Assembly (NCBI GenBank): GCA_014860745.1
Contig: JACZJC010000060.1
Span: forward strand, 1-59,750
Reading direction: 5' to 3'
Source: Anaerolineales bacterium
GTDB taxonomy: Bacteria; Chloroflexota; Anaerolineae; Anaerolineales; Villigracilaceae
Length of the DNA stretch: 59,750 nt
The notes under the pieces were generated by a model. That model searched no databases, had not been told where the DNA came from, and saw only the letters and a list, made by a program, of their open reading frames with translations. A program made the translations under genes and the position numbers. Below are positions 1-59,750 of the stretch, piece after piece; position 1 is the first letter of the stretch, and each line of letters starts with the position of its first letter.

Positions 1-53
1 TAGTATTACTATATCAAAAACAAGCGCCAGATACTTTATAAGGAGAAAATCTC

Positions 54-338
54 ATGTACATGTTATCTATAGAACATCCTGTCCCAAGTTATGAGAAGTG
101 GAAGCAGGCATTCGATAGTGATCCCGTTGGGCGTGAGAAAATGCGGGTGCGCCGTTATCAGATCCTGCGCCCGATAGACAACCCCAACTACGTTATGATT
201 CAACTTGAGTTCGATACCGCAAGTGATGCGGAGGCACTGCTCAACGCCATGCGCGCGGTCTGGTCGCGGGTGGAAGGGACGATCATGATGAACCCCAAAG
301 CGCAGATAGTGGAAATCGCTGAGACAAAAGAATACTAA
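54..338 (+). CDS. small ABM-like (dimeric alpha-beta barrel) protein, function unknown
   Basis: A 94-residue soluble protein with no signal peptide or membrane segment. The pattern of a short N-terminal strand, an amphipathic helix around residues 12-20, a central strand (VMIQLEF) and a helix full of Ala/Glu resembles the small dimeric alpha-beta barrel proteins related to antibiotic biosynthesis monooxygenases; this is a fold guess. The start at 54 is supported by an AAGGAG Shine-Dalgarno at 40-45; an in-frame Met lies two codons later. It stands alone, followed by a strong terminator. No catalytic residues can be named, so no reaction is proposed. Confidence 0.7.
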   Translation: MYMLSIEHPVPSYEKWKQAFDSDPVGREKMRVRRYQILRPIDNPNYVMIQLEFDTASDAEALLNAMRAVWSRVEGTIMMNPKAQIVEIAETKEY

Positions 339-344
339 AGCAAA

Positions 345-381
345 ACATCCCGAAGGTTGACACCTTCGGGATGTTGTTTTT
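345..381 (+). terminator. rho-independent terminator
   Basis: A perfect 13-bp stem (345-357 with 362-374) with a 4-nt loop is followed by TGTTTTT. It sits 7 nt after the stop of the 54-338 gene. Confidence 0.85.
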
Positions 382-467
382 ATGTCATTGCAAGCGCAAG
401 TGACGAAGCAATCCCCGCCTCAATAAGGAGTTTGCTTCGACCCGTTTCGCGGGTCTCGCAATGACAT
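382..467. repeat. dispersed palindromic repeat, family A
   Basis: The element opens with ATGTCATTGC and ends with TCGCAATGACAT, with internal GAAGCAATCCCC and TTTGCTTCG. Relatives sit at 1688-1813, 21240-21330 and 54982-55086, always between genes. The architecture is that of a small non-coding palindromic element (MITE/REP-like). Confidence 0.7.
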
Positions 468-476
468 GGTGGTAAT

Positions 477-649
477 TTATCGTTTCAACGTTCTGTATTT
501 GACACGATGCGGGGTTAAATCTTTGCCGAACTTCTCTGTCATCATCGTTTCGTAGTCAGACCAATTTCCAATATACATCTTCGCCACCGAGTCGCCTTCG
601 TAGATGACGAGGTGGGCGCCGATGCGGTCGAGGAACCAGGGGTCATGGA
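477..649 (-). pseudogene. duplicated 3' end of ettA (remnant)
   Basis: On the minus strand this stretch aligns without gaps to 1822-1994, the last 57 or so codons of the intact ettA copy, and still reads the same C-terminal peptide (ending TPHRVKYRTLKR and a stop at 477-479). Homology ends abruptly at about 649, inside the RWFLDR codons. It has no start or upstream part. The stop codon of the neighbouring CPBP gene (643-645) lies inside this remnant, so the CPBP gene was joined to it by recombination. Confidence 0.85.
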
Positions 650-1524
650 AGTTTACGGTATCGTGTGTACAGATAAATTAGCACCGCTCCAAGAAGAGTG
701 ACAGGCAGCATAATAAATCCAGCTTCGGGACCAAATGCCCCACCAGTCCATAATTCTGGACCAGAAACGACGATATGTAACAAACCAGGTCGATCATAGC
801 CTGAGACGGGGAATCCAAAGATTGCGCTTTCAAAGAAATTCCAGCCGAGATGTAAACCAATTGACAGCCATAATTGTCCCGTGCGGACATATGCATAAGC
901 GAGAAACAAACCTGCCAAAAAGATACCCGCAACTGCCATACCATTGCTATTTGGGTTGGACAAGTGCTCGATACCAAAGTATATGGAAGAGATCAGGATA
1001 CCCAATATCAGATTGAGACCGCTGGCGAGAGATTGCATAATATAGCCACGATAGACCAGTTCTTCGTTCCAGGCGACAAAGATGAACCACACAAAATAGC
1101 TTAATGTTCGAGAAATGACTATGGACGGGGTTTCGGATTCCCAGGCAAACGCGTCGAACTTCAACCAGCCCATGGAATACTCAACTACGTAGATGGCAAG
1201 AAATAATATGAAGGGTATGGCAATACCGACGAGAAGGTCCAAGCCCGTTTGTTTATTGATATTAAAGCCGAGGCTGGCAAATGAGCGTTTATCTGCAAGG
1301 CGGCGCGTGATGAAAATGGCGCCAGTGACAACGAAAAAATCGGTCAAATGACCAACAATACTTGTAGTGGGACCTGTCATGGATAGGGCACCGCGTACCC
1401 AGTCAACAATATTGAAGAATACACCTGTCAGAATCACTGCGATCAATATTCGCCAGCCAGCCCGCAGGCGGGATTTGTCGTCCGTGAGGAATATAAATGA
1501 AAATTGGGAACGGATGCTGTCCAT
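643..1524 (-). CDS. CPBP family intramembrane metalloprotease
   Basis: A 293-residue polytopic membrane protein of the CPBP (Rce1/type II CAAX protease-like) family, whose members are intramembrane metalloproteases linked to prenyl-protein or bacteriocin processing. The three family motifs are visible: EELVYRGYI (EExxxR) near residue 154, FGIEHLSNP near 184 and HLGWNFFE near 225, giving the Glu and His ligands expected for the active site. Around eight hydrophobic segments are present. The start is supported by a minus-strand AAAGGAGT (1530-1537) 5 nt upstream of the ATG. Its last codons run into the ettA remnant at 477-649, so the natural C-terminus may have been altered. Substrate unknown. 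Confidence 0.85.
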   Translation of the reverse strand: MDSIRSQFSFIFLTDDKSRLRAGWRILIAVILTGVFFNIVDWVRGALSMTGPTTSIVGHLTDFFVVTGAIFITRRLADKRSFASLGFNINKQTGLDLLVGIAIPFILFLAIYVVEYSMGWLKFDAFAWESETPSIVISRTLSYFVWFIFVAWNEELVYRGYIMQSLASGLNLILGILISSIYFGIEHLSNPNSNGMAVAGIFLAGLFLAYAYVRTGQLWLSIGLHLGWNFFESAIFGFPVSGYDRPGLLHIVVSGPELWTGGAFGPEAGFIMLPVTLLGAVLIYLYTRYRKLP

Positions 1525-1628
1525 GAGTGACTCCTTTTGGATTTATTGTCTTTAAGGAGTTAGACCACGATCAATTGGTTAAGTTTCAATACTTTAGAAC
1601 TGTTTTTTCAAGTTGAAGTATGGCGTTA

Positions 1629-1683
1629 AAAAGTGACAGCCACCTTCACCCACAGGGTGCTTCGCAAAGGTGACTGTCACTTT
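1629..1683 (-). terminator. probable terminator downstream of ettA (long hairpin)
   Basis: Arms 1629-1645 and 1667-1683 pair over 17 positions with one mismatch. Read on the minus strand the hairpin is followed by TTTTTAAC, so it can end transcription coming from ettA. Confidence 0.6.
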
Positions 1684-1687
1684 GGCT

Positions 1688-1813
1688 ATGTCATTCTGAG
1701 CAGTGCGGCACTTGCACCGCACGCAAGTGCAGGTGAGAATCTCTACCACAATGGGCGAGACTCCTGATGATGTCAGAGACTCTTCGGTCGCTATCGCTCC
1801 CTCAGAGTGACAT
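1688..1813. repeat. dispersed palindromic repeat, family A (diverged)
   Basis: Ends ATGTCATTCTGAG and CTCAGAGTGACAT form imperfect terminal inverted repeats; the interior contains further small hairpins. It lies between the ettA stop codon and the 1629-1683 hairpin, and is related to the element at 382-467. Confidence 0.6.
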
Positions 1814-1821
1814 GATAATTT

Positions 1822-3495
1822 TTATCTCTTCAGCGTGCGGTATTTCACCCGATGCGGAGTTAAATCTTTGCCGAATTTCTCGGTCATCATCGTTTCGTAG
1901 TCGGACCAGTTGCCGATGTACATTTTGGCGACGGAGTCGCCTTCGTAGACGATGAGGTGGGTGCAGATGCGGTCGAGGAACCAGCGGTCGTGGCTAACGA
2001 CTAATGCTACGCCTGCGAATTCGGAGATGGCTTCTTCCAAGGCGCGGAGCGTGTTCACGTCCAGGTCATTTGTCGGTTCATCTAACAGCAAAACGTTGGC
2101 GCCTTCGGTGAGGGTCTTGGCGAGATGCACGCGGTTGCGTTCACCGCCTGAGAGGATGCCGACTTTCTTTTGCTGGTCGGAGCCTGCGAAGTTGAAGGAG
2201 GAAACATAGCCGCGTGAGTTGATCTTGCGTTTGCCAAGCTCAAGATTTTCTGCGCCGCCTGAAATTTCTTCGTAGACGGTCTTCTCGGGGTCGAGGGTGC
2301 GGGATTGGTCGACGTAGGCGAGTTTGACGGTTTCACCAATTTTGATAGTGCCGCTGTCGGGTTTTTCTTGACCTGTGATCATCTTGAGCAAGGTGGTTTT
2401 GCCTGCGCCGTTGGGACCAATTATCCCGATGATAGAGCCTGGGGGAACAGAAGCAGTGAACTCGTCCAGAATGAGGCGGTCGTCGTAAGATTTGGAAACT
2501 TTGTCAAATTCGAAGACGACGTCACCGAGGCGCGGACCAGGCGGGATGTAGATATCCAGTTCTTCGCGGCGGGCTTCGGCTTCTTGCCCCAATAATTTTT
2601 CGTAGGCGGTGACGCGGGCTTGTCCCTTTGCCTGACGGGCTTTTGCGCCCATGCGAATCCATTCGAGTTCGCGGCTGAGAGTCTTTTGGCGCTGGCTTTC
2701 GGCTTTTTCTTCGAGGCGGATGCGCTCCTGTTTTTGTTCGAGCCAGGAGGAGTAGTTGCCTTTGTAAGGGATGCCGAAGCCGCGGTCGAGTTCGAGGATC
2801 CAGCCTGCGACGTTGTCGAGGAAGTAGCGGTCGTGGGTGACGGCGATGACGGTGCCTTTGTATTCACGCAGGTGATGTTCGAGCCACGCCACGGACTCGG
2901 CGTCGAGGTGGTTGGTGGGTTCGTCGAGCAGAAGAACATCGGGTTCGCTGAGCAGGAGTCGGGTGAGGGCGACGCGGCGCTTTTCTCCGCCTGAGCAGAT
3001 CTTGATGGGCGTATCCGACGGCGGGCAGCGCAGGGCTTCCATCGCCACTTCGAGATGACTGTCGAGGTTCCAGGCATCGTGCTTGTCGAGCTGTTCCTGT
3101 AGTTTGGCTTGTTCGGCGACGAGGGCGTCGAAGTCGGCATCGGGTTCGGCGAACTTGGCGTTGACCTCATCGAAGCGCGCCAGCATTTCGACGATGGGTT
3201 GCACCGCTTCTTTCACGACCTCGATAACTGTTTTCGTTTCATCGAGTTTGGGTTCCTGTTCGAGCAGTCCGTAGGTGTAGCCTTTGGCTTGCGAGATCTC
3301 GCCGATGTAGTCCTTGTCGATGCCCGCGATGATGCGCAGTAACGTGGACTTGCCCGCGCCATTGAGACCCAGCACGCCGATCTTGGCGCCGTAATAGAAG
3401 CCGAGCGAAATATCGCGCAGGATCATTTTGTTGCTGATGGGGATGAGTCGCCCCACTTTGTTCATGGAGTAGATTACGAGGGATTCGTTTGACAT
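1822..3495 (-). CDS. ettA: energy-dependent translational throttle protein EttA (ABC-F ATPase)
   Basis: A 557-residue soluble ABC-F ATPase, the length typical for EttA, which binds the ribosomal E site and tunes the first elongation step according to ATP/ADP level. Two ABC domains are present: Walker A GLNGAGKST near residue 43 with signature CSGGEKRRVAL and Walker B LLLDEPTNHLD near 190, then a charged linker (about 240-320) and a second set, GPNGAGKTT near 360, LSGGERNRVHLA near 450 and LLLDEPTNDLD near 472. The C-terminal TPHRVKYR tail is also typical. The gene is monocistronic on the minus strand. A remnant of its 3' end is repeated at 477-649. Confidence 0.93.
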   Translation of the reverse strand: MSNESLVIYSMNKVGRLIPISNKMILRDISLGFYYGAKIGVLGLNGAGKSTLLRIIAGIDKDYIGEISQAKGYTYGLLEQEPKLDETKTVIEVVKEAVQPIVEMLARFDEVNAKFAEPDADFDALVAEQAKLQEQLDKHDAWNLDSHLEVAMEALRCPPSDTPIKICSGGEKRRVALTRLLLSEPDVLLLDEPTNHLDAESVAWLEHHLREYKGTVIAVTHDRYFLDNVAGWILELDRGFGIPYKGNYSSWLEQKQERIRLEEKAESQRQKTLSRELEWIRMGAKARQAKGQARVTAYEKLLGQEAEARREELDIYIPPGPRLGDVVFEFDKVSKSYDDRLILDEFTASVPPGSIIGIIGPNGAGKTTLLKMITGQEKPDSGTIKIGETVKLAYVDQSRTLDPEKTVYEEISGGAENLELGKRKINSRGYVSSFNFAGSDQQKKVGILSGGERNRVHLAKTLTEGANVLLLDEPTNDLDVNTLRALEEAISEFAGVALVVSHDRWFLDRICTHLIVYEGDSVAKMYIGNWSDYETMMTEKFGKDLTPHRVKYRTLKR

Positions 3496-3692
3496 AGTGG
3501 GGTGATTTTATCAGAGAGTAGTGAATGGATGATGGAGAATAGTTTTTTGGGACGCTGATGGACGCTGGTTGATTTTTTTGGAAGATGTAACCCGCTTCAC
3601 GCTTCGGGTGAAGTTGGTTCTGTTTCGAGGGGCATTGTCCCAGTTTGTTAGCCCGCACGGGGTATTTCAGGTAAAATAGAAAAAATGTTTGC

Positions 3693-3721
3693 TTGACAGC
3701 AACGCTAATTGTGGCGATAAT
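3693..3721 (+). promoter_or_regulatory. near-consensus sigma-70-type promoter
   Basis: TTGACA at 3693-3698, a 17-bp spacer, and GATAAT at 3716-3721. This is the best -35/-10 pair noticed in the window. It would start transcription near 3728, about 160 nt upstream of the NYN gene and immediately before a short hairpin. Confidence 0.75.
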
Positions 3722-3727
3722 AGAGGC

Positions 3728-3791
3728 ATATCCCCCAGTAGTAGTTTCGACGAACCTGGTGCGAGACCGCCTCACGGCGGTCTCTGTGTTT
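3728..3791 (+). ncRNA. candidate small RNA or attenuator leader
   Basis: The segment between the 3693-3721 promoter and a GC-rich hairpin (stem 3763-3771 with 3776-3784, perfect 9 bp, 4-nt loop, then TGTGTTT). It has no credible ORF. The unit is about 64 nt. It could be a free small RNA or a leader that attenuates expression of the NYN gene at 3888. No known RNA family was recognised; this is inference from promoter plus terminator geometry. Confidence 0.35.
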
Positions 3792-3887
3792 ACCGCTTGT
3801 CTCACAAATAAGTATTTTTCGAATTGATTTATAAGCCAGAATTAGTAGTGTGGGTTTGCCTAATTATGCGGCACTTCGTAAGGGAAA

Positions 3888-4502
3888 ATGAAGACAAACA
3901 TCTACATTGACGGTTTCAATTTCTATTATGGTTGTATCAAGGGCACATCCTACCATTGGTTGAATGTGGCTGAAATGTGCCGTCTCTTGCTCCCGAACGA
4001 TCAAATTCACCGAATTAAATATTTCACTGCACTTGTCTCTGCCCGTCCGAATGACCCTGACCAGCCTGTACGCCAGCAACTTTTTCTACGCGCTTTGAAG
4101 ACCATTCCAAACCTTGAAATCATTCTTGGAACATTCCTGTCTCATGAAGTAAAAATGCCGCTCTCGCCGATTGGAAGCGGCTATGCCAAAGTGATCAAAA
4201 CTGAAGAAAAAGGCTCGGATGTCAATATTGCCGCGCATTTGTTGATGGACGGTTTCAAAAACGATTACGAACTGGCTGTAGTTGTCTCGAATGACTCGGA
4301 TTTGCTACTGCCGATTCAAGTTGTTACACAGCAATTTAATAAACCTGTCGGTTTGCTCAACCCGCAAAAACATCCAAGCCTGGCGTTATTGCCGCATGTT
4401 CAATTCGTCAAGAAAATTAGAGGAACGGTTCTGAAAAATAGTTTATTTCCAGATGTGTTGAGCGACAAGGATGGTCAGTTTTCAAAGCCTTCGGGTTGGT
4501 AG
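3888..4502 (+). CDS. NYN domain protein (LabA/DUF88-like putative RNase)
   Basis: A 204-residue soluble protein with the NYN (PIN-like) fold features: an N-terminal strand ending in YIDGFNFYY (Asp8, Asn11), EEKGSDVN with acidic residues in the middle, and VVVSNDSDLLLPI near residue 140. These acidic positions make up the metal site of NYN RNases, so RNA cleavage is the likely activity; the target is unknown. The start follows a weak GTAAGGGA. It lies 47 nt upstream of the vsr gene on the same strand and so may be co-transcribed with the restriction-like operon, though its base composition is closer to that of the core genome. Confidence 0.8.
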   Translation: MKTNIYIDGFNFYYGCIKGTSYHWLNVAEMCRLLLPNDQIHRIKYFTALVSARPNDPDQPVRQQLFLRALKTIPNLEIILGTFLSHEVKMPLSPIGSGYAKVIKTEEKGSDVNIAAHLLMDGFKNDYELAVVVSNDSDLLLPIQVVTQQFNKPVGLLNPQKHPSLALLPHVQFVKKIRGTVLKNSLFPDVLSDKDGQFSKPSGW

Positions 4503-4549
4503 ATTCTTTATGATCTCTCGATGAACTTGCTCAAGACGGTAATGGTGAT

Positions 4550-4993
4550 ATGAACGACAAGTATCTTCGTGATGGAAGAGCTCCAATCCCTTTGAAAGAC
4601 ATCACTTCAAAGGTTATGAGTGCTAACAAAGCGAAAAACACAACACCCGAAATTACTTTACGAAAGTTGCTTTCACATGAAGGCATTAGAGGTTACAGAT
4701 TAAACTGGAGAAAAGCGCCAGGAAGCCCTGATATAGCCTTTCCAAGCCAAAAGATTGCGATTTTTATAAACGGATGCTTTTGGCATAGGTGTCCATATTG
4801 CAAACCACGCCTCCCGAAAACCCACAGAAACTTTTGGAAACAAAAATTTGCCAAAAACAAAAATAGGGATAAAGAGAAGGTTGCAATATTACGAAAAGAT
4901 GGCTGGAGAGTATTGACTATCTGGGAGTGTCAAATTAAAAAGTACCCTAATCAATCGGTTGTAAGAGTAAAGAAAGTATTGTCAGCAAATTGA
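4550..4993 (+). CDS. vsr: very short patch repair (Vsr) endonuclease
   Basis: A 147-residue protein of the Vsr family, which nicks DNA 5' of T:G mismatches produced by deamination of 5-methylcytosine. Family hallmarks: an N-terminal SANKAKNTTPE region, GYRLNWRKAPGSPDIAF (the catalytic Asp is in GSPDI), FINGCFWHRC (active-site His and zinc Cys) and a C-terminal WRVLTIWECQIKK. Length matches the family. It opens a same-strand operon: its stop is 7 nt before the methyltransferase start, and the methyltransferase Shine-Dalgarno overlaps its stop. It may protect the host from mutation at methylated sites; in this cluster a restriction role cannot be excluded. Confidence 0.9.
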   Translation: MNDKYLRDGRAPIPLKDITSKVMSANKAKNTTPEITLRKLLSHEGIRGYRLNWRKAPGSPDIAFPSQKIAIFINGCFWHRCPYCKPRLPKTHRNFWKQKFAKNKNRDKEKVAILRKDGWRVLTIWECQIKKYPNQSVVRVKKVLSAN

Positions 4994-5000
4994 GGAGTAG

Positions 5001-6713
5001 ATGACTGATTTCACTGTAATAGATTTCTTCTGTGGCGCTGGCGGTTTTTCAGAAGGATTTAGGCAACAAGGTTTCAAAATAGTCGCAGGCATAGATAGTT
5101 GGAAGCCTGCAATTGATACTTTTAATTTCAATTTTGGTTTAACTTGCGAAACAAGCAATATATTACAGTTTGCAACTTCCATCAAACGAATCGAAGAACT
5201 GCCTGATACTGACATAATCTTAGGAAGCCCGCCGTGCGTTAGTTTTTCTTCATCAAACAAATCAGGCAAAGCTGATAAATCCCTAGGGCTCAAGCTTACA
5301 AAAATATTTTTACGGATCGTCGCAGTAAAAAAATACAAACCAAAGTCCAGATTAAAAGCTTGGTTCATGGAAAATGTAACTAATTCAAAAGTACATCTTC
5401 CTAGAGAATATTCGTTTGAACAGTTAGGACTAAGCAGTTGGGCTTTAGAACATAACTATGACCCCAAATCAATTGCTGTTTCACTTGAAAACAATCGTTC
5501 GGTGCTAAATGCAGCTAATTATGGAGCGCCTCAATCACGAGTTAGAGTATTTTCAGGTGAAATCATTAAAGCAAAGAAGCATATAACCCCCGCTCCTACT
5601 CACCAACAACCTGACCAGAACGAAGCTTTGCCAAAGCACAGAACATTAGAATTCATCAGAAAAAACCTGCCAAGTCCAATCTCGCTAAGATCTGATGATC
5701 TAATAACTGACCCTATATACCCAAACGTCAAGATCAAAACATCAGAGCTGACCGATCAATTCTACGATACTGGTTTGTATAAGGCTGATTGGGAAGGTTC
5801 AAAATTTCTAAAAACAAATCATCCCTATATGGGCTTTATGTTCTTTCCCGAGCGAGAAGATCGCCCGAGCAGAACAGTTACGGCTACCAAGATTGGAAAT
5901 TCTCGTGAAGCAATAGTTCTTCGTTCCGAAGGCAATAGAATTGGAGACGGCGAATACAGAACCCTCACAGTTAGGGAAGCCGCTACTTTGATGGGATTTC
6001 CTATAACCTATCAATTTATCGGTTCCGAAGGAAACAAATGGAAATTAGTAGGAAATGCAGTTTGTCCACCGATAAGTAGAGCTTTTGCCAAAGAAGTTCG
6101 AAAAGAATATAAACTAGGAGAGTCCACAGAACACTTTCCTGTAAAACCATTAGATACTGTGCCAAATCTGAATACATTTCACAGAAAAGTATTCGATAAC
6201 CCGCCGAAGAAAAAAAAGGGAACAAGATTCAGAAGACATCCATTCAAAGACGGAAATCTTACGGTTACTCTATCGAATTATGATATTGAAGAAAAATCCA
6301 GTGACAAATTAAAGTGGCGCACTTCTGTTCAATATGGGACAGGTGAAGGTTTTCCTGTGCAGAAGTTTTCGGATGGCAATTTCAAGAAACTGGAAAAGAT
6401 CATCGTTGGTTTTGAGAACGGGATAGAGTTTATTGAAATGATAAACAATGGTTTTTCAAACAAAATTGCTGACGCTGAAAAGCTACAGTTGATGTATGAA
6501 AATCAACAAAACCAAGGGGAATATCTCAATCCAATTGATCTGGTTGACACAATTGGCAAGATCATCAATTCGTTTGAGATAAAATCGCCAAATTATGAAC
6601 AAAAAGGCAATTACCCTTTGACCTATAAAAAGATTGTACCCAAAAAACAACTTATGGCTTTGTATGCAATCAAAAAAATATGCTCTGTCGCAAATGGAGG
6701 CACTAATGAATAA
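5001..6713 (+). CDS. DNA (cytosine-5) methyltransferase with C-terminal extension
   Basis: A 570-residue C5-cytosine methyltransferase. Motif I FFCGAGGFSEGF is at residues 9-20, motif IV with catalytic Cys79 in GSPPCVSFS, motif VI ENV at 124-126, motif VIII NYGAPQSRVRVF ending near 184, and motifs IX-X (TVREAATLMGFP, VGNAVCPPIS) end near residue 365. About 200 further residues follow motif X, rich in Lys and aromatic residues, with no domain recognised; this extension is unusual because Dcm-type enzymes normally end soon after motif X. The start has GAGGAG overlapping the vsr stop. Sequence specificity cannot be read from the sequence. It overlaps the next gene by 8 nt. Confidence 0.92.
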   Translation: MTDFTVIDFFCGAGGFSEGFRQQGFKIVAGIDSWKPAIDTFNFNFGLTCETSNILQFATSIKRIEELPDTDIILGSPPCVSFSSSNKSGKADKSLGLKLTKIFLRIVAVKKYKPKSRLKAWFMENVTNSKVHLPREYSFEQLGLSSWALEHNYDPKSIAVSLENNRSVLNAANYGAPQSRVRVFSGEIIKAKKHITPAPTHQQPDQNEALPKHRTLEFIRKNLPSPISLRSDDLITDPIYPNVKIKTSELTDQFYDTGLYKADWEGSKFLKTNHPYMGFMFFPEREDRPSRTVTATKIGNSREAIVLRSEGNRIGDGEYRTLTVREAATLMGFPITYQFIGSEGNKWKLVGNAVCPPISRAFAKEVRKEYKLGESTEHFPVKPLDTVPNLNTFHRKVFDNPPKKKKGTRFRRHPFKDGNLTVTLSNYDIEEKSSDKLKWRTSVQYGTGEGFPVQKFSDGNFKKLEKIIVGFENGIEFIEMINNGFSNKIADAEKLQLMYENQQNQGEYLNPIDLVDTIGKIINSFEIKSPNYEQKGNYPLTYKKIVPKKQLMALYAIKKICSVANGGTNE

Positions 6714-8139
6714 AGAAACTCGTATTCGAAAAATACAAGAAATTATCGACAGGGAAAAGGATAACCCTTTCGGGAGACAAGAGATTCCCTGGCAAGATGA
6801 TTTAGTGCCGATGAATGTTTACAAAATACCATTAGATTTATTGGTTTACAATAAATATAATGGTAGGATTTTAAGTAGAACCAAATCTCTTGAAACACAA
6901 GGTCGCAAAATTGATGAGACTACGCCTAAAGGAGATGAAATCATTGCGGATCTCCTTTGGAATTCTCGAGAGGACAGAAACAAAAAAACTCTTAAAAGTA
7001 TCTCTGATTTTGGGCAAGAAAAAGTCGGGATCATTACAAGGGATGGAATAATCATTGACGGTAACAGGCGGGTTATGTTGCTCAAAAAATCGGGGAAATA
7101 CGATTACTTCAAGGCAGTAGTATTGCCAGTAACTTTGGAAGAAAACCCAATTGAAATCGAAGAACTTGAAACAAGATATCAATTAGGTGAAGATGAAAAA
7201 CTTGGTTACAATGCAACCGAAAAATATTTAAAGGCAAAAGAATTATATTTGCGTCTCACAAGCCAAAAAGAAATAGATTTGAAGAATCTTGACGACAGTG
7301 CAATAACAAAGATCTCTGATTGGATGGGGGAAAATCTAGGAGAAATAGGTAAGTATCTTAGAACCATGGCTGTTATGGATGAATATCTGGAGTATTTAGA
7401 GTACGATGGGATATATACTCAACTTGATGATAGGGAAGATCAATTCTTATTTCTTACTAAATGGTTAAACGGTTTTTATGGCGCTGAAAGCAAAAAAGCA
7501 TTTGACGGTTATCAAAATGAAGATGTTGACGACTTAAAGGTGATAGCCTTTGATTATTTGAGAATTAGAAATTATTATGACGGAAAAGAGTTCAGAATTT
7601 TAGCAGACGGCAATAGTGAGAATCATTTTTTTGGAGATAAGGATATATGGAAGAGCTTTAGCAAAAAACATTTCGAGATATTTCGTCAACTTCCCAAGGA
7701 AACCCCGATTGACAACAATTCAAATAACCTAAAAAAACACCTAGATAGTAGAGATAATGATTTTTTTGAAAATTCGAAGTTTGGCGGAGACGAAAGTAAA
7801 TTTTTAGACAATCTCAATGTGCATAAAGATCGAATAAAAGACAATCAAGTTGCCGATCAGCCAGAAAAATTACTAAGAAAAGCAACTTCAACTTTTGAAG
7901 CTATAAGAACTGGACATCCATCTTTCGCAAAGCCAGATGTTCAAAAATTGGTTAAAGTGCTTGGAGAAAAAGTTTTTTCATCTTTGATGGATAAGTCGCC
8001 ATCGCGGGTACTTTCTCATGTCGTTGAGCTGTTGGAGTCGATTGATATTGAGGAGATACCAGAAACAGAGATTGACGATGTTGTTGCTAAAACCAAGAAG
8101 ATACAACAATTATGTTATCAGATCAATAAGAACTTATGA
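6706..8139 (+). CDS. ParB/sulfiredoxin-like domain protein of the restriction-like operon
   Basis: A 477-residue protein. The clearest motif is GIIIDGNRRVMLLKK (DGNRR at 118-122), typical of the ParB/Srx nuclease-like superfamily, preceded by a stretch (IPLDLLVYNKYNGRI) like the substrate-entry strand of those domains. The remaining 330 residues are helical and charged, with no further recognised domain. I chose the ATG at 6706 because GGAGG lies at 6696-6700; upstream in-frame starts at 6634 and 6694 lie within or before that site. It overlaps the methyltransferase by 8 nt and ends in an ATGA overlap with the helicase. It may act as a CTPase or DNA-binding clamp, but only the motif supports this. 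Confidence 0.7.
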   Translation: MNKETRIRKIQEIIDREKDNPFGRQEIPWQDDLVPMNVYKIPLDLLVYNKYNGRILSRTKSLETQGRKIDETTPKGDEIIADLLWNSREDRNKKTLKSISDFGQEKVGIITRDGIIIDGNRRVMLLKKSGKYDYFKAVVLPVTLEENPIEIEELETRYQLGEDEKLGYNATEKYLKAKELYLRLTSQKEIDLKNLDDSAITKISDWMGENLGEIGKYLRTMAVMDEYLEYLEYDGIYTQLDDREDQFLFLTKWLNGFYGAESKKAFDGYQNEDVDDLKVIAFDYLRIRNYYDGKEFRILADGNSENHFFGDKDIWKSFSKKHFEIFRQLPKETPIDNNSNNLKKHLDSRDNDFFENSKFGGDESKFLDNLNVHKDRIKDNQVADQPEKLLRKATSTFEAIRTGHPSFAKPDVQKLVKVLGEKVFSSLMDKSPSRVLSHVVELLESIDIEEIPETEIDDVVAKTKKIQQLCYQINKNL

Positions 8140-10097
8140 CAACAAATATATCCATTGATGTAAATCCACACTCATTCATAGTAAAAGGGCGAGCGCCTGA
8201 ACTGCTTGAAAACAAGAGACTAAAAATCTCTTTCTCAAGGCTTGCATGTTCTATTGATGCTGATGATTTACTTATTCCTTATCAAAAAGAAACCCAGATA
8301 CAAACTTTGCAAGAAATATTAAGAATTCTGACCAAGTTTGATTATGATGCGACATTATCAAGTAATGCGGAAAAGGAGATCGAAAATTACAACAGGGAGG
8401 AGCAATTATTTGGAGAATTTACTACTGCAGCTAAATCTATTCGCAATGATGAATTCAGGAAAAACCCAGAGCTGGTTGCTAAGTTTGACAATTTTCAAAA
8501 GACACTTAATAACAGACTATCACGGACTCTATACCCGCTTCAATTGCTCTCAGCCTTTCATATGACTTTTGCCCAAAATGTTTGCAACTTCTCGGTTCCA
8601 GGATCTGGTAAAACATCAATAGTATTTGGAGCATATGCCTACTTAAATAGCCTTCCCCACGAAGACCCCAAGCATGTTGACAAACTTCTTGTTATAGGTC
8701 CTATATCCTCCTTTGCACCTTGGGAAAATGAATATAGGGATTGTTTTGGCAAACCTGTAAATTCTTTTCGGATATCTGGGAATAACGAGATAACAAGGGA
8801 TGGAAAGCTGGAACATTTATATTCTTCAAATCCTTCCGAGCTCACTCTAATATTTCATGGTGGCGTAGACCACTACCTTTCAGATATTATTGACTTTCTG
8901 AAAAGAAACAAAACGATGGTAATAGTAGACGAGGCGCATAGGATAAAAAATCCAGAAGGCGTCTGGGGACAAAGTGTCACAGAAATATCTAAACATGCAA
9001 TATCGAGAGTAGTCCTAACAGGGACACCAGTCCCGAATGGTTATCAAGACATTTATAACTTGTATAAATTTATTTATCCGTTCAAGTTCAAAGAAATTCT
9101 CCAATTTCATTATCACAATCTGGAGGATATGACTAAAAATAGTTTACCGAAAAGCACTAGAGTACAAAGACTGAAAGAAAACATATCTCCTTTTTTTATT
9201 CGTATCAAAAAAAGAGACTTGAATCTACCGCCAATCAATGAAAAAATAATATCCGTCAATATGAATGCGCTACAAAGAGAGATATATGATTTCATAGAGT
9301 CGGAATATATTCCTTCTTTTCAAAAAGATAGCTCAGCTACAGCGAAGGATGTGCTTAATAGGGCGAAGCTTATACGGTTACGACAAGCGTCTACAAACCC
9401 TTCATTACTATTAAGAACACTACAAGAGTCTCTGGAAGAATTTGACCCAGATTACAAGCTCACACAAGATATAGATGAGCACATTGACGATTCTGAATTC
9501 ATTGGAAAATTAAAAAATTACCCCAACCGCGAAACACCAGAAAAATTCTTAGAAATCCTTCAACTTATTAGTTCGAATATCCTTCCCATAGGGGAGAAGG
9601 TCATAATATGGACAATATTTGTTCAGAACGCAGAAGAACTTCAACTCTACCTGGAAAACAATAAAATAACATCTCGCCTTCTTATTGGAAAGATCGAACA
9701 AACACAAAGAGAAATAACGATTGAAAAATTCAACAATCCTAACAACCTTGAATTTCAAGTTGTCATCGCCAATCCTTTTTCTGTAGCCGAGTCAATTTCA
9801 TTGCATAAAGGATGCCACAGCGCCATTTATTTAGAAAGAGACTACAACTGTTCCAACTTTTTGCAGTCAAAGGATAGAATTCATAGGGTCGGGTTATCTG
9901 AAAACCAAGAGACAAATTACTATTATTTCATATCGAAAAATTCCATTGACGAAGTAATTAATGACCGCTTACGCTTAAAGATAGAAAGAATGGAACAAAT
10001 TATCAACGACGACATTCCTTTGTTTAGCAGAATAGATAATGACGATGACACAGATGTCATAAAAGACCTGATTGCCAATTATGCTAAAAGAACTTAA
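8136..10097 (+). CDS. SNF2-family DEAD/DEAH helicase/translocase
   Basis: A 653-residue superfamily 2 ATPase of SNF2 type. A glutamine-containing LYPLQLLSAFHM segment precedes Walker A VPGSGKTS (154-161); Walker B is VIVDEAHRIKN (DEAH 265-268); motif III is LTGTPVPNGYQDIYNLYKFI near 293; the C-terminal RecA lobe ends with motif VI KDRIHRVGLSENQ, followed by the Y-I segment usual in SNF2 enzymes. The first 130 residues have no recognised domain. It begins within the stop of the ParB-like gene (ATGA), so translation is coupled. In this setting it probably translocates on DNA for the adjacent nuclease-like protein. Confidence 0.9.
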   Translation: MTTNISIDVNPHSFIVKGRAPELLENKRLKISFSRLACSIDADDLLIPYQKETQIQTLQEILRILTKFDYDATLSSNAEKEIENYNREEQLFGEFTTAAKSIRNDEFRKNPELVAKFDNFQKTLNNRLSRTLYPLQLLSAFHMTFAQNVCNFSVPGSGKTSIVFGAYAYLNSLPHEDPKHVDKLLVIGPISSFAPWENEYRDCFGKPVNSFRISGNNEITRDGKLEHLYSSNPSELTLIFHGGVDHYLSDIIDFLKRNKTMVIVDEAHRIKNPEGVWGQSVTEISKHAISRVVLTGTPVPNGYQDIYNLYKFIYPFKFKEILQFHYHNLEDMTKNSLPKSTRVQRLKENISPFFIRIKKRDLNLPPINEKIISVNMNALQREIYDFIESEYIPSFQKDSSATAKDVLNRAKLIRLRQASTNPSLLLRTLQESLEEFDPDYKLTQDIDEHIDDSEFIGKLKNYPNRETPEKFLEILQLISSNILPIGEKVIIWTIFVQNAEELQLYLENNKITSRLLIGKIEQTQREITIEKFNNPNNLEFQVVIANPFSVAESISLHKGCHSAIYLERDYNCSNFLQSKDRIHRVGLSENQETNYYYFISKNSIDEVINDRLRLKIERMEQIINDDIPLFSRIDNDDDTDVIKDLIANYAKRT

Positions 10098-11052
10098 GCG
10101 TTACGACAATCTTGGCACACCATCTTATTTTTTCCAACTACTAAAAGCCCTAAATGAGAACCCTGGGGCGGAGTGGAGACTGGATGACGTTAATCAATTG
10201 TTTTACAACAAAATCATTGACAACAGGAGAATATTTGACGGTTGCGTAGAACTGGCAATAAAAATCAAGTTACTCTTATTTCAGGGCGGCTATTTATTCG
10301 TTGACAAAAAACTCTCCAACTCCCTGGAGAGCGAGACGCAAATGAAAGATAGAATTGTTGAATATCTGTTCAAGGCACTAGCCGATGATGATGACTTTCA
10401 TCAGATATTCAACTCTAAATATTTGTCCTACGACATTATTTACAAATCATTTCAAATAAGTAATAGCGCATTTGGTTTTAAATTCTCAAACTTCAAGCAG
10501 TTGCTAATTGATTTTGATGTAATTAAATATCATCCGACGTCAGAAATTAAACATTTCATAATTAATTCTCGTTTTAGAAAAGTGTTTGATAAAACCGTTC
10601 TTCCTGAGATCAAGAAAAGAAAAATCGGGGTAGATGAGCTTGAAAAAGCAATGGAAGAGCAACGAGTATATGGAGAGGAAGCTGAAAAATTCATTTTGGC
10701 ATTTGAGGAAAAGAGATTGAACGGGAAAGATCATATAGAATGGGTTGCTGAATATGTAGCAAATGAAGGCTATGATGTTGCTTCGTATAACAATGATTTC
10801 GATACTGAACATAATAGATTTATTGAAGTGAAATCCTATGCTGGCGACAAGCCTTATTTCTATTGGTCAAGAAATGAATTTTTGGTTGCCAAAAGAAGAC
10901 GTGATAGTTATTGGTTGTATCTAGTTAATCGAGACAAGGCTGGCAACGACGGGTATGCTCCTCTAATGTTGCAAGACCCTTATGAAAATGTTTTGAATGA
11001 TAGTAAATGGATCGTAGGGGTCGACAAATATAAAATAGAGTGGTCTGGGTGA
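10081..11052 (+). CDS. DUF3883 (PD-(D/E)XK-like) nuclease domain protein
   Basis: A 323-residue protein counted from the ATG at 10081 (a TTG at 10072 is an alternative; neither has a good ribosome site, and translation is probably coupled to the helicase, which it overlaps by 17 nt). The last 130 residues match the DUF3883 pattern: GEEAEKFILAFE, IEWVAEYVANEGYDVASYN, then RFIEVKSY with Glu249 and Lys251 as an ExK pair, and FYWSRNEFLVA followed by YWLYLVNRD. This is a restriction-endonuclease-like core often linked to helicases in defence loci. The N-terminal 180 residues are helical and unassigned, possibly winged-helix. It closes the operon. Confidence 0.75.
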   Translation: MLKELKRYDNLGTPSYFFQLLKALNENPGAEWRLDDVNQLFYNKIIDNRRIFDGCVELAIKIKLLLFQGGYLFVDKKLSNSLESETQMKDRIVEYLFKALADDDDFHQIFNSKYLSYDIIYKSFQISNSAFGFKFSNFKQLLIDFDVIKYHPTSEIKHFIINSRFRKVFDKTVLPEIKKRKIGVDELEKAMEEQRVYGEEAEKFILAFEEKRLNGKDHIEWVAEYVANEGYDVASYNNDFDTEHNRFIEVKSYAGDKPYFYWSRNEFLVAKRRRDSYWLYLVNRDKAGNDGYAPLMLQDPYENVLNDSKWIVGVDKYKIEWSG

Positions 11053-11131
11053 AAAAATATTTATATCAAGTCAAATCCAAACGGGGGAGGGAAGAGGGGA
11101 TGGGAGGAGAACCCCCTCTGTCCGTTGGACA

Positions 11132-11201
11132 TCTCCCCCAAATACGACAATGAAGATTTAGGATGTAAATTGAGAGTTTGAATCGTCGGATTTGGGGGAG
11201 A
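11132..11201. repeat. imperfect inverted repeat after the restriction-like operon
   Basis: TCTCCCCCAAATACGAC at 11132-11148 pairs with GTCGGATTTGGGGGAGA at 11185-11201 (one mismatch, 36-nt loop). It lies between the converging DUF3883 and DUF488 genes and could act as a bidirectional terminator or be a small repeat; no T-run follows it. Confidence 0.5.
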
Positions 11202-11233
11202 CTCAGCGATGGGCATTTTCCCCTCTTTGGGAT

Positions 11234-12118
11234 CTACGACAGGTGAATAACGGCTCGCTTGAATGATTTGTTCTTTTGCAAATGCTCGATCAATGTATGG
11301 CGGTGGCAAAAATTATGGTCGGCTTCAAAACAGACCAATGCAATCCGCTCATTTTGGTTTGTCAGGTCAATTAGTTGCTTGATTTCAGTTTCTTGCTTTG
11401 GTAAAAGTTTGTTTTCGTATGCCTTGAATAAGGTTTTGTGGGAAACGCTTTCGCCAAGTCCCTTGCGCATGGCGGATGGAATTCCAAGTTCAGGAATGTG
11501 AATATATTTCATCCCTGCGCTTTCGATATATTGCTTGAAACTCTTCTTGGAAAATCCATACTTCATGGATTGCGGGTTATTGCGAACATCCACGACGACG
11601 GTGATATTGTTGGCAATAAGTTTGTTCAGGAAGGAGTCAATGGTCAAGCCTTCGTAGCCGATGGAAAACATGGCGGGATTCGTGTCTGTGTTCCATGCAA
11701 ATTGAAGTTGTCTTATTTCATCATGTGTAAAGTGTCTGCTTGCAATTTTGCTTCGGGAAGTGTATTGGGGAAAGTCACGATAGATTTTCTTGACGAGTTT
11801 ATCTCCGCGTAAATCGCCGATTTGCGATTTGAATTTCAATAGGGCGGTTTTGTCCGCTGGGGTGAGGTCCTTCAAGTAGGAGTGCTTAGTGCTGAGTTGG
11901 AAATCGTCCACTTGTTTTAGCAAACCTAAATCAATCATTCTTCGCTTATCGTAATACGAGAGGAAACTAAAAGGTCCGAACTTGTAGGGGAAAAAGTCGT
12001 AATGATTCTTGCCTGTCTGCTGGCAGAAATTAAATAGAAGTTTCTCACAGTCCGTGTTTTGCAGACTGCCGCCAAAAACTTCGATCAAGGCAAGGAGGAT
12101 TTTTCTTCGGTAGTACAT
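11234..12118 (-). CDS. DUF488 family protein with N-terminal wHTH-like region
   Basis: A 294-residue protein. The C-terminal half (about 145-294) is a DUF488 domain: FSIGYEGLTIDSFLNKL, VVDVRNNPQSMKYGFSKK, YIHIPELGIP and ALVCFEADHNFCHRHTL with its Cys-His cluster. The first 140 residues (MYYRRKILLALIEVFGG...) look like a helical DNA-binding or partner-binding region also seen in phage-type regulators. The start lies 8 nt after the hepT stop, so it is probably the third gene of the mntA-hepT operon. The biochemical role of DUF488 is not settled; nothing in the sequence fixes it. Confidence 0.75.
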   Translation of the reverse strand: MYYRRKILLALIEVFGGSLQNTDCEKLLFNFCQQTGKNHYDFFPYKFGPFSFLSYYDKRRMIDLGLLKQVDDFQLSTKHSYLKDLTPADKTALLKFKSQIGDLRGDKLVKKIYRDFPQYTSRSKIASRHFTHDEIRQLQFAWNTDTNPAMFSIGYEGLTIDSFLNKLIANNITVVVDVRNNPQSMKYGFSKKSFKQYIESAGMKYIHIPELGIPSAMRKGLGESVSHKTLFKAYENKLLPKQETEIKQLIDLTNQNERIALVCFEADHNFCHRHTLIEHLQKNKSFKRAVIHLS

Positions 12119-12126
12119 GGTGTCCG

Positions 12127-12465
12127 CTATTCTTCCAAGCTCTTCAAAATCGTCTCGATATTGAACTTCAACTCAGGAATATCCTTCTCGATCACCGACC
12201 AGACCGCATCTTCGTCAATGCCAAAGTAATGGTGAACAAGGATATTTCTCATGCCGATAATGTCCGCCCAAGGGACGTTTGCATGGCTCGCTTGAAACTC
12301 GGCAGGTAAAGAACGACAGGCTTCCCCAATGACTGAAATATGATTGACCATCCAGTTTTGGATGAGTTCGTCCGCTTCAAAGGCGGCTTTGCCCTCTGCT
12401 GCATATTTTTCTATGCGTTCGATGGCTTCAAGGATATCAAGCAAGCGCTCGCGTTCACTTCTCAT
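12127..12465 (-). CDS. hepT: HepT-like RNase toxin (DUF86)
   Basis: A 112-residue all-helical protein of the HepT/DUF86 family, HEPN toxins that act as RNases or as targets of adenylylation. The catalytic RX4HXY motif is intact as RNILVHHY near residue 73. It starts inside the stop codon of the upstream nucleotidyltransferase gene (ATGA overlap at 12462-12465), the classic MntA-HepT arrangement. Established knowledge: MntA-type antitoxins AMPylate a Tyr of HepT next to the RX4HXY motif; the Tyr is present here. Confidence 0.88.
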   Translation of the reverse strand: MRSERERLLDILEAIERIEKYAAEGKAAFEADELIQNWMVNHISVIGEACRSLPAEFQASHANVPWADIIGMRNILVHHYFGIDEDAVWSVIEKDIPELKFNIETILKSLEE

Positions 12466-12752
12466 AACGGACGTGCTTCCTTCATGACCTGTGGTCGTAT
12501 ACGTGAACGCAAACCAGCTTCAGTCACCACATCCACAGGTAATCCAAGCAAAGTTTGTAATTCACGGAGCAAACGCGCTAAATCAAGCAAGCTGCGTCCT
12601 GCTTCGAGTTTCACCAGGAAATCAATATCACTATCGGGGCGTGCTTCGCCGCGAGCCACCGACCCAAATACGCGCACATCATAAGCCCCATTTTTACGTG
12701 CAATAGCAAGTATTTGCTCTTTTTGGGATTTGAGAAGTTTTTCAATTTCCAT
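12462..12752 (-). CDS. mntA: MntA-like minimal nucleotidyltransferase antitoxin
   Basis: A 96-residue minimal nucleotidyltransferase with the GSX10DXD motif: VFGSVARGEARPDSDIDFLV near residue 28. It should AMPylate and silence the HepT toxin encoded directly downstream. I chose the ATG at 12752 rather than an upstream start at 12860 because the protein then begins in the family position and because a TATAAT box (12759-12764, minus strand) sits exactly 6 nt upstream of the ATG, implying a leaderless mRNA. The alternative start would add 36 residues of no recognisable type. Confidence 0.85.
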   Translation of the reverse strand: MEIEKLLKSQKEQILAIARKNGAYDVRVFGSVARGEARPDSDIDFLVKLEAGRSLLDLARLLRELQTLLGLPVDVVTEAGLRSRIRPQVMKEARPL

Positions 12753-12758
12753 GCTTGA

Positions 12759-12764
12759 ATTATA
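12759..12764 (-). promoter_or_regulatory. TATAAT -10 box for leaderless mntA
   Basis: Minus-strand TATAAT with exactly 6 nt to the mntA ATG. No Shine-Dalgarno is visible. A poor -35 (CTTTAA) lies 17 bp upstream. Confidence 0.6.
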
Positions 12765-12789
12765 AGCCAAAATTTTCGCCGTTAAAGCT

Positions 12790-13080
12790 TTGCAGACTGC
12801 CCTGTGGCAGGAAGTCCGCGCCAACAAGCTGGGAGTCCGCTTTCGGAGGCAGCAGGTCATTCAGGGATTCATCGTCGACTTTTACTGTCACCAGGCGGGG
12901 CTGGTCGTGGAGGTCGATGGGGATGTCCACGATCTGCAGAGAGAGGAAGATGAAAGGCGGGAGAAGGTGTTGAGTGAGATGGGGCTGAGGATAGTCCGCT
13001 TTGGGAATGATGAGGTCGTGAGGGAATTGTCCGCGGTGGTGGGGAAGATTAGGAAAATAATTCTGACGAAACAATCATAA
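12790..13080 (+). CDS. DUF559 endonuclease-like protein (copy 1)
   Basis: A 96-residue DUF559 protein, a Vsr/PD-(D/E)XK-like family of unknown role. The core is intact: LWQEVRANKLGVRFRRQQ, FIVDFYCHQAGLVVEVDGDVHD with catalytic-type Asp and Glu, EDERREKVLSEMG and IVRFGNDEVVREL. The ORF opens with TTG at 12790 and lacks the usual short acidic N-terminus, so it may be slightly 5'-truncated. Three further copies or fragments lie at 13947-14091, 14897-15205 and 16108-16222, each next to a toxin-antitoxin unit. It sits in the divergent spacer between mntA and the DUF433 gene. Confidence 0.65.
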   Translation: MQTALWQEVRANKLGVRFRRQQVIQGFIVDFYCHQAGLVVEVDGDVHDLQREEDERREKVLSEMGLRIVRFGNDEVVRELSAVVGKIRKIILTKQS

Positions 13081-13136
13081 TTTCCAAGTCCGTAAGAGGG
13101 TAAAATATGAGCTGGACACAAATAAAGGAGTCCGCC

Positions 13137-13388
13137 ATGGAAATTCGACATTATAAGTTTGACCGTATCACCCTTGACCCTGAAATCTGCTTTGGGAAGC
13201 CATGTATCCGCGGAATGCGGATGCCTGTCGCTTCGGTGCTTGGGTATCTAAGTTCTGGAATGACATTGAAGGATGTTCTCAAGTCGTACCCTGAATTGGA
13301 AGCGGATGATATTTATCAAGCACTGGCGTATGCTTCATGGGCGATGGAAGAAACTGTCCTGCCTATGCCTGGAGCAATAGCTGGATGA
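13137..13388 (+). CDS. DUF433 antitoxin
   Basis: An 83-residue DUF433 protein with the usual [21 protein letters not shown] opening split across residues 9-30 and [19 protein letters not shown] in the helix-turn-helix part. DUF433 proteins act as antitoxins and autorepressors for PIN-like toxins. The start at 13137 is fixed by AAAGGAG at 13124-13130. It overlaps the DUF5615 toxin by 4 nt (ATGA). Confidence 0.87.
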
Positions 13389-13756
13389 ACTTCCTGCTCA
13401 ACATGAACATTCGGAGAGAAATGATCGCTCCCTTACAAGAACGCGGTCATATTTGCCGCCATGTCGGGGATATTGGCATGTCTCGTGCAAAGGATGTTGA
13501 GATCGTTGCTGAAGCAAAACGAACGAGCGAAACCATCCTGACCCATGATTTGGATTATGGAAACTTGCTGGCTTTTTCAGGCGATAACGCGCCATCTGTG
13601 ATCATATTGCGATTGAGAGACTTGCGCTCTGATGAAATCCTGTCTCGTTTAGATGCTGTTTGGAATGAAATCGAATCCCCGTTACAGCACGGAGCCATCG
13701 TATCAATCTCAGATAAAAGTTTGAGAATACGGAATTTACCGATTGAAGGTGAGTAA
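13385..13756 (+). CDS. DUF5615 PIN-like toxin
   Basis: A 123-residue protein of the DUF5615 PIN-like family, putative RNase toxin of the DUF433 pair. Visible family features are the N-terminal [20 protein letters not shown] (the usual first Asp appears as Asn here), [28 protein letters not shown] with the central Asp pair, and [10 protein letters not shown]. The loss of the first acidic residue (LLNMN in place of LLDxN) may weaken catalysis. Translationally coupled to the antitoxin; a terminator follows at 13801. Confidence 0.85.
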
Positions 13757-14083
13757 GTTTGAATACCAAGTATCCCCAGTCGCGGGATAGAATGAAAAGG
13801 AACTCCGAGGTAGCTCGGAGTTTTTTATTGTGCGATCTGTCAACTCCAAACGGGCGGGGGAGGAGGTGGTCAGCGGACTTTGTCACGGATTCGCGGAGGG
13901 AACGGACTTTTCCGCAAATTCATACTTCATCCTTGCTCTTTCGGCGGGAGAAGGTGTTGAGTGAGATGGGGCTGCGGACTGTCCGCTTTAGGAATGATGA
14001 GGTGGTGAGGGACTTGTCCCACAGGGATGCTACGCGATCCGCTGTGGTGGGGAAAATTAGAGAGGCGGTTCAGGAGAGAGGAG
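13757..14083. other. 327-bp spacer with terminator, G-rich motif and DUF559 debris
   Basis: No intact gene. It holds the 13801-13827 terminator, a CCAAACGGGCGGGGG motif at 13846-13860 also found near 11076 and 16966, and a 3' fragment of a DUF559 gene (13947-14091). Confidence 0.6.
13801..13827 (+). terminator. rho-independent terminator of the DUF433-DUF5615 operon
   Basis: Perfect 9-bp stem (13801-13809 with 13814-13822), 4-nt loop, then TTTT. Confidence 0.85.
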
Positions 14084-14091
14084 CTATTTAA
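13947..14091 (+). pseudogene. DUF559 3' fragment (copy 3)
   Basis: Encodes REKVLSEMGLRTVRFRNDEVV and then VVGKIRE, matching the C-terminal third of the copies at 12790 and 14897. Between these blocks is a 21-bp insertion (CACAGGGATGCTACGCGATCC region) that makes an imperfect palindrome flanked by CCACAG/CTGTGG. No N-terminal half remains. Its end overlaps the 3' end of the nucleotidyltransferase gene on the other strand. Confidence 0.75.
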
Positions 14092-14659
14092 GCATATCTG
14101 CAATATCATCCCACAACGACGGCATCTCCAAAACTTCCGCAAATTGCTTGACCCACTTTTCAATGCGGGCAACATCCAGATTTTGATACTTGTCCGCAAG
14201 AATACGAATATCTTCCATGTCTTTTGGACGATGTGCGATTGCTTTGAGAATAATCAAGTCTTCGGGTGTGGGCAGGCGAAGTTGTAACGCCGCATCAACT
14301 TGATGAACGACACTGCGCTCAACCATCTCTTGCTCAAACGGCAGGACACCGAGAGACAGGTCAATATTGGTATTTGAAATCACATGCTTTAGGAGAACAA
14401 CTCGATTTTTCCTGGCGAACTCGGCGGCATTGTCAATTCGAGGCTCAATCCCCTCTTCACTTGCTTCTTTCAGTAACTGTGGAATATCTTTGATCGACAG
14501 CAAGAACATCGCATCAATGTCTTCCGTATAACGTGCCTTTCCCAAAATACTGACAGCCGCTCCGCCGATAATAACTCCGCGCTCATTAAAGCGTGAAAGG
14601 AGCCTCTGCAACGACTCTAAAGGCTCAAGAAAAGGCTCAATTCCTTCAGGCTGATTCAT
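14084..14659 (-). CDS. nucleotidyltransferase-type protein (AbiEii/DUF6036-like), putative toxin
   Basis: A 191-residue protein counted from the ATG at 14659 (an upstream start at 14713 is possible). The nucleotidyltransferase core is visible: GVIIGGAAVSILGKARYTEDIDAMF, giving GG-A and DxD metal-binding Asp residues, followed by IDLSLGVLPFEQEMV and LRLPTPEDLIILKAIAHRPKD, typical of AbiEii-like and DUF6036 nucleotidyltransferases that act as toxins. It overlaps the small upstream gene by 14 nt, so the two are coupled. Which member is toxin and which antitoxin is inferred from the general layout of such pairs. Confidence 0.75.
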   Translation of the reverse strand: MNQPEGIEPFLEPLESLQRLLSRFNERGVIIGGAAVSILGKARYTEDIDAMFLLSIKDIPQLLKEASEEGIEPRIDNAAEFARKNRVVLLKHVISNTNIDLSLGVLPFEQEMVERSVVHQVDAALQLRLPTPEDLIILKAIAHRPKDMEDIRILADKYQNLDVARIEKWVKQFAEVLEMPSLWDDIADMLK

Positions 14660-14870
14660 AATGTTTCCGTAGGATATTCCAGCGTCTGAAAATTTCCATT
14701 TCGCCATCGTCACCCCTGCGTGCTAAACCAAGGCGCATCGAGCGGCGCAAAATGGAATTTAGTTGTTGCCAATTTGATTGAATAGTAGACGCGCGCAATT
14801 CCCGCCGTTCGATTTCTTCCACAGCTTTCCAACGCTCACGGTAAAGTTTGATGTCGAAATTGGAGTCCAT
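14646..14870 (-). CDS. small helical protein, putative antitoxin partner
   Basis: A 74-residue, highly charged helical protein (YRERWKAVEEIERRELRAST, then NSILRRSMRLGL). No named family recognised. The start at 14870 is favoured because TATAAT (14877-14882, minus) lies exactly 6 nt upstream, the same leaderless geometry as mntA. It overlaps the nucleotidyltransferase gene downstream by 14 nt, an arrangement typical of antitoxin-toxin operons. The antitoxin role is inference from context only. Confidence 0.6.
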   Translation of the reverse strand: MDSNFDIKLYRERWKAVEEIERRELRASTIQSNWQQLNSILRRSMRLGLARRGDDGEMEIFRRWNILRKHYESA

Positions 14871-14876
14871 GGGGCA

Positions 14877-14882
14877 ATTATA
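14877..14882 (-). promoter_or_regulatory. TATAAT -10 box for a leaderless gene
   Basis: Minus-strand TATAAT with a 6-nt gap to the ATG at 14870; no ribosome-binding site is present. Confidence 0.6.
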
Positions 14883-14896
14883 GCACCTGCGACTGC

Positions 14897-15205
14897 ATGA
14901 CTTCAATGCGCCACACCGCCCGGGCGGCCGGTGCCAGGGAAGAACTGCGGGCGAATAAACTGGGAGTCCACTTTCGGAGGCAGCAAGTCATTGCGGGATT
15001 CATTGTCGATTTTTACTGTCACAAGGCGGGGCTGGTCGTGGAGGTCGATGGGGATGTCCACGATCTTCAGAAAGAGGAAGATGAGAGACGGGAGAAGGTG
15101 TTGAGCGAGTTGGTGCTGAGGGTGGTCCGATTCAGGAATGATGAGGTTGTGAGGAACCTGTCCGCTGTGGTGGGGAAGATCAAAGCTTATCTGCAAATGC
15201 TTTAA
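14897..15205 (+). CDS. DUF559 endonuclease-like protein (copy 2)
   Basis: A 102-residue paralogue of the 12790 gene, sharing ELRANKLGVHFRRQQ, FIVDFYCHKAGLVVEVDGDVHD and EDERREKVLSE nearly residue for residue. Its N-terminus (MTSMRHTARAAGAREE) does not match the family and replaces the usual LW motif, so the 5' end is probably rebuilt by recombination. Its last 26 nt overlap the end of the convergent nucleotidyltransferase gene. Whether it is expressed is unclear; no promoter or ribosome site was seen. Confidence 0.55.
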   Translation: MTSMRHTARAAGAREELRANKLGVHFRRQQVIAGFIVDFYCHKAGLVVEVDGDVHDLQKEEDERREKVLSELVLRVVRFRNDEVVRNLSAVVGKIKAYLQML

Positions 15206-15707
15206 ATTCTTTTTCTTTTCCCTCCACCTTTGACCAGCGCTTGATCTCTTTCAAATCCACTCGCTGGTTTTTTGTCACTAAAATCGCCTGTTCCAATCCT
15301 TGTAAATCATTCCAGAAATAGAATGCGCACAACCTGTCTTTGACACAGTCTGTGGGGGAGAGCACTCGTAACGTCCCTGTTGAGAGTTCAAACACGCTGA
15401 TTTCTTTCACAGGCTCTTCTCCCACCGAAAGCGGTCCATCGGGGAATTCGATGAAGAAAGTTGTTTCGGGGTGGATGAAGTAACGTCCCTGTTCTTTGAA
15501 GCCCAGCCCTTCCATCACTATTTTGATCTTGCTGCGCTTTGAGAAACTGGTATTGATCAAGTCCAGGTCTTTTGAAACATACTTGTTGCTGCTGTAGAAT
15601 GAAACCACACTCCCGCCTGAAAGCACAACTTGAATCCTTTCTGCTTGTAATGCATCTTGAACATAGGCTGCCAGTTCCACCTGGCTCATGCTTTTTATCT
15701 TTTTCAT
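15180..15707 (-). CDS. nucleotidyltransferase-type protein, putative toxin (wHTH partner)
   Basis: A 175-residue protein with a nucleotidyltransferase-like core: VVLSGGSVVSFYSSNKYVSKDLDLI (GGS and DxD), then FIEFPDGPLSVGEEPV and LRVLSPTDCVKDRLCAFYFW, as in families of AbiEii-type nucleotidyltransferases that are coupled to a DNA-binding partner. It begins in the stop of the wHTH gene (ATGA at 15704-15707). Toxin function is inferred from the pairing; substrate unknown. Confidence 0.72.
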   Translation of the reverse strand: MKKIKSMSQVELAAYVQDALQAERIQVVLSGGSVVSFYSSNKYVSKDLDLINTSFSKRSKIKIVMEGLGFKEQGRYFIHPETTFFIEFPDGPLSVGEEPVKEISVFELSTGTLRVLSPTDCVKDRLCAFYFWNDLQGLEQAILVTKNQRVDLKEIKRWSKVEGKEKEFKAFADKL

Positions 15708-16033
15708 AATTCTTTCCCCTTTGCCCGTGGTCTACGACGATTCATTGTCAGTTCTTCCTGCTCTTTGGCAGGGTAAAACGATAATGCCTTCTCCAATAAG
15801 GCTTTCAGCTCATTCAAAAACGGGTAACGCGGATTGAATTCGTAGGGTCGAGTCCGCCCAATGGCGCGGCTGACAAGGACTCCGCCTTTTTCGAACTTGT
15901 CCAATTGCATTTGGATGGGTTTTAAATATGTGGTGTAAAAAGAGGCTATCTCGCGTGCGTAGCCTTCTTCACGAGTAAAGATGTATAGCAAGACTCTTTC
16001 CGCATTTTTGGAGCCCAAAAGTACTTCGATCAT
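15704..16033 (-). CDS. winged-helix transcriptional regulator, putative antitoxin
   Basis: A 109-residue protein with an ArsR/MarR-like winged helix: MIEVLLGSKNAERVLLYIF, YAREIASFYTTYLKPIQMQLDKFEKGGVL as the helix-turn-helix, RTRPYEFNPRYPFLNELK as the wing and dimer helix. Such single-domain regulators often precede a nucleotidyltransferase gene. A strong AGGAGGT ribosome site precedes the ATG at 16033. A TATAAT at 16084-16089 (minus strand) is the likely -10. Confidence 0.78.
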   Translation of the reverse strand: MIEVLLGSKNAERVLLYIFTREEGYAREIASFYTTYLKPIQMQLDKFEKGGVLVSRAIGRTRPYEFNPRYPFLNELKALLEKALSFYPAKEQEELTMNRRRPRAKGKEL

Positions 16034-16107
16034 AGGATACCTCCTAACGTCTAATTGATGTTTTATGACTTTTATTTGACGTCATTATATCATGGCATTA
16101 AGATGCC

Positions 16108-16222
16108 AGGCAGGGGAAGGTGTGAGCGAGATGGGGTTGAGGGATTTGTCCGCCTTGGGAATGATGAGGTCGTGAGGGACTTGTCCCACGGGGATGCTAC
16201 GCGATCCGCTGTGGGGGGAGAA
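16108..16222 (+). pseudogene. DUF559 fragment (copy 4, frameshifted)
   Basis: Nucleotide similarity to 13947-14065 is clear (GAAGGTGTGAGCGAGATGGGG, then AATGATGAGGTCGTGAGGGA) but small deletions destroy the frame. It carries the same palindromic insertion GGGATGCTACGCGATCC as copy 3. It fills the divergent spacer between the wHTH gene and the AbrB-type antitoxin. Confidence 0.75.
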
Positions 16223-16243
16223 CAAGAGAAATAATTTCCATGC

Positions 16244-16249
16244 TATAAT
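16244..16249 (+). promoter_or_regulatory. TATAAT -10 box of the AbrB-PIN operon
   Basis: TATAAT 25 nt upstream of the antitoxin ATG, followed by a conventional leader with GAAAGGAG. No good -35 hexamer is visible. Confidence 0.5.
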
Positions 16250-16274
16250 CTTACCAGTAAGAAAGGAGTATGTC

Positions 16275-16538
16275 ATGGAAACGTTAGCCACCACCCGCAT
16301 GTCATCGAAGGGACAGGTTGTCATCCCCGAGTCCATTCGCAAGCAACTTGACCTCAAGGAGGGGGCACAATTCCTTGTTGTCGGCGATGAGGATGTCGTC
16401 ATTCTGAAAGTAGTCACCCTGCCTGATAAACGCGAGTTTGACACATTGATCAAGCAGGCGCGTCAACAGGCAAAGGAAGCAGGACTCACGCAGGCAGACA
16501 TCACATCCGCAGTTGCGAAGGCGCGGGGCAAGAAATGA
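16275..16538 (+). CDS. AbrB/MazE-type antitoxin
   Basis: An 87-residue protein whose N-terminal half is a swapped-hairpin AbrB domain: TTRMSSKGQVVIPESIRKQL, then LKEGAQFLVVGDEDVVILK. The C-terminal helix region (LIKQARQQAKEAGLTQADI) would bind the toxin. The start is set by GAAAGGAG at 16261-16268. It overlaps the PIN gene by 4 nt. Confidence 0.9.
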   Translation: METLATTRMSSKGQVVIPESIRKQLDLKEGAQFLVVGDEDVVILKVVTLPDKREFDTLIKQARQQAKEAGLTQADITSAVAKARGKK

Positions 16539-16963
16539 AAGTCGTTTTGGATTTGAAGGTCGTGATGGATACGAATGTATTCGTCTCTGGCGTCTTTTTC
16601 AGTGGTCCGCCGTATGAGATATTGAAAGCCTGGCAGGAAGGCGAATTCGAATTGGTCGTTTCGCAGGAAATTCTAGACGAGTATCGCAGGGTTGGTGAGA
16701 TATTGTCCGCGGAACGCCCGAGGGTGGATTTGAATCCCATTCTCACATTTGTGATCGAACACGCCAAAGTCTATCAACCCGTGGTACTTAGCAAACCTGT
16801 CTGCGAAGACCCTGACGACGATAAATTCTTTGCTTGTGCTTTGGCAAGCGGAAGTCAGGTTATTGTCAGCGGGGATAAACATTTATTGAAAGTCTCTGGT
16901 TATCAGGGAATTGAAGTTTTGAAGCCGCGCGAGTTTGTGGATCGATATTTGGTGGAAGGATAA
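16535..16963 (+). CDS. PIN-domain RNase toxin (COG1569-type)
   Basis: A 142-residue PIN toxin. Acidic residues for the metal site are in VVMDTNVFVSG (Asp12), SQEILDEYRR (Glu), and CEDPDDDKFFACALA with the later SGDKHLL. This is the putative toxin-antitoxin PIN family, usually paired with AbrB antitoxins as here. Translation is coupled to the antitoxin (ATGA). Confidence 0.9.
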   Translation: MKVVLDLKVVMDTNVFVSGVFFSGPPYEILKAWQEGEFELVVSQEILDEYRRVGEILSAERPRVDLNPILTFVIEHAKVYQPVVLSKPVCEDPDDDKFFACALASGSQVIVSGDKHLLKVSGYQGIEVLKPREFVDRYLVEG

Positions 16964-17035
16964 ATCCAAACGGGCGGGGCGGGATACTTTCAGGTAAGAT
17001 TGACCCAGTCGTGCCTTACTATTTATGGAGACTCC

Positions 17036-17806
17036 ATGAAAACCAAGCAAGAGATCGTATCCAACTGGCTGCCCCGTTACACAGATACCCCCCTAAACGA
17101 GTTCGGCAAATATATTTTGCTGGTCAATTTCGAAGACTACCTGACCATGTTCTCCAAGTGGTTCAACGCCCCCATCCGCGGGAAGGAAAAACCCATGCCC
17201 AACGTCACTGCCGGGGGCGTCACCCTGATCAACTTTGGGATGGGAAGCCCCAACGCCGCCACCATCATGGACCTGCTGGGTGCTGTGAAACCCAAAGCCT
17301 GCCTCTTCCTCGGGAAGTGCGGCGGACTCAAGAAGAAAAGCAAGGTCGGCGACCTGATCCTGCCCATCGCTGCCATCCGCGGGGAAGGGACATCCAACGA
17401 TTATTATCCGCCAGAAGTCCCTGCCCTGCCCGCCTTCAGCCTGCAAAAGGCCATCTCAACGACGATCCGCGATCATCAACGGGACTATTGGACTGGCACT
17501 GTGTACACAACCAATCGCCGCGTCTGGGAGCATGACGATAAATTCAAAGCATACCTGCGCCAGGTCCGCGCCATGGCAATCGACATGGAAACCGCCACCC
17601 TCTTCACCACCGGTTTTTATAATGAGATTCCCACGGGAGCGCTGTTATTGGTCTCTGACCAGCCCATGACGCCCAGCGGTATCAAGACCTCCGTAAGCGA
17701 CAAAAAAGTCACGCAGAAATATCTGGACATACACCTGCGTATCGGCATCGATTCGCTCAAACAATTAATCAACAAAGGGGAGACGGTCAAGCACTTGCGG
17801 TTCTAA
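17036..17806 (+). CDS. amn: AMP nucleosidase
   Basis: A 256-residue AMP nucleosidase of the short form that lacks the long N-terminal domain of the E. coli enzyme; it splits AMP into adenine and ribose 5-phosphate. The nucleoside phosphorylase-like fold is visible in INFGMGSPNAATIMDLL, CLFLGKCGGLKKKSKVGDLILP, GTVYTTNRRVWEHDD and AMAIDMETATLF, with LLLVSDQPM as the purine-proximal loop. The ATG at 17036 follows TATGGAGAC; an upstream in-frame start at 17000 has no ribosome site. Confidence 0.88.
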   Translation: MKTKQEIVSNWLPRYTDTPLNEFGKYILLVNFEDYLTMFSKWFNAPIRGKEKPMPNVTAGGVTLINFGMGSPNAATIMDLLGAVKPKACLFLGKCGGLKKKSKVGDLILPIAAIRGEGTSNDYYPPEVPALPAFSLQKAISTTIRDHQRDYWTGTVYTTNRRVWEHDDKFKAYLRQVRAMAIDMETATLFTTGFYNEIPTGALLLVSDQPMTPSGIKTSVSDKKVTQKYLDIHLRIGIDSLKQLINKGETVKHLRF

Positions 17807-17815
17807 ATCGCACGA

Positions 17816-17845
17816 AAACTCCCGCGGTTGCGGGAGTTTATTTTT
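17816..17845. terminator. bidirectional rho-independent terminator
   Basis: AAACTCCCGC at 17816-17825 pairs with GCGGGAGTTT at 17830-17839, followed by ATTTTT on the plus strand; on the minus strand the arm is followed by TCGTG after TTT. It separates converging amn and the desaturase gene. Confidence 0.8.
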
Positions 17846-18863
17846 ACGCCGTAACAGCTTTCTGACGATATTGTTTCAACACATCCCAGCCCGCCAGCCT
17901 GCGGTTGGCTTCGTCATAAACGCGCCATTTGAGGCATTTCAAACTGGAGAGGAGGGTCAGGGGTTTTACGTGAAAAATAGGATTCTCTTTATAAGCTTTT
18001 GGCAGGTTGTAATTGGGAATCTTCGAGCCCAGATGATGGATGTGATGGAAACCGATGTTTCCGCTGAACCACTGCAACAGAGCGGGAAGTTTATAGAAGG
18101 AACTTCCCTGCATGCTGGCTTTGAAATAATCCCATTGGCTGTGACGTTCCCGGTACACGCCTTCATAATTATGTTGGACGTAAAACAGCCATACACCCAC
18201 ACCCGTCCCAAAGAATAGAACAAGCAGCTGGGTAATCAGGTAATTCTTCCAGCCGAAGAGAAATCCCATCAATGGGATGACAGCTGCAAGCGCAAGATTC
18301 GTCCACCAGACGCTGGCGATCTCACGCCTGCCCTTTGATGGTGGAATCCGTTCGCCGATTACAAAAACAAGCAGCGGCCCAATCAGAAACATGGCAAATG
18401 GGTTGCGCATCACACGATACCCCGTCTTCTTCCACCACGGCGCATCGAGATATTCCTGCACGGTCATTGTGTACACATCGCCCACTCCGCGCCGGTCAAG
18501 GTCGCCGCTGGTGGCATGATGGATGGCATGTTCATGCTTCCAACGGTAATACGGCGTAAAGGCGAGAAGTCCCGTGAAAACACCCACCACATCGTTGGCG
18601 CGCTGCGACTTAAAGAACGAGCCATGTCCGCAATCGTGGAAAATGATAAAGGCCCGCACCATGAATCCAGCCGTGAGTATGGAAAGGGGCAGGGTCAGCC
18701 AGAATGAAATATCCACACTGCGCATGGTGAAATAGAACAATGCAAAGTATGGAATCAATGTATTGATGATTTGCCAGAGGCTCTTGTGCAGATCAGGTTT
18801 GGCGTATACGGAGACGATCTTCTGCCAGGAGACTTTCCCCTCAAGGTTTGGCATCGTATTCAT
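17844..18863 (-). CDS. membrane fatty acid desaturase
   Basis: A 339-residue integral membrane di-iron desaturase. The three histidine boxes are HDCGH (76-80), HEHAIHH (110-116) and HHIHH near residue 275, the spacing of acyl-lipid delta-12/omega-6 type enzymes. Hydrophobic pairs lie around residues 35-70 and 155-225. It inserts a double bond in membrane lipid acyl chains using O2 and ferredoxin or cytochrome b5-type electrons, which implies at least some oxygen exposure for the host. The start is supported by GGAAGGAG upstream. Exact regiospecificity is not readable. Confidence 0.87.
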   Translation of the reverse strand: MNTMPNLEGKVSWQKIVSVYAKPDLHKSLWQIINTLIPYFALFYFTMRSVDISFWLTLPLSILTAGFMVRAFIIFHDCGHGSFFKSQRANDVVGVFTGLLAFTPYYRWKHEHAIHHATSGDLDRRGVGDVYTMTVQEYLDAPWWKKTGYRVMRNPFAMFLIGPLLVFVIGERIPPSKGRREIASVWWTNLALAAVIPLMGFLFGWKNYLITQLLVLFFGTGVGVWLFYVQHNYEGVYRERHSQWDYFKASMQGSSFYKLPALLQWFSGNIGFHHIHHLGSKIPNYNLPKAYKENPIFHVKPLTLLSSLKCLKWRVYDEANRRLAGWDVLKQYRQKAVTA

Positions 18864-19005
18864 TTGAAACTCCTTCCAAATCCATTATACAACTTAGTCT
18901 GCGGCGTTGAATTAAATCCGCGAATGAAGAAAAAGCGGCTTTTCCATCGAAAAGGCGGCATGATATACTCAGCGGCAACGATCTTCAGAGAATCAGGGAA
19001 CATTT

Positions 19006-19563
19006 ATGCGCCTTTCAAAAGCACTCCGCGCCGACCAGGAAACCATTAACCGCTTCATCGCCGCGCTTGGCAGCGGTTCAGTGGCACTCAGCAACAGCAA
19101 ACTGCCCCGTCCCGATTTTTTCATCCTTGCCCACGCCTTCATAAAAGAATATATAGAAGCAGGCTTCTTCAAAAAAGAGGAAGTGCTGATCAGGATCCTT
19201 GACGAAGGCGGGTTCCCGCCGGATAGCGGGCCGATCGGCTCCATCCGCACCGACCAGAAAAAGAGTCGTGCTGCAGCGGAGTCCATGCTCAATGCGGCGA
19301 AGCAGTGGCAGGCGGGGGAGGAAGCGGCGCGTTCCGAAACAGGCTGGGCTACCAGCGAATTCACATCCACCATACGCCAGCACCTTGAGCGCCTCAAAAG
19401 CCTCATCCTCCCGCTCATCGAACAAACCATCTCCGTTGATGAAGAGCACAACGTCTCAGACCAGATCAACAGCCTTGTCTTCGAAGGCGAGTTGAAGAAT
19501 GGCACAGAAAAATATATCAAGCTGATCGAACACTTGGAAGAAAAACTAAGCGACTGGAAATAG
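19006..19563 (+). CDS. hemerythrin-like helical protein, metal site degenerate
   Basis: A 185-residue four-helix-type protein. The helix layout and phrases such as FFILAHAFIKEYIEAGFFKKEE, EEVLIRILDEGG followed by GPIGSIRTDQKKSRAAAESM and IRQHLERLKSLILPLIEQ resemble the HHE hemerythrin family, but several canonical ligands are not where expected: the EH of helix 3 is DQ, and HIxKE of helix 4 is HLERL. It is probably a hemerythrin-fold protein with an altered or lost di-iron site. No neighbours suggest a pathway. The start follows AGGGAAC. Confidence 0.45.
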   Translation: MRLSKALRADQETINRFIAALGSGSVALSNSKLPRPDFFILAHAFIKEYIEAGFFKKEEVLIRILDEGGFPPDSGPIGSIRTDQKKSRAAAESMLNAAKQWQAGEEAARSETGWATSEFTSTIRQHLERLKSLILPLIEQTISVDEEHNVSDQINSLVFEGELKNGTEKYIKLIEHLEEKLSDWK

Positions 19564-20040
19564 ATTTCCCCGTGACCTTTTTCGGGCGGATGATAAATCT
19601 GCCCGTTTTGTTTTAACGCCTCATCCCCGCCCAAACCTGATTCTGCTCCGAACCGCATCACCCACAGGGATGGCTGGTTTAACTCCCGCTGTTTGATTTC
19701 TGGAATGGCGGGTAAAATTATATATAATTTCAATGAATGTAGGACACATCAAAACCAGCACGCAACAGTCTCATAGTTCGTCTCGCTGTGCCCCTACTGA
19801 TTGATCGGAGAACGTGGTGAGCGAACGAAAATCGCGCCGTGCAGGCAGGTTCGATTGTGTACGGGCGAAGAATGTGGAACATAAATTTCATTCCATTGAA
19901 GAAGAGTTGACCATCATCGTTTTCTTCGCCCAGCGGAGTATTCGAATAAGTAAACTTACCGCGAAGAGCGCTAAGAACGCGAAGATTTAAAAGGTTTTCT
20001 TTGCGATCTTTGCGTGCTTGGCGGTTCAAAAAGGAATTTT
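19564..20040. other. 477-bp intergenic region
   Basis: No supported gene. A TATAAT-rich stretch lies near 19715-19730 and the last 85 bases contain an inverted repeat (19958-20025). The rest shows only overlapping short ORFs without ribosome sites. Confidence 0.5.
19958..20025. repeat. 28-bp-arm imperfect inverted repeat upstream of the GcvT-like gene
   Basis: ACCGCGAAGAGCGCTAAG... at 19958-19985 pairs with ...TTTGCGTGCTTGGCGGT at 19998-20025. The GCGAAGA/TCTTTGCG periodicity is typical of small dispersed palindromic elements. The gene start is 16 nt downstream. Confidence 0.6.
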
Positions 20041-21237
20041 ATGCTCAACCTCAAAACCACTCCATTCCACGAACGAACGTCCGCGTTGTGCCAACCGCAG
20101 AATTGGCGCAAGTGGGCGGGATATTTCGCCGCAGGCTCGTACGAGCACACGCTCGACCGCGAGTATTGGGCGATCCGCAATGCGGCAGCGTTGATCGATG
20201 TCTCGCCGTTGATCAAGTATGTGATTAAGGGGAAAGATGCGGCGGCTTTGCTGCATCGCGTCACCACCCGCAACATCCACAAGATGAGCGTGGGACAAGT
20301 CTTCTACACGGGCTGGTGCGACGAAGAAGGAAAGATGATCGACGATGGCACTGTCACGCGCTTCGACGAAACAACCTTTCGCCTGACCTCTGCGGAACCG
20401 AATCTGCGCTGGCTGACGATGAATGCGGTTGGCATGGAAGTGGAAATTACCGAAGTCACGGACGATGTGGCAGCATTGAGTTTTCAGGGACCGAACACAA
20501 GGAAAGTACTGAACCAAGTTACCGAGAAACAAGTTGATGAGTTGAAGTACTTTCGTATGATGAAAAATAAGATCAACGGAATCGAAGTTACCATTTCACG
20601 TACAGGTTATACAGGTGATCTCGGTTATGAAATTTGGATGGATGCAAAGGACGCGCTTCCGATCTGGGATAAGTTAATGGAAGTCGGCGGCGATTACGGC
20701 ATTGCACCCGTTGGCATTTTGGCAATGGACATGGCACGCGTGGAAGCTGGTCTCTTCATGCTCGACGTGGATTACACCTCCACCACTCATGCTTGGATTG
20801 AGCCGCAGAAATCCTCTCCTTACGAATTGGGTCTCGACTGGACCGTCGCGCTCGATAAGCCTGGCTACTTCGTCGGTCGCCGTGCGCTGGAACGCGAGAA
20901 GCGCGAAGGATCAGTCTGGAAAATGATGGGTCTCGAAGTTGATTGGGTTGGGATGGAAAATATTTTCAAGCAAGTTGGCTTACCGCCACAAATCCCCGGC
21001 ATGGCGGTACGCGGAAGTTTGCCAATCATGGTTGGCAATGTGCAGGTTGGTTACGCATCCACATCCACATGGTCACCTTTGTTGAAAAAATACATCGCCC
21101 TCGCGCATATACAAAAGCCATACTTTGAAATCGGCACCGATGTACGCATGGAAATCACGGTCGAACATCATCGTCAACACGCGCCCGCGAAGGTGGTCAA
21201 GTTGCCGTTCTACGAGCCTGAGTGGAAGAAGAAATAG
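20041..21237 (+). CDS. aminomethyltransferase (GcvT) family protein
   Basis: A 398-residue folate-dependent GcvT-like protein. It has YEHTLDREYWAIRNAAALID near the N-terminus, KGKDAAALLHRVTTRNI, ALSFQGPNTRKVL, ISRTGYTGDLGYEIW and the C-terminal GYASTSTWSPLLKKYIALAHI. The family includes glycine-cleavage T protein, dimethylglycine oxidase partners and DMSP demethylase; without the H, P and L genes nearby the substrate is open. The ATG at 20041 has AAAAAGGAATT upstream; a start at 20014 lies in the repeat. The leader and the duplicated oxidoreductase start at 21350 suggest it once led straight into the oxidoreductase genes. Confidence 0.82.
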   Translation: MLNLKTTPFHERTSALCQPQNWRKWAGYFAAGSYEHTLDREYWAIRNAAALIDVSPLIKYVIKGKDAAALLHRVTTRNIHKMSVGQVFYTGWCDEEGKMIDDGTVTRFDETTFRLTSAEPNLRWLTMNAVGMEVEITEVTDDVAALSFQGPNTRKVLNQVTEKQVDELKYFRMMKNKINGIEVTISRTGYTGDLGYEIWMDAKDALPIWDKLMEVGGDYGIAPVGILAMDMARVEAGLFMLDVDYTSTTHAWIEPQKSSPYELGLDWTVALDKPGYFVGRRALEREKREGSVWKMMGLEVDWVGMENIFKQVGLPPQIPGMAVRGSLPIMVGNVQVGYASTSTWSPLLKKYIALAHIQKPYFEIGTDVRMEITVEHHRQHAPAKVVKLPFYEPEWKKK

Positions 21238-21239
21238 CA

Positions 21240-21330
21240 TGTCATTGCGAGGAGCGCTCTTGCTCTTCACGACGAAGCAATCTCCAACTAATGAGGGGAT
21301 TGCTTCGCCAAAAAACGGCTCGCAATGACA
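21240..21330. repeat. dispersed palindromic repeat, family A
   Basis: Perfect terminal inverted repeats TGTCATTGCGAG (21240-21251) and CTCGCAATGACA (21319-21330), with internal GAAGCAATCTCC and GGGGATTGCTTCG. It follows the stop codon of the GcvT-like gene by 2 nt. Confidence 0.8.
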
Positions 21331-21349
21331 TTTGATAAAGGAATTATTT

Positions 21350-21391
21350 ATGACATCAAATCAATACGACGCAATCATCATCAGCGGTGGT
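21350..21391 (+). pseudogene. duplicated 5' end of the FAD oxidoreductase gene (scar)
   Basis: 42 bp beginning with ATG match 26543-26584, the start of the intact oxidoreductase gene, at 39 positions, and an AAAGGAAT ribosome site is kept in front. After GGTGGT the match stops and a 35-codon ORF runs out. It lies at the far end of the 4.8-kb sortase-domain gene from the intact copy. Confidence 0.85.
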
Positions 21392-21397
21392 TATATG

Positions 21398-21440
21398 AAA
21401 ACATCCCAATCCATGAGACCGGGATGTTTTGCTTTTATTT
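21398..21440 (+). terminator. rho-independent terminator
   Basis: AAAACATCCC (21398-21407) pairs with GGGATGTTTT (21421-21430), followed by GCTTTTATTT. It would stop plus-strand transcripts from the GcvT-like gene and, less well, minus-strand transcripts from the large gene. Confidence 0.75.
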
Positions 21441-24400
21441 GTCTTCTGTTATGCTGATCAACACGGCTCTCACCATCCGACGGTAAAGGAATGACTCAAG
21501 CCGTTCGTTGTAATTCTCACAGGTAACAAGCGTCAGCCAATGATAATTCTCGTGCTTGAAGAGAGTGCCAATATTCTTTGGGAAGATCAACCTGCTCTGG
21601 CGAACCTCATACGTATAAGTCAATCCGTTTACCTGAATGCGAATTTTATCGCCGGTCTCGAGTACCTTGATATAGGCAAAAGGCCCGGGATTGCCATTCG
21701 GGTCTGTGACATGCCCGGTCAGGATGGTATTTCCTGTCAAGGTCGGGTATGCGGAACCTTCGAGATATCCAGCGTTGTATCCAAGCCAGGTCACGTCCCA
21801 ACCATTCCTATCAAGCCGAATGCCTTGAATAGGCAGGTTAATACCGAGTGCGGGTATATCCAGCTGTAAACCGTTTGTAGAAAAATATGCCGCATTTTCC
21901 GGTTGGGTAGGTAAAGCCGTCTTTCGACCCGGAGCAAACCCGGTTACAGGAATTAATATTCCGCTCTTATTCGTGATAGAAACGGTGGAAAGCCTGCCAC
22001 TCTCTGCTTCGCCTTCATTATTTCCGCCGCCCCCAATTGGCAAAGCCACGATAAAGTTTCGTATGAAATCTGTCTCGGGCAAACCGCTTCCTGCCAGCGC
22101 AACACCGAAGAGATTCGTGATGGATGTTGTTCCACATATATACAGACGGTACATACCACTGGATACCGGCAAACCGCTGTTGATGCTTAGGATAGCAATG
22201 AAGGGGCCTTCACCCTGATTATTATCATAGGCGACCGAGTCCACAGTTATGGGAGTGTCATCCCCGCCAGGACTGTCCTCACAACTTATGGTCTCAAATC
22301 CGTTCCCATTATCGCGAATCAGCATAAAGTTATTTGGGTTGAGGACACTATCCTCATAACCTTCTTCTCCCTCGCTCACGCTTATCACATCCTGGTCGAA
22401 GGCGACCTTTAGTTGGTTCAGCGGCGTGGTGAGAACAGTGAATTCAGCCAGGGGGTCTTCGGATTCTGTCAGCATGTTGACCCAATTTACTGAAACGATC
22501 AAAGGTGGCTGCGCAGGTTCGACAACCAAAGTAAATTCCTGGAAGGCATCCGGTGTAAACCCGTTTGTCGCTGTAAGCGTGAGTGGATACCCTCCTTCTG
22601 TTCCAACGGCTGGTGTGCCGCTTAAGGAGGCTGTGCCATCCCCATTATCGGTAAATGCCAACCCGGCAGGCAGGGAACCGGTCATCGTAATAGAGGAGAC
22701 GAACGGGATGCCAGTGGTGGTAACAGCAAAAGAAGCCGTACCGCCGACATAAAAGGCCGCGTTATCTGCGCTGGTAAAGGCAGGTTGGATGCTAAGGACA
22801 TCGCAAGGTCCGGTCAATGACAGATAACGATCATCGCCATTATAGGTTGACTGGAAGGATAATTCCACAGCGGAAGCCGTCACTTCATTGCTCGGGTCTG
22901 AAACGCCTCCCGCATTCAATGGAATGATCCCCAAGCCAGACCCCAGCCCGGAACAGGTGGGATTCTCGAAGACTTTGAAAGTTACATTGCCCGTTGGGGT
23001 TACGCCAATTCCTTCCACGATTGCCGAATGATGGATGGTCTCCCCAAGCGCGACGGATAGGGTCGCTGCGTCGCTTGCATCATGGATTGCAGAATTAATC
23101 GTCGGCGTTGCCTTTTTTATGGAGGCTGAAGTGTTTGCTGTGATAGACGAAAGTTGATAATTCCCAGCATCTGCGCCGGAGAGGGACAATCCTGTAGCAA
23201 TAACAGGCCATGTGCCGACATCATCACTGGTAAAGTTGGCAGTTCCACCTGATAAGCTGACATCATCCGTACCGAGCACGCCTGTAAGCGTGCGGGTTGC
23301 AATTATCGCTGTAGTCGTCCCATCATAGAACTTGTCATCCGCGGTTATGGAGGAATCCACTTCAGCTTTATGGATGATGAGCGTACCTATGGCGGAACCC
23401 GCATAATCCGTGTCATCGACTGTCGCAGTTACAGAATAACTACCGGCGTTCGTTGGCATGGTTACGGAGCCATTATACGTAATCATGACGTTCAAACCCG
23501 GTGGGTTTGTGGTAGCTATCGCAAATTTTTGTGTTCCATCATAGGTATGGTTCAGATTGGCCAATGTAACCGTGCTGTTGAGTTTTGTGATCGTAAAATT
23601 CGCTGTGTTATAGGCAATATCATAATTACCAAGAGCTGGAACCGGTCCGAGGCTGGCAATGATGAGATATGGGCTTCCATCCACCGTCTCACCGGGAGCG
23701 CGGGTATAAGCAGCGGTTATATTATCCGAAGGGAGAAATCCGTTTAGCACACCGCTTAATCCAGGGTCGGGACTGCCAAAGGTTTTGCTGGCAGGATACG
23801 GTGTGACTGAGGCGGGTCTTGGGCTGATGGCAAAATTCGCTGGAATGAAATTGGTAATTTTATACTTTTCAGGGTCGGCAACACTTAATGTCCCCTGATT
23901 GATCACATAAGACCCGACGGTTTCCCCGGCCGTCCTAGAAAGGAATCCGGTAAATGAGGCGGATGGATCAGACGATATAAACGTCAGGGCGGGATCGAGA
24001 CTTCCATAATTTTTCGATTGACCTGGGTTAATCGTAACTGTAATCGGGCAGGGTAGGTAGGTTGCGATGAAAGGTTGTGAGGTTGCGCCTATAACAATCT
24101 GGTGGCTGGCCGCACCGCCATCCGACCACGAGGAAAAGTGATAACAGCCCTGAATTTGTGGGGCTATCAAATCGCGCGTTGAGTTGACCCCGGTAACAAC
24201 GGTAAATGGCGTAGTGTATGTAACGCCGTCGTATTCAAGGACCAGCCCGCTAGGAACTGTATCGAAGGATATCGCCACAGTATTGGGCGTAAGATTTACA
24301 CAATCTTGATCGCTGAGCCCGCCGCTATCAGTAACGGTCAGGCACAATTCCAGCCAGGTGTTATCCCCATGATCGGGTACTTCAAAACTACCGGTGTTGC

Positions 24401-26201
24401 CGGTTAAACCGAGAATGGAGTCGAAATGAACATGCTGGTTGTGGTGAAGCAGAACTTCCCATTGCAGACTCGCGTCACTGAGGCTGCCGTCTTCATTATC
24501 GATGCCTGTGCCATCATAGTTGATGATATCGCCAGTATTGTAAAGAAAGGGGTTGGCGGGTGAAATAATGTTGGCTTCAGGCTGCAGGTTTCCAATATCA
24601 ATGGAGATAGTATCGGTACCGGTTTCCCCCAGCGAGTCGGTGACAGTAAGTGTAGCCATGAAATTGCCAAGGACCAGATACGTGTGTGAAGGATTCGGGT
24701 CAGTGGAGGTGTTACCATCTCCAAAATCCCAGAAATACGTGAGCTCCTGAGCATCGGGGTCGTACGAGCCGATGCTGGAGAAATTCACAGTCAGCGGCAC
24801 ATAGCCGGAGTCAGGATCGGCACTGGCATTGGCTGTGGGGGGAGTATTCCCTCCAGCCACATAGCGGATGCGGCGGATTTCGCTCGTATTCGGGGTCGGT
24901 CCGTTATAAGCCACGTAATAGAGATTTGTATCCGGGCCAGTGAGCAACTGCACGATCCCCCCGACCGGGACAACATCGGTGCCAAAGTTGTGGATTGTGG
25001 CATTCCCGTTTACTCCAAATGTGAGGTAACGAATCCAATCGCCATTGTAGTCTGAGATGAACAGCGCATCTTGATATTGGACTGGGTAGACATTTCCTTG
25101 ATAAAAACCGCCGGCCTGTACTGAACTGTCACCGCTGCTATGGTTGTATGCATAGGTGGGTGTTTTTACCGCACCCAGTCCCTGGGCATATAAGGCGTCA
25201 CAGGTCGTCTTGGTTGTGGCGGCGTTTGCATAACTCCCTTGCTGAGCACTAGTGATGTTATTGCCTTCATAACAAGGCCAGCCAAAATTTCCTCCACGCC
25301 CGGTATCGATCTCTTCCCAGGCATTCCAACCCACATCTCCGATAAAAAGTTCATTGGAGATTGTGTTGATGGTAGTGCGAAACGGATTTCGCAGCCCCAA
25401 GCTGTATACTTTGGATCGGTTACTGTTCGGATTGCCGTTATAAAATGGGTTGTCAGAATATCCCTGACCGGTGAACGGATTGATGCGTAGGATCTTTCCA
25501 TTGAGGCTATTCACATCAAGCGCACGCAAAGCGCGCGCATCAACATAATTGAAATGGGCTCCATCGCCGCTGCTGACGAACAACGAACCATCGGTGCCAA
25601 AAACAAGGGTGCCAATGGTATGCGATGGGCTGTCTGCGGCGATACAATCCTGAATGTAAACACTGCCGCTCTGGCACGAGGGTATGCCATTGCTGCTATT
25701 TGGATTTCCAATATTGGTAAAAGTGCTATTGGTTCCCAAAAGGACTACTTCACTGCCAGGCAGGGCGATATTCGTGTTGCTGGGATCCGCACTTACACGA
25801 AGCAGACGTGAAACTCGAGCACCACCGCCGTTATCGGTTGTACCTGGCGGATCATAGGTATAGAGCAAATAAACGTAAGGGGTATTGGGAAAGTCGGGAT
25901 GTAAGGCGAGACCCAGCAAGCCGCGATCCCAGAAATTGTTGACCTGTGAAGAAATATTAATGAAGTCCGTTGGTAAAAGAGCGCCGTTTTGGAAAACCCG
26001 CACCCGACCATCCTTTTGTCCAATGAAGATACGCCCGTCCGGCGCAAATGCGATAGTTGTCGGACCCGTCAGCCCGGAGACAACCGTCTCGCTGATAAAC
26101 CCCGCCGGGAAGGCGGGCGCGGCATGAACGGATTGTGTCGGCAGGGTGGAAACTGCGAGCGTGAATATCGTTACAAAAACCAGGATTTTCCGAAACCACA
26201 T
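21435..26201 (-). CDS. secreted sugar-dehydrogenase-like / PKD / MBG / sortase multidomain protein
   Basis: A 1588-residue exported protein. In order: signal peptide (1-28, cleavage after VHAA); glucose/sorbosone dehydrogenase-like beta-propeller (about 33-450; GPTTIAFAPDGRIFIGQ, GLLGLALHPDF, YSLGLRNPFR, GGNFGWPCYEG); PKD domain (about 455-540; YFWDFGDGNTSTDPNPSHTY); two MBG-type repeats and a YDG-type repeat (about 720-1050); Ig-like repeats with a He_PIG-type domain (about 1170-1260); and a C-terminal sortase domain (about 1440-1588) with H1497 in LTGH, C1561 in TLVTC and Arg at 1574-1578. The sortase triad is complete. No LPXTG motif is evident. The N-terminal domain would oxidise a sugar outside the cell with PQQ; the sortase role is unknown. 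Confidence 0.82.
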   Translation of the reverse strand: MWFRKILVFVTIFTLAVSTLPTQSVHAAPAFPAGFISETVVSGLTGPTTIAFAPDGRIFIGQKDGRVRVFQNGALLPTDFINISSQVNNFWDRGLLGLALHPDFPNTPYVYLLYTYDPPGTTDNGGGARVSRLLRVSADPSNTNIALPGSEVVLLGTNSTFTNIGNPNSSNGIPSCQSGSVYIQDCIAADSPSHTIGTLVFGTDGSLFVSSGDGAHFNYVDARALRALDVNSLNGKILRINPFTGQGYSDNPFYNGNPNSNRSKVYSLGLRNPFRTTINTISNELFIGDVGWNAWEEIDTGRGGNFGWPCYEGNNITSAQQGSYANAATTKTTCDALYAQGLGAVKTPTYAYNHSSGDSSVQAGGFYQGNVYPVQYQDALFISDYNGDWIRYLTFGVNGNATIHNFGTDVVPVGGIVQLLTGPDTNLYYVAYNGPTPNTSEIRRIRYVAGGNTPPTANASADPDSGYVPLTVNFSSIGSYDPDAQELTYFWDFGDGNTSTDPNPSHTYLVLGNFMATLTVTDSLGETGTDTISIDIGNLQPEANIISPANPFLYNTGDIINYDGTGIDNEDGSLSDASLQWEVLLHHNQHVHFDSILGLTGNTGSFEVPDHGDNTWLELCLTVTDSGGLSDQDCVNLTPNTVAISFDTVPSGLVLEYDGVTYTTPFTVVTGVNSTRDLIAPQIQGCYHFSSWSDGGAASHQIVIGATSQPFIATYLPCPITVTINPGQSKNYGSLDPALTFISSDPSASFTGFLSRTAGETVGSYVINQGTLSVADPEKYKITNFIPANFAISPRPASVTPYPASKTFGSPDPGLSGVLNGFLPSDNITAAYTRAPGETVDGSPYLIIASLGPVPALGNYDIAYNTANFTITKLNSTVTLANLNHTYDGTQKFAIATTNPPGLNVMITYNGSVTMPTNAGSYSVTATVDDTDYAGSAIGTLIIHKAEVDSSITADDKFYDGTTTAIIATRTLTGVLGTDDVSLSGGTANFTSDDVGTWPVIATGLSLSGADAGNYQLSSITANTSASIKKATPTINSAIHDASDAATLSVALGETIHHSAIVEGIGVTPTGNVTFKVFENPTCSGLGSGLGIIPLNAGGVSDPSNEVTASAVELSFQSTYNGDDRYLSLTGPCDVLSIQPAFTSADNAAFYVGGTASFAVTTTGIPFVSSITMTGSLPAGLAFTDNGDGTASLSGTPAVGTEGGYPLTLTATNGFTPDAFQEFTLVVEPAQPPLIVSVNWVNMLTESEDPLAEFTVLTTPLNQLKVAFDQDVISVSEGEEGYEDSVLNPNNFMLIRDNGNGFETISCEDSPGGDDTPITVDSVAYDNNQGEGPFIAILSINSGLPVSSGMYRLYICGTTSITNLFGVALAGSGLPETDFIRNFIVALPIGGGGNNEGEAESGRLSTVSITNKSGILIPVTGFAPGRKTALPTQPENAAYFSTNGLQLDIPALGINLPIQGIRLDRNGWDVTWLGYNAGYLEGSAYPTLTGNTILTGHVTDPNGNPGPFAYIKVLETGDKIRIQVNGLTYTYEVRQSRLIFPKNIGTLFKHENYHWLTLVTCENYNERLESFLYRRMVRAVLISITEDK

Positions 26202-26542
26202 TTTTCCTCCATGGCATACCTCGTCAAAAGCAAGGGGTATTTTTTACTTTTATAGCCTTTTTCGAAATATATTTTGAATATAAAAACTTGAACCGCTTTC
26301 CTACCAGTCACCTGCTGACCTTACAATTTTGCAAACTTTGACCAATATTATCCAGTTAGCCCTCAGGTGTCAATACACAATCAGGAAGAAAATACCCATG
26401 AACAATAAAAGAAATCTCGACTCGGCGGAAAGAGCACTCAATGTATCCCTTATCAAATTTAGGCACTATCTGGGTGTATTGACTTCAAAGGATTGTCTAG
26501 AAATTATATATAATCTATAATTTCCCCACAAAGGAATCACTT
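26202..26542. other. 341-bp divergent spacer
   Basis: AT-rich region between the large secreted protein and the oxidoreductase. It contains a perfect 10-bp inverted repeat, GTCAATACAC (26369-26378) and GTGTATTGAC (26474-26483), and a TATATAAT stretch at about 26505 upstream of the oxidoreductase leader. A 40-codon ORF from 26398 lies between the arms but has no ribosome site and no recognised family. Confidence 0.5.
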
Positions 26543-28141
26543 ATGACCTCAAATCAATACGACGCAATCATCATTGGCGGTGGTCACAATGGACTTGTGG
26601 CTGGCGCATACCTCGCGCGTGCAGGCAAGAAAGTGGTCGTGCTCGAACGCAGACATGTCGCGGGCGGCGCGGCAGTGACCGAGGAAATCTTCCCTGGCTA
26701 CAAGTTCACCGAGTTTTCGTATGTGGTGAGTCTCCTACGCCCCGAGATCATTCGTGACTTGGAATTGCCCAAGCACGGGCTCAAGATCCTTCCGCTTCCT
26801 TCCACCGTCACCCCCATGGAAAACGGAGATTACCTCGGCGCATGGGATGACCACGACCTGACCCGCCGCGAAATCTATCGTCACTCCCCCAAAGACGCGG
26901 AAGCCTATGACGAGTACGCCCGCGTCATGGCACGCGCGGCGAAAGCTATCAAGCCGATTATCAATCTCATCCCGCCCGACCCATCCTCACTCAGTGTGAA
27001 GGACTTGATGGGCTTGCTCAAAGTTGGACAATTCGCTGCAAATCTTTCTGAAAAAGAATTGTACGCAATCGCCAAGCTCGCCACCCAATCCTCCGCGGAT
27101 TTGCTCGAAGAGTGGTTCGAGTTTGACGCACTCAAAGGCACCAAAGCCGCCAGCGGAATCATCGGCACCTACCTCGGTCCGCGTTCACCTGGCACAGCGT
27201 ATGTGTTGCTCCATCACTACATGGGCGAAATTGACGGCGCGTTCCGCGCGTGGGGTTTTGCCAAGAACGGCTCTGGCGGAGTCAGCGGCTCCATTTTGAG
27301 CGCAGCGAAAGCGCTCGGAGTGGAAGTCAGACTCAACGCAAGCGTAAAGCAGGTCATCGTTAAGAATGGACGCGCTGTTGGCGTCGCTCTCGAGAACGGC
27401 GATGAACTCACATCCAAGGTTGTCATGTCCGCCGCTGACCCGAAGCGCACCTTCCTGCAATTCGTTGAACAAAAACATTTCCCCGATGAATTCGTCACTG
27501 CGCTGCAAAACTTCCGCACACGCGGCTCGTCGGGCAAGGTCAACATCGCGTTGAGCGAACTGCCCAACTTCACCGCGCTGCCATTCAAAGGCAAAGGTCA
27601 CGACTCGGCTCTGCATCGCGGCGCGGTATCCATCAGCCCGAGCATTGATTACATCGAGCGCGCCTACGATGACGCGAAGTACGGGCAGATTTCCAAGCGC
27701 CCGTATCTCGATATGATTTTCCCATCCATGATTGACCCAGACATGGCGCCTCCCGGACAGCACGTGATGTCTTGCTTCGTGCAATACGCGCCGTACGACC
27801 TCGAAGGTGGTTGGAACGACGCGAAGCGCAACGAGCTCGGCGAAGCGGTCGTCTCGACCATCGAGCAATACGCGCCGAACATCCGCAAAGCCATCGTCGG
27901 CATGCAGGTCATCTCACCGAAAGACATCGAAGCCATCGCGGGCATCACGGGCGGCAACATATTCCACGGCGAACTGCTGCTGCACCAAATCTTCTTCCTG
28001 CGTCCCACCCCGCAGTGGGCAGACTTCCGCACCCCGCTCAAAGGCTACTACTTCGGCGCAAGCGGCGCGCACCCCGGCGGCGGCGTCATGGGTGCGGCTG
28101 GCATGTTGGCGGCAAAGGAAATGTTGAAGGATGGAATGTAG
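26543..28141 (+). CDS. phytoene-desaturase/PYROXD2-like FAD oxidoreductase (paralogue 1)
   Basis: A 532-residue NAD(P)/FAD-dependent oxidoreductase. The FAD-binding dinucleotide motif is IIIGGGHNGLVAGAYLARAGKKVVVLERR at residues 8-36; VMSAADPKRTFL near 300 and the C-terminal GYYFGASGAHPGGGVMGAAG motif place it with the CrtI-like/PYROXD2 group. No carotenoid synthesis genes are nearby, so a carotenoid role is not supported. The start has AAAGGAAT. Paralogue of 28963-30435 and source of the scar at 21350-21391. Confidence 0.87.
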   Translation: MTSNQYDAIIIGGGHNGLVAGAYLARAGKKVVVLERRHVAGGAAVTEEIFPGYKFTEFSYVVSLLRPEIIRDLELPKHGLKILPLPSTVTPMENGDYLGAWDDHDLTRREIYRHSPKDAEAYDEYARVMARAAKAIKPIINLIPPDPSSLSVKDLMGLLKVGQFAANLSEKELYAIAKLATQSSADLLEEWFEFDALKGTKAASGIIGTYLGPRSPGTAYVLLHHYMGEIDGAFRAWGFAKNGSGGVSGSILSAAKALGVEVRLNASVKQVIVKNGRAVGVALENGDELTSKVVMSAADPKRTFLQFVEQKHFPDEFVTALQNFRTRGSSGKVNIALSELPNFTALPFKGKGHDSALHRGAVSISPSIDYIERAYDDAKYGQISKRPYLDMIFPSMIDPDMAPPGQHVMSCFVQYAPYDLEGGWNDAKRNELGEAVVSTIEQYAPNIRKAIVGMQVISPKDIEAIAGITGGNIFHGELLLHQIFFLRPTPQWADFRTPLKGYYFGASGAHPGGGVMGAAGMLAAKEMLKDGM

Positions 28142-28235
28142 ACGATAGACCACGGACGATGGACCACCGCTTCTTTCTTAACTGAAAGTTGATTCTGTTA
28201 TATGGAGTTTGTTTTGCCATTTAGGCTTTTCAAGA

Positions 28236-28898
28236 TTAATTGCCATATTTCTTTTCTAGGTAAGCACGGTGTTGGATGTCTGTTGCCTTAGTTAAGTCGT
28301 AACGTTTACATTCGAGGCGTCCAACGCAAAACTCAAGACGATTTGAAGAAATCACTTCATCTTGAAAAGAATTTAAGTGACTTACTAATTGTTCAAGATA
28401 GAAAACGCCATTTGGAATAGGAGTTTTAAACTCTGCACTTCCACTAAAAACCACGATTGAATGGATTTGTTCTTTTGGAAGAAAATCAAGTAGTTGCTGT
28501 ATCGCTTTTATATGGCGATAGTTTTGGTGAATTGGATTTTGAAACCTATTCTTAACTCGATAAATGCTTTGCATCCATTGGTCTGATTTTTCGTTTCCAA
28601 AAATCCAACCAGAGTAATGCTTTACTTCAATAACAAAAATGCCTTTTGTGGAAATCAGAATATGATCAATTTGAGTAGTCCCATCTTGAAAAGGAATAGT
28701 CATATTGTTTAGTAAATGAAAATTTGGCGGCTTGAAATTCGAAGTTATCAACTTCCGCACAGCTGCTTCACCCCGATTTTGATTCAAAATTAGCCTTGTG
28801 CGATAAGAATTCTTGAGCAAAAAACCAATTAGAAGACCAAAAACAAATATTGCCAAACCAAGAGACCCAAGACAAATTACTGAAAAGAAATCGGACAT
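28236..28898 (-). CDS. NERD domain nuclease-like membrane protein
   Basis: A 220-residue protein with one N-terminal membrane segment (about residues 8-28) followed by a NERD domain: NRGEAAVRKLI, DHILISTKGIFVIEVKHYSGWIFG and SIVVFSGSAEF. The ID..IEVK signature gives the Asp, Glu and Lys of a PD-(D/E)XK-type fold. AGGGAG precedes the ATG. The gene is AT-richer than its neighbours and lies antisense between two paralogous oxidoreductase genes, suggesting a later insertion. Role unknown; NERD proteins are often plasmid- or defence-linked. Confidence 0.8.
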   Translation of the reverse strand: MSDFFSVICLGSLGLAIFVFGLLIGFLLKNSYRTRLILNQNRGEAAVRKLITSNFKPPNFHLLNNMTIPFQDGTTQIDHILISTKGIFVIEVKHYSGWIFGNEKSDQWMQSIYRVKNRFQNPIHQNYRHIKAIQQLLDFLPKEQIHSIVVFSGSAEFKTPIPNGVFYLEQLVSHLNSFQDEVISSNRLEFCVGRLECKRYDLTKATDIQHRAYLEKKYGN

Positions 28899-28962
28899 AG
28901 ATTACTCCCTGTGAAAGATATTTGTTTTGTGATTATACAATAACAACAAAAAGGAATTATTC

Positions 28963-30435
28963 ATGAAAAATCACTACGACACCATCATCATCGGCGCGGG
29001 GCACAATGGACTTGTCGCTGCCGCATATCTCGCAAAACAGGGTAAAAAGGTTCTGGTTCTCGAACGCCGTGCCATCGTTGGTGGCTCGGTTGTGACAGAA
29101 TCCTTTGGCGACGACTTCAGTGCTGACTCCGTTTGGACAGGTGGAACTCTTCGCCCTGACATCATTAAGGATTTGAAACTTGCACTTCCCAAAAACAATG
29201 AGAAGCAAGCATTTATTTCCTTGCAACCTGACGGCAACCACCTCACCCTCGACGCCGAGTCTATCAAACGCATCTCTGAAAAAGACGCGGCACGCTTTCC
29301 CGAATTCGTCCGCTTTATGGATAAAGCCGCGGAAATTTTAGATGCGGCTTATGCGACTATCATGCCTCGTTTGCCAATGAACTTTGGAATCCGCGAAGGC
29401 TACGGCTTGCTGGAGTTGGGACTCGAACTGAAACTCGCGGGTCGCAAGGACATGCTCAACTTCATCCGCGCCCTGCCGATGACCGCACAGGAACTGCTCG
29501 ATGAATATTTTGAATCTGACGTGGTCAAAGCCGCGATTGCATCCGTTGGCATCCACAGCTTCACCCTCGGACCGATGGGTGCGGGCACAGGCTACACCCT
29601 CATCCACAATTGGATGAATCGCGGCGGCTTGGCAAACGTCAACGTTGGCAAGGCGGGAGAAATTACTCAAGCACTTGCGAATGCGGTGAAATCTTTTGGT
29701 GGAGAGATAAGAACTGAGTCACAAGTAACGAGTATCCGAGTGGAGAATCAGGCGGCGAAGGGTGTTGTGTTGGCGAGTGGCGAAGAGATCACTGCAAATG
29801 CCATTCTATCCTCCGCAGACCCGAAACACACCCTGCTCAAACTTGTCGGACCGCAAGACCTGCCGCCCGAATTCGTCTGGCACACCCAGTCCATCAAAAT
29901 GCGCGGCTCGGTGGCAAAAGTCCACTTGCAGACCAACGGCAATCACGGCATCCCCAAAGGGACAGTCGTCCTTGCCCCGTCCATCAAATACCTCGAACGC
30001 TCCTACGACGCCGCGAAATACGGCGAGATCTCCGAGAAGCCCTATTTGGAAGTGACGACTTCGAGGAATGTGGTTTCAATCCATTTTCAATTTGCGCCGT
30101 ATTTATTGAAGAACGGAGACTGGAGCCTGGAGACTTCAAAGGTTGAGAAGTTGGCAATAGATACACTAAGCGAGTACTTCCCCAATCTCAAGTCTCAAGT
30201 CTCTGCCGTCAAAACAATCACGCCAAAAGATTTGGAAAATGTCTATGGTTTAACCGAGGGCGACCTCAACCACGGCCAACTCATGCTCGATCAATTCCTG
30301 TTCATGCGTCCGATGCCGGGCTGGTCAAACCATAAGACGCCGATTGACAACCTTTATCTCTGCGGCAGCGGAGTCCACGGCGGGGGCGGAGTCAGCGGGG
30401 TGGGTGGACGAAATGTGATAAAGATGGTCAAATGA
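28963..30435 (+). CDS. phytoene-desaturase/PYROXD2-like FAD oxidoreductase (paralogue 2)
   Basis: A 490-residue paralogue of the 26543 gene, with IIIGAGHNGLVAAAYLAKQGKKVLVLERR near the N-terminus, ILSSADPKHTLLK in the middle and LYLCGSGVHGGGGVSGVGGR at the C-terminus. It shares the leader AAAAAGGAATTATTC with the scar at 21337-21349. The two enzymes may form a heteromer or act on related substrates; the sequence does not tell. Confidence 0.87.
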   Translation: MKNHYDTIIIGAGHNGLVAAAYLAKQGKKVLVLERRAIVGGSVVTESFGDDFSADSVWTGGTLRPDIIKDLKLALPKNNEKQAFISLQPDGNHLTLDAESIKRISEKDAARFPEFVRFMDKAAEILDAAYATIMPRLPMNFGIREGYGLLELGLELKLAGRKDMLNFIRALPMTAQELLDEYFESDVVKAAIASVGIHSFTLGPMGAGTGYTLIHNWMNRGGLANVNVGKAGEITQALANAVKSFGGEIRTESQVTSIRVENQAAKGVVLASGEEITANAILSSADPKHTLLKLVGPQDLPPEFVWHTQSIKMRGSVAKVHLQTNGNHGIPKGTVVLAPSIKYLERSYDAAKYGEISEKPYLEVTTSRNVVSIHFQFAPYLLKNGDWSLETSKVEKLAIDTLSEYFPNLKSQVSAVKTITPKDLENVYGLTEGDLNHGQLMLDQFLFMRPMPGWSNHKTPIDNLYLCGSGVHGGGGVSGVGGRNVIKMVK

Positions 30436-30493
30436 AGGTCTATTAACTTATTCAGAGGGGGAAGCCATCATATAATAAATAGAGGAGAGTTAG

Positions 30494-31567
30494 ATGAAAA
30501 GAAGTATCTTTATTGTTATGTTATCTTTCATAGTCCTGTCATCGGCCTGCAAAACATCAGCAAAAGTGACTCCATCTCCTATTCCGCCCGTCGCTCCATC
30601 CGCAGTTACACAGACCCTTGCAGTTCCAACGCTTTTTCCAACTACAATTCCCACTCCGCTATCATTACTTTGGACCTCTTCTGCTTACACTGAACCATCG
30701 CCGTTGCCCACATTCACACGGGACAAGATCGGCTCGGTGGAGAGGAATGTCACATATTGCATTGCCGGAAACGTTGAACTAAAGATGGACATCTACTATC
30801 CGCGCCTTCCCGCCGCGCAGAAATATCCGCTGATCATTTACATTCACGGTGGTCAATTCATCAAAGGTGACAAACAGCAGGTTTCAGGGCAAGAGCCGTC
30901 TCTTGACGGCAAGTTCTTCGTAACCCATGGTTATGCACTTGCATCACTCAACTACCGTCTTGGCCCGGAATACAGACTCCCTACAATGTATGAGGACGTC
31001 AAATGCGCAGTGCGCCATCTGCGCGCTAATGCTGCTTCCTATAATATTGATCCTGAACGTATCGGAGCGATTGGCACAAGCTCTGGAGCCACTCTTGCAG
31101 TAATCATCGGTCTCACTGACCCTGCTGCCGGTTTCGAGGGGATAGGGGCTTATGAGGGTATCTCCAGCCGTGTTCAGGCGGTTGTTGCGCAGTTTCCGCA
31201 AGTTACTTTCGATACGCCGCCCTACAGTAATGCAGAGCAGGCATCCCGTGATCAGTCTCTTCCATCCGATCCAAGCCCGGAGTTACTAAGCCTTCTGAAT
31301 CTCTACACGTACGTTTCAGCCGACGATCCGCCGTTTATGATATTTCACGGCGATGCAGACCCTGCACTGGATCCAAAGCTGTCCGAGAAACTAAACGCCG
31401 AACTTGTCACGGTTGGCGTCACGTCAAGTTTCACACTTGTCCATAACGGCGGCCACGGTTGGCAACCCAAGGATGCGCGTAAAGCCGGTGTCCCATATGG
31501 GCCCATACCAAACGCAACTGAGATTCTCGATCAACAGCTGGAATTTTTTGACAAGTACTTAAAATAA
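30494..31567 (+). CDS. lipoprotein alpha/beta hydrolase (BD-FAE/HSL-like)
   Basis: A 357-residue exported lipoprotein. The signal peptide ends in the lipobox LSSAC (Cys19), followed by a Pro/Thr/Ser-rich linker to about residue 80. The catalytic domain carries YIHGG (oxyanion hole), the nucleophile elbow GTSSG near residue 197, an Asp in FHGDADPAL and a catalytic His in VHNGGHGW, the full triad of carboxylesterase/feruloyl esterase-like hydrolases. A GAGGAGAG ribosome site precedes the ATG. It would act on extracellular esters or polysaccharide acetyl groups. Confidence 0.87.
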   Translation: MKRSIFIVMLSFIVLSSACKTSAKVTPSPIPPVAPSAVTQTLAVPTLFPTTIPTPLSLLWTSSAYTEPSPLPTFTRDKIGSVERNVTYCIAGNVELKMDIYYPRLPAAQKYPLIIYIHGGQFIKGDKQQVSGQEPSLDGKFFVTHGYALASLNYRLGPEYRLPTMYEDVKCAVRHLRANAASYNIDPERIGAIGTSSGATLAVIIGLTDPAAGFEGIGAYEGISSRVQAVVAQFPQVTFDTPPYSNAEQASRDQSLPSDPSPELLSLLNLYTYVSADDPPFMIFHGDADPALDPKLSEKLNAELVTVGVTSSFTLVHNGGHGWQPKDARKAGVPYGPIPNATEILDQQLEFFDKYLK

Positions 31568-31826
31568 ATTCTGAAAAATTTGAGAAACCAGTGTTTTTGT
31601 TTTCGCGAAGTATTAAACCAGCGCCGATTTTCTTATCGGTTGGCATCATTGTTCAGGTTCCTATGACCCAATCTCATCTGCAAAGCACAATGTGAATGTT
31701 TCCATATTCGCAATCAACTTCTTCAGGGCGGAGGGAGTGGAAAGGCAGGTGTGAACTTCGGATGTTTTCTTTGATGATAAAATAAACAGACATCTTTCGT
31801 CCAATTTCATCCGAGGATAAAAAAGA

Positions 31827-33482
31827 ATGGCAAAGCCAGTTATCTTCACCATAGATGATGATCCCTCCGTTCTTAATTCGGTCGAGCGCGATCTGCGTGC
31901 GCGGTATGGGCAGGACTATCGCATCATTCCCATCAACCTGGGCAAAGCCGCTTTGGAATATTTGAAGAAGATGGAACAGCGCAACGAAACCGTCGCGCTG
32001 TTTTTAGTTGACCAGCGCATGCCCGAGATGAGCGGCGTGGAATTTCTAACCGAAGCCATCAAAACATATCCACAGGCCAGGCGCGTTTTGCTCACGGCAT
32101 ATGCAGATACCCAGGCCGCAATTGATTCGATCAATGAAGTGCGATTGGATTATTACTTAATGAAACCCTGGCATCCGCCTGAAGAAAAACTTTATCCTGT
32201 TTTAGATGAATTGCTCGAAGATTGGAAAGCCCACATCCGCCTGCCTTATGAAGGCATTCGAGTGGCGGGGACGTTATGGTCACTAACCTGCCATGAAGTG
32301 AAAGATTTTCTCACGCGGCATCAGATCCCATATCAATGGCTGGATGTTGAAAAAGATCCCAGCGCACAAAAGATGGTGGAGGATGTTTCCCTCAAAGGGA
32401 CAAAACTTCCCGTCATCTTTTTCCCCGATGGAAATGTGTTGATCCAACCTGATCTAAAAGTGCTGGCTGAAAAAGTGGGTTTGCAAACCCAGGCCGCGCT
32501 TCCATTTTATGATCTCATTATTATCGGCAGCGGTCCTGCCGGTCTCGCCGCCTCGGTCTACGCGGGTTCCGAAGGATTGAAATGTCTCGTGATCGAAAAA
32601 GCCGCGCCCGGGGGGCAGGCAGGCAGCAGCCCGAAGATCGAAAATTATCTCGGCTTCCCAGCGGGCATCTCGGGCGATGATCTCACGCGCCGCGCGGTTT
32701 CGCAGGCAAAAAGATTCGGCGTGGAAATTTTATCGGCGCAGGAGGCAAGCCAGGTCGCCGTCAAAGATGCGTATCGTATCGTTAAGTTAAAGGACGGGAC
32801 CGAGTTGTCCTGTCATGCAGTGCTGGTCGCAACCGGCGCATCCTTCCACACCTTGAAGATGCCGGGCGCAGATACGTTGACAGGCGCGGGAATTTATTAC
32901 GGCGCGGCGTATACCGAGGCAATGAATTACAAGGACATGGACGTGTTCGTGGTGGGCGGCGCAAATTCCGCGGCGCAGGGCGCGATCTATCTCAGTCAGT
33001 TTGCGCGCAAGGTCACGGTTTTAATTCGCGGCCATGAACCTACAGCTTCGAAATATCTTGCGGATGCGATGAACGAAAATGCAAAACTTGAAATTTTATT
33101 GAACACGGATCTGCTCGAAGTCAAAGGCCGCAATACGCTCGAGCAAATCGTAGTCAAGGATACGAAGAGCGGCAAATTACAAACACTGGATGCTTCGGCC
33201 CTGTTTGTTTTTATCGGCGTGCAGCCGCAAAGCAAAATTGTTTCAGATCTGGTGATCTGCAGCGGCAAGGGATATATTTTCACCGGCCCGGATCTGATGG
33301 TGGATAAAAAACCGCCTCTGGGCTGGACCCTGGAACGGGACCCGTTTCTGCTGGAGACCAGCATCCCCGGCATTTTTGCGGCAGGCGATGTACGCTATGG
33401 AACCAATCATCGCGTTGCATCCGCGGTTGGCGAAGGCGCGATCGCGCACGCCTTGATCAAGGAATATTTGAAGACATTGTGA
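31827..33482 (+). CDS. fused response regulator / thioredoxin-reductase-like flavoprotein
   Basis: A 551-residue soluble protein. Residues 5-120 form a receiver domain (TIDDDPSVL acidic pocket, phosphoacceptor Asp62 in VDQRMPEMSG, Lys in YYLMKPWHPP). Residues about 140-220 look glutaredoxin-like. Residues 228-551 form a two-domain flavoprotein: IIGSGPAGLAASVYAG for FAD and VVGGANSAAQGA for NADPH. The redox CxxC of thioredoxin reductases is replaced (YYGAAYTEA), so a different acceptor is likely. The next gene encodes a CNMP-binding histidine kinase, probably its phosphodonor. GAGG 12 nt before the ATG supports the start. Confidence 0.9.
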   Translation: MAKPVIFTIDDDPSVLNSVERDLRARYGQDYRIIPINLGKAALEYLKKMEQRNETVALFLVDQRMPEMSGVEFLTEAIKTYPQARRVLLTAYADTQAAIDSINEVRLDYYLMKPWHPPEEKLYPVLDELLEDWKAHIRLPYEGIRVAGTLWSLTCHEVKDFLTRHQIPYQWLDVEKDPSAQKMVEDVSLKGTKLPVIFFPDGNVLIQPDLKVLAEKVGLQTQAALPFYDLIIIGSGPAGLAASVYAGSEGLKCLVIEKAAPGGQAGSSPKIENYLGFPAGISGDDLTRRAVSQAKRFGVEILSAQEASQVAVKDAYRIVKLKDGTELSCHAVLVATGASFHTLKMPGADTLTGAGIYYGAAYTEAMNYKDMDVFVVGGANSAAQGAIYLSQFARKVTVLIRGHEPTASKYLADAMNENAKLEILLNTDLLEVKGRNTLEQIVVKDTKSGKLQTLDASALFVFIGVQPQSKIVSDLVICSGKGYIFTGPDLMVDKKPPLGWTLERDPFLLETSIPGIFAAGDVRYGTNHRVASAVGEGAIAHALIKEYLKTL

Positions 33483-33501
33483 AATATCAAAATATTTTTG
33501 T

Positions 33502-33629
33502 TGGTTGAGTAGCCCTGAGCGTTCTTTGCGAAGGGCGTATCGAAACCACCCTGTTTCAAGTTATTTTTTCTTTTCATGTAACTTGGTGGTTTCGATACGG
33601 GCGAGAAGAACACTCGCCCTACTCAACCA
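33502..33629. repeat. 128-bp palindromic element with long arms
   Basis: TGGTTGAGTAG (33502-33512) pairs with CTACTCAACCA (33619-33629); inside, GTATCGAAACCACC pairs with GGTGGTTTCGATAC. The element ends 15 nt before the histidine kinase ATG, so it can influence expression of that gene. Confidence 0.75.
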
Positions 33630-33644
33630 CCGGTGAATCCAAAA

Positions 33645-35030
33645 ATGAACATCCAGGACATCCGCAAATCCCCGCTCTTTCAAGGCCTGACCGATGATGA
33701 GTTGCAGCAGCTCATGGACATGGCCGAGCCGGTATCCTTGCGCGCGGGAGAGTTGTTGATCCGGCAGGGTGATACGGGGGATTCCGCGTACGTGCTCACA
33801 AAGGGCGAATTCGAGATCCAAAAACAATCGGGGCAGTCGATCATCAAAATTGACATGAGGAACGCGGGCGATGTGGTCGGTGAGATGGCATTGCTTGCCC
33901 GAACGCCGCGGTCTGCCTCTGTGATATCCAAAACAGACAGCGAAGCGTTACGGATTCCGCAGGAGGCCTTTGAAAAATTACTATCCTCCAGTTCGAAAGC
34001 GGCCATGGCGGTTTTGCATTGGGTGATGGCGCGGCTGAATCAAAATGAGGCCCTGCTGCATCAGCAGGAAAAGATGGCGGCGCTTGGCACCCTGAGCGCC
34101 GGGCTGGCGCACGAGTTGAACAACCCCGCCGCCGCCGCGCAACGGAGCGCCTCGGAATTAAATAAGAGTCTGCTGAAATGGCAATCGTTGACTCATCAGA
34201 TCGAATCAGCCGCGTTCAATGCGAATCAAACCGAGTGGTTGAATGATTTTATGCAGGAAGCCGCGCGCCGATTCGAGTCGCCGCTCAAGCTTGAGGCGTT
34301 GGAAAAGATAGAGTTGACAGACCAGCTTGAGGCGTGGCTGGAGGCGAACGGGATCGAATCCGCCTGGGAGCTTGCGCCGGTGATGGTCAACTTTGGATGG
34401 AATATTGAAACGCTTGAAAAGTTGAAGGGTACAGCTTTCTTCAATCTCACTATTCAATGGCTGGGAACAGGCTGTTTGACGATGGGGCTGTTATCGGAAA
34501 TCCAATTGACCACTGAAAGGCTTTCGAAAATTGTCCACGCGATGAAATCCTACACCTATCTCGACCAGGCGCCTTTGCTCGAAGTGGATGTGCATGAAGG
34601 CTTGGAAAATACTCTGGTTATCATGCAGCACAAGCTGAAACAAGGCGTGATAATAAAAAGGGAATATTCTCCCGACCTCCCGCACATCGAAGCGTATGCC
34701 AGCGAACTAAACCAGGTATGGACGAATATTATCGATAACGCCATTGATGCGATGAAGGGCAGAGGCGAGATCACTTTACGAACAAATTTGGAAGACAACC
34801 ATGTGGCGGTTGAGATCATCGATAACGGCCCCGGCATTCCTGAAAATATTCAAGCCCGAATTTCCGAACCGTTCTTTACCACAAAGCCGCCCGGCAGCGG
34901 CACAGGATTGGGGCTTCACATTTCACACGACATAATCGTCAATCGGCATCATGGACAGCTTTTGGTTGAGTCGAAATTCGGTGAAACGAAGTTTAAGGTG
35001 ATATTGCCGGTGAGGATTACCAAATCGTAG
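33645..35030 (+). CDS. cyclic-nucleotide-binding-domain histidine kinase
   Basis: A 461-residue soluble sensor kinase (a GTG at 33633 is an alternative start). Residues 1-120 are a CNMP/CRP-like domain (GELLIRQGDTGDSAYVLTKG, DVVGEMALL, RSASV). The kinase H-box is GLAHELNNP near residue 160, then a long helical region, the N-box NIIDNAIDA near 360, G1 DNGPGIP and G2 GTGLGLHIS near 430. No membrane segment. It directly follows the fused response regulator/flavoprotein and likely phosphorylates it. The ligand of the CNMP domain is unknown. Confidence 0.9.
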   Translation: MNIQDIRKSPLFQGLTDDELQQLMDMAEPVSLRAGELLIRQGDTGDSAYVLTKGEFEIQKQSGQSIIKIDMRNAGDVVGEMALLARTPRSASVISKTDSEALRIPQEAFEKLLSSSSKAAMAVLHWVMARLNQNEALLHQQEKMAALGTLSAGLAHELNNPAAAAQRSASELNKSLLKWQSLTHQIESAAFNANQTEWLNDFMQEAARRFESPLKLEALEKIELTDQLEAWLEANGIESAWELAPVMVNFGWNIETLEKLKGTAFFNLTIQWLGTGCLTMGLLSEIQLTTERLSKIVHAMKSYTYLDQAPLLEVDVHEGLENTLVIMQHKLKQGVIIKREYSPDLPHIEAYASELNQVWTNIIDNAIDAMKGRGEITLRTNLEDNHVAVEIIDNGPGIPENIQARISEPFFTTKPPGSGTGLGLHISHDIIVNRHHGQLLVESKFGETKFKVILPVRITKS

Positions 35031-35090
35031 AATCATCATGTCTTTGCGAGAAGGGCTAACGATCATCGCCCCCGCAAAGACATAATGATT
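35031..35090. repeat. hairpin between the histidine kinase and CoA-binding gene
   Basis: AATCATCATGTCTTTGCG (35031-35048) pairs with CGCAAAGACATAATGATT (35073-35090) with one mismatch. It may be a relative of the family A repeats or an intercistronic processing element. Confidence 0.6.
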
Positions 35091-35102
35091 AAGGAGCATA
35101 AA

Positions 35103-35525
35103 ATGAATAACGACCAAATGATGAAGGAAATACTTTTATCGGCAAAAACGATTGCAAGCGTTGGGCTGTCATCCAATCAGGAGAAGGAGAGTTATTGGAT
35201 CGTCTCCTACCTGAAGGAACAGGGGTATCGCATCATCCCCGTCAACCCCACCGCAGCGGAGATCCTCGGGGAGAAGGCATACCCGAATCTGTCCGCCATC
35301 CCTGATTCGGTGGATGTGGTGCAGGTTTTCCGCAAGCCTGAGGATGTGCCGCCTGTGGTGGCTGAAGCCGTCAAAATCGGCGCAAAAGTGGTGTGGATGC
35401 AGGAGGGGATTGTCAATGAGGAAGCCGCAAAGACAGCCCGTGAGGCCGGGTTACAGGTTGTGATGAATGCCTGTATGCGGTCAGCGCATCGAAGGTTGAT
35501 CGGCGAAAAACCTGTCAGTCTTTAA
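35103..35525 (+). CDS. CoA-binding (YccU-like) protein
   Basis: A 140-residue single-domain Rossmann protein of the CoA_binding_2 family: IASVGLSSNQEKESYWIVSY, YRIIPVNPTAAEILGEKAYPNL, VVQVFRKPEDVPPVV, VVWMQEGIVNEEAA and the C-terminal VMNACMRSAHRRL. It binds a CoA- or nucleotide-like ligand; physiological role unknown. AAGGAG precedes the ATG at 35103. Confidence 0.88.
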   Translation: MNNDQMMKEILLSAKTIASVGLSSNQEKESYWIVSYLKEQGYRIIPVNPTAAEILGEKAYPNLSAIPDSVDVVQVFRKPEDVPPVVAEAVKIGAKVVWMQEGIVNEEAAKTAREAGLQVVMNACMRSAHRRLIGEKPVSL

Positions 35526-35579
35526 GTTATGTGGCAGCTCAGCGGAAGAAACGTTGGCAAGAAATTGAAATAGAAATGC

Positions 35580-35612
35580 AAAAGGCCGGCAAGATTAATG
35601 GCCGGCCTTTTG
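35580..35612 (+). terminator. rho-independent terminator
   Basis: AAAAGGCCGGC (35580-35590) pairs with GCCGGCCTTTT (35601-35611) around a 10-nt loop. Confidence 0.8.
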
Positions 35613-35619
35613 GTTATGT

Positions 35620-35625
35620 TATATT
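35620..35625 (+). promoter_or_regulatory. TATATT -10 box for a leaderless gene
   Basis: TATATT lies exactly 6 nt before the ATG at 35632; no Shine-Dalgarno is present. Confidence 0.5.
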
Positions 35626-35631
35626 TTCTTC

Positions 35632-36195
35632 ATGAAGTACTTAAAACCACGCAGCGTTAGTATCGCTGTAATCGCTCTTCTCCTCGTAATCCTAATTCAG
35701 GTTCTGTATGACCCGATCTCATCCATCCAGCATTCTTTGAACGTCGTGGGTGTTCGGAATCAACTCCCCCAGTCGCGCGCCAAATGGGATGCGTTGGAAA
35801 TCACCAGCTATACATTCGAGATCATCGGCGATGCGCGTTCCATCTGCAAGCCTTCTGCGCGGATCGAAGTTCAAAATGATGTCGTAGTCAAAGTGGAAAT
35901 AATGGATGTAACTCCGCAGACACTCGCGCCAGATCAATGGACGGACCCCGATTGGGGCAATGAAGTTTTCCTGTGCAATTACAATAATTTTACCTTCACA
36001 AAAGTATTTGAATTGGTGGAGCAGACTTTTCAAAATTTCCCATCTTCCGTCCTGCAAGCGGAATTTGACGGCCAGTATGGATTCGTCACTTCGTTCGAAT
36101 ACGGGATTTATGTCGGCAAGGGGCTGGCTCAACCACAGGTCAGCAACTGCTGCAATATTTTCAGAATCCAAAATTTTCGGCCAAATACCAGGTAG
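35632..36195 (+). CDS. DUF6174-like exported protein
   Basis: A 187-residue protein with an N-terminal hydrophobic segment (residues 9-25) that is either a signal anchor or an uncleaved signal. The ITSYTFEIIGDARSICKPSARIEVQNDVVVKV stretch (residues 57-88) and FTKVFELVEQTFQ match the pattern of DUF6174 lipoproteins and secreted proteins, small beta-rich domains of unknown function. The start is probably leaderless (TATATT 6 nt upstream). Two adjacent Cys near the C-terminus (SNCCN). Confidence 0.65.
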   Translation: MKYLKPRSVSIAVIALLLVILIQVLYDPISSIQHSLNVVGVRNQLPQSRAKWDALEITSYTFEIIGDARSICKPSARIEVQNDVVVKVEIMDVTPQTLAPDQWTDPDWGNEVFLCNYNNFTFTKVFELVEQTFQNFPSSVLQAEFDGQYGFVTSFEYGIYVGKGLAQPQVSNCCNIFRIQNFRPNTR

Positions 36196-36297
36196 CCTGC
36201 TCGAAGCCCGACCTGCGTTTTCTCCCTTCTGAGTGAGCTTCGTTCATGGATACTCTGCGGCGAAAATATATTTACTCCCGCAGCCAATGACCTGCGC

Positions 36298-36303
36298 TAC
36301 AAT
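36298..36303 (+). promoter_or_regulatory. TACAAT -10 box for a leaderless gene
   Basis: TACAAT exactly 6 nt before the ATG at 36310; no Shine-Dalgarno. Confidence 0.5.
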
Positions 36304-36309
36304 AGCGTC

Positions 36310-38832
36310 ATGCCATTCACACTACCCATTCTGCGCGCCCGCCGCAAACAGCGGCTTGAAAACCAAACCAAACAATCGGCACGTCTGCGCGGTACACTCA
36401 TCAGCGGGGGAATTGTCCTTTCCCTTCTGCTTGCTTTGGGAATCATCCTCGGCGCATTTGCATACGCCGATGTCACGCGCGATCTTCCATCCACTGAAAT
36501 TCTGCCGCGCTTGTTAAACCCGCCCGGCGGCTTGCTGCTGCAGCCCACACGCATCTATGACCGCTCGGGCTTGCAGCCGCTCATCACCTTCGCACCGAAC
36601 GACTCGGCCCAAACGCGGCGTTACATTCCCGTCAATGAACAGAACCCGCAGCACATTCCAGAGATCCTGGTCAATTCCGTCATTGCGGTTGCCGACCCGC
36701 AGTTCCGTTTTCATTCGGGCTATGCCATACAAGGCTACAATGATCCCGAGCTTCATCCCACCATCGCGCAAAAACTCGTCAGCGGGTTGATGTTATACAG
36801 CGAGCCGCCCACCTTGCGGCGCGCCATTCGCGAGCGCATTCTTGCCGCGCAGGTCACCGCGCAATTCGGGCGCACACAAATCATCGAATGGTATTTGAAC
36901 AGCGCGAACTTCGGCAATTATGCCTACGGCGTGGATGCCGCCGCGCAATTATATTTCGGTAAACCTGCCGACCAACTGACCTTGGCTGAATCTGCCATCC
37001 TCGCGGCAGTCAGCGAAACGCCCGCGCTCAATCCGCTGGATGCTCCGCAGGTGGCTTTACAGCGCGGACGCGAAGTGATCCATATTTTGAATCAGCTTGG
37101 GCTGGCCAGCAATGAAGCGGCAAATCAGGCATTGGCAGAGACTCCAAAAATAATGTCGGCGGCTCAGACTCCGCTGATAACTGCTCCTGCTTTCGTGAAC
37201 TTGGTCCTCGCTCAATTGGATTCGCGGATTCCGCGTGAGCGGATCGAACGCGGCGGAATGACCATTATCACGACTTTGGATTATGACCTGCAAAAACAGG
37301 CCGTTTGCGTCACTGAAGTGTACGCGGCCCGCCTGGCGGGTTTACCTGAACCCCTGTCAGAATGCAATTCGGCAAAGTTGCTGCCGTCCCTGCCGCCTGC
37401 CGTCACCTTTGCGGATTCATCCGCCAGTGCATTGATCCTCGACCCGAAGACCGGCCAGGTGCTGGCGATGGTCGGCGAGACCCATCAAGGCGTGGAAACT
37501 CCGCTCGTCAGCGCACACCAGCCCGGGTCAAGTTTGGATGCGTTCGTCTATTTGACGGGATTCACCCGGGGCTTAAGTCCAGGCTCGCTGACGTGGGACA
37601 TTCCTTCGGAAGAGAACATCCAAAATTTCGACGGGGAGTATCACGGGCCGCTGCGTTTGAGGATTGCGTTGGCGAACGATTATCAAGTCCCTGTGGAAAC
37701 CTTGAAGAAGCAGATGGGCATCGAGAATGTGACGAAGATCGCTTCGTCGTTTGGCATTGAATTGAATTCGGATGTTTCGATGCTTGAACTTGCGGGCGCG
37801 TATGGTGTCTTCGGGACGCAGGGCGTTTATTTCGGGCAAAATATTGGCGATGAATTTTCGCCGGTGAGCGTGCTGCATGTGGAAGGCGTGGACCATGCCG
37901 TGATGTTGGATTGGTCTTTGCCGCAGGCGCAAACGATCGCGACCGCGGCAATGTCTTATTTGATGACGCATGTGTTGAGCGATGAATCCGCGCGCTGGGA
38001 TTCGCTTGGAAGATCAAATCCCATGGAGATTGGCAGACCCGCTGGTGTGAAAGTTGGGCAAACCTCCGATGGGAGAGATGCGTGGGTGGTTGGGTTTACG
38101 CCATCCATTGTGGTGGCAACATGGACAGGCGTGCGCGGCGAAAGCGATTCGGTTACTCCGCGTTTCCCCGCTGTATTGTGGCATGCCTTGATGCAAACTG
38201 TTTCCGAAGGCAAGCCGGCGATTGGCTGGACCATGCCGCAGGGAGTTTCGATGATAACGGTCTGCGATCCTTCGGGGATGCTGCCAACTCGTGAATGCCC
38301 GAATTTGACAACGGAAGTTTTTCTGAACGGCAGCGAACCAACTCAGGCCGATACGATGTTCCGCGAGTTTTTCGTCAACCGTGAGACGGGATTGCTGGCA
38401 ACCGTATTTACGCCGCCTGAGTTGATCGATCAGCGGGTGTATATGCTTGTCCCTGGAGATGCGCGGTTGTGGGCGCAGAGCGCGGGAGTCGAGATTCCCC
38501 CAGCCTCGTACGACGCGATTCAGGCGCCGCCGATCAATCCCGTTGCAAACATTTCCTCTCCGCAGTTATTCGCGGACGTGAACGGCGTTGTGCGAATCAT
38601 CGGCACTGCTTCGGGAGATGGTTTCTCATATTATCGTGTGCAAGTCGGAAAGGGATTGAATCCGCAGGAATGGATTCAACTTGGTGAAGATATGAATACC
38701 CCTGTTCAAAATGATGTCCTCGCGGAATGGGATACAAAAGGGTTAAACGGCCTGTATGCTGTGCAGTTGTCCGTTGTGCGGGAAGGTCAGGTGGTGAACA
38801 CGGCGGTGATTCAGGTGACGGTTAGCGATTAG
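36310..38832 (+). CDS. class A PBP-like protein with substituted active sites (pseudoenzyme)
   Basis: An 840-residue protein with the layout of PBP1A: cytoplasmic tail, membrane anchor (29-52), glycosyltransferase domain (about 80-270), transpeptidase domain (about 370-680) and a C-terminal Ig-like domain (about 740-840). The catalytic motifs are changed. In the transglycosylase, the EDxxF Glu is Ala128 (AVADPQFRFHSG) and GGSTITQQ is LHPTIAQK. In the transpeptidase, SxxK is S407-D410 (PGSSLDAF), SxN is DYQ (457-459) and KTGT is KVGQ (581-584). Structure-preserving parts such as LNSANFGNYAYGVDAAAQLYFG and DGRDAWVVGFTP remain. It is probably a non-enzymatic scaffold or regulator of cell-wall synthesis. 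Confidence 0.85.
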   Translation: MPFTLPILRARRKQRLENQTKQSARLRGTLISGGIVLSLLLALGIILGAFAYADVTRDLPSTEILPRLLNPPGGLLLQPTRIYDRSGLQPLITFAPNDSAQTRRYIPVNEQNPQHIPEILVNSVIAVADPQFRFHSGYAIQGYNDPELHPTIAQKLVSGLMLYSEPPTLRRAIRERILAAQVTAQFGRTQIIEWYLNSANFGNYAYGVDAAAQLYFGKPADQLTLAESAILAAVSETPALNPLDAPQVALQRGREVIHILNQLGLASNEAANQALAETPKIMSAAQTPLITAPAFVNLVLAQLDSRIPRERIERGGMTIITTLDYDLQKQAVCVTEVYAARLAGLPEPLSECNSAKLLPSLPPAVTFADSSASALILDPKTGQVLAMVGETHQGVETPLVSAHQPGSSLDAFVYLTGFTRGLSPGSLTWDIPSEENIQNFDGEYHGPLRLRIALANDYQVPVETLKKQMGIENVTKIASSFGIELNSDVSMLELAGAYGVFGTQGVYFGQNIGDEFSPVSVLHVEGVDHAVMLDWSLPQAQTIATAAMSYLMTHVLSDESARWDSLGRSNPMEIGRPAGVKVGQTSDGRDAWVVGFTPSIVVATWTGVRGESDSVTPRFPAVLWHALMQTVSEGKPAIGWTMPQGVSMITVCDPSGMLPTRECPNLTTEVFLNGSEPTQADTMFREFFVNRETGLLATVFTPPELIDQRVYMLVPGDARLWAQSAGVEIPPASYDAIQAPPINPVANISSPQLFADVNGVVRIIGTASGDGFSYYRVQVGKGLNPQEWIQLGEDMNTPVQNDVLAEWDTKGLNGLYAVQLSVVREGQVVNTAVIQVTVSD

Positions 38833-38835
38833 CAG

Positions 38836-39810
38836 CTATCTCGCCAGCACCTTCGCCATGTGGAAGTATTCCATGTTGACCCTGCGCTTATTGCTGATCA
38901 CATCCGCCAGTGGAATGAAATCCACACCCTTGCCTTTGAGACCGGTCATCACACCGTGTGTGCCTTCGATCAATGCCTCCACGGCTTTCACTCCCATGCG
39001 GGAAGCAAGCAGGCGGTCGTACGCGGTGGGCGAACCGCCGCGCTGGATGTGACCCAGGATCGTCATGCGCGTTTTGAAGCCGACATCGAGATCGTCGATG
39101 CGCTGCGCCAAATCGGTGGTACGGATGCCCGACCCCTCCGCGTTGATGATGATGGCATGAGTCTTGCCGCGTTTGTAGGCTTCCTCCACGGTCGCGGCCA
39201 CTTCATCCGCTGTGATCGGCACTTCTGGGATCAACGCCACTTCCGCACCGCAAACGATGGCCGCCATCACCGCCAGGTAGCCGCTGTTGCGTCCCATGGT
39301 TTCGATCAAAAACGCGCGCTGGTGGGAGGATGCCGTATCACGCAATTTATCCACGGCTTCCATGATGGTGTTCATGGCCGTGTCTGTGCCAATGGCGATG
39401 TTCGTGCCCCAAATGTCGTTATCGATGCTGCCGGGAATACCGATCACCTTGATCCCCTGTTTGGAAAGCGCATTCGCGCCGTTCATCGAACCTTCGCCGC
39501 CGATCACGATCAGTGCATCCATGCCGGCTTCATTCATCTTGCGAATGGCGTCCCGCTGGCCGGCCTGTTCCATAAAGCGTTTGCTGCGGCTGGTCAACAG
39601 CACGGTCCCTCCGCGCTGCAAAATACCACCCACATCCCGCGCGCCCATCGGCCGGAACTCGCCATTCACCAACCCTTCATACCCATGCATCACGCCGATC
39701 ACATTCATGTTATTCACGAGCGCGGTCCGCACCACAGCGCGGATGGCCGCGTTCATGCCGGGCGCATCTCCGCCCGAAGTAAGCACCCCGATTGTGAATT
39801 TATCTGACAT
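38836..39810 (-). CDS. pfkA: ATP-dependent 6-phosphofructokinase
   Basis: A 324-residue phosphofructokinase. GVLTSGGDAPGMNAAIR near the N-terminus, VIGGEGSMNGA (variant of GGDGS), PGSIDNDIWGTN with the catalytic Asp, ETMGRNSGYLA and HIQRGGSPTAYDR are all present. PGSIDND and the Gly after the GGE indicate ATP rather than pyrophosphate as donor. It phosphorylates fructose 6-phosphate in glycolysis. I chose the ATG at 39810 since the enzyme begins there; a longer ORF start at 39897 would add a shadow extension. It lies 1 nt after the rnz stop, so the two are co-transcribed. Confidence 0.93.
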   Translation of the reverse strand: MSDKFTIGVLTSGGDAPGMNAAIRAVVRTALVNNMNVIGVMHGYEGLVNGEFRPMGARDVGGILQRGGTVLLTSRSKRFMEQAGQRDAIRKMNEAGMDALIVIGGEGSMNGANALSKQGIKVIGIPGSIDNDIWGTNIAIGTDTAMNTIMEAVDKLRDTASSHQRAFLIETMGRNSGYLAVMAAIVCGAEVALIPEVPITADEVAATVEEAYKRGKTHAIIINAEGSGIRTTDLAQRIDDLDVGFKTRMTILGHIQRGGSPTAYDRLLASRMGVKAVEALIEGTHGVMTGLKGKGVDFIPLADVISNKRRVNMEYFHMAKVLAR

Positions 39811-39811
39811 C

Positions 39812-40732
39812 TTAGATTTCTCTCTTGATCTGAAAAGTATCGAAATCGCGCGCCACCACCGTGTTCGGGAAAACGGATTGCGCCTCGGCAAGCACATCCT
39901 TTCCGCGATAGCGGCGCGAAATATGCGTAAGAATTAGTTTCTTAACCCCTGCTTTTATGGCAAGTTCCGCGCCCATGCGTGCGGTAAGATGCGAGAACTG
40001 CTTCGCCATTTCCTCTTCTTCATCCAAATAAGTGGATTCGATGACTAACGCGTCCGCATCTTTGCAGACCTCGAGCAGGTTGTCTGTCCTGCCGGCGTCC
40101 CCCACCACGACGAGTTTACTGCCCTTTTCCCAGTCACCCAGCACATCGTCCGGAGTGATGCGTTTGCCGTTTGGCAGGCTAATCTCCTTGCCGGCGACCA
40201 GGTCGCGGCGTTCGGGTCCGAACGGGACGCCTAGTTCATCCGCTTTGTCTGCCAAAAACGGACGGCGCGCCTTTTCCTGAAAAATATATCCCAAGCAATT
40301 CGGACCCCTGTGCGTGACAGAAAAAGCAGTCACCGTAAAATCATCCGCTTCGAAGACGAGGCCGGGTTTGATCTCGATCAATTTCAAAGGCATGGGAGGC
40401 TGGTTGCCGCGCAGCACCACATCATAAAGAAGGGTGCGTACGCGCTCCAGCGTGGAACGTCCCCCGAATATTTCAAGCTCGTCAATCGCTTCCCATCTCA
40501 AAAAGGTGGAAAGCAAACCGCCCAACCCAAGGATGTGATCGAGATGTCCGTGCGTCAGTAAGATGCGCGTGAGGCGTTTGAAGCCAATGCCGGATTGCAG
40601 GATCTGCCGCTGCGTGCCTTCTCCGCAATCCACTAGAAACCGATACTCGTTATGGGAGACGATCTGCCCCGAAAGTCCGCGGCCAGCCGATGGCGCGGAT
40701 GCTGATGTGCCAAGAAAAAGAATTTCGAACAA
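39812..40732 (-). CDS. rnz: ribonuclease Z
   Basis: A 306-residue metallo-beta-lactamase-fold endonuclease that trims tRNA 3' ends. The N-terminal LFLGTSASAPSAGRGLSG, zinc motif LLTHGHLDHILGL, VTHRGPNCLGY, VVVGDAGRT, VIESTYLDEEEE and LTHISRRY are all family features. The start codon is TTG at 40732, with CAAGGAC upstream; no ATG fits the conserved N-terminus. First gene of an rnz-pfkA pair. Confidence 0.93.
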   Translation of the reverse strand: MFEILFLGTSASAPSAGRGLSGQIVSHNEYRFLVDCGEGTQRQILQSGIGFKRLTRILLTHGHLDHILGLGGLLSTFLRWEAIDELEIFGGRSTLERVRTLLYDVVLRGNQPPMPLKLIEIKPGLVFEADDFTVTAFSVTHRGPNCLGYIFQEKARRPFLADKADELGVPFGPERRDLVAGKEISLPNGKRITPDDVLGDWEKGSKLVVVGDAGRTDNLLEVCKDADALVIESTYLDEEEEMAKQFSHLTARMGAELAIKAGVKKLILTHISRRYRGKDVLAEAQSVFPNTVVARDFDTFQIKREI

Positions 40733-40857
40733 AGTTAAGTCCTTGCATTGAATGATCGCACAGAAGGAATTCTGCGGAAATATTTATTACCAAACGTCTC
40801 GTAATTGTACCTCAAAGAAAACAGACCATTTGTGCTATAATCTTTTTTGAAAAAATA

Positions 40858-40898
40858 AACATGTACACAAGTAAACAAGTAGACAAGTAAACACGTAG
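40858..40898. repeat. short tandem-like repeats (ACAAGTA units)
   Basis: Repeated units of the ACAAGTAAAC / CAAGTAGAC type in about 40 bp of the rnz-ftsK spacer. A TATAAT at 40836-40841 lies just upstream and could drive ftsK through a 165-nt leader; the last 40 nt before the ftsK ATG also repeat AATCGTAA-like units. Confidence 0.5.
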
Positions 40899-41010
40899 AG
40901 AAAACAACACGCAAACTTGCGCTGACAGTTCGTCTTTCGCTCACCGTGCCGAAGCATCTCCAATCTCTAGTCTCCAATCGCCAATCAAAAATCGTAAATC
41001 GTCAATCGTA

Positions 41011-43311
41011 ATGCCCCTTCTCAAACCCTCCACTCCCCCCAAAAAAAATACAAAACCCGCGGGCAGGACCCTTCCCCATAAAAAAGGGGAAACACCGCGC
41101 GCTAAACATACGCCGCATCACGCCCCGCCGCCTCGGCGCGAACCTTCCTGGTGGGAGAAACTCTCTGCGGAACGCAAACTCGACGTGGTCGGCATCGGCC
41201 TGGCGTTCTTCGGCATCATCATCCTATTGGGGTTGATCTCTGCCAACCGTTCCGCCATCGTCGGCGGCGCAATTTTTTTCCTCTCGCAAATTTTCGGCTG
41301 GGGCGTGTACATCCTCCCGCTCGGCTTGTTGGTCTTCGGCCTATGGCTGGTCTTTCGCAAAATCGAACGCATTCCCCCCTTGTCCATCGAACGCGCTGCC
41401 GGCAGCCTGATCCTTTTTCTCTGGCTTCTCACCGTATTACATTCCTTCGTCGCCACCGCTGAAACCGCCGAGGCCATCGCCCTGACCGGCACTGGCGGCG
41501 GCTACCTCGGCGGACTCTTTCAACGCATCCTTTGGGCCGCCCTGGGAAGCGTAGGCGCGTTCATCGCATTACTCGCATGGTTCATCATCGGCATTGCCGT
41601 CCTGTTGGATAAACCCGTCTCGGATTTATTCTTCTGGCTCAACCCATTGACGTTGAAACTGCGGCAGTTGCTGAACAAACCCATCGCGCCTCCTCCTTCG
41701 CTGATTCCTGCTCCCGGGTCGACAGAGGATTTCACCCCGATCGATTCCTCCGCCATGCCGCAGGTGACAACTACTGAAGTTCCCGTTCAACCCGTGCGGA
41801 CAACGAGCGGCGCAACCGTCATTCACTGGGTCCTGCCCAACCTCAGCGACATTCTGGATTCGGGCAGTGCACCGGCCATAAACGAAGATTTCATCCAGCA
41901 ACGTGCTCGTTTAATAGAAGAGACCCTTGCCTCCTTTGGCGCGCCAGCTCAGGTAGTTGCAATCAGCCGCGGACCATCGATCACGCAGTTCGGAGTGGAG
42001 CCGCTCTTTCTTGAGTCCAGAGGCGGTATCCGCACGAAAGTCCGCGTCAGCAAGATCGCATCCCTTTCCGACGACCTTGCCCTCGCCCTGGCCGCGCCGC
42101 GCATCCGCATTCAAGCGCCGGTGCCCGGGCATAGTTATGTCGGCATCGAAGTGCCAAACGAAGAGATGGCCATGGTGGCCTTGCGCGATATTTTGGAAAG
42201 CGAGATTTACAGGAACAATAAAAAACCGCTCAACTTTGGTCTCGGTCGAGATGTGGGAGGGTTGCCCATCATTGCCAGTTTGGAAGGCATGCCCCATCTG
42301 TTGATCGCCGGCACCACGGGTTCCGGTAAATCGGTCTGCGTTAATTCCATCCTGACCTGCATGCTGTTGTATAACACCCCTGATGACCTGCGCCTTGTGC
42401 TCGTTGACCCGAAGCGCGTGGAGTTGACCGGTTACAACGGCATCCCGCATTTGCTTGGGCCGGTGGTCGTTGAAATGGACCGGGTCATCGGCGCGCTGCA
42501 ATGGATGACGCGCGAAATGGATAAACGGTATCACCTGTTTGCGCAGGCCGGTTCGCGCAACATCATCGACTACAACGCCAAGATGAAATTAATGGGGCAG
42601 AAAAAACTGCCCTACCTCGTCATCGTCATCGACGAGCTGGCAGATTTAATGATGATCGCCCCCGATGAAACGGAAAAGACCATCACCCGCCTCGCCCAAC
42701 TGGCGCGCGCCACCGGCATTCACATGGTGCTTGCCACCCAGCGCCCTTCCGTGGATGTGGTGACCGGCCTCATCAAAGCCAACTTCCCCGCGCGTATTGC
42801 CTTTGCCGTGGCATCCAATACCGACAGCCGCGTCATCCTCGACCAGCCCGGCGCGGAACGTCTGCTTGGCCGCGGTGACATGCTATATCAGGCGCCGGAT
42901 GCTCCCGCTCCCGCGCGATTGCAGGGTGTCTTTGTTTCAGACCACGAGATTCAAAACCTAGTGGAATATTGGCGCACACAGGCAGGCGGCGGCAGTTCCT
43001 ACGCAATCGCCGGTACGCCCGCTGATTCCATCCCTGAGAATGTTCCGCTCAAGCAGACTCCCTTATGGGAGGATATGCAAAAAGTGGAGGGTGATCCCCT
43101 GTTCGACGAAGCAGTGGCAATCGTCCGCAAAGAGGGACGCGCCTCCGTCTCCATGCTGCAACGCAGGCTTCGCATCGGCTATACCCGCGCCTCACGCATC
43201 GTGGATACGATGGAGGATAAAAAGATCGTCGGCCCGCCGGAAGGCGCCACGCAAATGCGCCAGGTGCTGGATTATGGTCCCACCGCACCGCCGAAGGATG
43301 ATGGATATTAG
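41011..43311 (+). CDS. ftsK: DNA translocase FtsK/SpoIIIE
   Basis: A 766-residue septal DNA translocase. After a basic Pro-rich tail come four membrane segments (about residues 65-205), a linker, the FtsK alpha/beta motor with Walker A LIAGTTGSGKSVCVNS (near 430), Walker B LVIVIDELADLMM and ATQRPSVDVVTGLIKANFP, and a C-terminal winged-helix gamma domain (about 690-766, LRIGYTRASRIVDTMEDK) that reads KOPS/SRS-type sequences. No Shine-Dalgarno is seen at the ATG at 41011. Monocistronic; a terminator follows directly. Confidence 0.94.
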   Translation: MPLLKPSTPPKKNTKPAGRTLPHKKGETPRAKHTPHHAPPPRREPSWWEKLSAERKLDVVGIGLAFFGIIILLGLISANRSAIVGGAIFFLSQIFGWGVYILPLGLLVFGLWLVFRKIERIPPLSIERAAGSLILFLWLLTVLHSFVATAETAEAIALTGTGGGYLGGLFQRILWAALGSVGAFIALLAWFIIGIAVLLDKPVSDLFFWLNPLTLKLRQLLNKPIAPPPSLIPAPGSTEDFTPIDSSAMPQVTTTEVPVQPVRTTSGATVIHWVLPNLSDILDSGSAPAINEDFIQQRARLIEETLASFGAPAQVVAISRGPSITQFGVEPLFLESRGGIRTKVRVSKIASLSDDLALALAAPRIRIQAPVPGHSYVGIEVPNEEMAMVALRDILESEIYRNNKKPLNFGLGRDVGGLPIIASLEGMPHLLIAGTTGSGKSVCVNSILTCMLLYNTPDDLRLVLVDPKRVELTGYNGIPHLLGPVVVEMDRVIGALQWMTREMDKRYHLFAQAGSRNIIDYNAKMKLMGQKKLPYLVIVIDELADLMMIAPDETEKTITRLAQLARATGIHMVLATQRPSVDVVTGLIKANFPARIAFAVASNTDSRVILDQPGAERLLGRGDMLYQAPDAPAPARLQGVFVSDHEIQNLVEYWRTQAGGGSSYAIAGTPADSIPENVPLKQTPLWEDMQKVEGDPLFDEAVAIVRKEGRASVSMLQRRLRIGYTRASRIVDTMEDKKIVGPPEGATQMRQVLDYGPTAPPKDDGY

Positions 43312-43345
43312 AAAGAGGATTGCTGCGAGATGCAATCCTCTTTTA
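43312..43345 (+). terminator. rho-independent terminator of ftsK
   Basis: AAAGAGGATTGC (43312-43323) pairs with GCAATCCTCTTT (43332-43343), followed by TTATTTTC; it begins at the ftsK stop. Confidence 0.85.
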
Positions 43346-43389
43346 TTTTCCAACTTTGAAAAGTAAAAATTTCAACTTGTGATGCATAG

Positions 43390-43395
43390 TATAAT
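43390..43395 (+). promoter_or_regulatory. -10 box of the mutase-subunit gene
   Basis: TATAAT 26 nt upstream of the 43422 ATG; the leader has a GGAGG ribosome site. No clear -35. Confidence 0.5.
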
Positions 43396-43421
43396 CTCAA
43401 TGTTATTTCTCCGGAGGAAAA

Positions 43422-43820
43422 ATGACCGAAAAGAAAATTCGAGTGCTGGTTGCCAAGCCCGGCCTGGATGGGCATGACCGCGGTGCAAAGGTCGTAGCGC
43501 GCGCCTTGCGCGACGCCGGCATGGAAGTGATCTACACCGGCTTGCGTCAGACACCTGAAATGATCGCCGAAGCCGCTCTTCAGGAAGATGTGGATGTGGT
43601 TGGTTTGTCCATCCTTTCGGGGGCACACATGGCATTAACCCCGCGTGTGATGGAACTGCTCAAAGCCAACGGCCAGACTCACGTGAAGGTTTTCATAGGG
43701 GGCATCATTCCCGATGAAGACCTGCTGCGACTGAAAGAAATGGGAGTGGCTGGCGTCTTCGGTCCTGGTGCATCCACCGAAGATATAATTCATGACGTTC
43801 AAACGGCAGTGGCAGGATAA
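43422..43820 (+). CDS. methylmalonyl-CoA mutase B12-binding subunit
   Basis: A 132-residue cobalamin-binding domain protein: [18 protein letters not shown] holds the DxHxxG lower-ligand motif (His at residue 18), then [14 protein letters not shown] and [15 protein letters not shown], and GVFGPGAS. It matches the C-terminal B12 domain of methylmalonyl-CoA mutase and isobutyryl-type mutases. The catalytic large subunit is not in this window. The chaperone gene meaB follows, separated by a terminator-like hairpin. TCCGGAGGAAAA precedes the ATG. Confidence 0.92.
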
Positions 43821-43833
43821 CCTGCCATACCCC

Positions 43834-43860
43834 ACACAGAGCGGAGGCTCTGTGTTTTGT
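43834..43860 (+). terminator. terminator-like hairpin between mutase subunit and meaB
   Basis: ACACAGAGC (43834-43842) pairs with GCTCTGTGT (43847-43855), followed by TTTGTTG. Confidence 0.7.
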
Positions 43861-43876
43861 TGTTAATTAAGACTCA

Positions 43877-44884
43877 ATGACCTATTCTCAAGCAGTTCTC
43901 ACCGGTGATCGCCTTGCCTTGGCGCGCCTGCTCACGCAGGTGGAAAACAACACGCCTGATGGCCGCACCGCATTGATCGAGTTGTTTCCGCATACGGGGA
44001 GGGCGCATCTCATCGGCGTGACCGGCGCGCCGGGCACGGGCAAATCATCGCTGGTGAATCAGCTTGCGTTGTATTATCGCAAGGTGGAAAATAAACGCGT
44101 GGCAATCGTCGCGGTCGATCCATCCAGTCCATTCACAGGCGGCGCGGTGCTCGGCGACCGTGTGCGTATGCGCGACCTTTCGGGTGACCCGAATGTCTTC
44201 ATCCGCTCTATGGCTACGCGTGGTTCGCTGGGCGGGCTGGCCCAGTCCACTGCCAATATGGTGCAAGTCTTTGACGCGGCTGGGTTTGATATCATCATTA
44301 TTGAAACCGTCGGGGCAGGCCAAAGCGAAGTGGATGTTGCCCGCCTCGCGCACACCACGCTGGTTGTGGAAGCGCCCGGCCTCGGTGACGATATCCAGGC
44401 CATCAAAGCCGGTATTCTGGAAATTGCGGATATTCTTGTCATCAACAAAGCGGACAGGCCCGGCGTGGAAAATACCGAAAAGGCATTAAAGTCCATGCTG
44501 GATTTGGCGCACCCAACCGAGCGGGTCTTTCAACATCACGGCTCAGCCATGCGGACGATTGCTCCCAAACAAGATTCATCCGCCACCCTGATGTGGATTC
44601 CGCCCATTCAAAAGACGGTTGCGTTGGAAAGCAAGGGAATTGTCGAACTGGCTGAGTCCATTGGGCGGCATGTGAATCATCTCCGTCAGAGTGGGGATTG
44701 GGCCGTTCGAGAACGCGCCAGGCTCGAGGTCGAGTTGGAGGCGTTGATCCGTGAGACGCTGGTGAATCAATTCCATGAAGATGTCTCTCAGGAGAAGTAT
44801 GATGAGACTCTTGAGAACGTCATCCAAAGAAAATTTTCGCCGTGGGAAGCGGTGAAGATGCTGCTGAATGGAAGGTCGAAATGA
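43877..44884 (+). CDS. meaB: methylmalonyl-CoA mutase-associated GTPase MeaB
   Basis: A 335-residue G3E-type GTPase that guards cobalamin loading and reactivation of the mutase. Walker A is GVTGAPGTGKSSLVNQL near residue 47, followed by VAVDPSSPFTGGAVLGDRVRM, IETVGAGQSEVD (switch/G3) and LVINKADRPGVEN (G4). Its position after the B12-binding subunit fits. It ends in an ATGA overlap with the acetyltransferase gene. Confidence 0.93.
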   Translation: MTYSQAVLTGDRLALARLLTQVENNTPDGRTALIELFPHTGRAHLIGVTGAPGTGKSSLVNQLALYYRKVENKRVAIVAVDPSSPFTGGAVLGDRVRMRDLSGDPNVFIRSMATRGSLGGLAQSTANMVQVFDAAGFDIIIIETVGAGQSEVDVARLAHTTLVVEAPGLGDDIQAIKAGILEIADILVINKADRPGVENTEKALKSMLDLAHPTERVFQHHGSAMRTIAPKQDSSATLMWIPPIQKTVALESKGIVELAESIGRHVNHLRQSGDWAVRERARLEVELEALIRETLVNQFHEDVSQEKYDETLENVIQRKFSPWEAVKMLLNGRSK

Positions 44885-45435
44885 GTATCATTTTTGGCAA
44901 GCGGGTGCGGCTGCGCGCCGTGGAGCGCGGAGATGTGGGGAAATTCCATGAATGGGTAAACGATCCCGAAGTGACTCGCGGGCTGTCCTTGTATCTGCCC
45001 ATGTCGATGGCGGATGAAGAAAGCTGGTTCAACTCGCTTGCGAACCGAGATCAAAAAGTAAGGCCGCTTGCGATCGAGATACGCAAGGGCAGGAACTGGA
45101 AGTTGATCGGCAATTGCGGCGTGTTCGATTTTGATGCAGTGAACCGTTCGGCTGAGCTTGGAATTTTGATCGGCGATAAAAGCGAATGGAACAAAGGCTT
45201 CGGTTCCGAAGTCATGAGTCTGCTCGTGCGTCATTGTTTCGAAACGTTGAATTTGAACCGTGCGTTTTTGCGGGTCTATACCGAGAACATCCGCGCGGTG
45301 CGTTCGTATGAAAAGGCCGGCTTTGTGCTGGAGGGGCGGTTGCGGGAGGCGGTCTATAAATCTGGAAAATATGACGATGTCCTGATCATGAGCGTACTGC
45401 GCTCTGAATGGACAGCGCGAACCAAGGAGAAGTAG
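44881..45435 (+). CDS. GNAT family acetyltransferase (RimJ/RimL-like)
   Basis: A 184-residue N-acetyltransferase with VRLRAVERGDVGKFHEWVNDPEVTRGL near the N-terminus, AELGILIGDKSEWNKGFGSEVM (acetyl-CoA loop) and RVYTENIRAVRSYEKAGFVLEGRLREAVYKSGKYDD at the C-terminus. This resembles ribosomal-protein and peptide-type acetyltransferases. Starts inside the meaB stop (ATGA) and ends 3 nt before prs; substrate unknown. Confidence 0.87.
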   Translation: MSIIFGKRVRLRAVERGDVGKFHEWVNDPEVTRGLSLYLPMSMADEESWFNSLANRDQKVRPLAIEIRKGRNWKLIGNCGVFDFDAVNRSAELGILIGDKSEWNKGFGSEVMSLLVRHCFETLNLNRAFLRVYTENIRAVRSYEKAGFVLEGRLREAVYKSGKYDDVLIMSVLRSEWTARTKEK

Positions 45436-45438
45436 TTA

Positions 45439-46428
45439 ATGCATCATGTTCATCACGATTTGAAAGTGTACGGCGGGATCAAACTTTTTGCCGGCAGCGG
45501 CGCGCCCGAACTGGCCCAGAAGATATCCGATTATCTCGGCCAGCCTTTGGGCGGGCGCGAAGTGATCGAGTTCCCGAACGAAAATCTCTTTGTAAAATTA
45601 AGTGGAAGCGTGCGCGGGCAGGACGTGTATGTGATCCAGACCACGTCATCTCCCGTCCATCGCAACCTGATGGAATTGCTCATCATGATCCAAACCCTGC
45701 GTTTGGACTCGGCGGCACGCATCACAGCGGTTGTGCCGTATTTATGTTATGGACGTTCGGATAAAAAGGATCAGCCGCGTGTGCCGATCACAGCGCGGTT
45801 GGTGGCGGATATGCTCGAAGTAGCCGGAGCAGACCGCTATATGACCCTGGATCCGCACGCCGGGCAAGTGCAGGGATTCTTCTCCATTCCCGGTGATGTG
45901 CTGACCGCCTCGCATTTACTCGTCAGCCATATCAACAACAATATGCGCGCCTCCATGAAAGACCCTGTGGTCGTTTCGGTGGACCTTGGCTTTGCCAAAA
46001 AAGGACGCAACTACGCGGCGGATATGGACATGCCCATCGCGTTCATCGAAAAACGCCGCCAGGGGAACGAAGCCAAAGCTGAAGCGCTCACCCTGATTGG
46101 GGAGGTGAAAGACCGCGATGTGATCATTGTGGATGATGAAGTGGATACCGGCGGCTCCATTGCCCAAGCCGTGGAGGTGGTGAAGAAGAATGGCGCAAAG
46201 GATATTTACCTTGCCTTTGTGCATGCCATTCTTTCACAGGATGGCGCAAAACGACTCGCCTCCCTGCCCATCAAACAGATCATCACAACCGATACCGCCC
46301 CGCTTTCGCCCGAAAAAATGGAGCATCTCGAAGGGCGCATCACCGTGTTGTCCGTTGCGGAATTGCTGGGTGAAGTGATCAAACGCGCCCACGAAGGCCG
46401 CTCCGTTGGAGAGATGTTCAACGAATAG
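45439..46428 (+). CDS. prs: ribose-phosphate pyrophosphokinase
   Basis: A 329-residue PRPP synthetase that makes PRPP from ribose 5-phosphate and ATP. LFAGSGAPELAQKISDYLG, FPNENLFVKLSGSVRGQDVYVIQTTS, VPYLCYGRSDKKDQPRVPIT (ATP loop), MTLDPHAGQVQGFF and the PRPP loop VIIVDDEVDTGGSI are intact. The family histidine-flanked SPDxGG segment appears here as SVDLGFAKKGRNYA, a noticeable variant, so it may be a class that differs in regulation. AAGGAG precedes the ATG. Likely co-transcribed with meaB and the acetyltransferase. Confidence 0.9.
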   Translation: MHHVHHDLKVYGGIKLFAGSGAPELAQKISDYLGQPLGGREVIEFPNENLFVKLSGSVRGQDVYVIQTTSSPVHRNLMELLIMIQTLRLDSAARITAVVPYLCYGRSDKKDQPRVPITARLVADMLEVAGADRYMTLDPHAGQVQGFFSIPGDVLTASHLLVSHINNNMRASMKDPVVVSVDLGFAKKGRNYAADMDMPIAFIEKRRQGNEAKAEALTLIGEVKDRDVIIVDDEVDTGGSIAQAVEVVKKNGAKDIYLAFVHAILSQDGAKRLASLPIKQIITTDTAPLSPEKMEHLEGRITVLSVAELLGEVIKRAHEGRSVGEMFNE

Positions 46429-46432
46429 CTTT

Positions 46433-46490
46433 TAACGGTTAGCAATTAGCTTTTAGCTAAAAGCCAACCGCCAATAGCTAAAAGCTAACC
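46433..46490. repeat. short palindromic TTAGC/GCTAA repeats
   Basis: Several copies of TAGCTTTTAGCTAAAAGC-type inverted repeat units fill the 63-nt gap between prs and mutM. They may fold as an intercistronic hairpin. Confidence 0.5.
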
Positions 46491-46491
46491 C

Positions 46492-47313
46492 ATGCCCGAA
46501 CTCCCCGAAGTTGAAACCATCGCCCGCGCCATAGAACCAGCCGTCCTCGGAAGCACCATCCTTTCCGCCGAGGTGCTCTGGGCGCGGACTCTTGCTACCC
46601 CTTCGGTGAAAAAATTCAAAGAACAGGTGCGGGGGAAAAGGATTACAGGCGTTTCCCGCCGCGCAAAATACCTGATCCTCGAGCTTGAAAATTACAATCT
46701 CCTAATACATTTGCGCATGAGCGGTGATTTAGTGGTAAGAACAGGTAAAATCAGGCCGGAAAAACATGACCGCCTCGTGCTTTCCCTGCGCTCGAATCGC
46801 GGAAAGGAAAGCCAGCTCGCCTTTAACGACACCCGCAAATTTGGCCGCGTGTGGTTCACCGACCAGCCGGAAACGATCCTTGCCAAACTGGGACCGGAGC
46901 CGCTGGAAAAAGAATTCACTCCGCAATGGCTGTTCGATAATTTGCATAAAAAGAAACGTCAATTAAAACCGCTCCTGCTCGACCAGACCTTCCTTGCCGG
47001 GCTTGGCAACATCTACACCGACGAATGTCTGCACACGGCGAAGCTGCATCCTCTCGGGTTGTCGAATGCGGTTTCGCGCAAGCAGGCCGGGGCGCTGCAC
47101 GAAGCGATCCAGTCCGTGCTTAAGGAAGGCATCCGCCGCAACGGCGCCAGCATCGACTGGGTCTATCGCGGCGGTGATTATCAAAATTATTTTCGTGTGT
47201 ACGATCGTGAAGGCAGGCCTTGTCCCGTTTGCGGCGCTGCAATAGAAAAGTTTACCGTTGGTCAACGCGGCACACATGTTTGCCCAAAGTGCCAGGTTCT
47301 TGAAAGGAAATAA
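46492..47313 (+). CDS. mutM: formamidopyrimidine-DNA glycosylase
   Basis: A 273-residue Fpg enzyme that removes 8-oxoguanine and nicks the abasic site. The N-terminal MPELPEVETIAR gives the catalytic Pro2 and Glu3, LIHLRMSGDL and NDTRKFGRVWF follow, LAGLGNIYTDECL is the helix-two-turn-helix, and the C-terminal zinc finger is CPVCGAAIEKF with HVCPKCQ. There is no Shine-Dalgarno; the start is fixed by the catalytic N-terminus. Confidence 0.95.
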   Translation: MPELPEVETIARAIEPAVLGSTILSAEVLWARTLATPSVKKFKEQVRGKRITGVSRRAKYLILELENYNLLIHLRMSGDLVVRTGKIRPEKHDRLVLSLRSNRGKESQLAFNDTRKFGRVWFTDQPETILAKLGPEPLEKEFTPQWLFDNLHKKKRQLKPLLLDQTFLAGLGNIYTDECLHTAKLHPLGLSNAVSRKQAGALHEAIQSVLKEGIRRNGASIDWVYRGGDYQNYFRVYDREGRPCPVCGAAIEKFTVGQRGTHVCPKCQVLERK

Positions 47314-47315
47314 TC

Positions 47316-48029
47316 ATGGAACTCCAATTCGCAACCGTTACCTGGCCAGTGCCAGCTTTGTGGGGGCTGGGCCTTGTGGTTTTGCTGATCGGTTTCTTCA
47401 TTGGCTATGTGGATTCCAATATCCGTTCGACGAAAAAAATAGAGACCGCTGAAACAAAGGCAAATGTGGTGCGCGCCGAAGCCGAACAAAAACTGGCGGC
47501 TGCGGAAGCGCTCAAGGCATCCGCTCCCACTGCGGTGGACGACCCCGGCATGCTGCGGTTGAAAAACAAAAACGGGACTCCGTCTCTGGAAATGGATGGG
47601 GTCATGTTGAATGCAAAAAATATCTCCCCGGAGCAAAAAAGGCGGCTGGTCGAACTGATGACAGCCATGCGTCCGTGGGTGGAAGGCGGACAAACTCCCG
47701 CCGCGCCGCCGCCGACTCCGCTCATGCCTGTTTCACCCAAAGAAGCTGCTCCCCGTCCCTTGCAGCCTCTCAAAAAACCAGAACCCGAGAAGCCAATCTC
47801 CTCCCTGAGCATTGTTCAGCAAATCGACACCGTCCTGCAAGAGCGCGTGTTGGGCACACCATTTGAAAAGAGCGGCGTACGTTTGCAGGAATCCGCGCAG
47901 GGCGATGTGGAAGTGTATGTCGGCCTGCAAAAATTCGATTCCATCGAAGAAGTCCCCGACGAGATCGTCAAAAAAATCATCCGCACTGCCATTGCAGAGT
48001 GGGAAGAGAAATACACACCGGGGGGATAA
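47316..48029 (+). CDS. single-pass membrane protein of unknown function
   Basis: A 237-residue protein with one membrane helix (about residues 12-31), then a coiled-coil-prone Ala/Glu stretch (40-75), a Pro-rich linker (125-160) and a C-terminal acidic domain (about 165-235; VPDEIVKKIIRTAIAEWEEKY). It begins 2 nt after the mutM stop, so expression is coupled. No family recognised. Confidence 0.7.
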   Translation: MELQFATVTWPVPALWGLGLVVLLIGFFIGYVDSNIRSTKKIETAETKANVVRAEAEQKLAAAEALKASAPTAVDDPGMLRLKNKNGTPSLEMDGVMLNAKNISPEQKRRLVELMTAMRPWVEGGQTPAAPPPTPLMPVSPKEAAPRPLQPLKKPEPEKPISSLSIVQQIDTVLQERVLGTPFEKSGVRLQESAQGDVEVYVGLQKFDSIEEVPDEIVKKIIRTAIAEWEEKYTPGG

Positions 48030-48061
48030 TATTTCCATTTAACTTATCCCAACAAGACAAA

Positions 48062-48101
48062 AAAACTCACCCCAAATTTCAGGGTGAGTTTTGTGTTTTA
48101 G
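48062..48101. terminator. bidirectional rho-independent terminator
   Basis: AAAACTCACCC (48062-48072) pairs with GGGTGAGTTTT (48082-48092), with T-runs on both sides; it separates converging genes. Confidence 0.85.
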
Positions 48102-48113
48102 AAAAAAAATACA

Positions 48114-48959
48114 TTATTCCCTTTTATACCTCGCCGTCAACACGGGACAGTTAACATTGTCGGCGATCTCAGCGGTGACGTTGGGAGCATAAAGCTGGCG
48201 AAGCGCATTCGAGCTGTATGGCGAGCCCATACACAACAGGTCATAATCACCCTCTTTCACTTCAGCTAATATTTCTTCCACAACGTTGCCCTGGCGGGCC
48301 TTTACGTTCGCGGTCAATCCATCGCTTTTGGCAATCTCCATCGCCTGGCGCAGACTGCGCCCCACGGGAGTGTTGGTATCGGCAAGATGCTGCCAGTTTT
48401 CGCTGACGGTTTTCGCGGTGGGATAGTTCATGTCGATTGGCGGAACGATATGCAGAAGGGTGATCTCTGCGCGGCTTTTCATGGCCATTTGCATGGCGAT
48501 ATGCTCCGCATTCACTTCATAACCCAACCCACCAATACAGATCAGAACCTTATTCAGCGGAAGCCTGGCCGCCGGCACATACAGGATCGGCTGTTGGATC
48601 TCTTCCATTAAATAACGAATGGAGCGCCCGGTAAACAAGCGGCGAATTTGCGGCCGCCCCAGCGGGCCAATGACGGTAATGTATTCTCCCTGTTTCACCC
48701 GGCGAGGGATGATCTCCTCCGCATTCCCATTGCGGATCTCGAGGTTGTAGCTGACGCCATTTTTCTGGAACAATTCCACCGCGCGCGCGAAGACATCCTC
48801 CAACGGGTGGTGATCGTCTATCGCAGCAGGACTCAGGTTCTCGGTTACGCCGAGAAGCGTAATTTTGACGTTGATGGTCGCAGCAAGCCAGGCTCCATAT
48901 TCGATGGAGGGCCAGGTCCCTTTGAATCCATTTGTGGCTATTAATAAATCAGGCTTCAT
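48114..48959 (-). CDS. universal stress protein with two Usp domains
   Basis: A 281-residue tandem UspA protein. The first half begins KPDLLIATNGFKGTWPSIEYGAWLAA; the second starts near residue 140 with VLICIGGLGYEVNAEHIAMQMAM and ends in LLCMGSPYSSNALRQLYAPNV, the ATP-binding G-x2-G-x9-G(S/T)-like region. Lies 12 nt after the chromate-transporter genes on the same strand, so probably same operon. Function in stress response is inferred from the family. Confidence 0.85.
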   Translation of the reverse strand: MKPDLLIATNGFKGTWPSIEYGAWLAATINVKITLLGVTENLSPAAIDDHHPLEDVFARAVELFQKNGVSYNLEIRNGNAEEIIPRRVKQGEYITVIGPLGRPQIRRLFTGRSIRYLMEEIQQPILYVPAARLPLNKVLICIGGLGYEVNAEHIAMQMAMKSRAEITLLHIVPPIDMNYPTAKTVSENWQHLADTNTPVGRSLRQAMEIAKSDGLTANVKARQGNVVEEILAEVKEGDYDLLCMGSPYSSNALRQLYAPNVTAEIADNVNCPVLTARYKRE

Positions 48960-48971
48960 AAAATATCCATT

Positions 48972-49508
48972 TTAACGAAATAAAAGTACGCCCAGAATTC
49001 CCGCGCCGAGCAGGACGACAGGGGAGGGCACTTCAAGCCACAATGCAATGGCGCTCAATGCCGCAATGGCGAGCGTGCGCTTGCCTAGTTTTTTGGTCTG
49101 CCCAACGCGGAAGAGTTCCCACGCCACCATAATGATGAGCGCGGCGACAGCGGGACTCATCCCTTTGACAAAGGCTTGCAGCCAATTCTCCTGCTGAAAG
49201 CGCTGCAGGATCGAAGCAACAATGAACATCATGATCGTGGGAGGCAGCACCGCGCCGAGCAATGCGGTAAAAACACCGGGGACTCCGCCCGCGGCATAGC
49301 CGACGAACATGGCGAGCTTCAACGCTTCGCTTCCCGGCAGGACGTTCGAGAAGCCGACCGCTTCGACGAAGCGTTCCTCGCTCATGATCTTGCCGACCGC
49401 TTCTTTATATAACAAACCAACCGATGCGGGACCGGAAGGGGAAAGCAGGTTTACTTTTAAGAACATCCACAGCAAACGCAGCCAGACGGCAAATGTTGAT
49501 CGATTCAT
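48972..49508 (-). CDS. chromate transporter, half-size subunit B
   Basis: A 178-residue membrane protein homologous to one half of the CHR chromate transporter: LKVNLLSPSGPASVGLLYKEAVGK, VGFSNVLPGSEALKLAMFVGYAAGGVPG. Paralogue of the next gene with which it overlaps by 4 nt. Short CHR proteins are encoded as tandem pairs that assemble as a heterodimer to export chromate; transport of chromate itself is inferred from the family. Confidence 0.88.
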   Translation of the reverse strand: MNRSTFAVWLRLLWMFLKVNLLSPSGPASVGLLYKEAVGKIMSEERFVEAVGFSNVLPGSEALKLAMFVGYAAGGVPGVFTALLGAVLPPTIMMFIVASILQRFQQENWLQAFVKGMSPAVAALIIMVAWELFRVGQTKKLGKRTLAIAALSAIALWLEVPSPVVLLGAGILGVLLFR

Positions 49509-50023
49509 GATGAAAGAAAAATAACCCCAACGATGCCGGCAATGACGATGACCAGCCGCTCCGGTATTTTGAACCACATGGCGGCAAGGCTGGCAATGCC
49601 GAGTGTCCAGCCGATCCAACTGGTTTCGCCGCCTTTTTCAAATATTTTCCATGCGGTGAATACCATCAGCACGGAAATGGCCGGGGCAAGTCCTTCGACA
49701 AAATTAGCCACCCACGCCTCGCGCCGCAGGCGGTGAAGAACCATGGTCACGCCGAGGATGATGAGGGTGGGCGGTAAGATGGAAGCGGTTAATGAAACCA
49801 TGCCGCCGGGAAATCCTCCTGCTGCATACCCGATGTACATGGCAAGCTGAAGTGCGTCGCTGCCAGGCAGCACAGAGGACAACCCCACCGCCTGCACGAA
49901 TTCACCTTCGGTGACAAATTTTCCCACTGTTTCGTGATAAAGCAGTCCCACCGAGGCCGGGCCCGAGGTGCTGAGTAGATTAACTTTTAGGAATGTCCAG
50001 AAGAGTTGAAGAAGTATATTCAT
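49505..50023 (-). CDS. chromate transporter, half-size subunit A
   Basis: A 172-residue CHR-type half transporter with LKVNLLSTSGPASVGLLYHETVGK and VGLSSVLPGSDALQLAMYIGYAAGGFPG. First of the tandem pair; it overlaps subunit B by 4 nt (ATGA). I chose the ATG at 50023 because it matches the paralogue's N-terminus; no ribosome-binding site is visible. Confidence 0.88.
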   Translation of the reverse strand: MNILLQLFWTFLKVNLLSTSGPASVGLLYHETVGKFVTEGEFVQAVGLSSVLPGSDALQLAMYIGYAAGGFPGGMVSLTASILPPTLIILGVTMVLHRLRREAWVANFVEGLAPAISVLMVFTAWKIFEKGGETSWIGWTLGIASLAAMWFKIPERLVIVIAGIVGVIFLSS

Positions 50024-50110
50024 ATACGGGTATTTTCTCAAGTCTAACATGCTATGAAACGAGTTGTCCAAGTCTCATTTTTCTCTTTTCAGGTGCATTT
50101 ATTAATTCAA

Positions 50111-50140
50111 TTGAAAATCCATCCTTCATTAGCGTATAAT
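50111..50140 (+). promoter_or_regulatory. promoter of the TIR gene
   Basis: TTGAAA at 50111-50116, 18-bp spacer, TATAAT at 50135-50140; the leader has a GGAG site before the ATG at 50182. Confidence 0.65.
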
Positions 50141-50181
50141 ATTTATAACTCATTTACGTCAGTTTCGATGGAGACTGTAAC

Positions 50182-52353
50182 ATGGCTATTGGTGGAAAAC
50201 GAGCCCTGAAAGTGTTTTTATGCCACGCCTCAGGCGACAAACCGCAGGTCCGCGTGCTTTACAAACACCTGGTCGCCGAAGGAGTGGATGCCTGGCTCGA
50301 CCAGGAAAAATTACTACCCGGACAGGACTGGCGCGTGGAAATTCCGCGCGCGGTACAGGAAGCGGATGTAGTTGTAATTTGCCTGTCGAACAAATCAATT
50401 ACCAAAGAGGGGTACATTCAAAAAGAGATCAAATTTGCATTGGACAGCGCCGATGAAAAACCTGACGGGACGATCTTTCTCATCCCTGCCCGCATCGAAG
50501 ATTGTCCCGTGCCCGAAAAGTTAAGCCGCTGGCATTGGGTGGACCTGTTTGAAGAGGATGGCTATGTAAAATTGTTGCGGTCTCTGAAGCTGCGGGCCGA
50601 CAAGGTGGGCGCGGTAATCACGCCATCCGCCTATGAAGATGAAGACGCTGAAACAGAACGCAGGCTCGACCAGTATTACACAGAAGGGCTGGCGGCATTT
50701 TATACGGAAGATTGGGATAAAGCCTGCCGGCGATTTCAGTCGATCCTGAGTGAAAGGCCAAACCACAAGAACGCAATTGAAAAGCTGGAAGAGGCGGAAA
50801 AGCGGAGAGACCTGTCAAAACTCTACACGCAGTCCATGGGCGCTTATCAAGCGGAGGATTGGCAGACGGCGATAAAGACTCTGGATGAATTGCTGAAAAA
50901 ATCTCCGGAGTACAAGGATTCCACCCAGTTATTAAAAAACGCAAAAAAACAAAAGCAACTCAACGATCTGTATATTGAAGCAAAAAAATTACACGCCGCA
51001 GGGAAGTGGCAGGCGGTCTTAAAGGTTTTTGACCAGGTATTTGCAATTGAACCCAACCACCCCGACCCTGACAGGCTGCTGCCTTCCGCTCGAGAGGAAG
51101 TGGTGAAACTCGATCGGCTTGCCGAGTTGAACGATCTTTACAGCCGGGCTGTCCGTGAAATGGACCTGGGAAATTGGCATGAAACGCGAAAGCTGCTGGA
51201 GCAGGTGCACAAAGCGCAGACCGGTTTTCTCGAAACAGAGCGCCTGTTGAGAAAGGTCGAAGATGAACTCCTGAAAATTGAAGAGGCCAATAAGCGGAAC
51301 GATCAGATCAATACTTTGTATGAACAAGCGCATGGACTTATCCGCTCAAAGAACTGGCGCAAAGCGCTGGATAAGGTGGAAGAGATTCGGAAATTGGACA
51401 GCCAGTTTGAAGATAAAGATGGAATTGCTGAAAAAGCCAAAGCCTTTTTGGAACGCGAAGATTTAGAGGCGCAAAAGCAGAATCAAGTAGCCGCCATGTA
51501 TACGGACGCTGTGCGTTTGGTGAAGGAGGGAAAACACCTGGAGGCTTTGGAGAAATGGAATCAGGTCAGAACCATCGACCCAAAGTATCCAGACCGCCAG
51601 CATGTGGAGAATTCGGTCCGCAGGAAGTTGGGGGAGAAAAATATTGTACTTAAAGAATATTTTGGAAAGAACAGAGTGGTTTGGTCGAGACTTACAATCG
51701 TTATAGCAGTTGTTATTGTGATAACAGTTGCCGCTTTCCTTTTGAACAATTATACATATTACGATAGATTTGAAGGCAATAAATTTGATGGAAAAATAAA
51801 TACAAGTCGATGGAATCCGGTTGCTTCACCACCAAGTTATGTTAAACAACAGGATGGTGTTTTAGTGCTTTCTGTTGGTTCTACCCGAGCCATTGCTTCC
51901 GCTTTTGCAATTCAGAAATTGAAAGCAGATCAGTATAACTATGTTGAATCAAAAGTTCTATTGAGCAGCAATAGAACCGGAAAAGATGGGGATACTGGCT
52001 TGGCTATGATGATCAAAGATAAGAACGGTCAAGACCTTATTTTTTTATGTGTAATTTCTAGATTTCCTCCAATCCAGACGTGGTGTGAAGTTTACGGCAG
52101 AACCGAAGGAGCTGAGTATTCATCGAATAAAAAAACAACTAACTATGATGTATGGCATACCTTTCGTATTGAAATTGATCCTGAGATTAATGCGGTTTTT
52201 TATATTGATGGTTTGAATGTGGGAACTTATCGCCCAAGTGACGTTGAAGATCTAGGCAGCAATGATTTTACAGTTCGGTTGGAGGCATGGAGTCCTGCAG
52301 AAAATAGTATTGAAGCTCATTTTAATGATGTAAAAATTGGCCAATATAAATAG
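50182..52353 (+). CDS. TIR domain - TPR-like repeat - membrane - sugar-binding-like chimeric protein
   Basis: A 723-residue protein. The N-terminal TIR domain (about 8-140) has LKVFLCHASGDK, LDQEKLLPGQDWRVEI and GYIQKEIKFALD, with Glu at the NADase position. Residues about 155-470 form at least six weak TPR-like helical repeats (KRRDLSKLYTQSMGAYQAEDW-type). A membrane helix lies near 510-530, and about 530-723 is a beta-rich, LamG/DUF1080-like outside domain (FEGNKFDGKINTSRWNPV...). From about 51640 on the base composition becomes much AT-richer, suggesting the C-terminal domain was acquired. Likely an NAD-consuming sensor. Confidence 0.8.
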   Translation: MAIGGKRALKVFLCHASGDKPQVRVLYKHLVAEGVDAWLDQEKLLPGQDWRVEIPRAVQEADVVVICLSNKSITKEGYIQKEIKFALDSADEKPDGTIFLIPARIEDCPVPEKLSRWHWVDLFEEDGYVKLLRSLKLRADKVGAVITPSAYEDEDAETERRLDQYYTEGLAAFYTEDWDKACRRFQSILSERPNHKNAIEKLEEAEKRRDLSKLYTQSMGAYQAEDWQTAIKTLDELLKKSPEYKDSTQLLKNAKKQKQLNDLYIEAKKLHAAGKWQAVLKVFDQVFAIEPNHPDPDRLLPSAREEVVKLDRLAELNDLYSRAVREMDLGNWHETRKLLEQVHKAQTGFLETERLLRKVEDELLKIEEANKRNDQINTLYEQAHGLIRSKNWRKALDKVEEIRKLDSQFEDKDGIAEKAKAFLEREDLEAQKQNQVAAMYTDAVRLVKEGKHLEALEKWNQVRTIDPKYPDRQHVENSVRRKLGEKNIVLKEYFGKNRVVWSRLTIVIAVVIVITVAAFLLNNYTYYDRFEGNKFDGKINTSRWNPVASPPSYVKQQDGVLVLSVGSTRAIASAFAIQKLKADQYNYVESKVLLSSNRTGKDGDTGLAMMIKDKNGQDLIFLCVISRFPPIQTWCEVYGRTEGAEYSSNKKTTNYDVWHTFRIEIDPEINAVFYIDGLNVGTYRPSDVEDLGSNDFTVRLEAWSPAENSIEAHFNDVKIGQYK

Positions 52354-52362
52354 CAATTCCTA

Positions 52363-52890
52363 TCACGCTATCACAGCGCCTTCCATTTTCAACAACCATT
52401 CCTTCGTTGGCAGGCCGTCTCCCCCGCCGTAGCCATGCAGTTTTCCGTCCCTGCCAATGACGCGGTGACAGGGAATCACAAGCGGCATGGGATTGGTGGC
52501 ATTGGCCCGCCCTACGGCGCGATAGGCATGGGGACGCCCGATGCCCGAGGCAATATCTGCATAGGTGATGACCTCCCCGTAGGGGACGGCATAAACGATC
52601 TTCAATACCTTTTGCTGAAACGGCCGCAGTGTTGACCAGTCGATGGCGAAGCTGAAATTGCGGCGGTTTCCTTTTATATATTCGCCGATTTCTTTTGCGT
52701 AGGGATGGATACGTTTCTGGTTTTCCTCCACGTTCCCTTTCAGGCGATGGAGGAGGTAGGCGATCAGCTCGGGCTGAGAGTCTGCCCATTCAACGGCGAG
52801 CAGGCCAAGGTCTGAAGCGGCGAGGCGAAAATCTCCCAGGGGAGTACCATTTAATTCGCCAAGATAGATTTTTTGAGAGGAGAAAGACAT
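52363..52890 (-). CDS. ogt: methylated-DNA--protein-cysteine S-methyltransferase
   Basis: A 175-residue O6-alkylguanine-DNA alkyltransferase. The active-site PCHRVIGRDG, YADIASGIGRPHAYRAVG and VIPCHR stretch are intact with catalytic Cys in PCHR; the N-terminal half is the short companion domain. The ATG at 52890 follows AAAAGGAC; the 52986 start would extend the ORF without support. It repairs O6-alkylguanine stoichiometrically. Confidence 0.92.
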   Translation of the reverse strand: MSFSSQKIYLGELNGTPLGDFRLAASDLGLLAVEWADSQPELIAYLLHRLKGNVEENQKRIHPYAKEIGEYIKGNRRNFSFAIDWSTLRPFQQKVLKIVYAVPYGEVITYADIASGIGRPHAYRAVGRANATNPMPLVIPCHRVIGRDGKLHGYGGGDGLPTKEWLLKMEGAVIA

Positions 52891-53036
52891 TTTGTCGTCC
52901 TTTTCGAAATATTCGCTTGCACTCTTGTTAATTGTCGTACAATCGTAGGGTAGTCGTAGGGTTGCCGTCAAGTAGGTTTGAGACAAACATGATAAATTTA
53001 CTGGCGTAAGGTGATTTCTCTTCTCCTCCTTTCAAA

Positions 53037-53072
53037 GAGAACCACGGTCGGCGTCCGTGGTTCTCGTCGTTT
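53037..53072 (+). terminator. hairpin with T-run
   Basis: GAGAACCACGG (53037-53047) pairs with CCGTGGTTCTC (53055-53065), 7-nt loop, then GTCGTTT. Its upstream transcript is not obvious; it may end readthrough or be an attenuator for the dehydrogenase gene. Confidence 0.65.
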
Positions 53073-53088
53073 AAAAGGACATTGGCAG

Positions 53089-53094
53089 TATAAT
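53089..53094 (+). promoter_or_regulatory. -10 box upstream of the dehydrogenase gene
   Basis: TATAAT 28 nt before the ATG at 53123. No convincing -35. Confidence 0.4.
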
Positions 53095-53122
53095 CCCGTC
53101 ATCAAACTCCTGCGAGGGCAGA

Positions 53123-54115
53123 ATGACTGTACAAATCACAATTATTGGTCTTGGGCAAATTGGCGCATCACTTGGTTTGGCATTTGGGGCGCATAAAGAC
53201 AAGGTTGCAACAGTGGGGCACGATAAGGATTTCGGTATCGAGCGGCTGGCACAAAAAAATGGCGTAGTGGATAAAACCAATCATAATCTTCCGAGTTCGG
53301 TGGAAAATGCGAACGTGGTTATCCTCGCCATTCCGGTGCACCAGGTTCGCGATACACTGCGGTACATTGCGCGCGATCTAAAAAAAGGCGCCGTGGTGGT
53401 GGATACGACTCCGGTCAAGGCTGAGGTTTCAAAGTGGGCGCAGGAAATTCTTCCCGAGGGTGTGCACTACGTGGGACTTGTCCCCGCCATTGGGCCTGAC
53501 TTTCTGCACGAGACAGGTACGGGTCTGGACTCAGCCAGAGCTGACCTGTTTTCGAGGAGCATTTTCCTTCTTTCGGCGCCGCAGGGCATCCCCAGCGATG
53601 CCTTGAATTTGGTTTCAGGGCTTGTCGGTTTAACCGGCGGAACCGTGATGATCACCGACTTCGTGGAATCGGATGGGTTGATTTCTTCGGCGCAATTGCT
53701 CCCTCAATTGGTATCCGCATCCCTGTTGAACGCAACCATAAGCCAGCCTGGCTGGCAGGAAGTCCGTAAAGTTGCAAGCCGCGCCTATTATTCCGCCACT
53801 TCCGCATTTACAGGGCAGGATGATGCGGATGCTCTGCATATGTTCGTCTTGCAAAACCGTGAGAATGTTTTACGGAAACTGGATGCAATGATCACCGCCC
53901 TGGTGGAATTACGATATGACATTGAAGATGCCAATGAAAAGTCCCTGCGGGATCGTCTCAAAAAAGCGCAGGAGGGACGCCAGGACTGGCTGAAGGAACG
54001 TTCCGCCGCAAGCTGGATGGAAATGAAGCGCGAGCCGGTAGAAAAGATTTCCATGTCGGAACGGCTATTAGGCACATTTTTCAGCAAACCCAAAAAAGAC
54101 AAACAGGAAAAATGA
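53123..54115 (+). CDS. prephenate/arogenate dehydrogenase-like protein (TyrA family)
   Basis: A 330-residue NAD(P)-dependent dehydrogenase: [18 protein letters not shown] is the Rossmann motif, then [15 protein letters not shown] and [15 protein letters not shown] as in TyrA. The segment that usually reads HPMxG (catalytic His) is [12 protein letters not shown] here, so the His is absent; either catalysis is adapted or the substrate differs. A C-terminal helical tail ends with many Lys. The GIY-YIG gene overlaps its stop. Confidence 0.75.
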
Positions 54116-54351
54116 CCTGCTTTTGCTACATCCTTGAATGCGCGGATGGAACCTACTACACCGGCTGGACAACCGACCCTGAAAGGCGCTTAATACAGCA
54201 CAATAAAGGAATTGGCGCGAGTTATACAAAAACGCGCCGTCCTGTGAAATTGGTTTATTTGGAGGTGCAGCCAGATAAATTAACAGCAATGAAACGCGAG
54301 AGAGCCATAAAGACTCTCTCGCGGAAAAAGAAAATGGAATTATTCATGTAG
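54112..54351 (+). CDS. GIY-YIG nuclease family protein (UPF0213/YhbQ-like)
   Basis: A 79-residue single-domain GIY-YIG protein: [18 protein letters not shown] gives the GIY-YIG pair in variant form, followed by [19 protein letters not shown] and [22 protein letters not shown]. Starts in the stop of the TyrA-like gene (ATGA). Members are small endonuclease-like proteins with unclear roles. Confidence 0.88.
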
Positions 54352-54380
54352 GGACGGGATTAGCCCGCCCCTATATTTTT
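54349..54380. terminator. rho-independent terminator at the GIY-YIG gene end
   Basis: TAGGGACGGG (54349-54358) pairs with CCCGCCCCTA (54364-54373), followed by TATTTTTT. It starts in the stop codon. Confidence 0.75.
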
Positions 54381-54931
54381 TAATCAGTAAACAACGGCAA
54401 ATGCCCCAGCGAATGGATGTGCATCCATTGCGCGCGGTCGCCTTCGGTGAGGATGGCCGCCTCGCCCGCCACACTCGCGCCTGCCTTATCCAGGATCATG
54501 TGCATGCCCTGCAGCGTGGAGCCTGTGCTGATGACATCGTCCACGATCAAGGCTTTTTTACCTTTCATCGTTTCGATGTCCTTTTCATCCAAAATCAAAA
54601 GTTGCGGCTGGCCGGTGGTAATGGAGAGAGTCTCCGCTTTTAGCGCATCGCCCATATACGGTTTGTATAGCTTGCGGAGAATGATATAGGGCTTTTTCGT
54701 TTCCACGGAAAGCGCGTACGCCAGTGGGATGGATTTGGCCTCCGCCGTAACAATCAGGTCGTACTCCACATCCTTTATTTTTTTTGCGAGCTCACGCGCG
54801 CAGGCCTGCACCAATTCCGTATCTCCCAGAATATTCAGGATCGCGATCCGCAGGCCGGGTTTGATCTCAAAAAGTCGCAGGTCACGTTTGATGCCTGCGA
54901 TCTCTATCGAATAGGTCTCTCGTTTGGACAT
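54380..54931 (-). CDS. type I phosphoribosyltransferase (apt/xpt-like)
   Basis: A 183-residue PRTase. It has ELAKKIKDVEYDLIVTAEAKSIPLAYALS, KPYIILRKLYKPYMGDAL and the PRPP-binding loop ALIVDDVISTGSTLQGM; this is the adenine/orotate/xanthine type. GGAGGT precedes the ATG at 54931. Substrate not certain; AMP, XMP or OMP production are all possible. The nearby amn gene is 37 kb away, so no local purine cluster. Confidence 0.85.
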   Translation of the reverse strand: MSKRETYSIEIAGIKRDLRLFEIKPGLRIAILNILGDTELVQACARELAKKIKDVEYDLIVTAEAKSIPLAYALSVETKKPYIILRKLYKPYMGDALKAETLSITTGQPQLLILDEKDIETMKGKKALIVDDVISTGSTLQGMHMILDKAGASVAGEAAILTEGDRAQWMHIHSLGHLPLFTD

Positions 54932-54981
54932 TCCAAACCTCCAACAAAAATTTTGCATCGGTAGTTTATCACGAAATATCT

Positions 54982-55086
54982 TGTCATTGTGAGGCTGATG
55001 CTCTTCCCGACGACATCGTACCCGTAAGGGTAGGCAATCCCAGATACGGTTGGAGATTGCTTCGGGCTGTCGCCCTCGCATCGACA
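54982..55086. repeat. dispersed palindromic repeat, family A (diverged)
   Basis: Starts with TGTCATTGTGAGG and ends with CTCGCATCGACA; internal GGCAATCC and GAGATTGCTTCGGG. Sits between divergent genes. Confidence 0.6.
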
Positions 55087-55113
55087 TTGGTTTATGATAT
55101 AGAAAATTTGTGC

Positions 55114-55119
55114 TATACT
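55114..55119 (+). promoter_or_regulatory. TATACT -10 box for a leaderless gene
   Basis: TATACT exactly 6 nt before the ATG at 55126. Confidence 0.5.
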
Positions 55120-55125
55120 CTGCAA

Positions 55126-55359
55126 ATGCGCCCGATCCGTTCCTCCGAAATCGGAACCTACCTTTACTGCCGCCGCTCGTGGTGGTACCGCAAGAACGGG
55201 ACTCCCTCCGAGAATCAGGCGGAACTTGCGGCTGGGACAGACCTGCACAAACGGCATGGGCGCCAGGTCGTTGCTTCGGCTCTCTCGCGGACCGTTGGCC
55301 TGGTGCTGCTTCTGGCGGCGATTCTGCTGCTCGTGGCATATTGCTCGGCGCAACTATGA
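55126..55359 (+). CDS. Cas4/Dna2-like nuclease, N-terminal part with membrane anchor
   Basis: A 77-residue protein. Residues 1-50 match the N-terminal part of Cas4/RecB-type nucleases: EIGTYLYCRRSWWYR has the first Fe-S Cys (Cys15), then a helix ending in GTDLHKRHGR with a His. Residues 56-74 are a membrane helix. The nuclease core, with the other three Cys, is encoded separately at 56033-56545. No cas genes are near. Probably works only together with that protein. Leaderless start (TATACT 6 nt upstream). Confidence 0.7.
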   Translation: MRPIRSSEIGTYLYCRRSWWYRKNGTPSENQAELAAGTDLHKRHGRQVVASALSRTVGLVLLLAAILLLVAYCSAQL

Positions 55360-55384
55360 TTCAGTCTGAAGAAAAGGCCAACCC

Positions 55385-56017
55385 ATGTCTGATCTACTAA
55401 ACCGCCTCGCCTACTTACAAACCCGCCGAGACAGAACACCCAATCTGGACTTAGCGCGTGACCTTGCTGCGCGAAATGACAAGGCGAGCATTCGTGAAAT
55501 TGCCCAAAATATGTGGAATGAAAACAAAAACATCCACTGGGATTGCATCCACGTGATGTATGAAATCGGCAGCATTGAACCGAAACTCATTGAACCCTAC
55601 GGCGAAGATTTTATAAAGCTATTAAAAAGCAGGCACAACAACATGGTCTGGGGCGCAATGACTGCACTCGCGGAAATCGCCAGGGTGAGACCTGAGCTTA
55701 TTTTCAAGCATTTGGACGAGGTCAAGAAGGCCAAGGAGGCGGGATCAGTCATCACCATTGATAATTCCATTTCCGCTCTGGCGCATACTGGTGCCGCGAA
55801 TGAGAAGTACAACCGGACCATCCTTCCATATCTGCTCAAACACTTATCAACCTGCCGCCCAAAGGAAGTTCCGCAGCACGCAGAAAGAACGCTGCCTGCC
55901 ATCAACGAATCCAATAAGGATGAGTTCATCAAAGTTCTGAAAAAAAGAAACAATGACCTTTCCGGTGCAGCCTTTACACGGCTTGGCAGAATCATCAGGC
56001 TGGCCGAAAAATTATAG
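55385..56017 (+). CDS. HEAT-repeat-like protein between the split nuclease genes
   Basis: A 210-residue soluble helical protein, with repeats such as DFIKLLKSRHNNMVWGAMTALAEIARV and PEVPQHAERTLPAINES. This is the HEAT/ARM type used as a protein-binding scaffold. It lies 25 nt after the first nuclease part and 15 nt before the second, on the same strand. It may hold the two parts together or be a later insertion. No DNA-binding motif seen. Confidence 0.65.
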   Translation: MSDLLNRLAYLQTRRDRTPNLDLARDLAARNDKASIREIAQNMWNENKNIHWDCIHVMYEIGSIEPKLIEPYGEDFIKLLKSRHNNMVWGAMTALAEIARVRPELIFKHLDEVKKAKEAGSVITIDNSISALAHTGAANEKYNRTILPYLLKHLSTCRPKEVPQHAERTLPAINESNKDEFIKVLKKRNNDLSGAAFTRLGRIIRLAEKL

Positions 56018-56032
56018 TCACCAACCACCGTT

Positions 56033-56545
56033 ATGCTTTACATTACTCTTCTACTTTTCATCCTTGCGATCATCTTTTTCTGGCAATCCAACCGCCAGCA
56101 AAAGGCGGCTGGCCTGCCCGGCGGACAGGTCATCTACACGGACACGCGCGGATGGGGAAAAGTAGAGAAACCGCTTTATTATCCCGCTCTCGCGTTGACG
56201 GGCAAGCCGGATTATCTGATAGAAAAGAATGGGCAGATCATTCCTGTGGAGGTAAAGTCCGGGCGGGCACCGGAAGCCCCGTATGATTCGCATATTTATC
56301 AACTGGCTTCGTATTGCCTGCTGGTGGAGAAGACTTATGGCAAACGGCCTCCGTATGGCATCATCCATTACGAGAACCGCGATTTCGCCATCGAGTACAC
56401 ACGGGAACTGGAAACCGCACTGATCGAACTGCTGGCCGATATGCGAGTCGATGAAGCGAAGAAAGATGTCCCCCGCTCGCACGAGCAGGCGTCCCGTTGT
56501 AAAAGATGCGGGTTTCGCAATGTCTGCGATCAGAGCCTGGTGTAG
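56033..56545 (+). CDS. Cas4/Dna2-like nuclease, C-terminal catalytic part with membrane anchor
   Basis: A 170-residue protein starting with a membrane helix (residues 2-18), then the PD-(D/E)XK core: GKPDYLIEKNG (Asp60), IPVEVKSGRAP (Glu73, Lys75), YDSHIYQLASYCLLVE (Gln90) and the three C-terminal Fe-S cysteines C156, C159 and C165 in CKRCGFRNVC. This is the second half of a Cas4-like exonuclease; the fourth Cys is in the 55126 protein. No Shine-Dalgarno. Confidence 0.8.
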   Translation: MLYITLLLFILAIIFFWQSNRQQKAAGLPGGQVIYTDTRGWGKVEKPLYYPALALTGKPDYLIEKNGQIIPVEVKSGRAPEAPYDSHIYQLASYCLLVEKTYGKRPPYGIIHYENRDFAIEYTRELETALIELLADMRVDEAKKDVPRSHEQASRCKRCGFRNVCDQSLV

Positions 56546-56568
56546 CAGTCATCGCACCCCGACAAAGG

Positions 56569-56574
56569 TATAAT
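56569..56574 (+). promoter_or_regulatory. TATAAT -10 box for leaderless nadK
   Basis: TATAAT exactly 6 nt before the nadK ATG at 56581; lies after the stop of the upstream gene. Confidence 0.6.
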
Positions 56575-56580
56575 TTCGCT

Positions 56581-57444
56581 ATGACTGCGTCATTCCTACC
56601 CAAACGACCGGTTGTTGTGGCATATCCGAAAATGCCGGAAGCCTTTGCAGAAGCGGAAGCAATGACCGCGTTCTTAAAGGAAAAGGGCATTGAAGCACCT
56701 TTCGGTTCCCTGTATGACGAGGAACTTCGCAAGGCCGTCAAGAAGGGGAAGTTCGACATGCTCATTGTCGTCGGCGGGGATGGCAGTGTTCTGCGCGCGG
56801 GACATCTATGTGCGCCTTCCGGAGTGCCTATTTTGGGTGTTAACCTGGGCAGGCTTGGGTTCCTCATTCAGATCGACCGCAAGGAATGGCGCGGGTACTT
56901 TGAAAAATTATTCAACGGCGAGGCATGGATCGAAAACCGCATGATGCTGCGGGCGGAACTTGTCCGCGCGGGCGAGAGTATTGGAATTTCGAACGCGCTG
57001 AATGAAGTGGTGGTTGCCCGCGGGCAAAACTTGCGCCCTGTGCGGCTGATCGCCTTCGTGGATACCCGCCAGCTGACAAGTTATGTTGCGGATGGGTTGA
57101 TCGCATCCACGGCCACAGGCTCAACGGCTTATGCGCTTGCAGCGGGCGGACCCATCCTTCCACCGGAATTACGGAATATTTTGCTTGTGCCGATTGCGCC
57201 CCATCTCTCCGTAGACCGTGCGGTTGTCTTATCGGAAGGTTCTTCTGTAAACATTGCCATCAAGAGCGAGAATGCAGTCCTGAGTGTGGACGGCCAGCCG
57301 CCATCCCCATTAATGGAGGATGATGTGGTCAACGTGACCGCCGCCGATGTCACCGCTCAATTTGTACGATTTGGAGACCCGGGATATTTCTATCGGAATA
57401 TCACCGCTCATATGAACGAAAACTCTTTAGGATTTCCTCGATGA
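56581..57444 (+). CDS. nadK: NAD kinase
   Basis: A 287-residue NAD kinase that makes NADP from NAD and ATP or polyphosphate. The signature GGDGS is at LIVVGGDGSVLRAGH (near residue 60), NLGRLGFLI follows, then NALNEVVVARG, VADGLIASTATGSTAYALAAGGP and PIAPHLSVDRAVVL. I chose the ATG at 56581 because of the TATAAT spaced 6 nt; the frame is open from 56506. It overlaps the next gene by 4 nt. Confidence 0.94.
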   Translation: MTASFLPKRPVVVAYPKMPEAFAEAEAMTAFLKEKGIEAPFGSLYDEELRKAVKKGKFDMLIVVGGDGSVLRAGHLCAPSGVPILGVNLGRLGFLIQIDRKEWRGYFEKLFNGEAWIENRMMLRAELVRAGESIGISNALNEVVVARGQNLRPVRLIAFVDTRQLTSYVADGLIASTATGSTAYALAAGGPILPPELRNILLVPIAPHLSVDRAVVLSEGSSVNIAIKSENAVLSVDGQPPSPLMEDDVVNVTAADVTAQFVRFGDPGYFYRNITAHMNENSLGFPR

Positions 57445-57965
57445 CCGACACGACTGCCACTTATTGTTATGCCCATCCCACCCGTGAAACCAGCCTGCGA
57501 TGCAAACGCTGTGAACGGCCCATGTGCGCCTCCTGTGCAGTGCGAACCCCGACCGGCTATTTATGCAAGGATTGTGTCCGCTCACAACAGAAGGCTTTTG
57601 ATACCGCTGAATGGTACGATTACCTGACCGGAACCGGCGTCACCATTGTATTGTCACTGGTCACCAGTATTCTGGTTGCCTTTATCGGGTCGTTCATCGG
57701 CTTTTTCATGTTCTTTCTTGCGGCTGGCATTGGCAGCGGAGCAGGGACTTTCATTTCAAACATCACATTGCGCGTGCTCAACAAACGCCGTTCAAAAGCA
57801 TTGTTCATTGCCTGCGCAGCAGGTGTGATACTTGGTGCACTGCCTGCTGCGATCGTTCTGCTCCTCACAGGAAACATCTATGGTGTCATTGGGGTCGTCA
57901 TTTACCTGGTCATTGCAACTCCCACCGTTTATTCACGCATTTCCGGAATTCAACTTACAAGATAA
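57441..57965 (+). CDS. B-box/zinc-ribbon membrane protein of unknown function
   Basis: A 174-residue protein. Residues 9-45 form a zinc-binding motif, CYAHPTRETSLRCKRCERPMCASC, then GYLCKDCV. Three to four membrane helices follow (about 70-170). Family members are usually annotated as B-box zinc finger proteins. Starts in the nadK stop codon and ends 3 nt before recN, so it is translated with both. Confidence 0.75.
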   Translation: MTDTTATYCYAHPTRETSLRCKRCERPMCASCAVRTPTGYLCKDCVRSQQKAFDTAEWYDYLTGTGVTIVLSLVTSILVAFIGSFIGFFMFFLAAGIGSGAGTFISNITLRVLNKRRSKALFIACAAGVILGALPAAIVLLLTGNIYGVIGVVIYLVIATPTVYSRISGIQLTR

Positions 57966-57968
57966 CCC

Positions 57969-59705
57969 ATGCTTACCGAACTTCACATCCAAAACTTTGC
58001 AATCATAGATAAACTTGACTTGCGTTTCGGTCCGGGGCTCATCATCCTCACCGGCGAGACGGGGGCCGGCAAATCCATCATTCTCGATGCGGTGGTCATG
58101 CTTATCGGCGGCAAGGCGGATACAACCTTCGTCCGCACGGATTCAGAGGCGGCATTTGTCGAGGGGGTGTTCCAGCTCAAAGGTCCGGAAAAAGAGGCGG
58201 TGCACGAGGTCCTCAACCGTGAAGAATTGATGGATGATCCCAATTATGTGGTGCTGATGCGCGAAGTTCGCAAGGAAGGGCGCAGTGTGGCGCGGGTGAA
58301 CGGCCGTACGGTGAATGTTGGTTTGTTGAAGGAACTTGGCGCACTGCTGGTTGATATCCACGGGCAGGCGGAACATTTATCCCTGCTCGATCCTCGCGCG
58401 CACCTCGGCCTGCTCGACCGTTTCGCGGAAGTTGCCAAGCCGCTGACAGAATACCGCCAGACCTACCATGCCTTGTTGAATCTCCGCCGCGAGTTGGGGG
58501 ATTTACGCAAAGCACAGGCCGACGCAGACCGTCGCACTGAAATTCTCACTTACCAGGCCGAGGAAATCGAAGACGCACAATTAAAGGCAGGCGAAGAAGA
58601 AGAGCTTCGCAAGGAACGCGACAGGCTGGCGAATGCCGAGTCGCTGGCACAGAATGCGCAAGAGGCGCTGGCCGTTTTGGAGGAAGGCTCCCCTGAAACC
58701 CCCGCCGCAACCGACCTGGTCGGTCAGGCCGCGCAGGCTTTGGCTGCTCTTGCAAAAATAGACGCAGGCCAGGCTGAACTGGCGAACCAGGCCGAGGTCA
58801 TGCTGGATGCGATGTCCGACATCATCCATGGCTTGCGCAATTATCTTGAGGAGATCGAGTTCAATCCAAAAAGACTCGAAGATGTGGAAGAACGGCTGGA
58901 CCTGATCCACTCGCTCACCCGCAAGTATGGCGGCAACATTCCCGCAGTCATCGCGTACGGCGCGGATGCGCGCAAGCAGCTCGAAACCATTACCGGCGCG
59001 GCAGACCGCATCGATGAACTGGAAATGCAAGAGGCCAAGCTGCTCGAAAAACTTGGTAAACAAGGCAATACGCTGACCGAAAAACGTAAAGCCGCCGCTG
59101 TGGAAATGGGCAAGGGAATTGAGACTGAACTCGATGATTTGAAAATGGCTTCCGCAAAATTCGGCGTGGACTTCCAGACCAAACCCGACCCGAACGGCGC
59201 TCCGCTGGCTGATGGGACCCGCATCGCCTTCGACCAAAACGGATTCGACCGCGTGGAATTTCTCGTGGCCCCCAACCCGGGCGAAGGACTCAAACCCCTG
59301 GCGAAGATCGCCTCCGGCGGTGAAACATCCCGCCTCATGCTTGGACTGAAAAACGTCATGGCGCGCGCCGATGAAGTCCCTTCTTTGATCTTCGATGAAA
59401 TCGATCAGGGCATTGGCGGGCGCGTGGGCATGGTGGTCGGTCAGAAATTGTGGAATCTTTCGCGCACACATCAGGTATTTTGCGTGACGCATCTCCCCCA
59501 GCTTGCGGTCTTTGGCGACCAGCATTATCAGGTTCAAAAACTTGTGGACAAAGGCCGCACCCTCACCCGCGTGGAGCCGCTGGAAGGCGAACCACGCCTG
59601 CTCGAACTTTCGCAAATGCTTGGCGAGGTGGGCGAAGGCACGCTCCGTTCGGCACATGAATTACTGCAAACTGCCCGTCAAATGATAAAAGGTTCAAAAA
59701 AATAG
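57969..59705 (+). CDS. recN: DNA repair protein RecN
   Basis: A 578-residue SMC-like ATPase for double-strand break repair. Walker A is LTGETGAGKSIILDAV near residue 29; long coiled coils flank a hinge (about 160-370), and the C-terminal half has IASGGETSRLMLGLK, LIFDEIDQGIGGRVGMVVG (Walker B) and QVFCVTHLPQLAVFGDQH. It lies 3 nt after the zinc-ribbon gene and is followed by a terminator. Confidence 0.95.
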   Translation: MLTELHIQNFAIIDKLDLRFGPGLIILTGETGAGKSIILDAVVMLIGGKADTTFVRTDSEAAFVEGVFQLKGPEKEAVHEVLNREELMDDPNYVVLMREVRKEGRSVARVNGRTVNVGLLKELGALLVDIHGQAEHLSLLDPRAHLGLLDRFAEVAKPLTEYRQTYHALLNLRRELGDLRKAQADADRRTEILTYQAEEIEDAQLKAGEEEELRKERDRLANAESLAQNAQEALAVLEEGSPETPAATDLVGQAAQALAALAKIDAGQAELANQAEVMLDAMSDIIHGLRNYLEEIEFNPKRLEDVEERLDLIHSLTRKYGGNIPAVIAYGADARKQLETITGAADRIDELEMQEAKLLEKLGKQGNTLTEKRKAAAVEMGKGIETELDDLKMASAKFGVDFQTKPDPNGAPLADGTRIAFDQNGFDRVEFLVAPNPGEGLKPLAKIASGGETSRLMLGLKNVMARADEVPSLIFDEIDQGIGGRVGMVVGQKLWNLSRTHQVFCVTHLPQLAVFGDQHYQVQKLVDKGRTLTRVEPLEGEPRLLELSQMLGEVGEGTLRSAHELLQTARQMIKGSKK

Positions 59706-59709
59706 AATC

Positions 59710-59743
59710 AAAAAAGCGGACGTTTGCAAACGTCCGCTTTTTT
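59710..59743 (+). terminator. rho-independent terminator of recN
   Basis: A perfect palindrome with A-run and T-run flanks (AAAAAAGCGGACGTTT, then AAACGTCCGCTTTTTT); it begins 5 nt after the recN stop. Confidence 0.9.
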
Positions 59744-59750
59744 GTTGGGT

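Follow-up and report, generated by a model that had tools for sequence, protein, structure and literature searches.

Restriction-modification is usually viewed as the cutting of DNA at unmethylated sites. Several described systems come close to the locus studied here: DISARM comprises DrmA, DrmB and DrmC, Zorya comprises ZorA and ZorB, and Hma is made of the helicase HmaA, the adenine methylase HmaB and HmaC; besides, Dcm-Vsr pairs occur with Z1/MutL/AIPR clusters. CglI and NgoAVII, as described in the passages available, combine a methyltransferase (MTase) with a nuclease and with a helicase-like protein powered by ATP, and their cleavage is NTP-driven. According to the same kind of passages, the nuclease is fused to the ATPase in some CglI homologues, and the nuclease subunit of BceSIV and its homologues belongs to the PLD superfamily (PMC4267653). 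DUF3883 has been named a novel restriction endonuclease domain, fused to SNF2 in restriction-modification operons (PMC3710099), and is listed as a presumed group of Type II restriction endonucleases (PMC10609329); the DUF3883 passages of these two papers mention neither a ParB-like partner nor an exchange of effectors.

The window, i.e. the whole stretch of 59,750 nucleotides that was analysed, carries at 4550-11052 five head-to-tail genes on the + strand, encoding Vsr, a C5-methyltransferase (M), a ParB-like protein, an SNF2 protein and a DUF3883/NOV_C protein. Re-derived ORFs confirm the five tightly spaced, AT-rich, same-strand genes described in the initial annotation: the junctions are, in gene order, +7, -8, -4 and -17 nt, and GC is 0.365 in the operon vs 0.511 in the remainder of the window. 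ATG is the start codon of all five genes; for NOV_C it lies at 10081, TTG at 10072 opening the longest frame. This arrangement is not due to chance, since the identical order and overlaps recur in other loci; the ParB-SNF2 gap is at most 30 nt in 83 of the 85 adjacent pairs, and the SNF2 and NOV genes overlap in 74/76. The domains assigned initially hold as well: TIGR00632 (E 6.1e-35, above cut-off) and PF03852 (E 1e-20) for Vsr, PF00145 (E 6.6e-44, residues 4-366) for M, PF00176 (E 2.4e-29) and PF00271 (E 4.1e-8) for SNF2, and PF13020 (E 1e-18) for NOV_C. The set had been said to match no known system, and PADLOC, applied to the operon and two flanking genes, agrees with this: it returned a generic Type II MTase, Vsr and partial matches, and no named system. 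Neither PADLOC 2.0.0 nor Pfam nor NCBIfam gave a name to the ParB-SNF2 core here, and the ParB-SNF2-DUF3883 set was not recognised in the literature searched, which lay largely outside the subscription journals.

By ParB similarity we collected 79 relative loci. SNF2 adjoins the ParB-like gene in 75 of them, a C5-MTase is present in 77 and a NOV gene in 69: the conserved core is made of four genes, C5-MTase, ParB-like, SNF2 and NOV. In genome samples, 26 of the 29 examined ParB-profile matches likewise show ParB then SNF2. This core is found across many bacterial phyla, but in few genomes and with a patchy distribution (1-2.5% in samples of four phyla: 3/301, 9/395, 9/368 and 5/369 genomes); it also lies in a prophage record, on viral contigs and on plasmids. 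The ParB-like protein itself found no match in a tblastn search of plasmids, nor did a near-identity search of E. coli genomes give any. Incomplete sets exist: four loci out of 79 (L027, L029, L034 and L094, on contigs that run on) have SNF2 but no NOV gene, as does the viral L006, and ParB occurs without SNF2 in L080, L084, L093, L149 and L155. Core genes are interrupted in several loci, e.g. L025, L040, L044 and L054, which may reflect decay or sequencing errors.

The co-conservation in unrelated genomes, upheld for these four genes, does not extend to the fifth gene of the operon. Vsr (4550..4993, + strand, 147 aa) is a genuine member of its family, with D61 kept in 29/29 and H79 in 28/29 aligned Vsr-like proteins including that of the window; it is nevertheless present in only 26 of the 79 loci, and its presence changes state 17 times along the SNF2 tree. 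Repair of the T:G mismatches that arise when 5mC is deaminated is the task of the Vsr family, which has no part in marking self. The role of self-protecting core part first given to Vsr is not supported; Vsr is an optional accessory of the C5-MTase. A repair enzyme next to a helicase and a nuclease, together with the repair functions of SNF2 proteins in eukaryotes, might evoke a 5mC-linked DNA repair or genome maintenance pathway rather than defence. This appears very improbable for a gene set that is so patchy, travels on prophage, viral and plasmid DNA, mostly lacks Vsr and occurs with TIR and HEPN effectors.

The SNF2 (SF2) ATPase/translocase (8136..10097, + strand, 653 aa) has intact catalytic motifs, GxGKT, DEAH and Q577/R581/R584 being kept in 83/83 aligned proteins; its top PADLOC match is the SWI2/SNF2 helicase region of ZorD (E 1.3e-26). 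Its partner, the ParB-like protein (6706..8139, + strand, 477 aa), has no Pfam, PADLOC or NCBIfam match, and the ParB profile found only four chance-level matches among PDB sequences; across 71 ParB-like proteins scanned, ddrB-ParB was found in 25 and HTH_ParB in 13, weakly (best E 4e-4 and 2e-4). Its AlphaFold2 model (pLDDT 93.8) adopts a ParB fold, with a predicted ParB/Srx nucleotide-binding domain at about 30-165, a ParB-type HTH at about 166-310 and a helical C-terminus. Foldseek relates this model to Noc (7nfu, E 5e-4) and VIA-align to KorB (8qa9, Z 11.6, rmsd 4.3, 202 aligned residues over 36..318). The residues of the ParB/Srx motifs DGNRR and ETxxQ are kept in 91/91 aligned proteins with letters there. 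Model fold and motifs place the protein, as a prediction, in the ParB/Srx superfamily, in line with the DGNRR protein initially proposed. GNRR and ETxxQ stand where the ParB of the host has GERR and ENxxR; in a profile alignment of the two, GNRR, ET and the HTH are in register, the alignment being weak alone (probability 5.6%). The ParB-like protein may bind a nucleotide, CTP or ATP, with motifs differing from those of the host ParB.

In the passages available, ParB/Srx proteins of conflict systems are reported as nucleases or NTPases (PMC5512222, PMC10853773). On this ground the ParB-like protein could itself act as effector or as regulator, be it a nuclease, an enzyme that consumes NTP or a transcription factor, as has been suggested for DndB, with SNF2 and NOV acting without it. 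We consider this improbable: ParB is a near-constant neighbour of SNF2, the distances of the two proteins track each other (r 0.91), and the best solved-structure matches are ParB, Noc and KorB with their HTH. Because of this fold with HTH and of the near-constant pairing with SNF2, a role of clamp or adaptor seems more appropriate.

For NOV_C (10081..11052, + strand, 323 aa), the AlphaFold2 model (pLDDT 92.2) predicts a winged-helix adaptor (1-172), a long helix and a PD-(D/E)xK-type nuclease domain (190-310). The nuclease match comes from VIA-align (about 189-309), in a list dominated by the winged-helix part: the model was aligned with chain 9qcc_Y of XauSPARDA (Z 9.4, rmsd 3.3, 108 aligned) and with Hjc (1gef, Z 8.1, rmsd 2.9, 93 aligned). 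Foldseek gave nothing significant (best E 0.069), and the NOV profile no match among PDB sequences. E202, D232, E249 and K251 are kept in 73 of 74; only L047, the TIR variant, lacks them. With this core fold and these D/ExK residues, NOV_C is predicted to belong to the PD-(D/E)xK nucleases. In PADLOC its nuclease part matches known or candidate defence proteins, namely PD-T4-1 (E 4e-14), TmtA (E 1.6e-13) and PDC-S36 (E 6.4e-13). The first proposal, that helicase and DUF3883 restrict, is thereby kept as a matter of compatibility: an intact SNF2 motor, a nuclease-type DUF3883 and an adjoining C5-MTase fit, as far as sequences tell, an ATP-dependent restriction.

NOV_C is by far the commonest effector form among the loci, but other forms exist. 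In the Pedobacter variant a TIR domain stands for the nuclease behind the shared N-terminal adaptor: residues 3-184 of L047 match the NOV adaptor (66.9 bits) and residues 209-346 are TIR/ThsB-like (E 9.5e-46). PLD-SNF2 fusions are found in L107 (PLD above the Pfam cut-off) and in L148 and L150 (under it), a HEPN-ParB fusion in L149, and ParB with an alpha/beta hydrolase in L093 and L084; a further kind exchanged in relatives is MutH/Sau3AI-type. The killer domain is exchangeable on a conserved core. Effectors with TIR, HEPN or hydrolase parts belong to kinds employed in cell shutdown. Since effectors are exchanged in relatives, the core would be a sensor that triggers either DNA cutting or cell shutdown.

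M (5001..6713, + strand, 570 aa) has the catalytic PPC and ENV motifs and is the only PF00145 match of the host genome in a search of that genome. It has a C-terminal extension (6123..6710, + strand, about 190 aa) without relatives in the libraries searched: no match was found in Pfam beyond residue 366 of M or in NCBIfam, and two chance-level ones (E 0.26 and 0.45) against PDB profiles. The extension was considered as a possible hidden nuclease or relative of the restriction enzymes: its conserved positions show no nuclease signature, and neither Pfam nor NCBIfam matches it. The extension divides the 85 loci with an aligned M into 52 with it and 33 without it. Counting separate Type II restriction enzymes with two enzyme profiles (MutH seeds confirmed by Pfam, identical profiles for both groups), we found none in the 52 loci with the extension vs 31 in the 33 without it, or 28/30 once duplicate contigs are dropped. 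The two extension-less loci without enzyme are L014, which starts at the contig start, and L049, where Pfam does recognise a BglII-like gene. The enzymes beside M are BanI/DpnII-like, MutH/Sau3AI-like, BglII-like and NgoBV. On the SNF2 tree there are 6 switches between extension and enzyme, no fewer than 5 of them on starred branches. A scan for hidden enzymes covered 92 of the 93 listed nearest neighbour genes in 51 extension-bearing loci (the M of L044 being omitted): among the matches listed (25 of the 90 families) there is no classical Type II enzyme, and there are at least three AspBHI-type genes and at least one McrBC, both modification-dependent by name. In the window, PADLOC, Pfam and NCBIfam detect no separate Type II restriction enzyme among the operon and the two flanking genes. 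The extension could also be a lineage mark of one clade of M.

A core lying next to a complete restriction-modification system could be its guard: ParB, SNF2 and effector would monitor M or the restriction-modification reaction, and kill or arrest the cell if methylation fails or restriction is overwhelmed, with no direct restriction. M and a separate Type II-type enzyme gene do lie beside the core in 32 of the 85 aligned-M loci, three of them duplicate contigs, and the effectors of shutdown kinds would suit such a function; L046 and L021 have moreover two ParB genes and one labelled M each. This guard function is doubtful all the same: in the main form, including that of the window, no separate restriction enzyme was detected beside M (0/52), hence little for the module to guard, and its commonest effector is a nuclease.

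The question of which protein reads the site bears on a plainer scheme, a Type II-like restriction dependent on ATP as in CglI, where the ParB HTH binds the site, SNF2 is the motor, NOV_C the nuclease and M protects only, effector swaps being rare side branches. It agrees with the composition of CglI/NgoAVII, as far as available descriptions go, with a genome having a single C5-MTase and an operon having one motor, one nuclease and a predicted ParB HTH, with the prevalence of the NOV_C form, and with the PLD-SNF2 fusions of relatives, which resemble the fused CglI homologues as partly described (PMC4267653). Against it, in pairwise distances (820 usable pairs from 42 rows, that of the window among them, each comprising the four proteins and the extension of M) the M target-recognition region correlates less with the ParB HTH (67 residues, r 0.57) than with the ParB N-domain (r 0.71). 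In sliding windows comparing five loci with a window-like M to ten others, no ParB stretch exceeds +0.10; two overlapping SNF2 windows (481-540) reach +0.14. These results make the ParB HTH less likely as site reader, and neither approach points to a reader. Similarly, the M of L069 is 78% identical to that of the window, yet its ParB is 38% and its SNF2 46% identical; M thus moves between cores. Furthermore, 31/33 extension-less loci already have a Type II enzyme, which makes another plain one superfluous, and effectors of TIR, HEPN or hydrolase type do not cut at sites. We regard the CglI-like scheme as rather unlikely.

We favour, with a probability of about 0.6, a modular, methylation-gated, ATP-dependent restriction or immune system whose site reader is the M extension or a restriction enzyme, and we infer its steps as follows. 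M would methylate the host DNA on the cytosines of its site, as its family does, and Vsr, where present, would repair the T:G mismatches left by 5mC deamination. An unmethylated site on incoming DNA would be reported to the ParB-SNF2 core by the reader, in the window most likely M through its C-terminal extension, elsewhere probably the separate Type II restriction enzyme. The ParB-like protein, a nucleotide-gated clamp or adaptor in this scheme, would then load on DNA and recruit the SNF2 motor, whose translocation might bring or activate the effector held via the winged helices; in the window, the C-terminal PD-(D/E)xK-type domain would cut the DNA.

Distant ParB-SNF2 pairs adjoin other MTases, either N6A/N4C (D12, N6_N4) or Type III. 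A single conserved core is thus associated with MTases of several classes and with several effectors unrelated to one another, among them presumed cell-shutdown kinds. A more general idea, which we put forward tentatively, is that the ParB-fold nucleotide-gated clamp and the SNF2 motor form a general sensor of unmodified DNA, serving MTases of many classes (C5, N6A/N4C, Type III) as well as many effectors, from nuclease and PLD to TIR, HEPN and lipase-like hydrolase; a new C-terminal domain of M or the resident restriction enzyme would read the site. Restriction and cell suicide would then be interchangeable outputs of a single methylation sensor. If the favoured system is real, methylation self-marking is tied to exchangeable immune outputs and ParB-type clamps gain a role in immunity. 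The alternation of M extension and restriction enzyme makes site reading directly testable, and ParB-SNF2 adjacency with a MTase offers a clear signature for annotation.

Known systems share parts of this set. With the Dcm-Vsr clusters the operon has in common a Dcm-type MTase and Vsr; Z1, MutL and AIPR families found no Pfam match in the operon proteins and two flanking genes. DISARM has an SNF2-type helicase, DrmD, and a C5-MTase, DrmMII, but the operon proteins match these profiles partially, or below generic models; in the seven proteins given to PADLOC, DrmB and DrmC were not matched and DrmA only weakly and partially through the SNF2 domain (E 4e-5), and the operon has the ParB-like and NOV_C proteins instead. 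ZorA and ZorB likewise found no PADLOC match in the seven window proteins; compared with Zorya type I the helicase is short (653 aa vs about 1000-1200 in most ZorD models matched) and a MTase is added. NOV_C weakly matches the C-terminus of HmaA (E 3e-5), and the MTases of the distant relatives L112 and L113 best match HmaB; the operon differs from Hma, and falls outside it, by a C5 enzyme, a helicase and a nuclease that are separate, and an added ParB-like protein. The latter recalls ParB, Noc and KorB by its predicted N-terminal nucleotide-binding fold and HTH, and departs from them by GNRR/ETxxQ, another C-terminus and an SNF2 partner. The closest likeness, within the published passages available, is to CglI, NgoAVII and BceSIV, where MTase, helicase-like ATPase and nuclease are also separate proteins. 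According to these passages the nuclease of CglI/NgoAVII is of PLD type, whereas that of the window is NOV_C, of predicted PD-(D/E)xK type; Pfam detects no PLD domain in the seven window proteins scanned, and PLD appears only SNF2-fused in distant relatives. The operon fits no named system among those tested and, by analogy, would work most like CglI, from which it is set apart by its SNF2-type motor, its ParB-fold protein, its exchangeable effector and the extension of M.

Re-derivation of the open reading frames confirmed the five-gene set that the initial annotation had described: all the genes lie on the + strand between 4550 and 11052, and the operon is indeed AT-rich, with a GC content of 0.365 versus 0.511 for the remaining window. 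The junctions, in order along the operon, are +7, -8, -4 and -17 nt. The genes encode Vsr (147 aa, profile TIGR00632), the C5-methyltransferase M (570 aa, PF00145), the ParB-like protein (477 aa, without any match in PADLOC, Pfam or NCBIfam profile scans), the SNF2 ATPase (653 aa, PF00176/PF00271) and the DUF3883/NOV_C protein (323 aa, PF13020). The novelty proposed for the set held against PADLOC, where no named system was matched by the operon as a whole: M and Vsr hit generic Type II methyltransferase and Vsr models, SNF2 gave partial matches to ZorD, DrmD and DpdE, and the nuclease part of NOV_C matched PD-T4-1, TmtA and PDC-S36. The host genome (4.32 Mb, 82 contigs) contains a single C5-methyltransferase match and a single ordinary ParB match.

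The gene on the 5' side (3888-4502) has an NYN domain and matches the PADLOC candidate HEC-09 (E 3.9e-38); its 3' counterpart (11234-12118) is a DUF488 gene matching the candidate PDC-M19A (E 5e-100). Because both flanking genes match candidate families, they may form with the operon a small defence-like island. None of the seven other listed genomes of the genus matched the ParB-like protein which, together with the low GC of the operon, suggests acquisition by transfer. Elsewhere in the window, several small pairs at 12127-16033 resemble, by eye, toxin-antitoxin or HEPN/nucleotidyltransferase pairs; 21435-26201 encodes a secreted-looking protein of 1588 aa that seems, again by eye, to combine a propeller of the sugar-dehydrogenase type with PKD and MBG-type repeats and a C-terminus resembling a sortase; and the GC drops locally to 0.398 at 28001-29000, with a gene judged by eye to be phytoene-desaturase-like on either side.

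Related loci were searched in a collection of one genome per species with a profile (A1) built from three ParB-like proteins, the neighbour genes being labelled by purpose-built profiles. Among the 79 loci obtained from the best 80 of 86 confirmed candidates, SNF2 comes directly after ParB in 75, a C5-methyltransferase is present in 77, a NOV gene lies nearby in 69 (counting a TIR version in Pedobacter, L047) and a BanI/DpnII-like restriction enzyme is found in 18. The proposed co-conservation of five genes is thus upheld for a core of ParB, SNF2, NOV and C5-methyltransferase, complete in 68 of these 79 loci, but not for Vsr, found in only 26. As its presence moreover changed state 17 times on the SNF2 tree, Vsr is an optional part; its occurrence accords with its known role beside C5-methyltransferases. 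The loci were chosen by ParB likeness, so that all these co-conservation counts are conditional on it, and they are not all independent since ParB is identical in three MAGs (L071-L073); four incomplete loci (L057, L069, L071 and L082) are truncated by a contig edge.

The loci are spread over Bacteroidota, Bacillota, Pseudomonadota, Chloroflexota, Campylobacterota, Chlorobiota, Omnitrophota and several CPR groups, and the same profile gave 10 further loci on viral contigs. The prophage record of Streptococcus phage Javan191 (L002, 1-6613) has as its first five genes those of the ParB-SNF2-NOV core, of a BanI/DpnII-like enzyme and of a divergent C5-methyltransferase. In genome samples, each count taking in its own seed genome, matches were found in 3/301 genomes of the window's own phylum (with the ParB-like protein itself as query) and, with the ParB profile, in 3/298 of its class, 5/251 and 9/395 of the family and phylum of the Pedobacter locus, 9/368 of the phylum of locus L050 and 5/369 of that of L087. 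From the 32 distinct matching genomes we set aside three weak ones (G904, G1497, G1820); SNF2 adjoins ParB in 26 of the 29 examined, four of which are seeds, with one short ORF between them in L145. Of the remaining three, L117 has a hydrolase and L149 a HEPN fusion; the third is L155.

ParB clamps are CTP-gated. The AlphaFold2 model of the ParB-like protein (mean pLDDT 93.8) retrieved with Foldseek only ParB, Noc, KorB, Spo0J or pNOB8 ParB among its best ten matches (best, Noc 7nfu, E 5.3e-4). With VIA-align, residues 36-318 align to KorB 8qa9 (Z 11.6, rmsd 4.3, 202 aligned), and pNOB8 ParB and Noc give Z near 10. When the protein is aligned by profile to the ordinary ParB of the host, a comparison weak alone (P 0.007, probability 5.6%, single template), DGNRR is placed on AGERR, ET on EN and HTH on HTH. 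D118, G119, N120, R121, E155, T156 and Q159 are conserved in 91/91 of the aligned proteins that have residues at these positions, a count that takes in the window's own. Taken together, the model matches, the host alignment and the conserved motif lead us to predict a nucleotide-gated DNA clamp fold with altered pocket residues. Tests for site reading by this protein, by pairwise protein distances and sliding windows, were negative.

The SNF2 motor motifs are intact in 83/83 aligned proteins. The NOV protein is modelled (pLDDT 92.2, pTM 0.61) with winged helices at the N-terminus and a C-terminal domain; Foldseek returned nothing significant for this model, and VIA-align gave the C-terminal domain (~189-309) Z 9.4 against chain 9qcc_Y of the XauSPARDA complex and Z 8.1 against the Hjc resolvase 1gef. 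DUF3883 has been termed a novel REase domain, in the part consulted of PMC3710099. E202, D232, E249 and K251 are conserved in 73/74 NOV proteins, the sole exception being the Pedobacter variant L047: its residues 3-184 align to the winged-helix adaptor (66.9 bits), while the nuclease residues are lost and a TIR domain takes the place of the nuclease (TIR_2 E 1.3e-12; PADLOC ThsB E 9.5e-46). Other arrangements were found: a PLD domain fused to SNF2, above the Pfam cut-off in L107 and below it in L148 and L150; a Swt1-like HEPN domain fused to the ParB-like protein (705 aa, L149 8349-10463), adjoining genes profile-labelled C5-methyltransferase, without SNF2; ParB followed by an alpha/beta hydrolase, also without SNF2 (L093, L084, and L080 by position); and ParB-SNF2 with a MutH/Sau3AI-family enzyme in place of NOV (L029, and L034 by profile match). 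Loci L046 and L021 each have two ParB genes and a single labelled M.

M carries a C-terminal extension of ~190 aa, for which profile searches of Pfam, NCBIfam and PDB found no relatives. Among 85 aligned methyltransferases (window and three duplicate contigs included), the extension is present in 52, and none of these 52 loci has a separate restriction enzyme by two profiles (BanI/DpnII-like and MutH/Sau3AI-like), other enzyme families being excluded in part by a neighbour-gene scan. Of the 33 without extension, 31 have such an enzyme (28/30 without duplicates); of the other two loci, L014 opens where its contig starts and L049 has a BglII-like gene. We infer that the unmethylated site is read by the extension in some loci and by the enzyme in others. 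A rival view takes the extension as the marker of a single methyltransferase clade devoid of enzyme partner. On the SNF2 tree of 75 loci, made by a quick method and containing long branches, the extension state made six switches, of which at least five lie on starred branches, and it differs within the sister pairs L017/L037 and L006/L040. Judged from sequences, M is a portable unit, since that of L069 is 78% identical to the window's while ParB and SNF2 reach 38% and 46%. Besides, among the matches listed for the 92 neighbour genes scanned at extension loci, four belong to the alpha/beta hydrolase family and three to AspBHI-type modification-dependent restriction enzymes, odd near a C5-methyltransferase.

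Distant ParB-SNF2 pairs lie next to methyltransferases of other classes, D12 N6A (L114, L115, L144) or N6_N4 (L112, L116, L145, L151, L152, L154, L156). SNF2 relatives (E up to 1e-20) occur on 78 plasmid records, 52 from Enterococcus, of which three neighbourhoods were viewed; on one Enterococcus plasmid (L105) the pair directly follows an annotated Type III methyltransferase-endonuclease pair. On another (L106), an uncharacterised 864-aa HTH protein precedes it.

The observation of the operon is therefore sound and its defence role likely. The finding extends beyond the initial annotation: sequence comparisons present a recurrent ParB-SNF2 core tied to DNA modification, in which the effector can be swapped and, by inference, the site reader too. 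Searches of an open-access library yielded no ParB-SNF2-DUF3883 set, and the parts consulted of reports dealing with ParB proteins of conflict systems (PMC5512222, PMC10853773) and with BREX-related systems (PMC12839542) describe no comparable gene set. By PADLOC, the operon does not match DISARM, Zorya or Hma in their defining parts. BceSIV and its kin have a nuclease of the PLD type, unlike NOV_C (PMC4267653, in part), and the descriptions of CglI/NgoAVII, in the portions consulted, name no ParB, whereas the operon has a ParB-like protein (PMC5737866, PMC4267653). In CglI/NgoAVII, according to these same portions, the methyltransferase works with an ATPase and a nuclease, and by analogy this would be the nearest known system in mode of working.
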